Shown here piece after piece: positions 1 through 64,000 of a DNA stretch of 64,000 nucleotides. Source of the stretch: Cinnamomum chago (taxonomy: Eukaryota; Streptophyta; Magnoliopsida; Laurales; Lauraceae); the NCBI GenBank assembly GCA_038049695.1, contig CP142452.1:54642501-54706500 (forward strand), in the 5' to 3' direction. Every line of letters starts with the position of its first letter. Positions within the stretch are counted from its first letter, which is position 1. The notes under the pieces were generated by a model. That model ran no database searches, was not told the origin of the DNA, and was given only the letters and a program-made list of their open reading frames with translations. A program made the translations under genes and the position numbers.

Positions 1-123
1 AGACATTTTGCGAGAGTCGTTTTCACATCTTTCTGTAACTTTCAAAGGATGGAATAAAAGAAGTATCAACACCAGAGTCTTCGTTCCTCTATTCCCCTTT
101 TCCACCTTCTTTTGGGCAAAACA
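1..123 (+). mobile_element. 3' tail of the 5' LTR of Tat-type gypsy element 1 (partial)
   Basis: This is the stretch immediately upstream of a primer-binding site, so it is read as the end of a 5' LTR that starts outside the window. The terminal CA is taken at 122-123 (…GCAAAACA), a few bases before the PBS. The exact LTR boundary is inferred, because the 3' LTR partner is not seen. Confidence 0.55.
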
Positions 124-128
124 GAAAA

Positions 129-147
129 TTGGCGCCGTCTGTGGGGA
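129..147 (+). other. Primer-binding site of element 1
   Basis: The sequence TTGGCGCCGTCTGTGGGGA starts with the TGG expected opposite a tRNA 3' CCA end. TGGCGCC-type sites are common in plant Ty3/gypsy elements. The tRNA species (Asp- or Lys-like) is not resolved. Confidence 0.7.
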
Positions 148-1278
148 CTTATTACACGCTATCAGTAATGCTTCGTTGATCGAAATACTTAAGAAGAGCT
201 TGAAAAGAGCCCCTCAGTTGCTGCTGTTCTAAAAAAAACAGAGAGAGAAGAACAGATCAGAGGAAAAGCTGACAGAGACGAGATGGAGAAGATGCATAGC
301 GCCCAGTGGCCAATGAGAAAGAACGTAGCGGCCATAGAAATTGGTGTCGGCCGGTCATTCTTGCTCTACTGTGCGTATTTGTCAGACGGCCAATGCAAAC
401 GGAACATGATGGCCATAAACTATGGAGTCAGTCGTCGTCCATCCATGCCCTGCTACGCATCTAGTGGCTATTATAATAGACAACTCGTTATGATCGGCCA
501 ATGTCTGTAAAGTTATTACATCCCAAAGAGGCCACAACGACTGACTAAGTCTCGCGGCCAGTGGATTGTACACTTAAGATATCAAATGCTATATGGCCAT
601 GAGGTGCAAAGCCAGTGCGGTCAGCTTGGAGTGCTTGACACTCAGCAGCCAATACCAGTAACCTCCATCGGCCAACACCAGCAGCCTTCATCGGCTAGCT
701 CACAAAAAAAATGTTGCCGCTGGACTTTTTTCTTTACATTTTTCTTCTCTTAGGCATTCTGTCATAGAGTTCTAAGCCTTTATGCTAATTGAACGCACAT
801 TGTACAGAACCCAAGACTCTCCTAAATAGTACCAGATGGAGAATTGAAAAATGGTGACATGAATTAAATATGTCACAAATAATATGGCTAATAAGACTCT
901 TCTTTGTGAAGTTTGTCTCTATTTATAAGTCCATATTATTCAATCTATAAAGTCAGTTTCCTTTGGTCGGTAGTGAGCACTTATTACCCCACTTATGGCC
1001 TACGAAACTTGATGAGATCCTAATTAATCAGTTCATTGGTGCATGTGGGTCAAAAGCCAAATACATCACCATGAATTTGATTGGATCACATATCATTTTC
1101 TCACCCTTTTTAGGGGCTATGTTTATTGTATTGAAATGCTGGCCGTTTATCGGTAGCACGTACATGAAAACCTAGAAGTAGAAGAGGAAATGCATTGATA
1201 TGAGATTGAGCAAGTAAATATGCTCTCTTGTCATTCATTCATTATTGGTCTTTTTTTTGAGTATGTTGTAGATCAATC
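148..1278 (+). mobile_element. Untranslated leader of element 1
   Basis: About 1.1 kb lies between the PBS and the gag ATG. No credible coding region is seen; the short ORFs here are not conserved in element 2. From 300 to 700 the word GGCCA(A), often CGGCCA, recurs about a dozen times at irregular 20-80 bp intervals. The rest is AT-rich and unremarkable. Confidence 0.6.
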
Positions 1279-4200
1279 ATGAATTCTCTTGTCATCACTT
1301 TTGATGAGACCAAGGAACGCTTATATAATGTTTCTATCTAAGAAAGCAAGACTTCCAGGGGCTAGAAAAGAGCCCATGCTGGAAATGAGCTTCCAGTTCG
1401 AGTATCTGTCTTCCAACGGATGACCTCGGCTACTTCTACCGTTAGAGCTTCTCCTTTATTGGAAATGCCCTCTAAGAAAGCCATGCCATGCAGGCCATGG
1501 TTGTCCAAATATGCCCAGAATCCTTTTGGTGTTCATCTCAAAGAACATTAAAATTTGGAAAAGGTTACCCCAGCTTGCCTATGCATCAATAAAGAAACAA
1601 AGGGGCCAAGGAAGGTGCAAGACATGGAGAAAACCCCAGCAAATGGCAAAGCCAAAACCTACAAAGGTAAAGGCTTGTGCCAAATACTTGGAAAAAAGAA
1701 ACTGCAGCAAAGAAACGTGATCTCAGGTTGCACAACGTGGTCTCCTAGACCACGAAAGTTCAAGAAGATAGTTTGCCAGGGTTCAGCCTTAGCATCACTT
1801 GAAGAGAATACTTTCCATCCTCTTACTCATAAAGAGGGGAGGAGGTATAGAAGATGACATTTCGCCTCAGTCATAGTAGGGCCTACACTTTTCCCTCCAA
1901 AGGTGCATACTAAGCACCCGAAGAAGAAACAACATCATTTCCCTATCAATAATGTTACAGAACTTGCACAATTTAAAGATCTTCTGAAAAAATAGGAGAA
2001 AGATGAGGTAAAATCCTCACACTGTCGGTTCAAAATCCAGAAGGGTCAAACCCCATCATCAATCATTCCATCCCCATGATAGTACAGAGGAACGATAAAA
2101 AGAAGAGTTGCGGCCAAAGAACAATTACTTCGCAATGGATAATGAAGGAAGACGATCCTGATACTACTGTGGTTTGCATGACTGGGACCCGACGTGGCAG
2201 GCGCTCTGCTAGAATATCTGCTCGTAGTTCAAGCCTTGTCGAAGGTGAAGAATCAGATAATACTTTCAAGGGTCATGAAACTCTGGTCACGGACGAGGAA
2301 ACACCTCCAGTCAACAAAAACACAGGGGGCATGGATTCCCCAGTACTCTGGCCCATTGAAGATGATATCCCATTAACCACTCGAGATCTCGAATGTAGCT
2401 TCTCACCTCTTACTGGACCAGGCAAATTTCCTGTCTTCATGGTTGGAGAAACTAGGCCCCAATAAATGTGGCAGAACAAGCTGAAGGCGAAAACTTGGTT
2501 GAAAATATATAGGATTTTGTTAAACAACAAAATGATAGGATTAACCAAATCGGTACTCAGCTGCAATTCCTCATGGATCGAGTGACTGGTCCAATTGATT
2601 ATCCATCGGCAACCCTATCTTCTTCAAATAAGAAGGATTTGCATGCATCTGAAGCAAAAATTGATCAGATAGCGGCACAAATGCAATAGCTTTCACGAAG
2701 GTTGTCCAAGCAAAGTGGTTAACGCTAATTAGCGGACATCAAATAGATCTAGAGAAACCAGTAACTTTCATGGACGTGATAGACATACTGACTAAGACTA
2801 GGGATGAGGGGAGACTCAGGAAGAAAGGGATCATGCCAAAATATCCACCCGAAATGGATTTGGTCTCTTATTCTCCTAAGTATAAGACCTTCTTGTCTTA
2901 AATGGGCAAAAGCTTTGCTTATCAGCATTTAGTCCACTTCAAGTCCCAGTTTGGGGGCATGCCGGACATAGATGCCTTGAAAATCAGATCATTCATAGGC
3001 ACTTTGAGAGGAACTGCTTTTGATTGGTACAAACAATTACCTGAAAATTCCCTCACTTCATGGGAGGTTCTTGAGGAAAAGTTCTTACTACATTTTCAAG
3101 AAGAAGACCAGCCAGTCAGCCTAAACTCACTCACTTAACCTAAACAAGGATAGAATGAGTCTGTCTAGAGCTTCATAAACAGGTGGAGAGCACTAGCTTA
3201 TAAATGCAAGGAGCTCATCTCTCAGAAGTTGGCGGTAGATATACGCAAGGCTAATCTCAAGCCTGAGATTAAGCAAATGGTAATCAGTATTAAGACTAAT
3301 TCCATGTCTAAACTACTGGAATCAGCCATCAATACAGAAGACTGCCATAAGGAACTTGATCAGAAGCACAAGTCCCAAAGAGTTCAAACTTCCACACCTT
3401 CTGCACCCAAGGGAAAATAGAATGAAGAAGTCTTTAACATCCAAACTTCAAAAGCTCCAAGAAAGGCGCAAGATCCTAAGGACGAAGCTGCTAGGAAAGA
3501 GGACTACGAAAGGAGGAAAAATGCCAAGTACCCCGTCAATGAAAATATTGAAGATATTTTCAAGACTTTGCTGGAACATGGGAATTTAGAACTCCATTCT
3601 TCCAAAAGACCCAGTCAGGAAGGAAGAACGAATAATCCAAACTACTGGCCCTATCACCGAATGATTTCTCATCCTTCGAAAGAATGTTTCATCCTGAATG
3701 GGAGAATACAAGATATGTTGGCTAAAGGAGTTATACAACTCGATTAGCAATGTGATACTGCATCAGTCAACATGGTAGCATTCAGATCATTTGAACCTAC
3801 CAACATTGGGCCTATCATACCAAAAACGGTGGAGTTTCAACTAATTAATAAAGCCGAATATAGTGATGAACTTGTCTCGGTCAGCACAACATCTTGAGGA
3901 GTGATATGGGTGCATTCTGATCTTATAAGTGGTGATGGCTGGAAAACAGTGAAGCCAAGGTCTGCTTCTGAAAAGAGAAAGAAGATGAAAAGATCACTTC
4001 ATAACTCTCGTCGGACAGTCAAGGCACAACCTATATATAAAAGAGGCAAAAGAGGAAACTAAACCTGCACCAAGGAAAAGGGCACCAGTAGAAATTTCTA
4101 AGCTGATAAGGAGACTTATTACTTTGGCAGATTTCCTTCTCCCCCTCAATGAAAAAGAAGATGAGTTGCAGATTTCAAATTGCAACCGAATCTCCGAATT

Positions 4201-5306
4201 GAAGCACTCTCCACCGTCACATTCGGAGAACTTAGATGGAGAATGGGTCCCCCCCCCACAATGTTGCCACTCGTGGATGATGACCACCAGGACAGTGATC
4301 CGGAGTTTGATCCTGATGAAGAAGATTACCTTTCAGATGAGGTATTGAATGAAAATGACTTCATCACTGATCCCTTCTTCTATCAAGAGAACATCCCATA
4401 AATAGAAGTTCAAATCTACAATTCAAGACTCCCTGAACTTGGTGATTGGCAGGTGGACCCTCCTTCATTCCCGGTGCCGAAAATCCATTCAGATCCTCTA
4501 CCGATTGTCGATAATGGCGAATTCCGCTGTCAAGCACCTGCAAATTCACATAGAGAGGATATGCTGGCTATCATGATCAGCGACGTGTCCTCAGGATCTG
4601 ATGGAAATCATCGTGCAGAGTTTGAAGAAGCTCCTGACACTGTACTAATCAGTTCATCGGATTCATTCATCACAAGAATACATAAGATTATTACCTTGGA
4701 TAATGAACCGACAAGCTTTGAGAATGAACCCGAGGTGACGCCTTGCCATGTGGCCGCTAGTATGAAAAAAGAAACCACTATATCCTTTGCATCTGTTGAT
4801 GTGTAGGACGTAGCTGAAAGAATGGCAAATCTCTTCTCTTAGCAAGAAGAAGTTCTGGCTATCTAGAGAAGCACTGGGAATGGTTTTAGGTTCGGAAGGA
4901 ATTATAAAGCCAACTATGACAAACCTCCCTCACCAACTCCTTCTACTCTTCCTCTTGCCTCTCCTTCACTTGTAGTCCCCACAGGACAAAATGTAAATGT
5001 TGATGGTAATGAAAGGCTGATAGAGCCATTTAAGTACGACATTGTCGAACATCTGAGGCACATGCCTGCACGATTACACATTCTCGATCTACTGCAGATG
5101 TCGAAAGAAACTTGAGACGGTTTCATCAAAGAATTGCAAGCACTAGATCCTAGTAATCAAGTACATGTGGCCCAAGTGCATCAAATAGAGAAGAAACATC
5201 AAGTAGCTAAATCCAAAAGGCCCCAGAAGCACTGTGAAGAGTGTTACTCCATCCAGAACGCTTCTAAAGCTACTATCTTGTTCTCTAAAGAAGATTTGTT
5301 GCTGGG
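1279..5306 (+). pseudogene. Element 1 gag and gag-protease linker, degenerate (Tat-type)
   Basis: The start MNSLVITFDETKE matches element 2 gag (MAASLTITFDENK), which fixes the ATG at 1279. A stop follows within about 20 codons. The capsid (Retrotrans_gag) region is readable at about 2,900-3,330, with DALKIRSFIGTLRGTAFDWY matching element 2. A YWPYHRMISHPSKECF zinc-binding-like segment follows at about 3,640-3,690. Further readable blocks at 4,453-4,806 and 5,035-5,300 correspond to the region before protease. Stops and frame changes occur throughout, so no polyprotein can be made. The segment ends abruptly in KEDLLLG at a solo LTR and resumes at 8,412. Confidence 0.85.
5302..5306. repeat. 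Target-site duplication CTGGG, left copy
   Basis: CTGGG at 5302-5306 is repeated at 8407-8411, directly flanking the TG…CA solo LTR. Five bases is the normal target-site duplication of a Ty3/gypsy integrase. Confidence 0.9.
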
Positions 5307-8300
5307 TGTAAGACCCCGTCCCGAGTGACCTCAATTAGTGTTATTTTAGTTGTGTTTTAGTTCTAAGTGTGATTAATGAATGTTGGTTAAGTTGGGAATA
5401 TAATAGATTTTGATATAGTTTTGGGGAGATTAGAGTGCTTTGGTGACTTGTGGGGCCCTTTGGGGGTTCCTTTCTATGACTTTGCATGTGCTTGGGGATT
5501 TATCAGAGATTCTTGCATTCATTGTTTTAATCCCGTTTTGTTTATCTTGTTAATCCCTACAACTTTTATGTTGATCCCGTGCCCGTCCGAGATCCCGAAA
5601 CCTGATTTCCTCGCTATGAGGGCAAAACAGTCTTTTTACACTAAATCTGTACCCAAAACTTGATATCCCCGAAACCCGTGAAACATATCCTTTTTGGAAA
5701 CTAGATATTTCGGTGATCATTTCTTCCTTGTTCGTCGAATTCATCCGAAGTCCTGAAAACCGTGATTTCAGCCCAATGAGATTATCAATAGTGGAGCCCA
5801 CTCCCCACTTGTTTATAAAGAAACCCTTCTCCCTCATTTCCCTTTTCTAGTACAAGCTTTAGCTAGGGATTCCCTTTTCTCTTTCTTCTTCTTCTTCTTC
5901 TTGCTCTCTTCATCTCAATCTCCTACCAAACTTGCACCAACATCAAAATGGACTTCATCATTCTCTTCCTCATCTCGAAGGCTACCCATTGATGTCATTT
6001 TGAGATAAAACCTCCCATCCCAAGATCTTCATTGAGGTTACTGTTGCCATTAGAGGACCTTACAAGTAAGTGATCCTCTCCATCTTATAGATTCGTATTC
6101 TTCTAGTCCTAGAGAAGCTTCATCTCCTTTATTGTGAGTTCTCTCCTTCTATTCCATGTTTTGACTCTTTTAGGATTTGTATTTGGGGATTTTTGTTCAT
6201 AGCTTCGATTCTTTGCTTGGAGGAGTGTTAGAGCTTGATTTGCTTGATTAGCTTGGACCCAAGGCAAGTGGATGATTTGATTTTCATGAGCTTATAATGG
6301 TTTTGGTATTTCCACTCATGCCTATTTATTGTATTGATTTGAAATAAATGTTCATGATAGAGCATTGATAGTTCATTTTTGTCATAGAAATGTATTGGTG
6401 CATAGCATTTAATTTTCTCTTGTTTTATTCTAAATGTACTCTTATGTGTAATGGTTTCCTTCTTTCTTTCTTTGTATTGGATGTGATGTTGATGGAGGAG
6501 AATGGATTGGATATTGTAAGAGATTTGCTGTTGTTTTGAATGAAGTTTTGGACTCCTCATTGGATGTATAAAAGAGGCTAGAAAGAGGTTGTAGAAGGAA
6601 GAGATAGAGAGGAACTGAACTGTCCCGGAATCAGTTTCTGGACAGTTCGCTCGAGCGAAGTGTCCAGAAATGGGTTCGGAGCATTCCAGAGGGCAGTTCG
6701 CTCGAGCGGACCCTTTGGTCGCTCGAGGGAACCTCCCATAACTCGTTCCAGAGAGTGGTTAGTTCGAGCGAACCAATACTTTGCTCGAGCCAACCTGACT
6801 CTGGATGAGTTCGCTCGAGCGACCTCAACTTCGCTTGAGCGAACCCACCCAGACAACCATTACAGAGAGCTAACCGCTTGAGAGAACCTCTAGTCCGCTC
6901 GAGCGATTGGTACTGTTCACCTGGGACTGTTTTGGGAGCATAAATAAAATGCTTATATATTTGAGAGAGGTTTGTTGGGAACTCCATTGTATTGAGAAGA
7001 ACTGTTCATATGATTTGACATCCGTTTGAGAAAGAAACCACGTCACGAAGATGTCATTTGAAGTTGTAAAAATCCTAAGGTGTATAAGGAGCTCGGAATG
7101 TCCCCAAACTCAAAGAGTATCAAGTGGTCATTAAATCGACATACGGGACCCCTATTCACCTTAAACGAATCTTGAACCCCGGTACTTGTCTTGAGATTTT
7201 GAAAGTTCATTTGTATTTTACTATTTCCCGAACTTCTTATGTATTCTCGAAAATGCCGAAATTGCAATTGTAGCATCTTGTTAGCCTGATAAGCATGCCC
7301 GAATTTATATGACAGTTGTGCCTTTGAGCACCCCGTCCCATTTATTTATATACTTACACTTGATGTACTTTATACATGTTTTAATCTTGTTATTTGACCT
7401 ATGAGTCGGCACCACTAAGCTTGGATAACCCTGTTGGTCCGATCCACCGACTAGGAGATCCCCCTCTTGTCCCGCCAGCTGCAGTTTGGATCCCGCTACC
7501 CGGTTATTACCGTGGTCTTGTCCCGATGCCGCCGATTGCTACTGTGGTTCCCGATGCCCGGCTCGCTACCGTGGTCATGTATAGTATATGTATATGTATT
7601 TATAAGATCCACTGTTTCTCCTCACCTCGAGTGACTGAGATCAGTGCCTAGTTATTGCTCTTTCACTTTAGTGATGGAGGATTTAGCTTCGTGTGGTTGC
7701 CATCTTACTTGTTTCCCCGTTTCCTTGGTTACCTTTACATGTTTTACAATGCACACTTGTATTTGAATAAATGTTTTATTTAGTTTATAGAAACTGTTAT
7801 TTAAACAAGTTTTTAAATGCTTTTGAAGGTAAATTCATTTATTATTTTATTGTCATTGTATTTTACCCATTTGCCAAACCGTCGTGTTTGACCCCCTCTG
7901 TGGTACTCAGGTCCGGATATTGTCTATCCCGAGGCGGAGCTTGAGGATGCAGTCGGCGAACCGCAGTGCCTAGTTGAGTGGCATGTTGATGATGTCATTT
8001 AGACATTTGGTTGCTACGAGAGACGTGATATTTTGGGAACGTTTAACCATTCTTTAGGGATTGGTATTTTGTTTATATTGGCCTTTGTTGGCCTCTATTT
8101 TTGGGAATGTAATTAAATGATCTTTTGTATAAACTTTAACTTACATTTGGAAAACATGCTAATGATCATTGCTCATTCTGATACAGTATTATACTTGTGT
8201 TATTGTCTTTATGAATAAAGATGGTTTGAATATTTGATTTGCTACACGCTTCCGCACTTAGTAGAAATGTTCATATATGGTTGTGATATCCTCACCGCGG

Positions 8301-8406
8301 ACACCTATGGGAAATTAAATCTTTACACTCATCACCTAACATCTCACCACACCACATTACTCCCGATCCCGGATTAGTCCGATAGGCCCGGTCCGGGGTC
8401 GTGACA
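5307..8406 (+). mobile_element. Solo LTR of a chromovirus (Tekay/Del-like), 3.1 kb
   Basis: It begins TGTAAGACCCCGTCCCGAG and ends GGTCCGGGGTCGTGACA, flanked by a perfect CTGGG duplication, with no PBS, coding region or second LTR. It is therefore a solo LTR, the usual product of LTR-LTR recombination. The termini match in form the chromovirus LTR at 60,993-63,887 (reverse strand, TGTTAGACCCCGACC … TTCCGGGGTCGCGACA), which supports the family call. It interrupts element 1 between KEDLLLG and the protease domain. A palindrome cluster lies at 6,648-6,905, with AT-rich TATA-like sequence at about 6,940-6,960. A second TATA-like site, TTTATAAAG, is near 5,812. Confidence 0.88.
6648..6905. repeat. 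Cluster of CGCTCGAGCG palindromes in the chromovirus solo LTR
   Basis: Exact or near copies of the 10-bp palindrome CGCTCGAGCG start at 6648, 6699, 6720, 6761, 6782, 6812, 6832, 6875 and 6896. Successive spacings are 51, 21, 41, 21, 30, 20, 43 and 21 bp, so most copies form pairs 20-21 bp apart. The cluster ends about 35-50 bp before TATA-like sequence (TAAATAAAAT, then TTATATAT at about 6,953). Confidence 0.9.
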
Positions 8407-11400
8407 CTGGGGAACGCCAATCATACAAGGCCTTTATATTTCACCGCATACATCAAAGAAGTATCAGTTCCCAGGGTACAAGTGGATCCAAGGTCAACTC
8501 TTAATCTTATTACCGTTATGTCATTGCAAGATTTGGGAGTTCTCCCAAACAAGCTTACCAGCACCAATACTGTAATTCAAAGATATGATGGCGAAATTCA
8601 AAATCCCATTGGGAAGATTCAATTCAAATTCCAGCTTGGGAGTTTGGCTTCTGAAGTTACCTTACATGTCGTCAAAACCCGAGTTTACTATAACATCTTG
8701 CTCGGAAGGAGATGGCTTCACAACTACTCTATTGTACCATCTACCCTTCTCCAGTGTTTCAAATACATTGATGATGGTGGAAAGGTATATCGTGTGTTCG
8801 CTGATGAGGAGCCTTTCAAAGGAAGAAAGGTTTACTTCACTGATACAGCCATGTATGAAGAAAGGAAACCCAATATAAAGAAGCATGTGGTGGGAACGAG
8901 TACATCTGAGTTAGCCAAAGCCTCGAGTCAGCAACAAAAGAAGAAGCTGGGGATACTGTTGTAGATACACCCGAACCTTTCACAATCAAGGTGAAACCTT
9001 AGTCATTGCTGCTAAATCTTCTAAATCAGTCAATGTGGCTTCTCCAGTTAACCAGCCAAATCAGGGAATCCACTGGCTTGACCTGTTATGGACCCTCAAT
9101 GCAAATAGTGAATTGCCCCAAGATCGCAATGGAGTTGGACATTATGAAACTCCAATGTATAGTTCGGCATCTCAAAGGATGTTTAAACTCATGATGAGTG
9201 AGATGGGAAGTCGTCATCCAATTTATCCTACTCTAATGTCCTTATCTCACAACCAGGGGAGTCGGCAAGAGAGAGAATCCAGGAGGCTAGGAAGCAAAAC
9301 TTGTAGCTTAGCCTGACGGGACATCCTAAGACGTTCATTGGATCTGATACACATATTGGAGGCATGCCAATCAAGGAAAATAGAAACGGTTTCCCTACAG
9401 CATTTAGTTCTCACACGTTAAGGGCCGGGTGAATCTGTTGTTTATTATATAGATTGATGGATGGAATTGGCTTACAGGTGTGAGGAATCTCCTCCTCGAC
9501 ACGTGTGGATCTCATTATACCGACATAGCTTATATCATGATTTTCGCATACTATCCATAGGGAAAGATTTCAAAATTTTTGAGGAATTCGCTAGTTTCAT
9601 GGGAACTGTCGAAGATCATGTTCTCTTCCATTTGAAAAACACGAGAAGAAGATCACACTCTACAAATGTAGTATCTCTGGTACAAGATTCTGATTTTGAA
9701 TCTAACTCAGAAGAAAATAGTGGAGTGTTCATCGACCCACCGCCAATGACAGGATATGAGCCTCCTCTCCATCCATACATAGCCCGTATCTAATATTCAA
9801 AGTTGAAAGGTCAACCTTTATGGTACCCACCAACAAACCTTGGGACACCGGCAGGATACTCCATCGGGCAGAAGATGCCTCCACTTCATCTCCACCTGGG
9901 GATTTTGTCAGTGAAGGCAAGCCAGACCTCAAACCTTACAGTCATCAATCCCACAATATGATAAGAAATATGGGCTATAATCTCAAGAAGCCTACTGGAT
10001 TAGGGATGACTGAAGGGATACTGGTACCTTAAATCGGTATGATGAAGAGGCAAAAAGAACAAGTATTGGGTACACTCCTTACCAGAACATGCCTATAGTC
10101 ACAAAAAGAAATAGGGCGAAAACAGTGGGATTCACCAAAGAATATGATTCTGATGATTCTTTGGAGACAGATTTACAGGAAACAGCTGATTGGAACATCT
10201 TCCAGCACCAAGAAAAGGCCATTGATGATAATGATATAGCATCCCGGGCCACTGATCACTGGGAGCCAGAGTTTGATGAAAGTCAAAATCCATACAAAAC
10301 TGGCCCTTGGGATCATTTGATTCTGAATGTTCAAACCACTGAGCCTTCAAAACCGAATCCTTGGAAAGGGATCAGGCCTTGGTATCTCCAAATGATACCC
10401 CAGAGGGATTTGTGGAGTTGGAAGCTTCCGAAAATAATGTGGAAGAGCCTCCTCCCAACCCTCCAACTAAAGATCAGGTGCAAGAAGTAAATCTGGGAAC
10501 CCTAGACAATCCTCGTCTTACCTTTGTAAATGCTCGTATTAGAGGAAAGGAACTAGAGGATTTCATGCATTTCTTGTGTGAGTTCGTGGATTGCTTCGCA
10601 TGGACTTATGCAGAAATGCCCGGATTGGATCTAGAAATTGCTGTGCACAAACTGAATATCTCAAAAGATATCAAACCAGTAAAACAAGATCAACGGCGCA
10701 CCAAACTAGAGATCGTGGAAAAGATTGAAAAAGAAGTACAAAAACTTTGAGATGTCCAATTTATTCGGAAAGAACAACATCCTGATTGGCTGGCCAATAT
10801 TGTCCCCGTTACAAAGAAGACTGGGCAAATTAGGATATGTATCATTTCCAAGATCTAAATAAGGCATGTCCGAAAGATGATTTTCCGCTGGCTATCCCTG
10901 AAATCATGATTGATAATACATTTGGGTATGAGAGAATGTCATTCATGGATGAGTTCTGGGCATAGAACCATATCAAGATGTCCTTAGAAGATGAGAAGCA
11001 CACCTCATTCAGGACACCATTTGGGGTATACTGTAACATAGTCATGCCATTCGGCCTTAAGAATGCAGGAGCCACATATCAAAGAGCTATGATGAAAATC
11101 TTCCAAGATATCCAGCATAAGACAGTCAAATGTTATGTATACGATCTCGCCATTAAAAGTAAGAAGGACACTCACCTTGATGATTTACACAAAGTCTTCG
11201 AGCGATTGCGGAAGTTCAAATTGTGTATGAATCCTCTCAAATGCTTCTTCGGAGTATCTTCAAGAAAGTTCCTCGGATTTGTAGTGCGCATAGTAGGAAT
11301 CGAGCTTGACCCAATCAAAGTCAAAGCAATACTAGAGATGCCTCCACCAAAAACTCTTAAAGAGCTCAGAGTTATACAGGGCAAATTGACCTACATTAGG

Positions 11401-13365
11401 AGATTCATCTCTAACCTATCTGGCAAGTGCAGACCTTTCTCTCGCCTGATGAAGAAAATGGTTGATTTTGTCTAGGACAAGGAATGCGATGAAGCCTTCA
11501 AAGACATCAAAAGGTATTTGACCAATCCACCTGTACTGGAAACTCCAAGGTCAAATAAACCATTTATCCTATACACAAGGGCCTTAGATCATTCGTTGGG
11601 CGCTATGCTAGCTCAAAACAACAATGATGTCAAAGAAGTGGCTCTCTACTATTTATCTCGAATGTTAGTAGGGGCAGAGTACAAATACAAGCCTATTGAA
11701 AAAGAATGCTTGGCTCTTATGTTCGCAGTATAAAAGCTTCGACACTACCTACTGTCAAATACAATATATTTAGTGTCCCGGATCAATCCACTGAAGGTAT
11801 TGATGACAAAGGCTGGTTCTTTGAACGATCAACCAGCCAAATGGTCTATATTATTATCATGCTATGATATAAGATATACACCAGCAAAAGCAATCAAAAG
11901 GCAGGCTTTGGTAGATTTTCTGGCTGAACATCCTTTATCAGAAGACTCTGAATTCAAAGATGACTTTTTGAATGAACCAATATTCTTCGCCGAAAAGATC
12001 ATTAAACGTATTGCTGATCCCAATCTTCACTGGATCATGCACTTTGACGGAGCCACACGAACCAATGAATTTGGTGAAATGGTGTCAGGAGTGGGAATTA
12101 TCTTCTACAGTTCAGAAAGAATATACATACCTCACTCCTTCTCATTGTTAGAGCCTTGCTCTAACAACGCAGCTGAATATACAACTCCTATCATGGGGTT
12201 CGAGTTAGCATTGGAATCTGGCATCGACATATTGGCTGTATACGGAGATTCTCAACTGATCATAAAACAAATGAATCTCTAATTTGAGGTAAGAAAGCCA
12301 AACTTGGTCCCTTACTTAAACAAAGCACAAAAGCTCAAAGACCAGTTCACGTTTATAGAATTCCATCATATACCAAGATGTGAAACTGTCTAAGCAAATG
12401 TTATAAGAGGACTAGATGCTTCAATGGCCTTACCAGAGAATGGTATGGTGGAGATTACCGTCACTGGACGGAAGTTACTGCCACCCCTTGATACTCACCA
12501 GGCTGTAGTAGATTGCTTTCAAGTCTCGAGAAATAAAGCTCCTTCATATGAAAACTCATTTAGAGACTAGAGAGAATTCTTCATTGACTACATCATACAT
12601 GCCATCCTACCCGACAACATCAAAGATCGAACTAGTATCTAGTGGCGTACACCTACATATTATTATGATCTTCCATCCAAAACTCTATATGGTGCTCATC
12701 CCAAAAGGATGCCTATCCCAAAAGGAAGTTGAAGAGGCATTAAAAGAAGTCCATGCAGGGCTATGTGGTGCTCATCAGGTTGGACCTAAATTACATGACC
12801 TTATATGAAGTTTGGGGTATTACTGGCCTACAATGATTGCAGACTCCATACAGTTTGCCAAAAAATGTAGGGAATACCAAGTTCATGGTGATTACATACA
12901 TCAACCGCCGACTTATCTACATCCCACAACGGTGTATTGGCCTTTTGAAGCCTGGGGCATGGACATCATCAGAAAAATTTATCCCTCATCGAACAAGGGC
13001 CACCATATCATCTTGGCGGCCACGGATTATTTCTCTAAATGGTTCGAGGTAGTTCCATTGGCGGAGGTGAAAGCTGACACTGTAATCAGTTTCGTCAAAA
13101 ACCACATTATCTATCATTTTGGTATGCCTAAACGCTTATATCACGACAATGGGTCCCAGTTCAGCAATGAAAAATTCTATAGATTTTGTGACAAGTATGG
13201 TATTCATTGCTACCCTTCCACCGCATATAATCTTGTAGCAAATGGACTGGCATAAGCTTTCAACAAAACCATCTGCAAAATTATGAAGAAAATGGTCTCC
13301 AGTAACAAGAAGTCATGGGGAACGAAACTCCACGAAGCTCTTTGGGCTTACCGGATCACAGTCAG
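8407..13365 (+). pseudogene. Element 1 pol: protease, RT, two RNase H domains, integrase N-terminal part (degenerate)
   Basis: Retroviral-type protease is readable at 8,412-8,770, but the DPGS of element 2 is DPRS here. A degenerate G-patch-like region is near 9,950-10,030. RT runs about 10,560-11,480; its catalytic YVDD is YVYD at 11,134-11,145 (TAC at 11,140-11,142 in place of GAC). The first RNase H covers about 11,510-11,930. A second, archaeal-type RNase H (HFDGATRTNEFGEM … SNNAAEY) lies at about 12,030-12,420; this doubling defines the Tat clade. Integrase zinc-finger and core follow from about 12,725 (GMDII … HDNGSQF). At least ten stops or frame breaks are visible, for example near 10,748, 10,843, 10,962, 11,473, 11,731 and 12,280. 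It stops at WAYRITV, where a solo LTR is inserted. Confidence 0.9.
13361..13365. repeat. Target-site duplication GTCAG, left copy
   Basis: GTCAG at 13361-13365 recurs at 15835-15839 on the other side of the TG…CA solo LTR. Confidence 0.9.
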
Positions 13366-15834
13366 TGATGGACCCGTTTCTTCTTTTCCACCTCTCTTCA
13401 GTCCCCGAGGCTACCGAAAGGCCGGCGGAGGGAAAATGAGAAAGGCGGGCATCAACATTTTTGTATGAGTATGCCAGATTTTCTATTCTACTCGGAATTT
13501 AGAAATGGTAATCCGGAGATCCACCTTCACAAGTAGAAGGGGAAATCAATCTTTTTTCCTAATTGTCCATTGCACATATATTTAAGGAAAGAGGCAATTT
13601 TTTTTTGAATGCTGTAAGAGGAGATGTTTTTTTGTTTGTCGTAGAAGGCGATTTTTTTTTGCCGTAAAAGGCGATGTTTGCCGTGAAAGGCGATTTTTTC
13701 GTAGAAGGCGATGTACAAATCTTATCAATAATGAAAGATAAGAATTGTGATCTTTTGTCTCTTTAGAAGAAATACAAAAAATAATAGAAAAGTAAGAAAA
13801 TGAATTCTGACTTCTCAGGAGATTGCGGGGACTCGTTTAGATCGACGGTCGCAAGTCATGTGTGGACTTCACCATTGTCCTTCAGATGAGAACCATGATG
13901 CTTTGATTCCTTTCGCTTGGCTTGAACTTCAGATTTTTAGAGGATAAGGACCAAGGGGATGCCCTATATCCAATAAAAAACCAAATAGACGGGCCGAAAA
14001 GCCGCGTCTAGGCCTTGTCGGATGGAAAGAGAGGGGCCTTGGGGGGGGGGGGGGGCAAGGGACTTCAATCACCTTGCGGTGTTTGTTGCAGAAGAGTTTC
14101 TTCAAGGTAACAGAGCCTACTTCTTGGATTTCTCTCTGGATCTGGATGGATGTCTTTGTGTGTATATGTTGATCTTTCTGGATCTGGCCTCTTTTTCTTC
14201 TTGGAATGACCCCCTTTTATAGGCTCTTGGTAGCCATGGGGTGGGTTTATGAGCATTGATGGCATTGATGCTCCATGATGGGAGGAGTTACAATTTTTAT
14301 TTCATTTATTTTTTAACTCCTTTTTCTTGGATTTTGATTAGCTGATGGAGAATGATGGGCATTTAATCTCCATGATGAGAGGAGTTTCATGGTTTTAATG
14401 CCATGATTGCTTTGATTTGTAACTCCTCTTTCCTTGCTTCTGATTGAGCCGTCCAAAATAATGGGTTAATGACTATATTAAGTTGTCATAAAACGGGTCA
14501 TTTAACTGCATTAAGTGGTCACCAGGGCGCTCGAAGATTCACGGGCCGTACCGCATCTTTTGAAATTCTTCTCGTGATGATCGTCGAGGGATCCGCATGT
14601 TGTTTGATGTCGGATGGCAATGCAACTTCAGACACTGGTTGATATCAGTGGGCCAGTAACATTTGTCCTGTCGATTTCTCGATCGGTTGGACAGAAATTG
14701 TACTTTCTTGGTCGGCCGGTTGGCGATTTTGAAGTGTGCGATGATGATCATATGCTTTTGATGGTAGATTCGAGATGTTGATGAAGCTTAGTTCATTTCA
14801 AACATCAAGAATCAGATTTTCGGAAAACCACAGGGGCTGGAATTCTCGAAACGCAAAAAAGGGTTGGAAAAATGGCCCTTTCGGCGGAAATCCGGCGACC
14901 ATGGGTTTCTTCCCCTTTTTTGGTCATCGTTTTTCGATCGTTTTTCAATCTTTTTCGACCCTTTTTTCTCCTGCATTTTTCTTAACATTTTCCCTCATTT
15001 ATTGGCTTGATTCTCCTAAAGAAAGCCTGACGAGAATCTGTGCAAATCGGAGCACAAAGTTTTCGATTTTCCGGGAAAGGCGAAGACTTTGTCGCCGATT
15101 TTCCGTCAGAAGTCGAAACTAGGTCAAATGATATCGGAATGACCTAAAATTTGAGGTGAAGCCTCTTGAGCAGTAGATAGGTCCAACGATGGGCTTTTTC
15201 GTGAGTTTTGAATCCGTGTGGGGTCCTGTCGCCAAAAGACTTGATTTTGTTGCGATGGAGATGTCGCACTTTTATGTGCGATCAACCGATGCCCGAAATT
15301 TGGCAGGGAGCCTATTGGAGTCATTTTGAGACGATCCATTAGCTCCAATTTAGAAGTCATAGTCCCAGGAAGGTCCACCGCCGGGAGGCTTGATTTTGTT
15401 CCCAAGCATCAAAGTCGGGTCAAACGTTGTCAGAATGACCTGAAATTTGACGTGCAGCCCTTTGGAAGCATGTTGAAGCCACCCATGTGCTCTGTTCGAT
15501 GGTTCTCGCCACTGAAAGGCTTGATTTTACTGCTCGAGGGTTAAACGTCGTTGGTTTGACTTGAAATTTGACACGGAGCCTTTTGGAGGTATTTTGAGAC
15601 CAACCGTAGGCTCGGATCGAAGATCTGACGTCTTCGACACTGTCGCCGCCAGGGGAGCCTGTTTAGCTACTAGAGGAGTGAAGTTAGGCCAATTGATGAT
15701 GGAATGGCTTGAAACTTCATATGGAGCCTCCTAGTGGCATTTTGAGGCCAGTTGTGTGCTCTGTTTGTGATAGGATGCGGCTTCATGTAGCTTTCAATGT
15801 TGAAGAGGCAAAGTGAAATTTTTTGGTGTCAACA
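13366..15834 (-). mobile_element. Solo LTR of a Tat-type gypsy element (copy C, 2.47 kb)
   Basis: On the + strand it starts TGATGGACCCG and ends TTGGTGTCAACA, with a perfect GTCAG duplication. The element strand is -, because the same LTR family is followed by a PBS in the opposite orientation at 41,936 and by a PPT at 21,773. It carries GCC-GGC minisatellite units near 13,650-13,710 and a TATA box (CTATAAAAGG on the - strand) at about 14,213-14,222. Diverged repeat units start at 15122, 15280, 15418, 15539 and 15687. It splits the integrase of element 1 between WAYRITV and RGPTKSNPF. Homopolymer G at about 14,041-14,055 may be unreliable. Confidence 0.92.
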
Positions 15835-16287
15835 GTCAGAGGTCCTACTAAGTCTAATCCATTTTCTATTGTTTATAGGAACGAGGCAGTCGTACCCCTG
15901 GAAACTCAGTTGCCCTCACTCAGGGTGGCGATTGCAGAAAATACCACAGTTGATCAAAATGCCGAACTAAGACTTCGAGAGTTGGAAAGTCTTAACAAGA
16001 AAAGGCTTGCAGCTAGACAAAGCATTGAAATTTATCAAGCTCGCTTGGCGGGATCTTTCAACAAGAAAGTACGTGAACGAGCCTTTAAGAAAGGAGATAT
16101 GTTCCTTGCAGTTAGAAGACCTATGATCCTCACCCACAAATCCAAAGGAAAGTTTGAACCTAAGTGGAAAGGACCTTACGTCATCGACAAAGTCTACTCA
16201 AATGGTGCATATGCAGTTCTCACTGTCGAAGGTGAAAGGTGTATAATGCCCATTAATGGAAAGTTTCTTAAACGTTACTATTCTTAA
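15835..16287 (+). pseudogene. Element 1 integrase C-terminal part and end of pol
   Basis: After one copy of the GTCAG duplication the integrase resumes with RGPTKSNPFSIVYRNEAVVP and is open to the TAA at 16,285-16,287. It ends …GKFLKRYYS, the same terminus as element 2 (GKFLKRYYP, 60,405). Basic residues in the tail (SFNKKVRERAFKKGD) match the usual C-terminal integrase DNA-binding region. It is non-functional because the upstream parts are broken. Confidence 0.88.
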
Positions 16288-16785
16288 GCATTTTCAGATT
16301 CATTTTCTTAGTTTAAGGATGGTATCTCAAACCTCCTTAACTAAAACAACATTAGTCATTTGGCCTCTACAAATACAGACCCCATTTGACTTTTAAAAGA
16401 AAAAGAAACCTCCTTTATTTGATTCCGGAGAATCAAGGCCGAACCCTGGCTCATGCCCCTACAAGGCCCCAACTAATGTTCATTTTACTTGACTAACTTT
16501 AGATTCAGATTTATCAAACCCAAATCCCGGCTAATGTCCCTATAAGACCCTATCTTATGTCTATTTCCCATCCCATTTCATTATGACTTACTTTTTTTAG
16601 TGAGTCATTTGAATCTGAAAATCAAAATCATACATTCTTTCCATATCAGAAAGCCATGAAGACAGATATGCAAAAGTATCACTTTCATTGATAGCATGTT
16701 CAAAAAAAAAAAAAAAAGAAGATTTGTAAATGAACACATCAGTGGGTCAAAAAAAGTGTGTGTGTTGGGGGGGGGGGGAGATAGT
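16288..16785 (+). mobile_element. Element 1 region between pol and the antisense ORF
   Basis: Non-coding 3' region of element 1. Two imperfect related segments (…CTCATGCCCCTACAAGGCCCC… and …CTAATGTCCCTATAAGACCC…) lie about 90 bp apart near 16,450 and 16,530. Homopolymer A (16,700-16,715) and G (16,770-16,779) tracts are present. No other structure is recognised. Confidence 0.5.
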
Positions 16786-17542
16786 CTAGCTTTCATAAAA
16801 GGCTTGACATTTTGCATCAAAGTCCTTCACATGCCTCTTCAGCATCTCCTTTTTAGCTATCATATATCTATACACTTGGAGTTCCTTCTCCTGTTGCTGC
16901 CAATCTGTCCCCAGATACTCGCCCAGTTTTGCTTCAAAGTCTTTCAGCTCATCTTCAGAAATTGTATGGCTATGCTGACAAGCCTGTACCCTCAAAGACT
17001 GCTTCTTGAACTCCGGCTGCTGGAACCTGTATTGCCGCTTCAGGTCACCGAGCATTGTATGGACTTTCTTGAGGCTCATTCTAAGTGATGACAGAGCTGT
17101 AAGAATTTCACCTTGGGCAATCATAGGGACGTCTAGTTCTTGACGTCCAACCTCCACTTGTGCTTGGAGGTCGGCTAGTCTTTGCTCCACCTCTAGTTCG
17201 AATAAAGCAATGATATTCAAGCCATGGAGATTTGTCAAACTCTCCAGATAAGCTAAGAGCTCATAAAAAATGGCTCTCAGAGGTGTTCTGTCTAGGGGTA
17301 CCCAAGTCATGCTGAAGACATTGTTCACGGTACGCCGACAGTTAGGTAACTGTGCTAGATTACCGCTGGTAAGAGTGTAGGTTATCCCAGCACTGTCATC
17401 CTGATACAGTCTCTTTGTTCCTTGGGCGAAATCGTCAATGGAACAAGGCTGAAGGATGCATCGCCTAGCACCCGAGGGACAACGGAAGAATCGATATTGC
17501 GGGTGCTTCCCTCCACTTTCGTGAGAGCTGTAGAAGAAGTCC
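16786..17542 (-). CDS. Antisense extra ORF (aORF) of element 1, last exon
   Basis: About 252 codons are open on the - strand, opposite to gag-pol and just downstream of it. The open frame continues upstream of a GTG at 17,328 without a stop, as far as a strong 3' splice-site-like sequence (pyrimidine tract then CATGAAG) at 17,543-17,575. I therefore read it as the last exon of a spliced gene. The first part is rich in Cys/Arg/Tyr (HPQYRFFRCPSGARRC); the last ~140 residues are predicted by eye to be coiled coil (ELEVEQRLADLQAQVEVGRQ). Extra antisense ORFs between pol and the 3' LTR are known in Tat-lineage elements. I recognise no enzymatic domain. Upstream exons, expected at about 17,600-18,515, were not identified. 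Confidence 0.55.
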
Positions 17543-18515
17543 CTTCATGAAAACAAAGAGAAAAGAAAAGGAAAAAATGTTAGATTGCAGAATTTTGTAA
17601 AATTTTGGTCACACCTCCCCTCACTTTGAAGATGGGCAGAAACCCAGAGGAAAAAGATGTACTTGATTCTAAACTTCGGCAGGGCAACAAGTGCGCGCTC
17701 ATAGATTTGTGAACCAAGGTCTCCGGTCAAGCTGGGCAGTAAGTGCGCGCTAAAGACCATATGGAGACATGCATAAAGATGGATAAATGCAGAAAAGAAA
17801 ATCAAAGTAGGAACGGATAGCCAGCGGCCAAGATTTTGTAAATCCAAATACCTAGCAGCTAAGTCAGAAACAGAACTGGGCGGCTAAGGTTTTGATGTCC
17901 TAGTTCTTAGCGGCTAAAATTGTGCCCCTTCACTCTTTCAGCAGCTAAAGCACAACGACTTCGTTAGCAGTCAACATTCAAGACTCAATGGTCAATCACC
18001 AGGCTTCTGCAGGGAAAACCCTGACGACCGCTATCTCACTGCTTTGAGGCCTAGCGGCTAACCAAAACCTCCCACAAGCTATAACCATTCATCCCCAACA
18101 TCCAGCGGCTAAGGTCAGCCCATTACCGGTCAGTATCTTCCTTAAGACCCTGGGTGGCCAAAAGCCCCAAATTACAAAACCTCAGTGGCCAACTATTCTG
18201 GAGCCAGTCGTAAAATACCCAGCGGTCACCCACAACATTGGACGGCCACTTATCTCCCCCGGCAACGATCGCCATTCAAGTGTTAGGTCAATGCTCAAAA
18301 ACTATACTGACGGGGTGTGTGTTCTAGGAAAGCAGAAGGCATAGTCCTTCACTAGAACCAGTCAGTCATTCTGCTTGGACTGTTGGCCTGAAATCACAAA
18401 CTTAGGCTGCTGCAATGGAAAATCAAGACCCTAAATGGGTTCTGTACTCAAGCCAAAACCGAAAAGATTGTAATCCATGCCAAAAGTCAGACCACGCATC
18501 AGGTTGTAACAGAGT
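17543..18515 (-). mobile_element. Element 1 3' region upstream of the aORF exon
   Basis: This is about 1 kb with no convincing ORF. From 17,820 to 18,260 a GCGGCTAA / GTGGCCAA type word recurs roughly every 25-45 bp, for example AGCGGCTAAGG, AGCGGCTAACC and GGTGGCCAA. It may hold upstream exons and the promoter of the antisense ORF, but none could be fixed. The region ends where LTR fragment A begins. Confidence 0.45.
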
Positions 18516-19212
18516 TGATGGGCTCGGCCTTTCGTCCTCTCCCTCCGCCCCGGGGGCTGCCGGGGTTCGGCGGAGGAGGAAAGGCGAGTCATCAACATTT
18601 TTTTTTGTACGGGTATGCCAGATTTTCTATTCTACTTGGAATTTAAAGTGATGATCCAGAGATTCACCTTCACAAGTAGAAAGGAAATCAACTCTTTTTT
18701 CTAACTGTCCATTGCATATATACTTTAATAAAGAGACATAATTTTTTTAAATGTCGTGAGAGACTATTTTTCTTTGTTTGCCGTGAAAGGCAATTTTTGT
18801 TTGCCATGAAAGGCGATTTGTGCTATGAAAGGCCGTTTTGCCGTGAAAGGCGATTTTGCCGTAGAAGGCGATTTACAAATCTCATCAATAGTGAAAGACA
18901 AGAAATATGATTTTTTTGTCTCTTTCAAAGAATACAAGATACAATAGAAAAGTGAGAAAATGAATCTGACTTCTTAGGAGATTACGGGGACTCATTCAGA
19001 TCGACGGTCGCAAGTCATGTATGGACTTCGCCATCGTCCTTCAGATGAGAACGCATGATGTTTTGATTCTTTGGCTTGACTTGGACCTCAGATTTTTAGA
19101 GGATAAAGACCAGGGGGAGGTCCTATATCCAATAAAAAAGAGTAAACGGGCTGAAGAGCCGCGTTTAGGCCATGTTGGACAGAAGGAGAGGAGATCTTGG
19201 GGGGTGCCCCCC
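18516..19212 (-). mobile_element. Tat-type LTR fragment A, truncated by insertion of LTR B
   Basis: It starts TGATGGGCTCGGCC and aligns with LTR copies B and C through the minisatellite (GCCGTGAAAGGCGATTTT units, 18,772-18,872) and the diagnostic GATCGACGGTCGCAAG segment. It ends at a C-run where LTR B begins with TGATGGACCCG. In copies B and C the LTR continues (TTGATCACCTT…TGTTTGTTGCAG), so A has been split. Its remainder should lie to the right of the B element's 5' LTR, outside the window. Confidence 0.85.
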
Positions 19213-21772
19213 TGATGGACCCGATTTTTTCTCTCTCTCCTCTCCTCTCCCATCCATCCCCAGGGTCGCCGAGAGGAAAATCGAATGGAGGGAAGAAAGG
19301 GGAGAAAATAAGAAGGGCATCTACATTTTTGTACGGGTATGCAAGATTTTCTATTCTACTTGGAATTTGGAAGTGGCGATCCGGAGATCCACCTTCGCAA
19401 GTAGAAAGGAAATCAACCTTTTTCTAACTTTCCATTGCACAAATATTTAAGAAAAGAGACGGTTTTTGAATGCCGTGAAAGGCGATTTACAAATCTTATC
19501 AAAATGAAAGACAAGAATTGTGATTTTTTTGTCTCTTAAAAAAAAATACAAAGTACAATAGAAAAGTAAGAATGAGAATTTGACTTCTCAGGAGATTGTG
19601 GGGACCAGTTCAGATCGACGGTCGCAAGACATGTATGGACTCCGTCATTGTCCTTCAAATGAGAACGCTTGATGCTTTGATTCTTCGGCTTGGCTTGGGC
19701 TTCAGTTTTTCAGAGGATAAGGACCAAGGGAAGGTCCTTTACCCAATGAAAAACGAAGAGTCGGGCTGAAGAGCCGCGTCTTGGCCATGTTGAGTAGAAG
19801 AAGAGGAGGCTTTTACTCCCCCCCCTAAGGGGCTTTGATCACCTTTGGGTGTTTGTTGCAGCAGAGTTTCTCCTTGCAACAAAGTTTCTTCAGAGTAGCG
19901 GGGTTTCTAGATTTTGAGTTCGGGATTACGGGATTTTGTGTGTTGTGCCATCTGGCTTCTTGGAGTCACCTCCTTTTATAGGCATTTGGTAGCCTTTAGG
20001 TGACTTTATGGGTTTTAATGCATTAAAACCACATAATGGGAGGAGTTACAAGTTTTAAATCCTTTGTTTTGTAACTCCTTTTTCATGGCTTCTGATTGGC
20101 CGGTGGAGATAATGGGCATTTAATCGCCTTCAATCTCCATGATGAGAGGAGTCTCATAACTTTAATGTCATGATGACTTGGACTTGTAACTCCCATTTCC
20201 TTGCTTCTGATAGGGCCGTCCAAAATAATGAGTTAATGACCGCATTTAGTTAGGTCAATTAACATCTTTATATGGTCGCCGAGGAGTTGAAGAGTTGCGG
20301 GCTGTGCCTCGTCTTTTGAAATTCTTCTTGCGATGATCGACGATGGATCTTCTTGTCGATCGATGTCGGATGATCACGCGACTTCAGACATTAGTTGATA
20401 CCAGCGGGCCGATGACATTTATCTTGTCGATTTCTCGATCGGTCGGACAGAAAGTGCACTTTTTTGGTCACCCGGATGGCGATCTTGGAGCGATCGGTGA
20501 TGATTTCATGCTCTTAACGGCGGATCCGTGATATTGACGAAGATCAGTCGTTTTTGAGCATCAAAAATCAGATTTTCAGGAAATCATAGGGGTTAGAACT
20601 CCGGAAATGCGAAAGAGGATGGAAAACGGGTCAACCGGCGACGAATCCGGTGTCACGGATTTCTATGGTCGTTGAAGATATGGGCTAGGGTCGCCAGTTG
20701 CGACCATGGGCCAAGGTCTCCGGCGACCATAGGCCATGGTCGCCGCCGATGACCATGGGGATTGGTCCCCTTTTGGTCGCCGTTTCTCGGCCGTTCTTTG
20801 GTCTTTTTCGCCGCCGTTTTCTCCTGGATTTTTCTTAACATTTCTCTTCATTTTTTGGCTTGATTCTCTTGAAGAAAACCTGACAAGAAGTTGTGCAAAA
20901 CTGGGCACAAAGTTTCCTATTTTTTGGAAAAGCCGAAGACTTTGCCTTGTAGAGTTGCCGTTTTTGTCAAGAGTCGAAACTAGGTCAAACGATGTCGGAA
21001 TGACCTGAAATTTGACGTGGAGCTTCCCGAGCAGTAGATAGGACCAACCATGGGCTTTTTCTTGAGTTTTGAAGCCGTTTGTGGTCCTGTTGTTGCTAGG
21101 CTTGATTTTTCCGCGAGGAAGATGTCGCGCTTTGATGAGCGGTCAACCGATGTCTGATTGACCTGAAATTCGACAGGGAGCCTATTGGAGTCATTTTGAG
21201 ATGATCCATTAGCTATGATTTGGTTGTCATGGTCCCGGGGTGCTCCACTGCCGGTAGCCTTGATTTTCTTTCGGAGTGTCAAAGTCGGGTCAAACTTTGT
21301 CGGAATGACCTGAAATCTGACGTGCAGCCCTTTTGAAGCATGTTGAAGCCACCTATGTGCTCCGTTTGATGAGTAATGGTCCCAGCAGTTCTCACCGCCG
21401 AGAGGCTTGATTTTCTTTCGGAGCGTCAAAGTCGGGTCAAACATTGTCGGAATGACTTGAAATTTGACGTGGAGCCTTTTGGAGGTATTTTGAGACCATC
21501 CATAGGCTCAGATCGAAGTTTTGATGTCTTCGATGCCGCCGCTGCCAGGAGCGCTGTTTGGTTGCCGGAGGAGTGAAGTTAGGCCAAATGATGTTTGAAT
21601 GGCCCGAAACTTCATGTGGACTCTTTTTTTGGTTGTCTTAAAGGATCTATCAGTTTTCAAGTGATTCTGATAAGATCTAATGCTTGAAGCGGCATTGCCT
21701 GTTTGTAGTAGGATGCGACTTCATGTGGCTTCGTGATGTTGAAGAGGTAAAGTGACATTTTTGGTGTCAACA
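19213..21772 (-). mobile_element. Tat-type 3' LTR, copy B (2.56 kb)
   Basis: Complete LTR, TGATGGACCCG … GGTGTCAACA on the + strand. The purine tract read on the - strand just before TGTTGACACC (21,773-21,787) makes this a 3' LTR, with internal sequence extending rightward. A TATA box (GCCTATAAAAGG on the - strand) lies at about 19,972-19,983. Repeat units start at 20983, 21141, 21288, 21435 and 21582 (spacings 158, 147, 147, 147). Only about one GCC-GGC minisatellite unit is present (19,470), fewer than in copies A, C and element 2. Its 5' LTR is not in the window. Confidence 0.9.
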
Positions 21773-21787
21773 AATGCCCCCTCGAGG
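21773..21787 (-). other. Polypurine tract of the B element
   Basis: Read on the - strand this is CCTCGAGGGGGCATT, directly abutting the LTR start TGTTGACACC. This is the position and composition of a plus-strand priming tract. Confidence 0.8.
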
Positions 21788-22009
21788 TATAACAGCGAGT
21801 AGCTTTTGGAGTCGGTGTGCCTCGAAAAGAAAACTTGAAGGTGAGCTTTCGACTTAACCAAGAGTCTTTGAGCATTTTTTTTAATAGCCTTTTGAGTTTC
21901 CAAGGGGATTTTATGGTAATGAGAGGGATCGCGTACCATCTGAAGGCAAAGTTTTGAAAATGACATGAGGGAGTTGGATTTGGGTTTTGGATTTTGGGTT
22001 TTTCCTTTT

Positions 22010-22300
22010 GATCTTGTGAACCTAAGGGCTTTATGTGGCGCATCAGGCGATCAAGAAGGATTTTTGGTTTTTGACTTTGTAACCTAACAAGCTGTATGTG
22101 GCAGGTTAGGGGGTCGAAGTTTGATTTTTGGATTTTGACCTTGTTACCCAACAAGCTGTATGTGGCAAGTTGGGGGGTCGGATTTTGGTTTTGACCTTGT
22201 GACCTAATAAGCTGTATGTGGCGAGCCAGGGTGTCGGGGATTTTTTGGTTTTGGCCTTGTGACCGAACAAGCTTTATGTGGCAAGTTAGGGGACCAGGGT
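22010..22300 (-). repeat. Tandem repeat, five units of ~60 bp, in the B element 3' region
   Basis: Units start at 22010, 22073, 22137, 22193 and 22253 (spacings 63, 64, 56, 60). The core is GACCTTGTGACCTAACAAGC followed by TGTATGTGGC and a G-rich end. It lies between the 3' LTR and the promoter of the antisense ORF. Tandem arrays in this part of Tat-lineage elements are an established source of plant satellites. Confidence 0.8.
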
Positions 22301-22574
22301 GTGGTTTTTGTTGGTTGTCAATTACAAGATTTTGGTTTATGAGGTTGGATGGTTTGGTTTATTGGGAACTCATGAGGCTTTCTTTTCTCTTCCTTTTTTT
22401 TTTGAATGGTTTAATCGACTCAAAAGAGGCATGAAACCATTTTGTATGCTCTTGGGAAGAGAAATTTTTTTGAAAGGAAGCCCCTTTTAGTGCCTAGGTG
22501 GTCAAACCTGACTCATGTGGGCTAGTCCATGGGACTTTAAGCTTTTGAAGGTGGCTTAGATCTCACATGGTGTC

Positions 22575-22800
22575 ATTTTGTAAAGAATATCTAAAAATAC
22601 CTCTTTTGGATAAAAGTATTCTTACTTGGAGAGAATCTCTCAAGTTTCCTGTCTTTTGGGAGAGATTTTCTCAAAGTATCCCTCTTTGGGAGAGAATATT
22701 TCTCATTCCCTTTCCTTTTGGAGAAGATTTCTCAAAGAATCTTCTCTTTAGGAGAGAATATCTCAAATCTCCTTTCTTTTTGGGAAGGTTGCTAATTTTT
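22575..22800. repeat. Short tandem repeat (GGGAGAGAATATCTCAAA type), about six units
   Basis: Imperfect ~30-40 bp units of the form TTTGGGAGAGAATATCTCAAA-TCCCTTTCC repeat from about 22,575 to 22,800. The GAGA…TCTC halves give each unit weak dyad symmetry (GAGAATATCTC). The array lies 50-280 bp upstream of the aORF TATA box, so it sits in its promoter. Confidence 0.7.
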
Positions 22801-22852
22801 AGCACTTACCTCCTTTCTTTTCTCCTTGTTTCCTCGTTTGGTTTGCTCTCTT

Positions 22853-22943
22853 CTATAAAAGCAAGGGGTGGATTGGATCTTTGCTTATTTTCTTTCTTTC
22901 TTTGCAAGAATCTCCAAGAGTGCTCCAAGCTCAAGAGTTCTTC
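22853..22943 (+). promoter_or_regulatory. TATA box and 5' UTR start of the B element antisense ORF
   Basis: CTATAAAAGCAAGG at 22,853-22,866 is a good plant TATA box. It is followed by a pyrimidine-rich stretch and …GCTCAAGAGTTCTTC, which continues, after the CACTA element is removed, into TTCTTCAAAG and the ATG at 37,272. The original 5' UTR was therefore about 100 bases. The CACTA insertion now separates promoter and start codon by 14.3 kb. Confidence 0.65.
22941..22943. repeat. CACTA target-site duplication TTC, left copy
   Basis: TTC at 22941-22943 and 37231-37233 flank the terminal inverted repeats. A 3-bp duplication is the rule for CACTA transposons. The local TTCTTC context makes the exact phase slightly ambiguous. 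Confidence 0.8.
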
Positions 22944-22960
22944 CACTACTAGAAAAAAGG
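22944..22960. repeat. CACTA terminal inverted repeat, left
   Basis: CACTACTAGAAAAAAGG, matching the reverse complement of the right end (CACTACTAGAAAAGAGG) at 16 of 17 positions. Confidence 0.93.
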
Positions 22961-22964
22961 GCTT

Positions 22965-23450
22965 TTATATCGGCTAAAAACCGATATAAAAGACCTATTA
23001 TATCGGTTTTTCAGTAAGCTTTAAACCGATATAAGTACCCCCGATATAATAAACAACAATAACCGATATAATATGTGTAATATTTCATATCGGTTTTTGG
23101 ACAACTGATGTCTTTTGAACCCGGAAATATAACACATATTATTGTAAAACCGATATAAAATAAAAGTAAAACCGATATAAAAAATATTTATCATATCGGT
23201 TTTCGATAAACTGATGTGTTTTGAAACTGAAATTACTGTAAAACCGATATAAAAAAGAGTGAAACCGATATAAAAAAAATTTATAATATCGGTTTTCGGA
23301 GAACGGATGTGTTTTGAGACTGAAAACCGATATAAAAAAGAGTGAAACCGATATAAAAATAATTTATAATATCGGTTATAAAGGGCTTTGTTATATCGGT
23401 TTTTTTGGATTGTATTATATCGTTTGTTCTGTAACCGATTTAATATTATA
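22965..23450. repeat. CACTA left subterminal repeat array (ACCGATATAAAA)
   Basis: About 20 copies of ACCGATATAA or its reverse TTATATCGGT occur in both orientations, often facing each other. Arrays like these are the binding sites of TNPA-type proteins in En/Spm. Reading frames across this region are repeat artefacts. Confidence 0.88.
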
Positions 23451-23911
23451 TATGCATTTTTTTTTATCAAAAGAATTTGCATTGATGCAGTACCATTAAT
23501 GCAGCACAGTACTGTACACCAATAAAACTTTGCACTATATATACACATTAATAAATTGATCATATATATATAACTAATTAATAATTAACATAATAAAGCT
23601 TGACTAGACAAATTGCTCTATGGAAATATTGTGTGTGTATATATATATATAGTATATATCTACATCATCTTCCATGGGATGTACAAAAAGTTGGAACTAT
23701 ATATAAACAAAAAAACCAAAAGATAAATAATCATAATTTACCTCCAGAGCTTTCATCTTTTCGCTTCCCTTGGAGGCAAGACCCAACTCCTTTTTTACTG
23801 GCGCTAGCTATGATCAGTTTCTGAAAAAAATTTACACTGAATCATCTGTGAAATTGCACTCAATCAACCTGTGTAGGGTTTGAAGGTCCTACCTCTAATG
23901 TAGGTTGTCCT
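23451..23911. other. CACTA internal left region without genes
   Basis: AT-rich sequence with a short TA dinucleotide run (about 23,630-23,660). No conserved coding region is visible. It ends at the truncated retrotransposon LTR. Confidence 0.5.
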
Positions 23912-25090
23912 TGATAGTGCAGGCTAGGGCCAATGACTAAGTCCTAGAGGGGGGGTGAATATATAGGACTAAGGGAATCAATTATACCAATTTTAAACTT
24001 TTTAGGGCACTTATAATAAAACCAGAACAGATAACAGAACAAATGTAAGAAGATCAGAAAGACTTAAGTAGCATATGTGTTCAACAAGACAGCTTAAACA
24101 ATACCAAGCAAAGAGATACAATTAGATGAGTAGATAAGCTCAAGTGTGTGTGTCTATTGAATCTTAGTGATGACCTATCATACATAACAAATCCCACAAT
24201 ATAGATATAGAAATGATTAAATCATGCCACAAAGAATAGACACAGGCAACTTCTCACACAACACACTCATCTTGGAGCTAATGGAGCTCTAGGATTTTCC
24301 TAAATGTACTATACATGAGTGTTTGGAACAAGATTTGAGAGCTAAGATATGTTGGGAACAAAATAGCCTGCAAAAGCACTCTCAAAAGAGTCACTGTGAA
24401 AGGAGAAATAAGCTCCAGATTTATAGAAAAGATCCAACGGCTATGTTGGCGGCTAGCCCCTTTAGACCAGCGGCTAGCCGATTTCAAATAACGGTCTAAA
24501 ATTTCAAATCAGGTTAGCTCACGGCTAGCCGCAGGAACAGTTGGAGGCTAGCCGTGAGGCAGCCGCAAGATGATCTGACAAAAACACAGCCTCTGGAAAG
24601 CAAAACGAAATCCCACGGTTAGCTCTGCGGCTAGCCGTGGGTGACTGGCGGCTAGCCGTGGGTGCACTGGCGGCTAGCCGCATGTGCACTTGCGGCTAGC
24701 CGCAGGAAGCACAGAAAAAAAATTTGAGAAACTGCTTACTGGAAAGCTAGCCGCAGGTCTGGCGGCTAGCCCCTTTGCAAGGGGCGGCTAGCCGCAGGTG
24801 ACCGTAGGGTCACCTGACCCTTTCCACAGGGACTAATTATCAAGGATAAAAAACATGAGTTTAAAATACAACTTTTCCCAGGGATCTAATTAAGGGTGGG
24901 TATGAATTACCTGAAAAGGTTGTCAAGCACAAATGGAGACCTTCTTTGATTAATCCGGACTTTCCCACAAGCTTGATAATCCTTCTGAATGTGATCTTCC
25001 TTGAGTCAATTTGAGAGGCAAGAACTTTGGACCTCATTGGCGTGGAATTGACAAACAAAACTCAGTGCACACAGACATGTGACACTTACA
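23912..25090 (-). mobile_element. 3' LTR of a copia-like (SIRE-type?) retroelement inside CACTA
   Basis: Begins TGATAGTGCAGG and ends …GACACTTACA on the + strand. On the - strand a purine tract AAAGGGGGAGAT immediately precedes it (25,091-25,102). The terminal segment CCTAGAGGGGGGGTGAATA is shared with the copia LTRs at 47,121 and 53,103. A TATA box (TATAAA on the - strand, 24,420-24,425) lies next to a cluster of CGGCTAGCCG palindromes. No second LTR, PBS or matching target duplication was found, so the element is truncated at its 5' side. Confidence 0.78.
24450..24794. repeat. Cluster of CGGCTAGCCG palindromes in the copia-like LTR
   Basis: Exact or near copies start at 24450, 24471, 24522, 24545, 24628, 24649, 24671, 24693, 24763 and 24785. 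Adjacent spacings are 21, 23, 21, 22, 22 and 22 bp within groups. A further half-copy (CGGTTAGCTC) at 24616 is 12 bp from its neighbour. The first palindrome starts 25 bp from the TATA box on its promoter-proximal side. Confidence 0.92.
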
Positions 25091-25102
25091 ATCTCCCCCT
25101 TT
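25091..25102 (-). other. Polypurine tract of the truncated copia-like element
   Basis: AAAGGGGGAGAT on the - strand, directly adjoining the 3' LTR. The copia element at 49,010 uses the same tract. A second similar tract (AAAAAGGGGGAG on the - strand) occurs at about 25,362-25,373. Confidence 0.75.
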
Positions 25103-25632
25103 GTCAATTTCGTGACAAAATCATTTAGCTAATACAAGATTACAGAAGATATCCAAAACAACTCAAAGAACAACCATATACTATCTACAAGACCTTTTAC
25201 AACTGAAAAACGAATACAAGAACAAAAAGGCATCAAGACTAGTATGCATAGCTCTTCATATGAGATTGAGAAGTTGAACCTGTAAAAGCACAACACTAAC
25301 AAACAGAGATTAAAAGCATGAGAATGGAGATGGATTCTCTCCCTGCAAACTTAAACCATACTCCCCCTTTTTGTCACAAATTGAACAAGACAGAATAACC
25401 ATGGATGTAGAGAAGACAGACAATAAATGCAAGAAGATAATAGACAATTAAAGCATAAAAGCAGTTCATCACTAAGACCATAAAAACATCCATATCCAGT
25501 GAACATCCATAGAGAGTAACCAACATAAGTTTAAACCAATTAACCATAGGAGGGGCAGCCACAAGCCAAAAGAACACCACCAAAAAGATTACAACCAATA
25601 AAAACACAAGTGGCTATGAATCCCCAAAAGAA

Positions 25633-26829
25633 CTAATCTGACGGAGGTGAAGGAAACGGAGGCATGATAGTAGCATCTTGAGTTCTGCACGCTTTTGACA
25701 GTCCACTGAGATATTTGAGAGTCTTCTTTAGAAGCTTTTCGGTTTTGGACTGATTGCGTTCGAAAGCATCCATCCGTTCTTCAATACTCCGGGGAACCGA
25801 TGAAGAGGAAGCCTGTCGATGTGAAGAGGAAGGAGCGAGCCCTGAAGGTGCCTGATGTTGAGGAGCTAAAGGGGCTTGGGGTTGAGGATGAGGGGGTACA
25901 TCCCCTTCTTCTTCATATGGAAAGAGATTCATCTGAATTAGATTAGCGGTGCCAAAAGGTGTATGGGAAATAGTAGGCTCATTTGGGCGGAGAACACCAA
26001 GAGACCGAGCTATTTGAGAGATGAGGAAGCCAAAAGGGATTGCTGGCTTAGAGGCAGTGGAGAGGTGAAAGCGAACAATGGTTCTACAGATAAGAGAGGG
26101 AAGACACATTTGAACACCTGACACCACTTTAGAAAGAACATTTACCATATACGCAGTTAATTCAGTCCGATTTCCTTTACGAGGATAGACATTGAAGGTG
26201 AATAGGTGGTGCAACAGCCTGTATTTTGGAATGAGGGATCCCAATGGAAGGAAGTTCTTAGGATCCCATTTAACAGAACGACCACATAGAACAATAGTAG
26301 CCTGGGCCTTTTCAGCTTCAGTGAGGGTGTCAGACACCATGGAAAGACGATCAGGGTTCATTGGAATATTCATGATTGAAGAGATAAGATCGGGATCAAC
26401 CGTAACTTCTTTGTTTTGAAAGGCAATTGTGAAGGAACATAAGTCAACGGAAGATACTGCACCAGTGATTGAAGCAAACACGCCAAAAACAAGAGACGGA
26501 TATGCTTTGTCCCCCCAGTCTAACATGTTTTCCCATCTGACCTGAGCAAGAATGGTTGCTGACTCATGGGGATTTACAACATTACGCAAAGTGCGTCTTT
26601 CAACCATGATTGATCTTTTTTTCAAAGCATCCAGAATTTGGGCATTGGGTTTGAGAACAGCAGAGCCCGGCTGTGGAGGAGGAGAAGAAGGAGGGGTAAG
26701 AGAAGGAGAGGTGGACTGAGAGGTAGGCTGAGAGGGTGAGGGAGATCTAGTTCTACGAGAAGAGGAGGCAGCAGTGGATCGTCCTCGTTTAGCAGGGCGG
26801 TTCACAGCTGTTTTCATTCGTGGAGGCAT
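25633..26829 (-). CDS. 'Putative plant transposon protein' domain ORF in the truncated copia-like element
   Basis: About 398 codons from MPPRMKTAVNRPAKRGRS to a TGA near the 3' LTR. The open frame extends to 27,039, but the added N-terminus is hydrophobic low-complexity sequence, so the Met before the basic Ser/Pro-rich tail is preferred. Residues ~20-75 are Ser/Pro-rich. Residues ~90-280 resemble the conserved domain annotated as putative plant transposon protein in many plant retroelements (DKAYPSLVFGVFASITG … VRFHLSTASKPAIPFGFLIS). A Pro/Gln-rich linker and a short basic coiled coil (ERMDAFERNQSKTEKLLKK) end the protein. Its biochemical role is unknown. It stands where gag-pol would be, so the element is non-autonomous. 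Confidence 0.7.
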   Translation of the reverse strand: MPPRMKTAVNRPAKRGRSTAASSSRRTRSPSPSQPTSQSTSPSLTPPSSPPPQPGSAVLKPNAQILDALKKRSIMVERRTLRNVVNPHESATILAQVRWENMLDWGDKAYPSLVFGVFASITGAVSSVDLCSFTIAFQNKEVTVDPDLISSIMNIPMNPDRLSMVSDTLTEAEKAQATIVLCGRSVKWDPKNFLPLGSLIPKYRLLHHLFTFNVYPRKGNRTELTAYMVNVLSKVVSGVQMCLPSLICRTIVRFHLSTASKPAIPFGFLISQIARSLGVLRPNEPTISHTPFGTANLIQMNLFPYEEEGDVPPHPQPQAPLAPQHQAPSGLAPSSSHRQASSSSVPRSIEERMDAFERNQSKTEKLLKKTLKYLSGLSKACRTQDATIMPPFPSPPSD

Positions 26830-27039
26830 TTTTACAAACACCTGGAGTGCACAAGAAAACACTAGGAGGAAGAAAACACAGCATAGAGTGAAAAGGCAGG
26901 ATTTAGAAGAAACAAGGAAGAGAAAATTACACGACAATAAGTAATATGAAGAAAGAAACCAATGGAAGAGAGAAATGGAGGAAGTTGGAAAGAGAGAAAG
27001 AAAAGAGAAACACCAAAACGAAACAGATACTGTTAACAA

Positions 27040-27775
27040 AATGGAAAAGAAAATAATTCTACAGAACTGAAATATAAGAGAAAAAGAAGGGAAGATACCT
27101 TGGAGGAAGAAGGGAGAAGAGGATCAGATACGTAGCAATGAAGAAGACCAAAGAAGGAAGAGAACAGTAGCTAACCGAAAGAAAAAGAGGGAAACGAAAA
27201 GCAACTTAAAAGGGCGCAGGCCCAGTATGCGGTTAGCCGCATGAATTTTCACGGCTAGCCGAAAAAGCCCCCTTTTTTTTTTTTAAAGAGTATCTGCAGG
27301 ATGAATATTGTGTAAATCAGTTAAGGATGGACCATCTGTTTGGCCATAAGAACGAGGCCATAAATGCTCCCCTACAAGGAACATGAAGCAAATAATCATG
27401 CTAATGCTCATGCTCAATTTGAGCTCACACCCAAATTTCAAGCTCACTCACATTATCAAGCTGAAGCTCACTGCAGTTAGCAGCCATCCTACAGAAGCTC
27501 AAAAAAGCTTGTGGGATGCCCTGGTGTACCGCTGCTCCCCGATTAGTTGTCCAATGAAAAATGGACCTACAAGGCATAAATCACTTCATCGATCAATACT
27601 TTGCAAGAGAAGCCTATCTAATATGTATATGCTTCCTATCATAAATGACATAGTAGTAAGTTTTAAGAACATTTTGGATGGTAAAAGCTTGTGGGAAGTT
27701 GACACTTCCCCTATTCGATGAATCAAGACAAAACATGCATTCATGACAATTTAGAGGCAAAAGCATAGAATGTAC
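27040..27775. other. Region between the copia-like remnant and the CACTA Ulp1 gene
   Basis: Two palindrome-type words (CGGTTAGCCG at about 27,231 and CGGCTAGCCG at about 27,251) and a T-run near 27,273-27,286 mark probable LTR-derived sequence at the truncated 5' end of the copia-like element. The rest is probably 3' UTR of the Ulp1 gene. No gene is supported. Confidence 0.45.
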
Positions 27776-30700
27776 CTATTCAACATTGTTGATAAAATCT
27801 AAAATGTATTCAACTAACTCCAAACGTAAATCATTAAGCTCCTCATCGCCATATGTCGCTGCCTCCCCAAGTTCTTTCAACTTAGATTTTGTCGACACGA
27901 GAGGATCTTCCATAAGATGCTTTCATAAATTTCATTACATAAACCCCGCATTCCTTTTTCCCCGTTTGCTTAGGACACTACATAGAGACCATAAAAAGCA
28001 TACAAATTAAAAGGATTATGTTGTATGTGTGATATCATAAACACAATTATTCATTGCTCACCTTCACCAATTCCCAAGTTGGATTTCCTTTAATTCTTTT
28101 TCCCATTTCCATAGCTGCCACTTTCATTGCACTTCACACAACGATATCCATTTAGACTTAGTATTTTAAAAGAGAAGCCTTGAAAACAAATGAACAAGAA
28201 GAATTAATGGACTACTCACTCATTCACTATGAACTTTACATTCAAGTCAACAACCTTTCGTACCAAGGAGTCCAACCAGAACACTTCCATTGATGTCATA
28301 TCAATGACTAATAGAAGCCAATGACCCCTAATTCCATAAAAGCGGACGGATTAAATGACAAATAAGATTTAATTACACACAAGTGGATATAAAATGACTA
28401 CTAAGATAAATTGAAGACACGTGAAAATGGTGGAATGCCCTTACATGGTGGAGTATGGAACAAAAATCAGTTGGTCCTTTTTTGCAAATCTCAACCGCTT
28501 TATCATGTTGCGTTTCATCTCTTCTTTCTCTCCAAAATCATTGAAATGTGCAGGATGTGAAAATCCATATCTTGCTCGAGAATTTTCAAATCGATCGTAG
28601 AGAAACCTAAAGAAATAAGGTAAATAAAATGGCCATAACATCAAATAGATTAGAGACTGATATTTCTTAGGAAAAAGACAAATAGTTTACCTTTGGTATG
28701 CAGTCATTGAGTTAACCTCTAGCTTCTTCATGTTACAAAGATCTAACAAATCAGATTTGAAAAAATAATTGAATTCTATATCTTCTTCAAATACCCCTTT
28801 CTCAAATGGAATACTTATCTGACTTGATTTCATCATCGTTTCTATAATCTTGCCAAACTTTTGAAGCTGACTTGCCCCTTCACCATTGTTTGCATCACCA
28901 TTAGCTGCAGAAGAATCATCAACCGCACTCTACATGGAAATCCAAATTAAAATGAAAAAGTTAATTACGGTAGTTTAACTTAAGCATAACTAATAAGAGT
29001 TGGAAAATACACTTTACCTTATCATCTAATATCACCCATTTTCCAGGCCAAGCCACAAATGAGTTGTGTGCATCTAAAATAGTGGTCAAAATACCACGTA
29101 CGGGTATAGGAAGAGGGGAATCAGGACACAATACACAATCTATCGACACTCGTACATTGTGCTCCCCTAAAGAAATATTGTGAATCTTTTCCAATGGTCC
29201 AGTCTTCCCATAAACCTTTCCTTTCGCAACAATCTTGTCCTTTGATCCCAATGCCAATCTACAATTCTGCATCTTCAAATAATATATAAGTACTAAATCT
29301 TACATCGACTAATGTATATAATACGATGAAACTAATGTTGGTTGTAATTTCTTAATTTAATAGCCGGCCCATAAAACATACTTGCGGGGAACCAAGATTA
29401 TTTGATGATGTCTGGTTCACTTTTGAAGTACCTCCATATTCAAGCTGCATGTTATAAGAGTTAAATACGAATTCAAATGGTTATTAACCAATGCATATAG
29501 TTAGGTAAAATAGTTAAGAAATCATGTATTCAACATAATATACCAAAACAACAAAAAACTATGGTTTAGTAAATTACCTGTTGACCTTTTAAAACGCCAC
29601 TACTATTGGATGCAATATTTTCTGAATGGGGAGAGTTCTGACGTGTCTCTATATCCTTCACAACTTGTTCTAAAATTCTCACCCTTTCTTGAGATTCATG
29701 TAACTGGGCCAACAACTCCTCATTATACTTCTTCGTTCCGCGTTTTGGTATTTTGAAATAGGCCATTGGAGTGACATGCTTCCCTTCCCCTCTAACTCGT
29801 CCACAATGCTCCGGGGTACCCAAAGCCATAGTAAGAACATCATTGCTCCCCTCAGTCATTACAGCCCCCTCATTTACTTTCTTTTTCAGATCATCCTACA
29901 ATAATCATGACACCAATGAATCCCGAGCCATATGTATATAGCTAATATTTAAATACCAATGAATCCCCTTAGGGAGAATACTCAACCTACAAGTTATAGT
30001 GAAGACGTTTGATGCCTCGCATCTACCTTGGGCACTCTTACAAAAAGTCTAAAACAATTTACAATTTTTCAAAGAATGAAAACTTACAATTTTTCCTACT
30101 ACTTCCCTTGTGGAATCATTTGAATAGTCCCCGTTTTTGTTTTGACGAGCCAATTTCCATTTGAGACTCCTATCTTCATGATCAACGAAAATGCCCGTCT
30201 CTTTGGAACACAATTAAACATCTAAGTTAGTTTAGTTCAACCGTAAGAAACTATTTAAAATAGTTCTATAGTAAATGTACTTACAATATCTTCTTCAAGA
30301 CCCGCATAGCCTGATCTGCTTAGTCGGTGTGTATACACATTATTGGACTGCCTTTTAGATTGTAGAATGTTTAACTCCTTCAAATTACAAAGAAGAAAAT
30401 ACATTATTGTGCCGGGGTGTGCTGCAGTGTACAGGGGTGTGCTGCAGTGCAGTTGTGGGCTGTGTGTGGTGTGCTCAGTGTTGTGTGAGTGAGTGCAATG
30501 GTGTGGCTCCACAAGTAATCTATAGAAGTAGATATATACCTGAAACTCTGGGGTCAACCTTGATTGCACAAATTTAGTCCAATCTAATTTATCGATAAAC
30601 TTATACTTTGTAGGTGGCTCCACAAGTAGTTCGGGATTATCTTTGAATGGAAGTATGTACTTAGTAGTCAAAGTTGTCTTGAACGTCCTCCACTTGAGGC

Positions 30701-31170
30701 CAATATCAGATATAACTTGAGCCTTAGTATTTTCATCCAACACAAATCTGGTCTATACCAAATGAATTAAATAGTAAAAAACGATAAATAGCTTAGTAAG
30801 GCACATATTATTCTAAGGTCTTCCAAAAGTAACAGGAAATCACATATTTATTTACCTTCATTGTATCCCATAAATCTCTTTCCAGTTGCCCTTCCCTAAG
30901 ATCTTTCAATTTACGCCAATCACTAACTGCGTTAAGTGGGACCATCACTCTTGCCAAAGCCCCTTCATAACCAGCTATTTTCCGGCGTACTTCTTGTGGT
31001 GTAGGCCTACCCTTTTGATCATACTCAACAGTAATTACCTTTCCATCCCAATTCTTGGTCAACTCAAGCATTAAAGTTGTCCCCCTAGCTTTCCTTTTTT
31101 TTTGAATGCGGTGTTCACCAACATTACTTATGTTGTCCTGTGATTCACGAAAATGACTTTCTGGATCCAT
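27776..31170 (-). CDS. CACTA second gene: Transposase_24 (Ptta/En/Spm) region with C-terminal Ulp1/C48 cysteine protease
   Basis: Multi-exon gene on the - strand, downstream of TNP2. Approximate exons, each ending at a GT donor: 31,170-30,856; 30,752-30,540 (YILPFKDNPELLVEPPTKYK, Transposase_24-like); 30,379-30,286; 30,205-30,089; 29,896-29,580; 29,446-29,384; 29,273-29,018 (DUF8039-like, KVYGKTGPLEKIHNISLGEH); 28,931-28,692; 28,617-28,445 (AKKDQLIFVPYSTM); 28,333-28,215; 28,134-28,058; and ~27,970-27,776. The last exons form a Ulp1-type protease. His is in GHWLLLVIDM (CAT 28,321-28,323), Asp in VFWLDSL (28,270-28,272), Gln in CPKQTG, and Cys in KECGVYVM (27,948-27,950). All four catalytic positions are present. 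A one-base frame break is apparent just after the Cys, near 27,925. TNPA-like DNA binding plus a SUMO-protease-like activity is inferred from family knowledge. A 5' exon may precede 31,170. Confidence 0.75.
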
Positions 31171-31387
31171 TACTAGCTGTGAAAAAAAAAACATACATAT
31201 CAATAAATATATTGTGTATGTCATGGAATAGGTAATACATACAACAATGCAATGCATAGCATACTAACACTACCACTAAGTGTGACATCAGTTCAAATAA
31301 CCTATATATGCTTCTTACAAAAAAGTACATAAGGGAATATTTAGCAATAATAAACACTTACACAAAAAACACAATTATAATACATTT

Positions 31388-34300
31388 TCAAATATCAATG
31401 TCAGTCCAAGTCCCCTCAGCATCTTCACGCGTGTACATTGACTCAGATTCATTTATAGCATCCAATGGTTCATCCAATTGCATTACTTCATGACGAGTTT
31501 GATCTTCAAAGCCAGCATCAAAGAGGACTTCTTCATTGTCATCAACATTATAGGTTCTTTCAGGAGTTGCTAGAGCAATGGACCATTTATGATTGACTGG
31601 ATCAGGTACATAGAAGACTTTCTTTGCTTGAGAGGCTAAAATGAAAGAATCAGATTTATAACCAATTCTAGCCAGATCAACTATGGTGAATCCCAGCTCA
31701 TCTACCTTAAAGCCAGTCTTGTTGTCAACCCAATCACACTTGAACAATGGGATTTTGAAATGACTATAATCAATCAACCATATTTCCACAATAACACCAT
31801 AGTACCCTGATTCACAGAAAACAGGATTATTATCCTTTGCACTAGACACGTTCATCGCCGTGGCCACTAGACTTACACCACTATTCTGAGTGACATGTGA
31901 AGCATCACGATCCTTTGTGGTAAAATGAGAACCATTAATGGTATAACTATGATATTTTATAACGTGTATACGAGGACCTTGTGATACCCATCTCAAGATT
32001 TCTGAGGTGTTGTTACCGGTGACACGTCGATCTTCAAAAACCTGTGTTCCTAAGAAAGTTAGTCACATTTAGTAAATAGACACAACACAAGTCTTATGAT
32101 TGACAATTGTTACCTCGTTTTTGAGCCAAGAACTAAAAGAACGGTTATGTTCATCTTGTAACCATTTAAGAATTTTGGACTGCCGAGGAAATGTTTTCTT
32201 TAGGTGGTTCATGTGTCTCCTGCATAGTTTTCCATACGAACCGCATGTTAGCGGTAAAACTAGTGTAACGCTTTAATTTGTAAGTCAAGAAGTTAAAATA
32301 CAATTACTCAATATAGGGTTGAACAACACTTGTGTTGTGCAATACATAACAATGTGCTTGCTCCAAGGACTTAGCATCAACTTCAACAAAATCACCTCCT
32401 GGAGGTTTCTTGCCAGTCACAATTTCAGGGTAAGTTTTATCTTCAAATGGTGGAATTCCAACTGCATCCAATCCAGAGAAGTGCTCACTACAAAATTCAA
32501 CCGCTTCCTCTGCAATATAACACTCTGCCATGCAACCTTCTGGACGGTAACGATTTCTTACTTGACCTTTTAAAACCGACATATACCTAAAACATAGTAA
32601 ACCATTGATTACTTTAAATAATTTAAATTAGTAAATTACACTTGAAGAATATTTAAAGTTATTCATACCTCTCAAATCCATACATCCATCGGAAACAAAC
32701 AGGGCCCCCAATCTGGATTTCTCGAACGAGATGGACGGTTAAATGAACCATAATATCAAAGAATGATGGTGGGAAATATTTTTCTAGCAAACACAAGGTG
32801 ACCACCAGATTCTTCTGAACTTCAAGCAATCGAGGTACATCTACTACCTTCGCACATAACTCATTAAAAAATGAGCAAAATCTGATAAGTACAACTCTCA
32901 CATGTTTTGGTAGCACGGATCGTATAGCAACAGGAAGTAATTGCTGCATCAACACATGGCAATCATGAGATTTCATACCCCCCAACTTTAAGTCTTGCAT
33001 AGAAACCAATGCTCTGAAATTTGATGAGTATCCATCTGGAACTTTTAACTTATGCAATGTTTCACACACACTGGATTTCTCTTCTTTGGATAATGAGAAA
33101 CAAGCTGGTGGTAAGTACGCTCTATTCTGACTTACATCAGGTGCCAGTTCATCCCTTAAACCCATATCCTGCAAATCAAGGCGACTATTCAGTCCATCCT
33201 TTGTTTTACCTGGAATATTCAGCAAGGTTCCAATAAGACTCTCACAAACATTTTTCTCTATGTGCATCACATCCAAGTTGTGTCGAAGAAGCAAGTATTT
33301 CCAGTAGTCGAGGTTAAAGAAAATTGACTTCTTCTTCCAACAAATTCTAGCACCATCATCACTACCATCTTCCACTCGCTTCCTCTTCAATGAAGTCGAT
33401 CTTTTTGATTTTTTTTTCTTTTTCTTGGGCTTCTCTTTTGGTACTGGTTTCCCCCACAAGGTTTTGATTCCATTAACCTTTTCTGCCACTTCTTCACCAG
33501 TCAAAATCATTGGTGCTTTTCGAAACTCTTGCTCACCATTAAATGATTTTTTCTGTTTCCGAAAGGGATGATCTTCTGGAAGGAACATTCGATGGGCCAT
33601 GTATACGTTCTTCCTCGAATGTTTTAATCTGCATGATTGTGTCTGTTCGCCACATATGGGGCAACCATGATAGCCTTTTACAACACAACCAGACAAATTA
33701 CCATATGCAGGGAAATCATTAATGGTCCACAACAACATTGCTTTCAACGTAAAAGCCTCTTGTCGGTAAGCATCATGAGCTTTAACCCCTGTATCCCATA
33801 GTGTTTTCAAGTCATCGATTAATGGTTCTAGGTAAACATCGATGTCGTTTCCAGGTTGTCGTGGACCCGATATCAACATCGTTAAAATCACAAACTTTCT
33901 TTTCATGTACAACCAAGGCGGGAGATTGTAAGTGACTAACATTACTGGCCAACAACTATACTTGCTGCTCATCGAACCATGCGGATTGACCCCATCCGCT
34001 GAAAGTGCTAAGCGCAAATTTCTTGGCTCTTGTGCAAACTCCGGCCATTTATCATCTACCAACTTCCATGCGGGGGAGTCAGCTGGGTGGCGTAACTTAT
34101 CGTCAACCAATCTCTCATCAGCGTGCCAAGTCATCTGTTTCGATGTCTGTACCGACTGAAATAATTTCTTAAACCTAGGGATAGGTGGAAAATACCATAG
34201 AACTTTTGCCGGCACCCCCTTACATTGCTCAGTCAGGTTCTTATTCACTTTGTATCTTGACTCACCACAAGTAGGGCAACTAGTTTTATTCTCATTATCA

Positions 34301-34971
34301 GATCCCTTTCTATAAAGCACGCAATCATTCGGACATGCGTCTATCTTCTCATAGCTCATCCCATACACAGACAATGTCTTTTTAACCTCTTTCATACTTC
34401 GGGGCAGTAAATTATTATCGTCGGGTAGCATGTCTCCAATGATTTTCAACAACCGTGAAAAGCTTATGTCAGACCACCCACTCCTTGCTTTCTCATTAAA
34501 CAATGTAACTACTGCAGATAATTTGGTAAACTTTAGACAACCTTTGTATAAAGGTTCCTCAGCCTCTGCAAGAATTCTTTGAAACTTTTCAGGATTTGAT
34601 GAATACTGGTCACAAGCGGTCTGAGCCAATTTTAATGAGCTTGCAGCATCATCTGGGGGTGTAGTATCATCTGGGACATCACTCCCAAAATGGTGTTGGG
34701 TGGACCTATTTAAAGGCACACTTGAGGGAGCTTCACCAGGAGATGCTTCTCCATGCCATATCCACCTAGTATAACTTCGATCGATACCATGGAAAAAGAG
34801 ATGGTACTCAACATCCTTAGCTACAAATTTATTGAGATTCCCACATGTTTTGCATGGACATGGCATGGGATTCCCATCACCAAACTTCTTTTTCGCAAAC
34901 ATAAAAAAACTTTCAACCCCTTCCCCGTATGCAATAGAAAACCGATTCAATGACATCCAAGACTTGTCCAT
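31388..34971 (-). CDS. TNP2-type CACTA transposase
   Basis: Exons on the - strand: 34,971-32,669; 32,586-32,308; about 32,23x-32,116; and about 32,044-31,388, all with GT donors and AG acceptors. The start MDKSWM is preferred over an upstream Met at 35,007 because it opens the transposase-associated domain (CPCKTCGN, residues ~1-75). The TNP2 core follows, with WHADERL, LALSADGVNPHG, CPICGEQTQ and HNLDVMHIEKNVCESL. A DUF4218 region (MKSHDCHVLMQQLLPVAIR … LEKYFPPSFFDIMVHL) crosses into the second exon, then a small exon (RRHMNHLKKTFPR), then DUF4216 (VIVEIWLIDYSHFKIPLFKCDW). Frames are open through all four exons. The protein should cut and join the element ends. Confidence 0.9.
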
Positions 34972-36740
34972 TTCTGAATAGCCCAATAAAATGCTACAGA
35001 CAAGCAATAATCAGAAAGTCATTGCCATATAATGCTAATATTACAACCAATTAATGTGAGAGAGACCTGGGTTGGTGTGCACCAAACGAACTGAATATCC
35101 TTGTTTCCAACCTTGGTTATTCTCGTTCGGGCAAAGCTTTCAGATTGGCTGAAGATTTGTAGAAATAAATCCATGGACAGAGATTCACCAAACAACAATA
35201 CAAAAGCAACCAAGTTCAAAAATTCACAATTAAACCAGATACAAATATTTAAAAAAATTAACCCACAGAGAAGAGTAATGTAGATAATCCACAGAAAAAA
35301 AAATGACTGACATTAATTGTGCAGAGATATAATTGTGCGTTGAAGTGACTATTCATGTCCCACTTACTGTAAATTGTGCATTTGAGGATAACAACTAGCT
35401 CAATTGCTCCCCTGTGACCAAGAAAAAAAAAACCATCTTCCAAAACCATCTTCCAAAACCCTCTTCCCAAACAAAAACAAACAAAAACCAACAAAACAAA
35501 CACCAGCACCAACAAAAAGTGAAAACCGAAATAAACAAAACACCAACACACCCCATCCACGACGTCTACCTCTCAGAAAATTGAATCAGGTTGGCTCACG
35601 GCTAGCCGCAGGAATAGTTGGGGGCTAGCCGTGAGGCAACCGCAGGGGTCATCGCAAGAGGGTGTTCTAAAAAAGTTGTCTCTGGAAATCAAACCGAACT
35701 CCAACGGTTAGCACTGCGGCTAGCCGTAGGTGCACTGGCGGTTAGCCGCAGGTGCACTGGCGGTTAGCCGCAGGACGTACTGAAAATCATCCTGAGAGAA
35801 TAGGCTTCCTGGAAAGCTGACCGTGGGTCTGGCGGCTAGCCCCCTTACAAAACACCTACAGTGCCAACCAAAATCCCATACCATAAAACCCAAACGCCCA
35901 AACGCCCAAACGTAACAGGTTAAAACAGATTGAGAAACATTGACAGTCAACAGAAACTACACTGTCAAAGAGGCACATAAAGCTTCTTCCTGGAATGAAA
36001 ATACTGAGTAGAGCTAACAAGCCCAAACAAATTAAGTTAGGGAAAAAAAAAACATAACCATAGCCATAACCATAAGATCCATCAGAAAGAATCCAAAAAT
36101 AAAAATAAAAAAAAAGGAAAGAAAGAAACAACCATTTTGAAATTGAGATAGAACTAACAAAAAGATAAGATGGTTAGGAGAGAAATGAAAAAAACAAAAA
36201 AAAAGGTCCATGACCCAAAATTGCAAAAATAAGAACTCCAATGTCTCATCTTTACAACCCAAAAATTAAACAGGAAAAAAAGGAGATAAAAAGACCCACT
36301 TATAAAATAGTAGCAAAAGAAGAAGAACCAACCTCCATTCAAACAGATAGTAAGGGGCTTCTTCTAAGGATGCTCCTCTGCTTCAGCAAAATAGTAAAAG
36401 AGACTCCTCCCTCTCTTCTGAGAACGAGAGTGAGCGAGAGAGACAGGGAGAGCAGAGAGAGTAGAGAAAGCGACAGTGAGAGAAGAGCAGAGAGAGTAGA
36501 GAAAGCGACAGTGAGAGAAGAGCAGAGAGAGTGAGAGTGAGGAGAGGAGAGAGCGAGAGTGAGAGGAAAGGGGTTATTGGAGGGAGAGAGGCGCTGGGAA
36601 GAGAGGCGAGAGTGAGGAGAGAAGAGAGCGAGAGTGAGAGGAAAGAAGGAATGATGGAGAAAGAAAGAGAAGGAGGGAAGGAAAAATAAAAAGGAGGGAA
36701 AGAAGTACTAATCGATCGAGCCCCGCGCGGGCGATTAAGG
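34972..36740. other. Upstream region of TNP2 inside CACTA, with LTR-derived block and GA-rich repeat
   Basis: No gene is supported. Block 35,585-35,860 is clearly related to the copia-like LTR at 24,490-24,790, sharing the words and flanking sequence around each CGGCTAGCCG. Palindromes start at 35717, 35739 and 35761 (spacing 22). At 36,415-36,660 lies a GA-rich repeat with a ~35-bp unit (AGAGCAGAGAGAGTAGAGAA…) present at least twice. Long ORFs on the opposite strand here are low-complexity. Confidence 0.7.
36415..36660. repeat. GA-rich minisatellite
   Basis: Purine-only repeats on the + strand, including two near-perfect ~35-bp units from about 36,447. Such tracts often lie near plant promoters; here it is upstream of TNP2. 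No coding role is supported. Confidence 0.75.
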
Positions 36741-36744
36741 GATT

Positions 36745-37213
36745 CGAATAACCGATGTAATATGATTGGATATATAATATCGGTTTCAAAACAACGGACA
36801 TAAAAGATTATATAACACTTGCGGTTAGCCGCAGGTGCACTGGCGGTTAGCCGCATGTGGACTTACGGTTAGCCGCATGTGCACAGCGGCTAGCCGCAGG
36901 ACGTCCTGAAAAGGGAGGGAAAATAAAAAGGAGGGAAAAACCGATATAAAACATGTGTTATGTAGGTAAATAAAATATTTGTCTATAATAACGGTTTTAT
37001 AATAACCGATCTAAAATATTGATATTAATATCACATCTTTTCTTAACCGATATTATATATAGACATTATTATATCAGTTCCTGTTTAACCGATATAAAAA
37101 AAAGTTTACCGATATAATTAAATATTAACCGATATAAAATACCTTGAATGAAGATATTATATCGGTTATATGAAAAACCGATATAGGGTTCTTTTTGTAA
37201 CCGATATAAAAGA
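36745..37213. repeat. CACTA right subterminal repeat array, with an embedded palindrome block
   Basis: Copies of ACCGATATAA and TTATATCGGT recur in both orientations up to the right terminal repeat. Embedded at 36,822-36,896 is a separate block with CGGTTAGCCG/CGGCTAGCCG words at 36822, 36844, 36866 and 36887 (spacings 22, 22, 21), of the same type as in the copia-like LTR. Confidence 0.85.
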
Positions 37214-37230
37214 CCTCTTTTCTAGTAGTG
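37214..37230. repeat. CACTA terminal inverted repeat, right
   Basis: CCTCTTTTCTAGTAGTG, the reverse complement of CACTACTAGAAAAGAGG, followed by the TTC duplication at 37231-37233. Confidence 0.93.
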
Positions 37231-37271
37231 TTCTTCTTCAAAGATCTTCAAGCTTTTCTTCTTCCCCATCA

Positions 37272-38994
37272 ATGGCTTCAAGTAAGTTTTCTTTTTCAAG
37301 AAATTTCCATTGTAGAACTAGAATCCTTTCTTTTTCTTTTCTTTTCTTTTCTTCTTTTTCTTTTTTTTTCTCTTTTTTTCTTTTTTTTCTTTTTCTTTTC
37401 TTTTTTTTCCACGTGCTGTTTTTTTTTACGTTTTTTTCTTCTTTTTCTTCTTTTTTGTGCACGTTTTTTTTTTCTGTTTCCTTGGCTGTACGGACCTGGC
37501 CGTACTGCCACGTGGCAGTGGGCCACGGCTTGCTGCCCAAATTTTTTTTTTTTTTGAAACTTCTCTCTGTTTTTTTTTTTTGTTTCTCTTTTTTTGCTCA
37601 CCATGATAATGAAGTTTATGCACCATGATGATGAGATTTTATGCATTTCAAGATGTTCATGCATATTTGTTTCTTTCTTTTCTTTTTTGGATGCATCAAG
37701 ATAAGAGGCTAGAATCTCTAGGTCAAGTCAACATGAATTTTGACTTTGACAAAGTTTGACTGGCTTTGACCAAGTTGGGTTGGAATTGGTCAAACTTTGG
37801 TTAAAGTTTTCCTAGCATCTAATGCATGATGATTTTTGATGCATGCTTTTAGTAAATTGATTGGGAGCATGATGATGCATACCTAGAAATCTTTTGCAAG
37901 TTTTAGGATTTGGAGCTCGCAGCAATGTTGACCCCTTTCTTGATCTTGCTGGATTTTTGAGGAGCTTTACAAGTTTTGGAGTTTGGAGCTCGCAGCGATG
38001 TTGAGCCCTTTCTTCAAGCTTGCTATCTTTTTCGGGATGTTTCCTTTTCTTCGGAATTGTCCCGGAATCATACCAAAATTTCGCTAGAATTTTTTTTCTT
38101 TAGCAAAATTCTGTCGTTTTAATGATTGAGTTTTTCCTCTTTCATCCTTTGCAGGTAGTTCCTCCAGAACGAACAAGGGCAAAGAGCCTGCTTCTGATGC
38201 ACCTCGTCGGTCTACTAGGTCTCCTAATGTAGCTATTCAGCAGGCCTGGGAGAATGTCCAGTTTGTAGAAAGAAACTTGGAAGAGTGTGACTCCCTCAAC
38301 CGTGATGAGATGAGACAGCGATTGATCGCTCTCAAGGATGAGGAGTTCTACAGGATTGTGGTAAGCAATCGTCCTTGGGTCATGGACGATCAGAGCGTTG
38401 TGTCCAAGCCCACCTTCTTCTTTGGCGATGCAGTCCCTGACGACTTGACGTACCAAAGAAAGTGTTTTCAGTTCTCTTACACAGCTGATGGTGAGGAGAG
38501 AACTATTTCTACCTGGTCGACCTTTGATCGGACTGTATCGATCATGAGTCTTTCTCCCACATGCCCCAAGAGGGAGGATCCTCCAAGCTGGGTGAAGAGG
38601 ACCAATGTGATAAAGACCGGGGTTTTTGTTGGCGATGCTTCCGGATATGCGGAGAAGTTGCATGTCCGTATGGACATGTTGATGCCCTCCAGTGGCTACC
38701 AGGGTTCTGACCATCCGGCGGTGAATTTGAGACCGGTTGATCTTGGCACTTTTCTGGGTGACGACAGTAGTTGGGTGAAGCCTTTCGACTTCGTGGCTGT
38801 TTCAGTGTTGATTCGAGCTGGGAATCATGGACTGATCACACCCTGCAGGCTGGTGGAGCCATTTTGAAGGAGGTCGGGATCTTCGACGCGGCTCGCGCTT
38901 TTCGGAAGACCGTGGTTTTCTCTGATGAGGCCTTCATGGCCATGCTGGAGTCATTGTTAGGTCCTTGTTTGTTGCAATTTTGATGGAGTCACAC
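37272..38994 (+). CDS. Antisense extra ORF (aORF) of the B element, spliced, truncated by element 2
   Basis: Exon 1 (37,272-37,281) is ATGGCTTCAA, followed by a consensus donor GTAAGT. Exon 2 starts at 38,155 after TTTGCAG. Joining them keeps the frame (MASSSSSRTNKGKEPA…). The frame is open to 38,867, about 240 residues. A second frame (38,771-38,983, SWESWTDHTLQAGGAILKEVGIFDAA) looks like the natural continuation, so a frameshift lies between about 38,770 and 38,830. The W-x2-W…GIFDA pattern is loosely reminiscent of plant mobile domain proteins, but this is weak. The gene is antisense to the B element, next to its 3' LTR, as in Tat aORFs. CACTA sits in its 5' UTR and element 2 cuts exon 2 at 38,994. 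Confidence 0.65.
37282..38154 (+). other. Intron of the B element antisense ORF
   Basis: 873-bp GT-AG intron. The first part (37,320-37,600) is T/C-rich low-complexity sequence, which generates spurious Lys-rich ORFs on the - strand. Two imperfect ~75-bp units near 37,905 and 37,975 share GGAGCTCGCAGCRATGTTGA. The same core word occurs in the leader repeats of element 2. Confidence 0.75.
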
Positions 38995-39161
38995 TGTTGA
39001 CACCAAAAATGTCACTTTGCCTCTTCACACCAAAAGCTACATGGAGCCGCATCCTACCAAAAATAGGCAGGCGCCACTTCAAGCATCAGATCTTGTCAGA
39101 ATCAAACAAAAACTGCAAGGTCATTCAAAACAACCAAAAGAGAGGTACACATGAAGTTTCG

Positions 39162-40100
39162 GGCCATTCCGACATCATTTGGCCTTGCTTCACTTCTCCA
39201 ACAGCTAAGCAGCAGCTACCAGCGGCGACAGTGTCGAAGACCCCAAATCTTCGATCAGAGCCTACGGATGGTCTCAAAATACCTCCGAAAGGCTACATGT
39301 CAAGTTTCAAGTCAAACCGACACCGTTTGACCCGCCATGAACTCTCGAGCAGCAAAATCAAGCCCTTAGGTAGCGAGAACTACCGAGGTCATCACTCATC
39401 AAACAGAGCACATGGGCGGCTCCTACATACCTCCAAAGGGCTGCACAACAAATTTCAGGTCATTCCGATGACGTTTGACCCAGTTTCGATGCTCGGAAAC
39501 AAAATCAAGCCTACCTGTGGCGGAGCACCCCGGGACCATGGCACCCAATTCGGAGCTTGTGGATCATCTCAAAATGACTCCAGTAGGCTCCCCATAGAAT
39601 TTCAGGTCAATCGGACATCGTTTGACCAGAAGTCAAAGCTTGGCATTTCCCTCGCGGTGAAATAAAGGCAAGCGTTTGCATGACTCCAAATGGCTTCAAA
39701 TCTCAAACGAAAGCCTATGGTTGGTCTTATCTACTGATGAGGGAGTCACACGTCAAATTTCAGGTCAATCGGACATCATTTGACCGAAAGTCAAAGCTCG
39801 GCATTTCCCTCGCGGTGAAATAAAGGTAAGCGTTTTCATGACTCCAAATGGCTTCAAAACTCAAACAAAAGCCTATGTTTGGTCTTATCTACTGATGAGG
39901 GAGTCACACGTCAAATTTCAGGTCAATCGGACATCGTTTGACCGAAAGACAAAGCTCGGCATTTCCCTCGCGGTGAAATCAAGTCAAGCATTTGCGGGTC
40001 CCCAAACGGCTTCAAAACCTGAACAAAAGCCTATGGTTGGTCTCGTCTACTGCTCAAGAAGCTACACGTCGAATTTCAGGTCATTCCGACATCGTTTGAC
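39162..40100 (+). repeat. Seven repeat units spaced 147-158 bp in the element 2 LTR
   Basis: The anchor GGTCATTCCGACATCGTTTGACC and variants starts at 39162, 39310, 39458, 39605, 39763, 39921 and 40079. Spacings are 148, 148, 147, 158, 158 and 158 bp. The last three intervals are a recent near-identical 158-bp tandem expansion; the others are diverged. Confidence 0.9.
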
Positions 40101-41054
40101 CTAGTTTCGACGCTTGACAAAAAATCGGCAGTTCTCGACAGCAAAGTCTTCGGCTTTTCAGAAAATGGGAAACTTTACGATCCGATTTGCACGGCTTCTC
40201 GTCAGGTTTTCTTAAGGGAAATCCAGCCAATAAATGAGAGGAAATTCTAAGAAAAATGTTGGAGAAAACAGAAGAGAAAATGGACGAAAAACGGCGAAGA
40301 AAAGGCGACCGGAAGACGGCCGACCATGGGGCACAAACCCCATGGTCGCCGGCGACCACGGCCCGGACCTCGCCCAAAAACCCCATTTTTCGGGTACTTT
40401 TCGCGTTTCGAGTTGATTGGCCCCTGTGATGTTTCCAAAATCTGATTTTTTGTGCATGATATCCGTCGATCTTCATCAACATCACGGATCCATCACTGGA
40501 ATCATTAGATCATCTTCGGACGCATCAAGATCGTCAAACGGCTGACCAAGAAAGCACACTTTCTGCCCGCCCGATCTCGAAATCGACTGGACAGATGCTG
40601 CCGGCCCGCTGGTATCAACCAATGTCTGAAATTACATGATCATCTGATGTTGATTTACATAAGGATCCATCGATGATCATCGCAAAGGGAATTCCAAAAG
40701 ACGCGACATGGCCCGCGACTCTTCAGCTACCAAGGCGGCCACTTAATGCTATCAATTGGCCCGTTTATGGCAAGTTAATGCGGTCATTAACCCATTATCT
40801 TGGACGGCCCAATCAGAAGCCTCCGTTTAGGAGTTACAAGTCCAAGCAATCATGGCATTCAAGCCATGAAACTCCTAACATAATGGAGATTAAAGGCAAC
40901 TAAATGCCCATGACTCTCCTTTGGCCAATGAAATCCAAGGGTCAGGAGTTACAAAACAAAAAGCAATTAAACCTGTAACTCCTCCCATAACTTGGCTTTA
41001 TTGCCATAATTGCCATAAATGACCATAAACCACTCCTAAAGGCCACCAAAAGCC

Positions 41055-41062
41055 TATAAATA
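41055..41062 (+). promoter_or_regulatory. TATA box in the element 2 5' LTR
   Basis: TATAAATA within AAAGCCTATAAATAGGAG. The equivalent position is conserved as CTATAAAAGG in LTR copies B and C. It should drive the genomic transcript of the element. Confidence 0.75.
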
Positions 41063-41581
41063 GGAGTCCCCTCCAAGCATTCCGGGGATCGAAATCATCA
41101 GCAATTCCTACTCTAGAGGTTGAGAAAAATTGCCAGAAAATCATTCAAAAATCCTCGGAGAAATCTCTACAACTCTGCTCCTTCAAGAAAACTCTGCTAC
41201 AACAAGCACTATAAGGTGATCAAAGCCCCTTGGGGGGCCACCCCCCCAAAGGCCACCTCTCCTTCTATCCTACATGGCTAGATGCGGCTTTTCAGTCCGT
41301 CTACTCTCTTTTTTATTGGATATAGGACCTTCCCTTGGTCTTTATTCTCTAAAAAAAACTGAGGTTTGAGCCAAGCCAAAGAATCAAAGCACTATGTTCT
41401 CATCTGAAGGACGATGGCGGAGCCCATACATGACTCGCGACCGTCGATCTGAACGAGCCCTCCCACAATCGCATGAGAAGTTAGATTCCTTTTTCTTACT
41501 TTTCTGTTGTAAATTGTATTTTTTTTAAGAGACAAAAAAAATCACAATTCTTGTCTTTTCATTTTGATGAGATTTGTAAAT

Positions 41582-41690
41582 CGCCTTTTACGGCAAAATC
41601 GCCTTTTACGGCACCAAATCGCCTTTTACGGCAAAATCGCCTTCAACGGCACCAAACCGCCTTCTACGGCACAAAAACGCCTTTCACGGC
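41582..41690. repeat. GCC-GGC minisatellite in the element 2 LTR
   Basis: Six units of CGCCTTTTACGGCA type at spacings 18, 20, 18, 20 and 20 bp. Each unit can pair GCC with GGC across six bases. Copies A, B and C carry different numbers of units at the equivalent place (18,772-18,872; one at 19,470; 13,650-13,710). Confidence 0.85.
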
Positions 41691-41939
41691 ATTCAAAAAT
41701 TGTCTCTTTCATTAAAATATATTTGCAATGGAAAACTAGAAAAAAGTTTCATTTCCCTTTTTACTTGTGAAGGTGAATCTCCGGATCACCATTTCTAAAT
41801 TCCAAGTATAAAAGAGAAATTGGCATACCCGTACAAAAAATAACTGATGCCCGCTTTTCCTTTCTTTCCCTCCACCGTACCCCGTCAGCCCCGAGGCGGA
41901 GGCAGCTTTGGAAAAAGAGAAAAGCCGGGACCATCAAGC

Positions 41940-41958
41940 TGGCACACCCGGTGGGACC
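41940..41958 (+). other. Primer-binding site of element 2
   Basis: TGGCACACCCGGTGGGACC begins 3 bp after the LTR end with the TGG expected opposite a tRNA CCA end. It differs from the PBS of element 1, so the two Tat elements belong to different subfamilies or use different tRNAs. The tRNA is not assigned. Confidence 0.7.
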
Positions 41959-43535
41959 TTGTTCATTTGAGAACACGATGCTTGGATTCTTTGGCTCCTT
42001 TTTAGTTGGTGGCCTATGTTGGATCTTGCATCTAAAAAAAAAACACATGAGATGGGATTCTTGGAAATTTCTTCTTTTGAGTTTATTTCCAGTCTTTCTT
42101 GTTTCTAAAAAAAAAATCTCAAAAAGAAACAAAATCTGATTTATAAAAATTTCAGATTTCCCTCTTTTGGGTTTAAGTTGAGAAACTTTGGTTTCTTCCT
42201 TTTCGGACTTCGAGATCGCAGAAATGTTGAACTCATTTTCAGAATGGAACACCATTCGCTTTCTTCTATGAATCCACAAAAAAAATTGATTTAAAAAAAA
42301 AAACTTCAGATTTCTCTCTTTTGGGTTTAAGTTGAGAAACTTTGGTTTCTTCCTTTTCGGACTTCGAGATCGCAGAAATGTTGAACTCATTTTCGGAATG
42401 GAACACCATTCGCTCTCTTCTATGAATCCACAAAAAAAAAATCGATTTAAAAAAAAAATTCAGATTTCTCCCTTTTGGGTTTAAGTTGAGAAACTTTGGC
42501 TTCTTCCTTTTCGGACTTCGAGATCGCAGAAATGTTGAACTCATTTTCGGAATGGAACACCATTCGCTCTCTTCTATGAATCCATAAAAAAAAAAATTTC
42601 AAAAAAAAAAAAAACCACTAAGGTTGCACCAATTGCGTTCTTTGACCAAAGTGGATCTAAGAAAAGCCTTGTCCAGAGTGTGGAGACAGCTAGACTGTTC
42701 TAGGCAAGGGTCCTCCAAACGGGTTCATTAAGTAAACCTACCCTTACCTGGGGGCTGATCTATCAACTGAGGTTTCATAAGATCGAATTGGAGATCTATG
42801 TGAACTCTTAAAAAAAATCTTCAAAAAAAAAAAGAACAAAAAAAAAACTTCTGTCATTTTTGGATTCATATTTGACAAATCCTGGTTCCTTCCTTTTCGG
42901 ACTTCGAGATCGCAGAAATGTTGAACTCATTTTCGGATTGGAATACCATTTGCTCTCTTCTATAAAGTCCAATCTTGACACTTTCAAAAAAAAAAACTTC
43001 CGTCACTTTTGGATTCACATTTGAGAAATCCTGGTTCCTTCCTTTTCGGACTTTCGAGCTCGCAGAAATGTTGAGCTCATTTTCGGATTGGAATACCATT
43101 TGCTCTCTCCTATGAATCCAATCTTGACCTTTCAAAAATCCCATCTCGTGTCCTTTCCAAGGATGCGATTTGCAACATTTGTGCCTAGCGGTGCTAGTAT
43201 GCCCTTTCGGGTCTACTGTATTCGCAACCGACACATTTGTATCTCAACCTTATATCATTTTACCTTGAGTGAGCTTTGCTTCTCGGTAATTTGAATTAAG
43301 GTTCACAATTGCTTCTAGCAGTCACTGGGACGCTCATTCTGAGCTGACCCTACTTGCGTTTAGAACAATTGTGCCCTCTATGGCTTTTCTGCCTTCCTCA
43401 TGTTGCTTGGGCTGGGCCATGTCCCCTCGGGCGACTTGAAGAGGCGAAACCATAGTATTTTCCGTTTATGATCACCATATTCTTGTGATTACTAATGGAT
43501 ATGGTCTTGTTTCAGAAGTTTTCCAAAAACTAACA
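41959..43535 (+). mobile_element. Untranslated leader of element 2
   Basis: No gene is supported. Most of it is taken up by a ~154-bp repeat family at 42,151-42,600 and 42,849-43,135, with a unique spacer (42,600-42,848) between. Just before gag, TTTCAG (43,509-43,514) could be a 3' splice site. Long ORFs on the - strand are produced by the repeats. Confidence 0.65.
42151..43135 (+). repeat. Leader tandem repeats of element 2, units of ~150-154 bp
   Basis: Units start at 42151, 42305 and 42459 (spacing 154, nearly identical), then after a spacer at about 42849 and 42998 (spacing 149, more diverged). The core is TTCCTTTTCGGACTTCGAGA followed by TCGCAGAAATGTTGA. Each unit ends in an A-run. Confidence 0.9.
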
Positions 43536-46500
43536 ATGGCAGCTTCATTAACCATCACCTTTGATGAGAACAAGTACCAGCTCATGCTCCAAGACAAACA
43601 AACCAAGCGCACTTACAAGCGCCCTGCCAGCTGCCGAAGCGTCATTTCCCTCGGCAACTCAGAAGACACCGGGTCAAACTCTACTCCCCGGACCATTGTC
43701 TTCGGGTCATTGGGACCATTCCCATTACCCGTAGAAGAAACCGCACCTGCCAAGAAGCAGAGAACCGCCCCTCAACGTATCACTACAGTGATACCAAGGG
43801 CGATCATCAAGAAGCCTGAGGCCCGTAGCGCTCCTGCAAAGCCTCAACCTACAAGAAACCAGGTCTACTCAAAGACTTGGTCCCCAAGACCTTCACCCAA
43901 ACAAAGAAGGTCACAAACATCAGCAAAGCCAGTATACCTGGCCCCTCTCAAGGAGAACCGGTTCTACCCTCTTGCTTACATGAAAGAGGAGAAACCTACC
44001 CTCCGCCAAACAAAACCAACTCAGCACGAGTCGGCTTGCTCCTACAAGCCCAAAATCAAATCGGGCATCGTAAGGCCTCTGCAAGAACCTGCAAAGGCCT
44101 GCACTCCTACGAGTCGACCCTTCCTCTCAACAGGGGCCGAACTCGCCAAATTCAAGGCTTCGCTCCGGCAGGCAAATGACCGCGTCCAGATCCTGTCCCT
44201 GCCAGTCTTCAAAGAAGACAAGCTCGGCTGCTGCGCACCAGGGACTACGTCCTTCATTGCCAGAGCACAGCCGGAGCTAACTGAAGCTCAAATCGCTCGC
44301 CGTATGCGCCGCCGCACGGCATATCGACAAAAGAGACTAGAGAAGCAAAGAACCCAGGATTCTACACTTCAGGTCTCCCAAAAATGGGTCGAAAAAGAAA
44401 GACCTGACCAAGTTGCTGCTGTTTATATGGTTGGCAAAACCAGAAGACGCCAGAAGTCAACAACTAAAATCCATGTCAGACGTCCGGTGACTCGCAGCGT
44501 CTCCCGGGCACGAAGACATAAAGAAAACTCTCCCGCTCCTTCAAGCCAAGGACATCGGAGTAATCACTCTTCGAGCTCTTCATCTAAGAGAATGAGCTCT
44601 AGCTCAGTCACCAAGACAATATCTTCATTCAACTCTCGAGGAATGAACGTCTTGGTCACAAATGCTGAGCAACCTCCACCGCATGATGACGTAACCGTAC
44701 GCATCCAGCAGCTGGAGCAAGGGCAGCAGAGGATAGAGACTCTAATAGAGAACCTAATTCTCAATCTTCAGCATCCACAAAACAATGAAGCTCCTCCGAG
44801 CCATCAAGGCGACGAGGAAAACGCGGAAAACAGTGAGTCACGCGCCCTTACCAAAAAGGACGTTGACGATATCCTCGCCAAAGCAAAAGAAGAGGATACA
44901 CTAAAGGAGCATGGGATCAAGCCACCATATCCCTTGTGGATGGACTCGGTCCCGTTCCCTACAAAATTCAAGCAACCTACTCTCCAAACATATACGGGAA
45001 AAGGTTCAGCTAGACAATACGTCATCCATTTCAAGATCCTGACGGGAGCTATTGCGGATCAAGATGCCCTCAAAATCCGCCTCTTTGCAAGTACCCTAAA
45101 AGGTACGGCCTTTGATTGGTACTCCACTCTGCCGGAGGACTCCATTCAAAATTGGGCCATGCTGGAGACATGCTTCCTAACCCACTTCAAAGGTGAGGAT
45201 CATCCTGTTACTACGGCTCAGCTCTGCAGCCTAAAACAGGGAGAGAATGAGTCAACATATGACTTCATTCACAAGTGGAAGGCAATGGCATACAAATGCT
45301 CCGATGTACTGCCACAAACGTCACTGGTCGACATCTGCCGAAACAACATGAGAGCAAGAATCCGCTCCATGATCATCGGCAACAAATCAAAGAACCTGGG
45401 AGAACTCCTGGAAGCAGCTATGGAAGCTGAAACGGTGATCAAAGACCTCAACAGTCAGAAATCATCAAAGAAAGAGCCGACTGCCATTGCAACCTCAAAA
45501 CCAAAGAAAAAGGAGGTTCTCAATGTGCAAACCAAGTCAGCTCCTCAGCAGCCAAAGGAAGCTGAAAACAAAGCTGCAGGTAAAAAGCCTGAACTCTCTG
45601 ATGCCTTCAAAGAACGAGTAGAGAAGAATACCTGTTCGATGAAGATGTTGAAGAAATCTTTGGGGCACTTCTCGCAAACGGTAAACTCACCTTGCCTGAC
45701 CCCAAAAGACAGGGATATGTTGGCAAAACCAACGATCCTCGGTACTGTCCATACCATCAGATGGTCTCGCATCCTCTCAATCAATGCTTTGTTGTGAGAG
45801 AGAAGATAAATGAGATGTAGAAAAATGGAGTCATCACCTTCGACAAGAACTATGGGTCTGCCTCCGTCAACATGGTGTCGTGTGGACAAAAACAAAAATC
45901 ACCAAAAGAGAAGATCACTACTTCCTTCAAGGTGATAAAGATGACCCAAACGTCCCAAGAGTTGGTTCCATATCCAACATCAGACGGACAGCCCATATGG
46001 GTACACCCCGATCTCCTAGAAGATGAAAATTGGGAGGTCGTCAAAACAAAGCCAACCGCTCAACAGCGAAGGCAAGCCAGGAGACAACTCCGCAAACTCA
46101 AACAGCAAGAGAAAGCTCCGAAAAAGCAAGAAGTCGCTGAAAAGGCAGAGACCTCATCTACCGCTTCACTGGGGGCAACAGAAGAGTCTCCTCCCAAGAC
46201 TTCAAAGGCGGCAAGAAGATTCACTCTTGGTGATTTCATGCCACCGCACCTCAAAGATGAAACTACGCAGGGGGCATCATACTCTTGCAACTCGGTGGTC
46301 GGATTCCCCATGGATGGATACGAGTCCAGTGACACCGCTAGCGACATCGATGAGTGGGAGGAATCCCTCGAAACAGGAGAATATCTCTCCGACGAGGAAT
46401 GGATCCCTGAATCTCATCTTATGCCAGTAATCTGGTATGACCCATTACAGCCGCAAGGATCCTGGTCTGATGATGAAGAATACCAAGAGGTTGTCCAAGA

Positions 46501-47120
46501 AAATACTCCAGTGGAACCCAACCATGTTGAACCACAAGGAGCAGACGAAGAAGAAGATTTGGCCCCCGTGCCTGATCTTGATGAATACGCAAGGATCTTG
46601 CAGCACCTTGCTATAGAGCAAGAACAAGGTCGCATCAATCAGCTTCGTCACAACCCAACACTGGAAGTTCCTGAAAATCTACAAGAATCTCCTCCGGTAA
46701 CCCCGAAAAACGAAGAAAGCTGTTGGATCGATGATCCTCCTACATCTGAGGACGAATCTGATTCCCAACAGTTCATCTTGGAGGCATCTTCCGTCAAAGT
46801 TACTTGCAATGCAATAGCTCAGGATGATAATTCCTCACCTTCTCAGGCTTCGTCTCCTGGAACAGTGACATCGGAACTCAAACCTCTTCCGACTGATCAC
46901 CTTGAAGAAATTCCAGCCGGTGAAATCTTCTTTAGAGAAAATCCGGTCAATTGGTCCCAAATGCCCGATCTCATCGGTGATATCTCGACCGACAAAATAT
47001 TCGATAAAGAAGGAAAGTTGCTGGATGTTGTTCGGGACTTGCTCCCGGTAAATGCTCCATGCAACACAATTACTGAAGATGGCAATGCTGACACAGAGAC
47101 ATCTTCGGCAAATGAGAAGG
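43536..47120 (+). pseudogene. Element 2 gag and gag-protease linker, interrupted
   Basis: The start MAASLTITFDENKYQ matches element 1 gag, so the ATG at 43,536 is preferred over 43,485. A basic, Ser-rich N-terminal region is followed by a coiled coil (about 44,690-44,770) and the Retrotrans_gag capsid at about 45,000-45,330 (DALKIRLFASTLKGTAFDWY). A one-base deletion near 45,630 shifts the frame. The other frame then carries the YCPYHQMVSHPLNQCF zinc-binding-like segment. A TAG follows at 45,818-45,820, then a long acidic linker. The frame is cut at NEK by the copia insertion, and after one target copy is removed it continues as EQPLDLEGD. Otherwise well preserved. Confidence 0.88.
47116..47120. 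repeat. Target-site duplication GAAGG, left copy
   Basis: GAAGG at 47116-47120 and 55002-55006 directly flank the TG…CA ends of the copia element. Removing the element and one copy restores the element 2 reading frame. Confidence 0.95.
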
Positions 47121-49009
47121 TGAAAGTCCACGAGGATCCTAACCCTAGAGGGGGGGGGGTGAATAGGGTGAGCTACAACTATGACCAAATTAAACCAATT
47201 TTAATTTCTTAAACAAAACTAGTCACATGTGATGAATAATCAATCAATATGCGGAAGCTAAACAAATCAATCACCACATAGCAATCACCACAACACAATA
47301 TTTATAGTGGTTCGGCCAACGTGCCTACATCCACTACCGGCTTGTGTCTCCAACACCCCACCGGATTCCACTAAGTATGCTTTTTCAAAGGCTAAGCAAT
47401 AACCCTAACAATGTTGTTTTTCTAAGGCTCAACAACAACCTTTACAAGATGCTTTTCAAGGCTAAGCAATAACCTATCAATGTGCTTTTAGAGGCTAAGC
47501 AATAACCTTTACAAAATGCTTTTCTTAGGCTAAGCAATAACCTTACACAATTCAAGATTTCTCAAAGAAAGTGTTTACTCAACACTCTAAGAGATTACAA
47601 TTTTAGCTCAATGAAATTGCCTCTTAAATAGGCGGATATGAAAGTTTAATACAAACTCACACAAACACTCTATGTATGCAAAAGTGTATGATTATGATGT
47701 GTGTGTGTGATGACTCCAATCAAGTTTAAAATGAAGGCTCACTCAATATATTGCTTAAAGCAATTCAAAGTTTAAAGCTCATAAAAGATTTGATTGAAGT
47801 CTTATGCAAATCACATGTATGAAATTCAACTTGTTTATGACATAAAAATCAAGAACTAACAAGTTGTATAAAAATGACTAATTTAGAACATGTGATGCAT
47901 GTGCATGTTGTTTTCAAAACCAAATTAATTTTACTAATACTTAAATGAATGAAAACAACAAGCAATGTTTCAACCAAGTAAAAGACTCATGCTATGAAAG
48001 AAAAACAAAGATTTTGTCTAAGCATGATTTAAAAAGTTAACAACTTGGATTGAAAACAAAGGTGAAGAATCCAATCTTAATTAGACCAAAGATTAGAAGA
48101 ATAATGGATTCAACACATCATAGTTATTATGCTAAATATCACATACCAATAGTTTAAACAAAGCACATAACTATGATTAATAAAGGTAGAGCTTACTTGG
48201 TGGTTTAACTTAATAATCCAAGCTTTCGCTCTCCTAAATGCCTCCTAGCCTTTCCAACTTCATCCCCTTTCAATGGCTCCAAAATGCTCTCAAAGGTTCA
48301 TAGTTCAAGCATTGAAAAAGGTTGGAAATGAATGGACTTTATAGCCAAAAAGTTGCCAACGGCTAGTTCTCGGTCGACCGGCAAAGAGGTCTCGGTCGAC
48401 CGGGAAGGCACAACGGTCATAAAAATGACCGTTGGAGGCTTACAGTTCAAAAACTGTACATTTGTCCTGCAGTGTTCTCGGTCGACCGAGACCCAGGTCT
48501 CGGTCGACCGGCGACACTGCCGGGACTCCCCCAAAAATTCCAACTTTTGCATTTTGAAGATTTTCTTTGTGGAATTTTGTGGGTCACTAAACCAAGCTTA
48601 AAAACATGTTTTAAAACATTTAAAAACATGAAACACACAAAGCCTAAAATGATTCAAAGGTTTAAAACCAAAGGCAAGCTTGATTAGTAAAAACTCTTTT
48701 CAATTGAAATTGCATACAAAATGATTCTTTTTGTGAAGAATGTATGCAAGACTCAAACCTAAATACACAAGATGATTTTCCAAATGTAGTGCACAAGGAA
48801 ATAGGTTTTCAAAAGAGTTTGGGTTTCAAAACTAATGCATCCAAGTTTAAAACCAAACCATGCATAAAACAAAAGCTTTTCCAAATCTTAAAAGCTATGC
48901 ATGAATAAAACTAGATTTCAAGATATTTTAAATCAATGCATGTGTGTGAACTCAAATGATGCCAATATGCAAATGCATCCACCAAATTGCAAAAACAAAA
49001 TACCTAACA
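47121..49009 (-). repeat. 3' LTR of the copia element
   Basis: TGAAAGTCCACGAGG … AATACCTAACA. It includes a G10 run near 47,150, a TATA box on the - strand (TATAAA, 48,338-48,343) and CGGTCGACCG palindromes at 48371, 48393, 48479 and 48501. The PPT abuts its inner end. Confidence 0.95.
48371..48510. repeat. CGGTCGACCG palindromes in the copia 3' LTR
   Basis: Four exact copies of the 10-bp palindrome start at 48371, 48393, 48479 and 48501, forming two pairs with 22-bp spacing. The nearest starts 28 bp from the TATA box on its upstream side (element strand). Confidence 0.95.
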
Positions 49010-49021
49010 ATCTCCCCCTTT
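49010..49021 (-). other. Polypurine tract of the copia element
   Basis: AAAGGGGGAGAT on the - strand, directly before the 3' LTR. It is the same tract as in the truncated copia-like element at 25,091. Confidence 0.85.
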
Positions 49022-51414
49022 GCAATTTGATGGCAACTTACTCATCATTGAAATTACACACCAAGGTCTTCAGCTCCCCCTCAGCTGGACAAGTCTTGAA
49101 ATCTTCTTGGATGCTTCTTCTCTTAGCTTGGGCTCTTGAGCTCTTTTCTTCAATCTTCTTGATGCTTGGTGCTTGATCATTCTTCAAGCTTTCTTATCAT
49201 CTTCCTCTCTATGGCCAAGCATCTTCTTTAGCTCCAAGCTTTCTTTCTTCTATTTGCTCTCCCCCTTTGACCATGCCTCTTTCTTCCTTTGGCAAGGTAT
49301 GTATTCTCTCCCCTTGTAGAAGATCATACACAACTCTCCCCTTTGGAAGCTTGGACTTTCTCTTCACCCTTTTGAGAACATGCATAATTTCTCCCCCTTT
49401 GCCATTAAATTGCAAAGGTACCTACACACATGAAACAAGGAAAATACCATTAGTAGCACCTGTTAACAATTGAAATCGAAAATGAAATGCATAACAGGCT
49501 ATCATGTGAGGTAGTAGTCTCTAAGGGCTCAAAGGCATTCCAATGGTCAATTTGATCACAACTAATACTTCCTATGAAGGTTTACACTCCCCCTCAATCC
49601 ATTCTCTTCTTTTGTCAAACTTTTGACAAAGATTTAACTATTAGGTGCAAGAAGAAGATGGTTTAACCAAGTGAGGGTTAACTTCAAGGAAAGGATTAGA
49701 TTCATTTAACTATTGAGCACAATATGATCAATTTACCAAAAGAGAGCTAGGACAAATGAGAGAAGCAATCATGGATATCAATTGAAACAAACATATCAAT
49801 TGAGATTAAAGGATATGACTATCAACATAATCACTCTAAAATGGATTCAAGAATGTTACTTATTAGGAAAAATCCAAATTAGAGCTATCCATGATATGGG
49901 GTTTACTCAAACATAGCATCAATCAATATTACTTATGAAAATCATATGCTATGTAAGTTTTGAAATCATTTCATTCAATCAATAAATATGACTATTAAAG
50001 TGCATGAAAGAGTGAAATGAAATTCAATCATGAAGCCAACCTCAAATAATAACCAACCAATATTATTAACACATAAACATGGTGGTCATGAGATTTACCT
50101 ATGAGAGCAAAAAGAGGTGGCAATCATGAGCATTATGATGCTAATGGTGTGTGACGTGGAACAATTATATAACTATGAAGATTAGTCCAAAGCACACAAG
50201 GTCTATCACATACACAAGATAAGATATCAATTGGATATGAAATCAATGGAACATTATACCAAATGAAACCAATTGAATATGATAACATGAGTAAAAGCAA
50301 GGATGTGATACACTTCCATCAAGCATCATAAATGCATATTCATCACTTTTAATGATATTCCTAAAGAGCATAGTGATGAACAAGGCAAATTGCAATGCAA
50401 AAGGATAAAGCTTTGTAATGCATGCAATTTCCAAAGTGTCTAGATCATATGAATTCAACACTAAGAAATCCATCAAACAAGAGATATAACTATGAAATAC
50501 AAGTAATGGATTTCAAAAAGGTTCATATGATCAAGAACACTAATATGAGGTTGAAACATGTATAAGGATGATATCAAGAGAATACACATGAATCAACATC
50601 ATAACCATCCACAAAGAAATGACTATTAGGCATAGAGGATGGATTTGGGTTCTAGTATGGTTTTTACAAATACTACCAATATCACAACCATACATGGAAC
50701 CAATTGTCATTTGCATATGAAAAAGAATGTAAACACATAAGCTAAGGATGCAAACAACATACATTTCCATTTCTAAAGATAATGAAACCAAAAGAAAAGG
50801 AAATGAGAACATGGAACATGCTTAGAAGAATATAACTAATGAGGTTAAAGAGCATTTCCATTCAACCAATCTTCAAATCATTTTGATAAACAAAATCCAA
50901 CAATGAGCATAAAAAGAATGAATTTGAAGATCAATTTTCAACATTGTATTTTAAAAGATATAACTTAAATGAAACACATACAAGTTGATTTTTCAAAACA
51001 ATGTTCTCCATATAAAAGTATACCTTATAAATCCATGGAAAAACTTGAATTGATTCAAATCATTTGATTTACAAAAAGGATCTAACTAAGACATCCATCA
51101 AATGATCTAACAACAATTGATCATGACAAATTAGCTATGAAAGCTTTTAACATCACAATCAATTAATCATGTAGAAATGCAATGCAAAACATATGAGTGC
51201 AACAAGCAAATCAAACATGATGAGATTAAAATCAAAAGATTTTGAAAACCATGAAGTGTAACTTAGAATGGTGTATGAAAACAAAATCAATTGATCATAA
51301 ATAAGAAATGCATCTTAAGAAATGTAACTAAGAGAGAACAAAATGCAAATGCAACATGACCAACAAAGAGATTTAACTTACAAAGAATAGGTTGGTCAAT
51401 GAAGGTCCAAGACC
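49022..51414 (-). mobile_element. Non-coding internal region of the copia element
   Basis: About 2.4 kb of A-rich sequence stands where pol would be. No RT (YVDD), integrase or RNase H motif is visible in any frame. It has an irregular repetitive feel on the + strand (AACTATGA, ATGAGATT, AATATGAT words). No gene is supported. Confidence 0.7.
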
Positions 51415-53001
51415 CTAAGGTTTGTCTAAGTAGATGACTTTAGGAATCCACCTAAGGTCTTGGGAGGGTTGAACTTTGAGGTCTATTTTGGAATTCTCAC
51501 CAACTAAAGGAGATTTAACTTGATAAATTTTCAATTTGAACTTATCACCAAGATATTTAGATTTCACTAAATTTAGCTTAGATTGGTGATTAGTCTTTTG
51601 ATGTTGGTGAGTTTTCTTCTTAGGGGATTGATTCATTTTTCTTTTCTTCTTATTTTCTCCCTTTCTTTGACTTTTGAAATTTAGATTTAACTTTGTAATT
51701 TTCTTCAAAAGTTCTTTCATGTTTTGACTTAAGGGAGGTAGGTTGAGAAGCTTTTTGTTAATAGATTCTTTCAAACTTGGTTTGACTTGTTTAAGCTTTT
51801 TAGAATCTATCTTAGGAGACTCCATTTTAAAGGATTTAACTTGTTTAGTCTTTTTGGAGTTTTCCTTGATTTTTAGTGTCTTACCCTTCAAGTTTGATTT
51901 TACTTTCTTTGGTTCAAAGATGGGATTAGACACATGGCTTCTTTTTCTTAGTTTGCACTCAAATGTAAAATGTTCTTCAATGCCACAATAATTACATTTA
52001 GACTTGGGCAAAGAAGTGTGAGTGCTAGAGAATGAGGACTCACCTTTCACAAAAGTGTTGGTGAATTTAGGGTTATAAGACATATTCCTATTAAATCCAA
52101 TACCCGTCCTATCTCCATGATGTTTACCCAATTTAAATAATTTTTCAAGTTTCTCTTCACTTTGGGTAAACTTGCACTCATACTTTTGTTTATAGCTTTC
52201 AAGTTGAGTGACTTCGGTTTTAAGGGTTGAATTTTCATATTTAACTTTTGTTAGTTCATTTTAAATTCCCTTAAAATTGTTTAGCTCTTCATAGGCAAGT
52301 TTTAACTTAGAATTAAGCTCATTAACAACATTTGATCCAAGTTCTAAAGTTTTTAAATTACTTTGAGCATTAGACAAATTTTCATTGGAAATTGTCAACT
52401 TGGATTTTAAATAGTTAATGTTTTCATCTTGTCTTTTAATTGTATCTCTTAGGTTCAAATTTTCATTTTTAAGTTCATCACAATTTATCTTAATCTCATT
52501 TAATTCATCTTGAGCATTAGATAAATTTTCCTTAGAGATAGTCAATTTAGATTCAAGATTGTTAAAGTCTTTATCTTGCCTTTTTATTTGATCTCTTAGA
52601 ATTAAATTTTCCTTATTGACATTATCATAATCCATCTTTAATTCTTTTAGTTCATCTTGAATGTTAGATAGATTATTTAAAGAGATCATGAACTTAGAGT
52701 CTAGACATTTTATTACTTCTTCTTTCTCTCTAAGTTCATCTTTTGAAGAGGCTAATTCTTTGGTTAGATTTTTAGATTCTTCTCTTAAACTTTTGTTTTT
52801 CTTCTCAAGCTTTAAGGATATTTCATATAATTCTTCAAAGGCTTGTTGAAGATCATCTTCATCATACTCAATTTCTTCCTCTTTTGAGTCAAATTGATAT
52901 TCATTTAATTGATGGTTTGAATCTCTAATAGAAGGAAGAGTGAGAGGTCTAGAAGAATCTACAAAGTCTAGCCTAGTGGAGTCCATTCTAATGATTTTCA
53001 A
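51415..53001 (-). pseudogene. Gag-like protein of the copia element, with one in-frame stop
   Basis: The frame runs from 53,001 to 51,415, interrupted only by TAA at 52,261-52,263, for ~528 codons. The first ~245 residues are mostly a long acidic coiled coil (DDLQQAFEELYEISLKLEKK). After the stop comes a short linker and a CCHC knuckle CNYCGIEEHFTFEC (C-x2-C-x4-H-x4-C). A very Lys-rich tail follows (KKLKQVKPS, GENKKKRKM). This resembles the C-terminal half of SIRE/Maximus-type gag; the N-terminal UBN2-type part is absent. It may bind RNA or assemble with gag from a relative. Confidence 0.7.
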
Positions 53002-53081
53002 ATAAGCACAACTCTAGGGTTTTAACTCTAGGTTTTTACACCTAATCAAGAGTTCCAAACACTTGATCCTAAGGGATTAGA

Positions 53082-53100
53082 GCACTTGGCTCTGATACCA
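53082..53100 (-). other. Primer-binding site of the copia element (initiator tRNA-Met)
   Basis: TGGTATCAGAGCCAAGTGC on the - strand, 2 bp from the 5' LTR. TGGTATCAGAGC is the classic copia complement of initiator tRNA-Met. Confidence 0.93.
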
Positions 53101-53102
53101 AT

Positions 53103-55001
53103 TGAAAGTCCACGAGGATCCTTACCCTAGAGGGGGGGGGGGGGGGGGTGGTGAATAGGGTGAGCTACAACTATGACCAAATTAAACCAATTTTAATTTC
53201 TTAAACAAAACTAGTCACATGTGATGAATAATCAATCAATATGCGGAAGCTAAACAAATCAATCACCACATAGCAATCACCACAACACAATATTTATAGT
53301 GGTTCGGCCAACGTGCCTACATCCACTACCGGCTTGTGTCTCCAACACCCCACCGGATTCCACTAAGTATGCTTTTTCAAAGGCTAAGCAATAACCCTAA
53401 CAATGTTGTTTTTCTAAGGCTCAACAACAACCTTTACAAGATGCTTTTCAAGGCTAAGCAATAACCTATCAATGTGCTTTTAGAGGCTAAGCAATAACCT
53501 TTACAAAATACTTTTCTTAGGCTAAGCAATAACCTTACACAATTCAAGATTTCTCAAAGAAAGTGTTTACTCAACACTCTAAGAGATTACAATTTTAGCT
53601 CAATGAAATTGCCTCTTAAATAGGCGGATATGAAAGTTTAATACAAACTCACACAAACACTCTATGTATGCAAAAGTGTATGATTATGATGTGTGTGTGT
53701 GATGACTCCAATCAAGTTTAAAATGAAGGCTCACTCAATATATTGCTTAAAGCAATTCAAAGTTTAAAGCTCATAAAAGATTTGATTGAAGTCTTATGCA
53801 AATCACATGTATGAAATTCAACTTGTTTATGACATAAAAATCAAGAACTAACAAGTTGTATAAAAATGACTAATTTAGAACATGTGATGCATGTGCATGT
53901 TGTTTTCAAAACCAAATTAATTTTACTAATACTTAAATGAATGAAAACAACAAGCAATGTTTCAACCAAGTAAAAGACTCATGCTATGAAAGAAAAACAA
54001 AGATTTTGTCTAAGCATGATTTAAAAAGTTAACAACTTGGATTGAAAACAAAGGTGAAGAATCCAATCTTAATTAGACCAAAGATTAGAAGAAGAATGGA
54101 TTCAACACATCATAGTTATTATGCTAAATATCACATACCAATAGTTTAAACAAAGCACATAACTATGATTAATAAAGGTAGAGCTTACTTGGTGGTTTAA
54201 CTTAATAATCCAAGCTTTCGCTCTCCTAAATGCCTCCTAGCCTTTCCAACTTCATCCCCTTTCAATGGCTCCAAAATGCTCTCAAAGGTTCATAGTTCAA
54301 GCATTGAAAAAGGTTGGAAATGAATGGACTTTATAGCCAAAAAGTTGCCAACGGCTAGTTCTCGGTCGACCGGCAAAGAGGTCTCGGTCGACCGGGAAGG
54401 CACAACGGTCATAAAAATGACCGTTGGAGACTTACAGTTCAAAAACTGTACATTTGTCCTGCAGTGTTCTCGGTCGACCGAGACCCAGGTCTCGGTCGAC
54501 CGGCGACACTGCCGGGACTCCCCCAAAAATTCCAACTTTTGCATTTTGAAGATTTTCTTTGTGGAATTTTGTGGGTCACTAAACCAAGCTTAAAAACATG
54601 TTTTAAAACATTTAAAAACATGAAACACACAAAGCCTAAAATGATTCAAAGGTTTAAAACCAAAGGCAAGCTTGATTAGTAAAAACTCTTTTCAATTGAA
54701 ATTGCATACAAAATGATTCTTTTTGTGAAGAATGTATGCAAGACTCAAACCTAAATACACAAGATGATTTTCCAAATGTAGTGCACAAGGAAATAGGTTT
54801 TCAAAAGAGTTTGGGTTTCAAAACTAATGCATCCAAGTTTAAAACCAAACCATGCATAAAACAAAAGCTTTTCCAAATCTTAAAAGCTATGCATGAATAA
54901 AACTAGATTTCAAGATATTTTAAATCAATGCATGTGTGTGAACTCAAATGATGCCAATATGCAAATGCATCCACCAAATTGCAAAAACAAAATACCTAAC
55001 A
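53103..55001 (-). repeat. 5' LTR of the copia element
   Basis: Near-identical to 47,121-49,009. The length difference of 10 bp is fully explained by a G17 versus G10 run plus GTG beside it. The PBS is adjacent on the inner side. It carries the same four CGGTCGACCG palindromes (54,363-54,502) and TATA box. Confidence 0.95.
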
Positions 55002-58000
55002 GAAGGAACAACCCCTCGATCTCGAGGGTGATCTTCCAAACAAAGACCCTTCTCCAGAAGCTCTTGAAGTTGGTAGAGGTACCCGTTCTAGCCGGGATTA
55101 CCACAAAAACTACAACCAACCTTCTGCTTCTTAGGTAAATCCTTCGGGAAAACAAGCTGTAAACGCCCCTAGTGGCAAGGATAATGAAAATGCAGGCCCC
55201 AAGGAGGCTTTCAAGTACGACTTGATTCAGCACTTCAAACACATACCTGCACGTCTGCACATCCTAGACTTATTACGAATGTCACCACAAACTCGTGATA
55301 GTCTCATTTCAGAACTACAAATGCTGGATGCGGATGTCGACAAACATGCCCCACAAGTCCTACAAATTGAAATGGACTATAGGGTCAAAAAATCAAAAAC
55401 TCCCTCAAAAGGAGAAAAGAAGAAAACTGAGGGATCCTGCATCGAATGCCTCTCGGTTCAAAAAGCAGCAAGTGCAACCATCGCCTTCACCAAGGAAGAC
55501 CTCCTGCTAGGCGAGACAAAGCACAACCGACCCCTGTACTTCACCGGGTACATCAAAGAGGTGCCAGTACGCAGAATCCAGATCGATCCAGGTTCTGCAC
55601 TCAACCTCATCTCCACTTCGGCACTCGAAGAACTGGGCATTCCGCCTAGCAAGCTGAGCCACACGTCTGTGTCCATCTTTGGATATGATGGCAGCGCTCA
55701 AAGGCCGATCGGCAAAATCAGGTTCAAGTTGCAAATCGGTGATCTTATCTCCGAGGTCACTGTCTATGTAATAAAGACCCCTTCATGCTACAACATCCTT
55801 CTCGGACGCCCCTGGATACACGAGAATGGTGTTGTCCCTTCGACTTTACATCAGTGCATCAAGTTCGTTGGCAATGACGGCTTGATACATCGAGTGTTTG
55901 CAGACAAAAAGCCCTTCAAAGGCAAAGAAGTCTATTTCACAGATGCTCAGATGTACAAAGATGAAAAAGAAGAAAGGGAGGAAGAAACAACACCCTTTGC
56001 CGAAAATCTCCAGAAAGACAAAGGCAAGGCTCCTCAGCAATCACCGGAAGAAAACAAACCCTCTATCAAAACCGAAGAGAATAATCAATCTCCCTTCATG
56101 GTCTCCCTCAAGTCTTCAAAGCCTCTGGTGATCACCACCAAAGCAAAGAAGACAAAACAAAAGGCTGGGGGCAAGTTTGCTGTCCCCTTCGTGTCTATCT
56201 TGCAAGACACGGATTCGGACTCAGAGCCAGAAGATGACACATCGTCAAGCCAAGTTGATGATCAACAAGTTCAGCCCGCTCTCACTCCGATGGAGACAAC
56301 CGTTGACATAGAAGATCCGGCATCTGCTTCCTTCGTTGTTCCAGCAACATCAGCAGAAGAAAAGCCAATCTTCTTCCATAAATAGGGAGTTTCTTCATCA
56401 AATTCTTCGCTTGAACCTTTCCAAAATGAAGGTATGCCTCAACTATCCCTGTATAGTCCAATGGCACAAGCTATCATGAAGAAAATGGGCTACGACGCTC
56501 AGAACCCAATCAGTTTGGGAGATGGCCGTGGGATTATCAAGCCATTGGAACCAACCCTAACCAAAAGTCAACTGGAAGGTTGGAAACCCCACCGCCACAT
56601 AGAAAAGTCTTCACATGGGCTGGGGTATGATCCTGACGCTCCCTTGAGACAGTTGACACAAAGGCTGCAAAGTCATCTTGCCGACCAAGCCTCAACATCT
56701 CATATTAATGAAGACATCGATCTCCCTGGATATCTCTTTGAAGAGTTGACAGTCAAGGATCCAGGAAGTTCATCCAATTGGTACGATTTCTCTAATGATG
56801 AAGAGGAATTGTCCGATGATACAGACACACGGTTCTCTGGCCCAGAAGAACCACTGTCTCCAAAAGAAGTGCCCTACTTCGACCTAGTTTCAACAGGTGA
56901 TTGGGACCATCTCATTGCAAATCTTGAGAAAAGTACCAATCAAGAAGACCCATGGACAAAAGCAGAGCCGTGGTCTGTAGATACCTTTGGAACTCCAGAA
57001 GGCTTTGTTGGGCTGGAAGCCTCCGAAAATATTGTGGAGGAACCACCTTCAAACCTTCCAACTGAAGATTCTGTTCAAAAGATAGACTTGGGAACACCTG
57101 AAAACCCACGTCCTGTATTCATAAGCAAGAATATAAAGGATGATGAGTTACCCGAGTATATCGCGTTTCTTCATGAGTTCGTTGATTGTTTCGCATGGTC
57201 TTACGCTGAGATGCCTGGCTTAGACCCCAAAATAGCAGTCCACAAACTCAATCTTCAAAAAGATATCAAGCCTGTCAAACAAGGCCAAAGAAGGTTCCGT
57301 CCTGACGTGATGGACAAAATCGAACAAGAAGCTCAAAAACTCAAAAGCGTTGGCTTCATCCGTGAGGAACAACATCCTGAATGGTTGGCCAACATCGTCC
57401 CCGTGACAAAGAAAAATGGGCAAATCAGGGTCTGCATTGATTACAGAGACCTGAACAATGCATGCCCAAAAGATGAATTCCCGCTCCCTATACCAGAGGT
57501 GATGATCGACAACACCTGTGGGTTCGAGGAAATGACATTCATGGATGGCTTTTCTGGCTACAATCAGATAAAGATGCATCCTGAAGATGAAAAACACACA
57601 TCATTTCGGACCCCATTTGGCGTGTATTGCTACACGGTCATGCCATTTGGTCTGAAAAACACCGGTGTGACATAACAGAGGGCTATGATGAAGATATTCC
57701 AAGATATGCAGCACAAGACGATCGAATGTTATGTCGACGACCTCGCCGTCAAAAGCAAAAGAAAAGAAGACCATCTCAAAGATCTTCGAGAAATCTTCCT
57801 CCGACTTCGCAAACACAAGCTGCGGATGAATCCCCTGAAATACTTATTCGGTGTCTCATCGGGTACGTTCCTCGGATTCATAGTTCGGAAAATCGGAATA
57901 GAACTTGACCCCATCAAAGTCAAGGCTATCCTAGAAATGCCATCTCCAAGAACCTTAAGACAATTAAAAGGGCTCCAAGGAAGATTAGCATACATTCGAC

Positions 58001-60407
58001 GGTTCATCTCCAACCTATCAGGGAAGTGCCGTCTATTCTCTCGGTTAATGAAGAAACGTGTCGATTTTGTCTGGGATATTGAATGTGAAGCCGCGTTCCA
58101 GGACATCAAGTCGTACCTGACTAAACCTCCAGTGTTGGCTACCCCCACAACTGGAAAACCATTCATCTTGTACACAAAAGCCCTTGACTGTTCTTTAGGC
58201 GCTCTACTCGTACAAAAGAATGACGAGGGAAAAGAAGCTGCTCTATATTACCTTAGCCGCATGTTGATAGGTGCAGAGCATCGCTACTCTCCAGTCGAAA
58301 AAGAATGCTTGGCAGTGATGTTCGCCGTACAAAAACTGCGTCACTACCTGCTATCCAACACAGTGTACCTGATTTCGAGGATCAACCTCCTAAAGGTCCT
58401 TGCACAAAAGCAGGTTCTCTCAATGCCCGACTGGCAAAATGGTCCATCCTCCTGTCACAATTTGACATTAGGTATGTACCACAAAAAGCAATCAAAGGCC
58501 AAGCTCTAGCAGACTTCCTCGCGGAGCATCCATTGCCTAAAGATTCTCCACTCAGGGATGACCTCCCAGACGAATCGGTCTACAGTGTGGAGACTTCCTT
58601 ATCAAATGCTTCCTGGCACATGTACTTCGATGGCGCAACCAGGACAAATGAAAAGGGAAATCAAATATCGGGAATTGGCATTCTCTTTGTTAGTCCCGAC
58701 AAATACATGATTCCGCATGCATTCTCGCTACTGGAACCATGTTCAAATAATGCAGCTGAGTACCAAGCCCTCATCATAGGATTGGAGCTCGCCCTTGAAT
58801 CCGGCAACACTACGCTGGAAGCTTTTGGAGACTCTCAACTGATCGTCAACCAGATGAATCAGAAATTTGAAGTCAGAAAGCCCGATCTGTTGCCTTACTA
58901 CAACAAGGCACAATCGCTTCGACAAAAGTTCGACATCTGTCACATCACCCACATCCTCAGAGGTGAAAACATTCGTGCAGATGCCCTGGCTGGACTTGCT
59001 GCGTCTATGGCAATCCAAGAAGGGGAAAACATGCAAGTTACAGTGTGTCAAAAAAGGATTCTCCCTCCTCTCAACACACATCAAGCAGTTGCTGAATGCC
59101 ACCAAGTGGTTGGAAGTTGGATCTCCGTCCTTAAACCTCTGATCGGCGACTGGAGGGATCCGTTCATTGATTACATAATGTTCGGAATCCTACCTGAAGA
59201 TCCAAAAGAACGGGTAAGCATCCAAAGACGAGCCCCGAACTTTCATTTGGATATTCCTTCAAAAATGCTGTATAGAAAATCCTACAACGGAGTACTTCTA
59301 CACTGCTTGTCACAATAAGAAGCTGAAGAAACACTCAAAGAAGTACATGCTGGTCTTTGTGGAGCCCATCAGGCTGGCCCTAAGCTCTACGATCAGATAA
59401 AAAGGTTAGGTTATTATTGGCCTACCATGGTGGCTGATGCAATGCAATTTGCTAAGCGCTGCCAACAATGCCAAATTCATGGAGACTATGTCCACATGCC
59501 TCCAGAATGGCTGCATCCTACAGCGATCTCATGGCCTTTTGAAGCCTGGGGTATGGACATCATAGGTCCTATCTCCCCTCCATCGAGCAAAGGTCATCGC
59601 TTCATCTTCGCGGCTACGGATTATTTCTCCAAGTGGTCAGAAGCATTTGCGCTTAGTGAAATGAAGACCTCATCAGTCCTTCAGTTCTTGCGCACCAACA
59701 TCATTTGTCGCTTCGGCATACCTAAAAGATTCGTCCATGATAACGGACCACAGTTCCGCGATCACCGATTCTACAAGTTCTGCGACAAATACAAAATCCA
59801 AAGTTGTCCTTCAACTCCGTACAATCCGGCGGCGAATGGGCTAGCAGAGGCCTTCAAAAAGATACTCTGCAAAATCCTCAAGAAAATGGTCTCTAGTCAC
59901 AAAAGAGATTGGGGCGACAAACTGCCTGAAGCTTTGTGGGCCTATCGAACCACAGTTCGAGGACCAACCCATAGCACACCATTCTCCTTGGTCTATGGAT
60001 GCGAAGCTGTTGTCCCTTTGGAGGTTCAAATTCCTTCCTTAAGGGTATCTCTACAAAATGACATGACGCAAGAAAGCAATGTCAAATTGAGACTCCAAGA
60101 GCTGGATAACCTCGATGAGAGACGGCTCGAAGCTCTACAAAGCATTGAACTCTACCAAGCACGCATGGCAGGATCTTTTGACAAGAAGGTCAGGCAACGC
60201 GCCTACAAAAAGGGAGACTTGGTTCTTACAGTAAAAAGACCAATGGTTTTTGCCAACAAATCCAAAGGAAAATTTGAACCAAAATGGGAGGGACCTTTCG
60301 TCATCGACAAAGTCTTCTCCAACGGCGCATACGCTCTTCTAAACATGGAGGGTGACAGATGTATGCTGCCCATCAATGGGAAGTTCTTGAAGCGGTACTA
60401 CCCTTGA
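55002..60407 (+). pseudogene. Element 2 pol: protease, G-patch-like, RT, RNase H, archaeal-type RNase H, integrase
   Basis: Order: linker; protease at about 55,545-55,860 (IQIDPGSALNLIS … YNILLGRPWI); G-patch-like motifs at 56,440-56,650 (MKKMGYDAQNP, GLGYDPDAP); RT at about 57,180-58,060 with intact YVDD (57,730-57,741); RNase H at about 58,130-58,500; second RNase H at about 58,610-58,990 (MYFDGATRTNEKGN, SNNAAEYQAL), marking the Tat clade; integrase zinc finger at about 59,340-59,480; and DDE core (GMDII, HDNGPQF, NGLAEAF) to a C-terminal tail ending at 60,407. Lesions: TAG 55,132-55,134, TAG 56,383-56,385, TAA 57,673-57,675 in RT (Tyr in element 1), a one-base deletion near 58,402, and TAA 59,316-59,318 (Lys in element 1). 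The single-base nature of each lesion suggests recent inactivation. Confidence 0.93.
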
Positions 60408-60992
60408 AGGCTTCTTCCATCGGGTCAGAGCGACGCCTGCACGGCCAAAGCCTATTCCTAGGTATCTGCTCGTCAAACCCACTCCTTTTGGAATTTTCAT
60501 CCTCTTGTTGAAATTTCTAAAAAAAAACCCCTCAAAACAATGTTTCTTTCATCGTTTCACTGTTAAAAAAAAAACAAATCCAAAAATCCAAGTTTATGAG
60601 CCTCTTCCCAAACTTGACCAAAATTTTCGATCCTTGAACCCAAAATTCATGGTTTGAAACAAAATCAGGACCTAGGGATTTTTAGTCCTAGTCCACCCCG
60701 GCTTTTACCACCAAAATGGTTTTGAGTCAAAATTTACGACCCTCATGTCTTTAAACAAAAAATGGTTTTTTAAAAACCGCAGGGAAGCGACGTTCAGTCG
60801 ATACTTGCAAAACCCAAAATCGGAAGGATGCGATACCCATTCGATACTTCCAAAACCCCAAAATTTCAAAAATCATGGAGACGCAACGTTCCAGTTGATA
60901 TCCACAACCCAAATTTCAAAAAAAACAAAAAACAAAACAAAGGTTCGAAAAAACCTCAAAATTCAAAAATCGTGGGGAAGCGACATTCCATC
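60408..60992 (+). mobile_element. Element 2 region 3' of pol, with short tandem repeats
   Basis: Non-coding. From 60,775 to 60,992 about four imperfect units share GGAAGCGACGTTCAGTCGAT-type starts and CAAAACCCAAAATTTCAAAAATC-like ends. The last unit is cut by the chromovirus LTR at …CGACATTCCATC. No antisense ORF is visible before the interruption. Confidence 0.7.
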
Positions 60993-63887
60993 TGTCGCGA
61001 CCCCGGAACGGATCCCAGGCCCCGCGACGGTGTTGATTGTGATTATTCTTATTTGATCATTGTTTTCCCACAGGTTCCCGCGGTGAGGATTCCCAAAGAC
61101 ACGCGGAATCTGGCTCACACGTACACGATTTGCGGAAGCGTGTAGCAAAACACAACTAGATAAGCACCAGTAAAATATTTAGGTGCTATCACAATAATAT
61201 ACAAGACAAAGTATCAAAGGAATAAGTTAACAAGGCATTCCCAAACATAGTTCAAGTTATAAGTTTAACACGAAAGTAAGTTAAGTTTAGTACAACCCAT
61301 AAGAGACCAATAAAGGTCAATACAATCTCAAAATAACCAAAAGAAACCCCAAGACTGAAGGTGACGAAACTCGAGAACCAGTCCGACATCTAAATGACAT
61401 CGTCGGGCTGCCACTCTCTCACGGGAGTTGGCTCACAAGCCTCCTCCTGACGCTCCTCCTCAAAGGCAACGTCTCCTGCACCTGGGCACCAATAAACAAG
61501 GGTCAAACACGACGGTTTGGCAGGTAATCAATGTAGGCATGAACATGAACAATAACATTTAGAGAAAACATGTAAGCAAATCTTTGGTATGAAGTACTAT
61601 CAAAGCTGAGATACATTTTCAAGAATACGAACAAAACTGAGATACCAAAACAAACTAGCATGAGTACATAATATATCATGAATAGTTACAATCCACAAAG
61701 AGCCCATCCTTTCTCTATCATTTATATAATGAAAAGAGCAAGCACGCACGACAAGCACGATATACATAATATAAGCACGACACGATTTCCCACAAAGACG
61801 GGAATTCCGGCCGCGGAACCGGACACGCACGATGTGTAATAAATACACGACCAGTCTGCAGACAGTCCACATGTTTAAAGACCCCCAGGCAGTGGATCAG
61901 ACTAAAAGGGCAGTCTAAGCTCAGTGGTGTTTACTTAATTCATGAATGCACAAAACACGCGAAACACGGTCTAAACACGTCGAGATAAGAAAAAGGGGGA
62001 AATCACTTATAGAAACACGATGAACACGACTAGCACGGGCATAATTAATATGCATAACACGCTTAGGAAGTGATCCCCTTTTTCTTGGAACACATTTTCA
62101 AAACTAGCTTGTACTAAACTTCAAAATGAGTACTCGATGATATTCATTATATCAAACTAAGGTACGAACACAAAGCCTATCAAGCACATGTGAGGACCCT
62201 TGATTGATCTTTGTGTATTCGAAGCCCAAATGTTGGAATTTGGAATAGAGTTGGTGTCCCGGAAGTTCAAGACATCTCGAGTTTTGAGTACACAATATCA
62301 AGCTAAAGGTCACTTAACATGTTCTAGTTTTCACTCTTGCAAAACTTCTTCAAAACTAGGAATTGGTCAATTTCGGTCAGCTTGCGGTCAGCTGGCGGCT
62401 AGCCGAAATAGAAACTGGCGGCTAGCCGTAAGCTGGCCGTAGGGCTGACCGCTGAAAACCCAGGTCTGATGTTGCTCTCTGGAAAAGGAACCGTAATAAT
62501 TTCGGTTGGCTTACGGTTAGCCGCAAGGGAAATGGCGGCTAGCCGTGAGCTAACCGCAGGGCTGACCGCAGGACCCTGAAGCAAAAGTCAGCTACTGGAA
62601 AAGGAACCGCTGATTTCGGTTGGCTCGCGGTTAGCCGAAATGGGAATTACGGCTAGCCACCAGCTGACCGAAACTGCACGGGAAGTACAGTTCAGTGCAG
62701 ATTTTCCACATTTCCTTCTTCTCTTCTTCTTGTTTTTCATTCCACCTGCACTCCCTGAGCCTCCATGCTCTCCAAGGGATAAAATACACATTTCTCACAA
62801 TCCCAAACATCCAATCCAAGGAAAACATGATCATGAAGCTTATAAACATTTTCATATGCAAAATTTCCGAAAACAACAATGTAGCTTAAAATATACATGC
62901 ACAATGGTCCTATAGAGATTACTTGCCTTGCCCAAATGCTAATAATCCTCTCCAAGCACTTCACTCAAAAGCTAAGCCAACACTACAAGAAAACCCAAGA
63001 GAAAACACACAAACTCACTCAAAAATGGAACCAAAGAACCCATTTTAACAAAAGGGTTTGCAAACATGAACAACATAATCTTGAGGAACCAAAATAACTC
63101 TATGAAAGACATGAGTTGAAGCTCTTACCTAGAAGGGGTCAAACAAGAGAAAGAGAATGAAATGAAGCTTTTGCCCAACTTAGAACCTCAAGAAACTTGC
63201 ATCAATGGAGAGCTTATGATGAGAGGAAGAAATTGGTAGTCTTAGAATTTTCTTTGGAGCCTTCTAGCTAGATCAAGTAAGGAGAGGAAGATGGAAGGAG
63301 AAAAGAGGTTTTCTCACTTGCCCTAGACTCAAAAGTTGCAGAGATTGGGAAATGAATGAAAAGGGAGGGGAAAGGGGATTAAGTGATGACTCATGGGCCC
63401 CATTTGGCTTGAAGTTGAAGTGACTAAAACATGGTCTTGTGGGCCTCGGATGATTTCAACGAAGAAGGATAAAATGATCGTCGAAATATCTAGTTTCCAA
63501 AAAGTATATTTTTGACATGGTTTTGAGATCTCGAAAATTGTGTCCAGATTTGTGCAAGAAAGACAATTTTACCCTCCTTGGGCCAAAACATGGGTTTTTG
63601 GGCTTCAAACATGAATGGTCTTAAAACGAAAGTTGTAACACATAAAAAGATCATTCAAATGAAATCAAAACCACACTCACACGGAAAACGATACGATCTT
63701 CCCAAGTTTACACGTGCACTCAAGCCTTCTTGAGTGTGTCTAACCAATACTAAACGTTCTCAAAATTCCCAAAGCTATGTCCAGGACTAAAGCTAATCAC
63801 TTCTAACCCAACCACAACTAAACCCACTTAAGACTAAACACATACTAATCGCACACTAATCGAACTGGTCTAGGTCGGGGTCTAACA
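60993..63887 (-). mobile_element. 3' LTR of a chromovirus (Tekay/Del-like), 2.9 kb
   Basis: TGTCGCGACCCCGGAACGG … AGGTCGGGGTCTAACA on the + strand. A purine tract and the pol C-terminus adjoin it on the right (- strand), so it is the 3' LTR of an element extending beyond the window. Its termini resemble the solo LTR at 5,307-8,406. Both share an ACTGAACTGT segment beside the palindrome cluster, but here the palindrome is CGGCTAGCCG. The expected left target copy is CCATC (60,988-60,992). Confidence 0.88.
62396..62659. repeat. Cluster of CGGCTAGCCG palindromes in the chromovirus 3' LTR
   Basis: Copies or one-base variants start at 62396, 62419, 62514, 62536, 62628 and 62650, giving three pairs spaced 23, 22 and 22 bp. 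Weaker half-words (AAGCTGGCCG, GAGCTAACCG, GGGCTGACCG) follow at 11-12 bp steps. No clear TATA box was found next to this cluster. Confidence 0.9.
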
Positions 63888-63902
63888 TCCTCCACCCCTT
63901 AG
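63888..63902 (-). other. Polypurine tract of the chromovirus
   Basis: CTAAGGGGTGGAGGA on the - strand (complement of 63,888-63,902), directly before the LTR start TGTTAGACCCCGACC. Confidence 0.82.
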
Positions 63903-63924
63903 GATATTTGGTCCACCAAATAAA

Positions 63925-64000
63925 TCAAACATTTACCTCAGGTAAAAGGTGTGGATACTTTCTCTGCACTTGCTCTCTCAACTCCCAGGTGGCTTCCTCT
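63925..64000 (-). CDS. C-terminal end of chromovirus pol (chromodomain tail), partial
   Basis: The last 24 codons read EEATWELREQVQRKYPHLLP and then EVNV, stop. ATWE followed by a basic …YPHL ending is the usual end of plant chromovirus integrases after the chromodomain, which targets heterochromatin. The rest of the gene lies outside the window. Confidence 0.85.
   Translation of the reverse strand, partial: EEATWELREQVQRKYPHLLPEVNV

Follow-up and report, generated by a model that had tools for sequence, protein, structure and literature searches.

The palindromic arrays of the window, as we call the 64,000-nucleotide stretch of Cinnamomum chago DNA analysed here, are for Sireviruses of a known kind, namely promoter arrays of the RM (repeated motif) type. 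In Sirevirus LTRs the dyads stand in several copies just upstream of the TATA box, and chromovirus LTRs and a CACTA transposon contain similar arrays. We read them, with a probability of about two in three, as RM-type promoter arrays of LTR retrotransposons in which the dyads are predicted to bind host transcription-factor dimers along a single face of the DNA and the accompanying MSA-like motifs are candidate sites for MYB3R-type factors.

The consensus CGSYYRRSCG matches the window 36 times against 0.49 expected (the shuffle mean; the largest shuffle gave 3). These sites form eight clusters, spread over four hosts (E1, E2 with its CACTA carrier, E3 and E5; Table 1), and a single site at 21,140 that lies apart from the arrays. 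A first-pass annotation had reported palindromic words at 6,648, 24,450, 48,371, 54,363 and 62,396; words are indeed found at or near each, and at a frequency far above chance. It had missed the boxes at 27,230–27,261, 35,599–35,770 and 36,822–36,896, and several of its details need adjusting: the word at 24,450 is CGGCTAGCCC, and perfect boxes of that array begin only at 24,471; the arrays at 48,371 and 54,363 lie in the two LTRs of a single element and are one observation, not two; and the 10-bp words are dyads, but several boxes are imperfect ones, eight of them for example reading CGGTTAGCCG. The commonest step is 20–23 bp as claimed, but the statement that all arrays keep to it was too strong, steps of 51–118 bp occurring within arrays too; at 6,648 the exact CGCTCGAGCG copies are 51, 113 and 84 bp apart and a 20-bp step appears only when an imperfect box is counted. 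Its observations that TAGCCGTTGG adjoins TATAAA in both copia-type blocks and that ACTGAACTGT stands beside the array in both chromovirus LTRs hold. The asymmetric CGGTTAGCCG is found on the + strand of the window in all eight copies, none as CGGCTAACCG, and the elements carrying it run on the minus strand wherever this can be judged, the 36.8-kb cluster alone giving no strand. The copies in loci L003, L006 and L008 are oriented likewise. Imperfect dyads with a single orientation are thus common, and strict dyad binding is therefore not required everywhere.

Table 1. Array-bearing elements and their features in the window.
Feature	Position	Strand	Remarks
E1 solo LTR of chromovirus family, ~3.1 kb	5307..8406 (end about)	+	copy alignments stop at borders; TSD CTGGG
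E1 array, word CGCTCGAGCG	6648..6905	+	4 exact boxes, 9 with degenerate ones
CACTA (En/Spm) transposon	22944..37230	-	TIR CACTACTAGAAAA, TSD TTC, Transposase_21 ORF 32662-35010
E2 Sirevirus-type 3' LTR inside CACTA	23912..25090	-	poly-C integrase signal, PPT at LTR start; borders by eye
E2 TATA box TATAAA	24420..24425	-	
MSA-like TCCAACGGCTA	24433..24443	+	TAGCCGTTGGA on element's sense strand
E2 array, word CGGCTAGCCG	24450..24794	-	perfect boxes 24471-24794
ORF upstream of E2 LTR, env position	25633..27120	-	weak PF20167 (Transposase_32), 43.4 bits, cut-off 45
Two boxes just 5' of ORF 25633-27120	27230..27261	-	
CGGYTAGCCG array, further copy	35599..35770	-	upstream of CACTA transposase ORF; MSA-like 35700-35710
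Further array copy, four boxes at 21-22 bp	36822..36896	- (strand not independently fixed)	CACTA subterminal region
E3 3' LTR	47121..49009	-	TSD CCTTC, poly-C signal, five CTCCCCC sites (PPT copies) adjoining
Conserved TAGCCGTTGG, E3 3' LTR	48356..48365	-	adjoins TATA 48338-48343
E3 boxes CGGTCGACCG x4, 3' LTR	48371..48510	-	steps 22/86/22
E3 5' LTR	53103..55001	-	then PBS TTGGTATCAGAGC
Conserved TAGCCGTTGG, E3 5' LTR	54348..54357	-	adjoins TATA 54330-54335
E3 boxes CGGTCGACCG x4, 5' LTR	54363..54502	-	
MSA-like TCCAACGGTCA, both E3 LTRs	54418..54428 and 48426..48436	-	arm of AACGG..CCGTT inverted pair
E5 array, CGGCTAGCCG and half-sites	62396..62637	-	chromovirus LTR starting 63887, minus strand
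CGGTTAGCCG copies	27230, 35739, 35761, 36822, 36844, 36866, 62514, 62628	+	

The array at 24,450, taken at first for part of a copia LTR, lies in a Sirevirus LTR fragment within a multicopy CACTA transposon. The carrier has the TIR, 3-bp TSD and Transposase_21 (tnp2) gene of the CACTA (En/Spm) type, and differs from an ordinary CACTA in that it also contains the 3' end of a Sirevirus and additional arrays of RM type. We searched the genome with the E2 block, scoring 40 of 1,297 candidates and retrieving 30 loci, the window's own included. CACTA left-arm sequence is also present in 29 of the 30 copies, which rules out a free copia LTR, and in 16 of them the similarity begins at 22,943–22,945, the CACTA end. 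Derivation from native CACTA subterminal repeats is ruled out by the PPT, the poly-C signal and relatives in which the LTR end is followed by a PBS (L089 and L090, selected for E2-like LTR ends). L089, a free Sirevirus LTR, has three copies of CGGCTAACCG, one of CGGCTAGCCG, TAGCCGTTGGG and TATATA; no boxes were found in the stretch of L090 that was retrieved. Loci L001 and L007 sit among CACTA subterminal repeats. The 14.3-kb CACTA holds four RM-type box clusters in all; those at 35.6 and 36.8 kb lie 5' of the transposase without the rest of an LTR and are possibly a borrowed promoter.

E3 bears the Sirevirus host marks (multiple PPTs, poly-C signal and PBS), which E2 shows as a carried fragment without PBS. 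Its LTRs are 99.3% alike. The 4.1-kb interior, searched in three minus-strand frames, gave no Pfam match, no pol domain being found; one interior ORF has a coiled-coil match (PF14915, 19.5 bits) below the cut-off of 35. In each LTR an AACGG/CCGTT pair (54405–54430; 48413–48438) forms a near-perfect inverted repeat of ~22–26 bp, near the box step. At another locus, L004, E3-like stretches stand beside E1-like stretches in a mixed LTR, probably through a nested insertion. E3 itself interrupts a gypsy element (43440–60407), which shares with a second one (8386–13043) an RNase H-like RVT_3 domain, clear at 58257–59318 after the RT/RNase H and below the cut-off at 11734–12282; such a domain is also a feature of the Tat lineage.

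For the arrays at 6,648 and 62,396 the chromovirus assignment stands, with the refinement that the LTR at 6,648 is a solo LTR. A PPT lies upstream of the LTR in 9 of the 22 E1 copies in which the LTR start was found, and eight of these nine also have a peptide of the pol C terminus. The peptide upstream of one copy, L029, matches PF00385 (Chromo, E = 7.3e-5) with 23.0 bits, under the cut-off of 25.1, and solved structures weakly (best E 0.022, a chromo domain protein at E 0.31). The peptide upstream of E5 matches the end of that of the E1-family copies. Membership of E1 or E5 in the neighboring dual-RNase-H gypsy elements (8.4–13 kb and 43–60 kb) is ruled out by the TSD of the E1 solo LTR and by the chromodomain end upstream in the copies. 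No TATA box occurs within 200 bp downstream of the E5 array, and neither the E1 nor the E5 block contains an exact MSA-like 11-mer. Among E1 copies the array has an identity of 0.918 and its flanks 0.935 and 0.900; conservation of array and flanks is thus alike, and selection on the array is not clearly indicated there. Several E5-family copies recur 6.2–7.8 kb apart.

The genome-wide counts cover this one genome, in which copies are related by descent and are thus not independent trials. Close pairs of a word, under a pattern permitting steps of 15–45 bp, number 1,865 for CGGCTAGCCG, 12,450 for CGCTCGAGCG and 15,859 for CGGTCGACCG, against 0 in each reversed-pattern control. Spacings were read from the first 50 pairs per word, on one contig and with related copies included. 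Among these 150 listed pairs, 137 have steps of 19–23 bp, and the other 13 have steps of 30, 31 (four pairs), 32, 42, 43 (four pairs), 44 and 45 bp. Separated by word, the 50 listed pairs give 42 steps at 19–22, five at 31–32 and three at 43 bp for CGCTCGAGCG; 47 at 21–23 and three at 42–44 bp for CGGCTAGCCG; and 48 at 20–23, one at 30 and one at 45 bp for CGGTCGACCG. The listed steps gather around the lengths of two, three and four helical turns. Among the 50 listed CGGTCGACCG pairs there are 36 different spacers; those of 12 nt have a mean identity of 0.53, compared with 0.34 for composition-matched random sequence, and are thus partly related by descent.

The junction pattern of Sirevirus 5' LTR and PBS occurs 3,743 times in the genome (control 0). 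As a sample we took the first 20 junctions in genome order, all on contig C1, disregarding arrays in the choice. At least two exact copies of CGGTCGACCG are present in 17 of the 20 loci and boxes with up to two mismatches in 19, the exception being L079; in all 19 the last box starts 34–40 bp before the TATA box. The composite GGTCGACCG-TAGCCGTTGG-TATAAA matches the genome 10,384 times (control 0). At C1:39984687-40019218 and C1:18724115-18740190, Sirevirus junctions or promoters recur in tandem at regular intervals of ~6.9 kb and ~5.3 kb, as though LTR-interior-LTR units had been arrayed.

The 11-letter consensus of the MSA element is YCYAACGGYYA, and the TAGCCGTTGG linker, read on the other strand as CCAACGGCTA, fits it. 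Exact matches number four in the window against 0.19 expected, all within array blocks. Having set the MSA reading from E2 and E3 before the 20-locus sample, we found the exact 11-mer in 17 of the 20 loci and AACGG upstream of TATA in 19. AACGG lies at −88 to −92 in 16 loci, 13 of which have CCGTT at −72 or −73; CCGTT at −18 to −20 from TATA is found in only 12 of the 20. The 19 box-bearing loci, L079 being excluded, fall into eight clusters by the sequence downstream of TATA. With one representative per cluster, and motif borders taken from a single row of the eight-row alignment, mean pairwise identity is 0.86 in motif columns (0.83 for the AACGG-type motifs alone) and 0.45 in spacers. For G2/M promoters, the passages of PMC10905365 on MSA and MYB3R describe an AACGG core that lies close to the start site, may point either way and is often present more than once. 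The Sirevirus loci agree by the position of AACGG relative to TATA; MSA is known from host cell-cycle genes, whereas MYB3R sites at these LTRs are predicted from the motif.

We propose that each dyad would be bound by a host transcription factor that acts as a dimer and that dyads on the same face of the helix would allow the dimers to cooperate. In Sireviruses the flanking AACGG (MSA-like) motifs may recruit MYB3R-type factors and so lead to transcription in dividing cells. The word would differ by lineage since every word would suit a particular factor or paralogue, and recombination may have moved the CGGCTAGCCG block between Sirevirus and chromovirus LTRs, with CACTA carrying several copies. 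The conserved MYB3R-type motifs and the two-turn dyad spacing make the binder of Sirevirus boxes directly testable.

The first-pass annotation had also suggested that the word is exchanged as a set while the arrangement is kept, and replacement of a whole block between conserved LTR flanks is what we observe. Compared with the E1 LTR (6,648), loci L002, L003, L006 and L008 are 74–78% identical on both sides of an unalignable block with another word. The block measures ~0.55 kb, or up to 0.84 kb if a short far-edge match, which aligns in L002, L006 and L008, is ignored. It holds CGGYTAGCCG boxes, and at its other edge are CGCTCGAGCG boxes, exact in L003 and L006 and degenerate in L002 and L008. 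With words masked, we compared the spacers of 36 block pairs with 200 shuffles each. Twelve pairs set Sirevirus-type blocks (E2, L001 and c35, all CACTA-carried) against chromovirus CGGCTAGCCG blocks (E5, L002, L003 and L005): no shuffle was as good for E2–L002, E2–L003 and L001–E5, 1 to 4 of 200 were for eight others, and 22 of 200 for E2–E5. The E1 block gave 5/200 against E5 and 25 to 172/200 against the other blocks, and the E3 block 5/200 against E2 and 16 to 172/200 against the others. With 36 pairs compared, an isolated result of about 1 in 200 carries little meaning, and the stronger point is that the same two motifs, CTTTCCAGTAAGC and ACGGTT..TTTTCCAGAGA, recur in Sirevirus-type and chromovirus CGGCTAGCCG blocks. 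By eye, L089 also has TTTTCCAGTAAGC.

These shared motifs are non-palindromic and lie outside the words, and so point to transfer rather than to the repeated independent origin of CGGCTAGCCG that the annotation had favored over a sequence transfer; to that extent its view is weakened. It is possible, on balance unlikely, that copia and gypsy LTRs came by their common word separately, each converging on the same host factor, with no transfer. The E1 (CGCTCGAGCG) and E3 (CGGTCGACCG) blocks share no spacer sequence above chance (172/200 shuffles as good), so that different arrays can arise separately, and the passages of PMC2829016 on word sequences report near-identical words in distant Sireviruses; convergence would nevertheless have to account for the two spacer motifs and for L089. 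For the CGGCTAGCCG block itself, transfer between copia-type and chromovirus LTRs thus appears somewhat likelier than convergence. Block replacement with kept flanks would, if true, show how unrelated retrotransposons gain new control regions. A wider picture we offer only tentatively, and with more doubt than confidence: a cassette of helically phased dyads and spacer motifs may circulate as a unit among LTR retrotransposons, copia as well as gypsy, and a DNA transposon, its word sets replaced wholesale between conserved flanks, which would place unrelated elements under the same host transcription factors, while the additional MYB3R-type sites of Sireviruses would link these elements to dividing cells.

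Bousios reportedly proposed, in 2016, a hairpin or small-RNA role for maize Sireviruses. Such a role, with the U3 array, transcribed at the 3' terminus of the full-length RNA, forming hairpins that yield or attract small RNAs, would make the arrays act or be recognized as RNA, and we regard this as a rather improbable account of the window. Folding of the transcribed strand is strong (z-scores of −7.8 for E2, −8.4 for E3, −10.0 for E1 and −8.1 for E5, with no shuffle as good), and shuffling the spacers alone weakens it in all six blocks tried (z from −3.1 to −7.5, 0/100 shuffles as good in each). Palindromic repeats, however, fold well by construction, and hairpins demand neither steps near whole turns nor conserved AACGG motifs and TATA beside the boxes; the common sense-strand variant CGGCTAACCG, moreover, would have an A–C mismatch when folded into a hairpin on itself. 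Strong folding fits a hairpin role and, judged by sequence, looks the same as extended DNA dyads. Functionless tandem duplication in a fast-evolving LTR region would agree with the 22-bp tandem units of E2, which match at 90%, and with the similar conservation of the E1 array and its flanks. It is already strained because spacers and boxes should then decay alike, yet the listed CGGTCGACCG spacers are diverse while words and step are kept, and the footprint separates motifs from spacers; we consider it very improbable. The CACTA protein TNPA binds subterminal repeats. That the dyads bind a TNPA-like, element-encoded protein is suggested by the several arrays inside the CACTA, of which two lie 5' of the transposase ORF, but the arrays occur in different element classes and E3 has one with no pol domain found in its interior, and we give this reading hardly any weight. 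Promoter arrays bound by host factors thus remain our preferred reading.

Among open-licence PMC papers, searches by title and abstract found no description of palindromic arrays in chromovirus promoters, none linking MYB or the cell cycle to Sirevirus, none matching MSA/MYB3R with retrotransposon LTRs or mitosis-specific LTR promoters, and none of such arrays in the literature on modular LTR evolution; no relevant open-licence PMC paper was found on LOB-domain factors as box binders. As far as these searches show, what is new relative to that literature is the RM-like arrays in chromovirus LTRs, the steps near whole helical turns for three words, the conserved MSA-like motifs in Sirevirus promoters and the carriage of several arrays by CACTA. 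The Retand repeats, in the relevant part of PMC11963269, are internal tandem repeats and different from these arrays. As cited in PMC5311732, Bousios 2016 likewise places the palindromes in the regulatory part of the LTR; its reading is epigenetic, ours drawn from sequence only.

The closest known system is that of Bousios et al. 2010 (BMC Genomics 11:89; PMC2829016), and the following points come from its passages on these boxes. Palindromic RM boxes were described there in 13 Sireviruses, within CpG islands of the LTR and a short way upstream of TATA; 12 of the 13 have a CGG-CCG core (Tnd-1 does not), further copies lie 5' of ENV, and each element has at least eight copies. The word differs in most elements, and the authors could name no factor that binds the boxes. 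The arrays that the first-pass annotation could attribute to no described system therefore match one described in 2010, and its phrase "same architecture, different word" is correct but, for Sireviruses, was anticipated there (Table 3 of PMC2829016). Like RM boxes, the motifs of E1, E2, E3 and E5 are palindromic and recur many times within the LTR; the E3 word CGGTCGACCG at 48,371 and 54,363 is identical to the Vitis word; and the short fixed TATA distance recurs in 19 of our 20 Sirevirus loci, E5 deviating. The CGG-CCG core is present in E2, E3 and E5 and absent from the E1 word CGCTCGAGCG, as from Tnd-1. Only four exact boxes per LTR are found in E1 and E3, and a possible counterpart of the boxes 5' of ENV is the pair just 5' of ORF 25633–27120, a candidate env only by position. 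RMs were termed Sirevirus-specific relative to the classic Ty1/copia set examined in 2010; its three passages with "gypsy" are unrelated to RMs, and "myb" and "chromovirus" do not occur. The hosts of E1 and E5 being chromoviruses, we call their arrays RM-like and do not file them as Sirevirus RMs. Unlike the 2010 description, then, the arrays here extend to chromovirus LTRs, including a word without CGG-CCG, and to CACTA.
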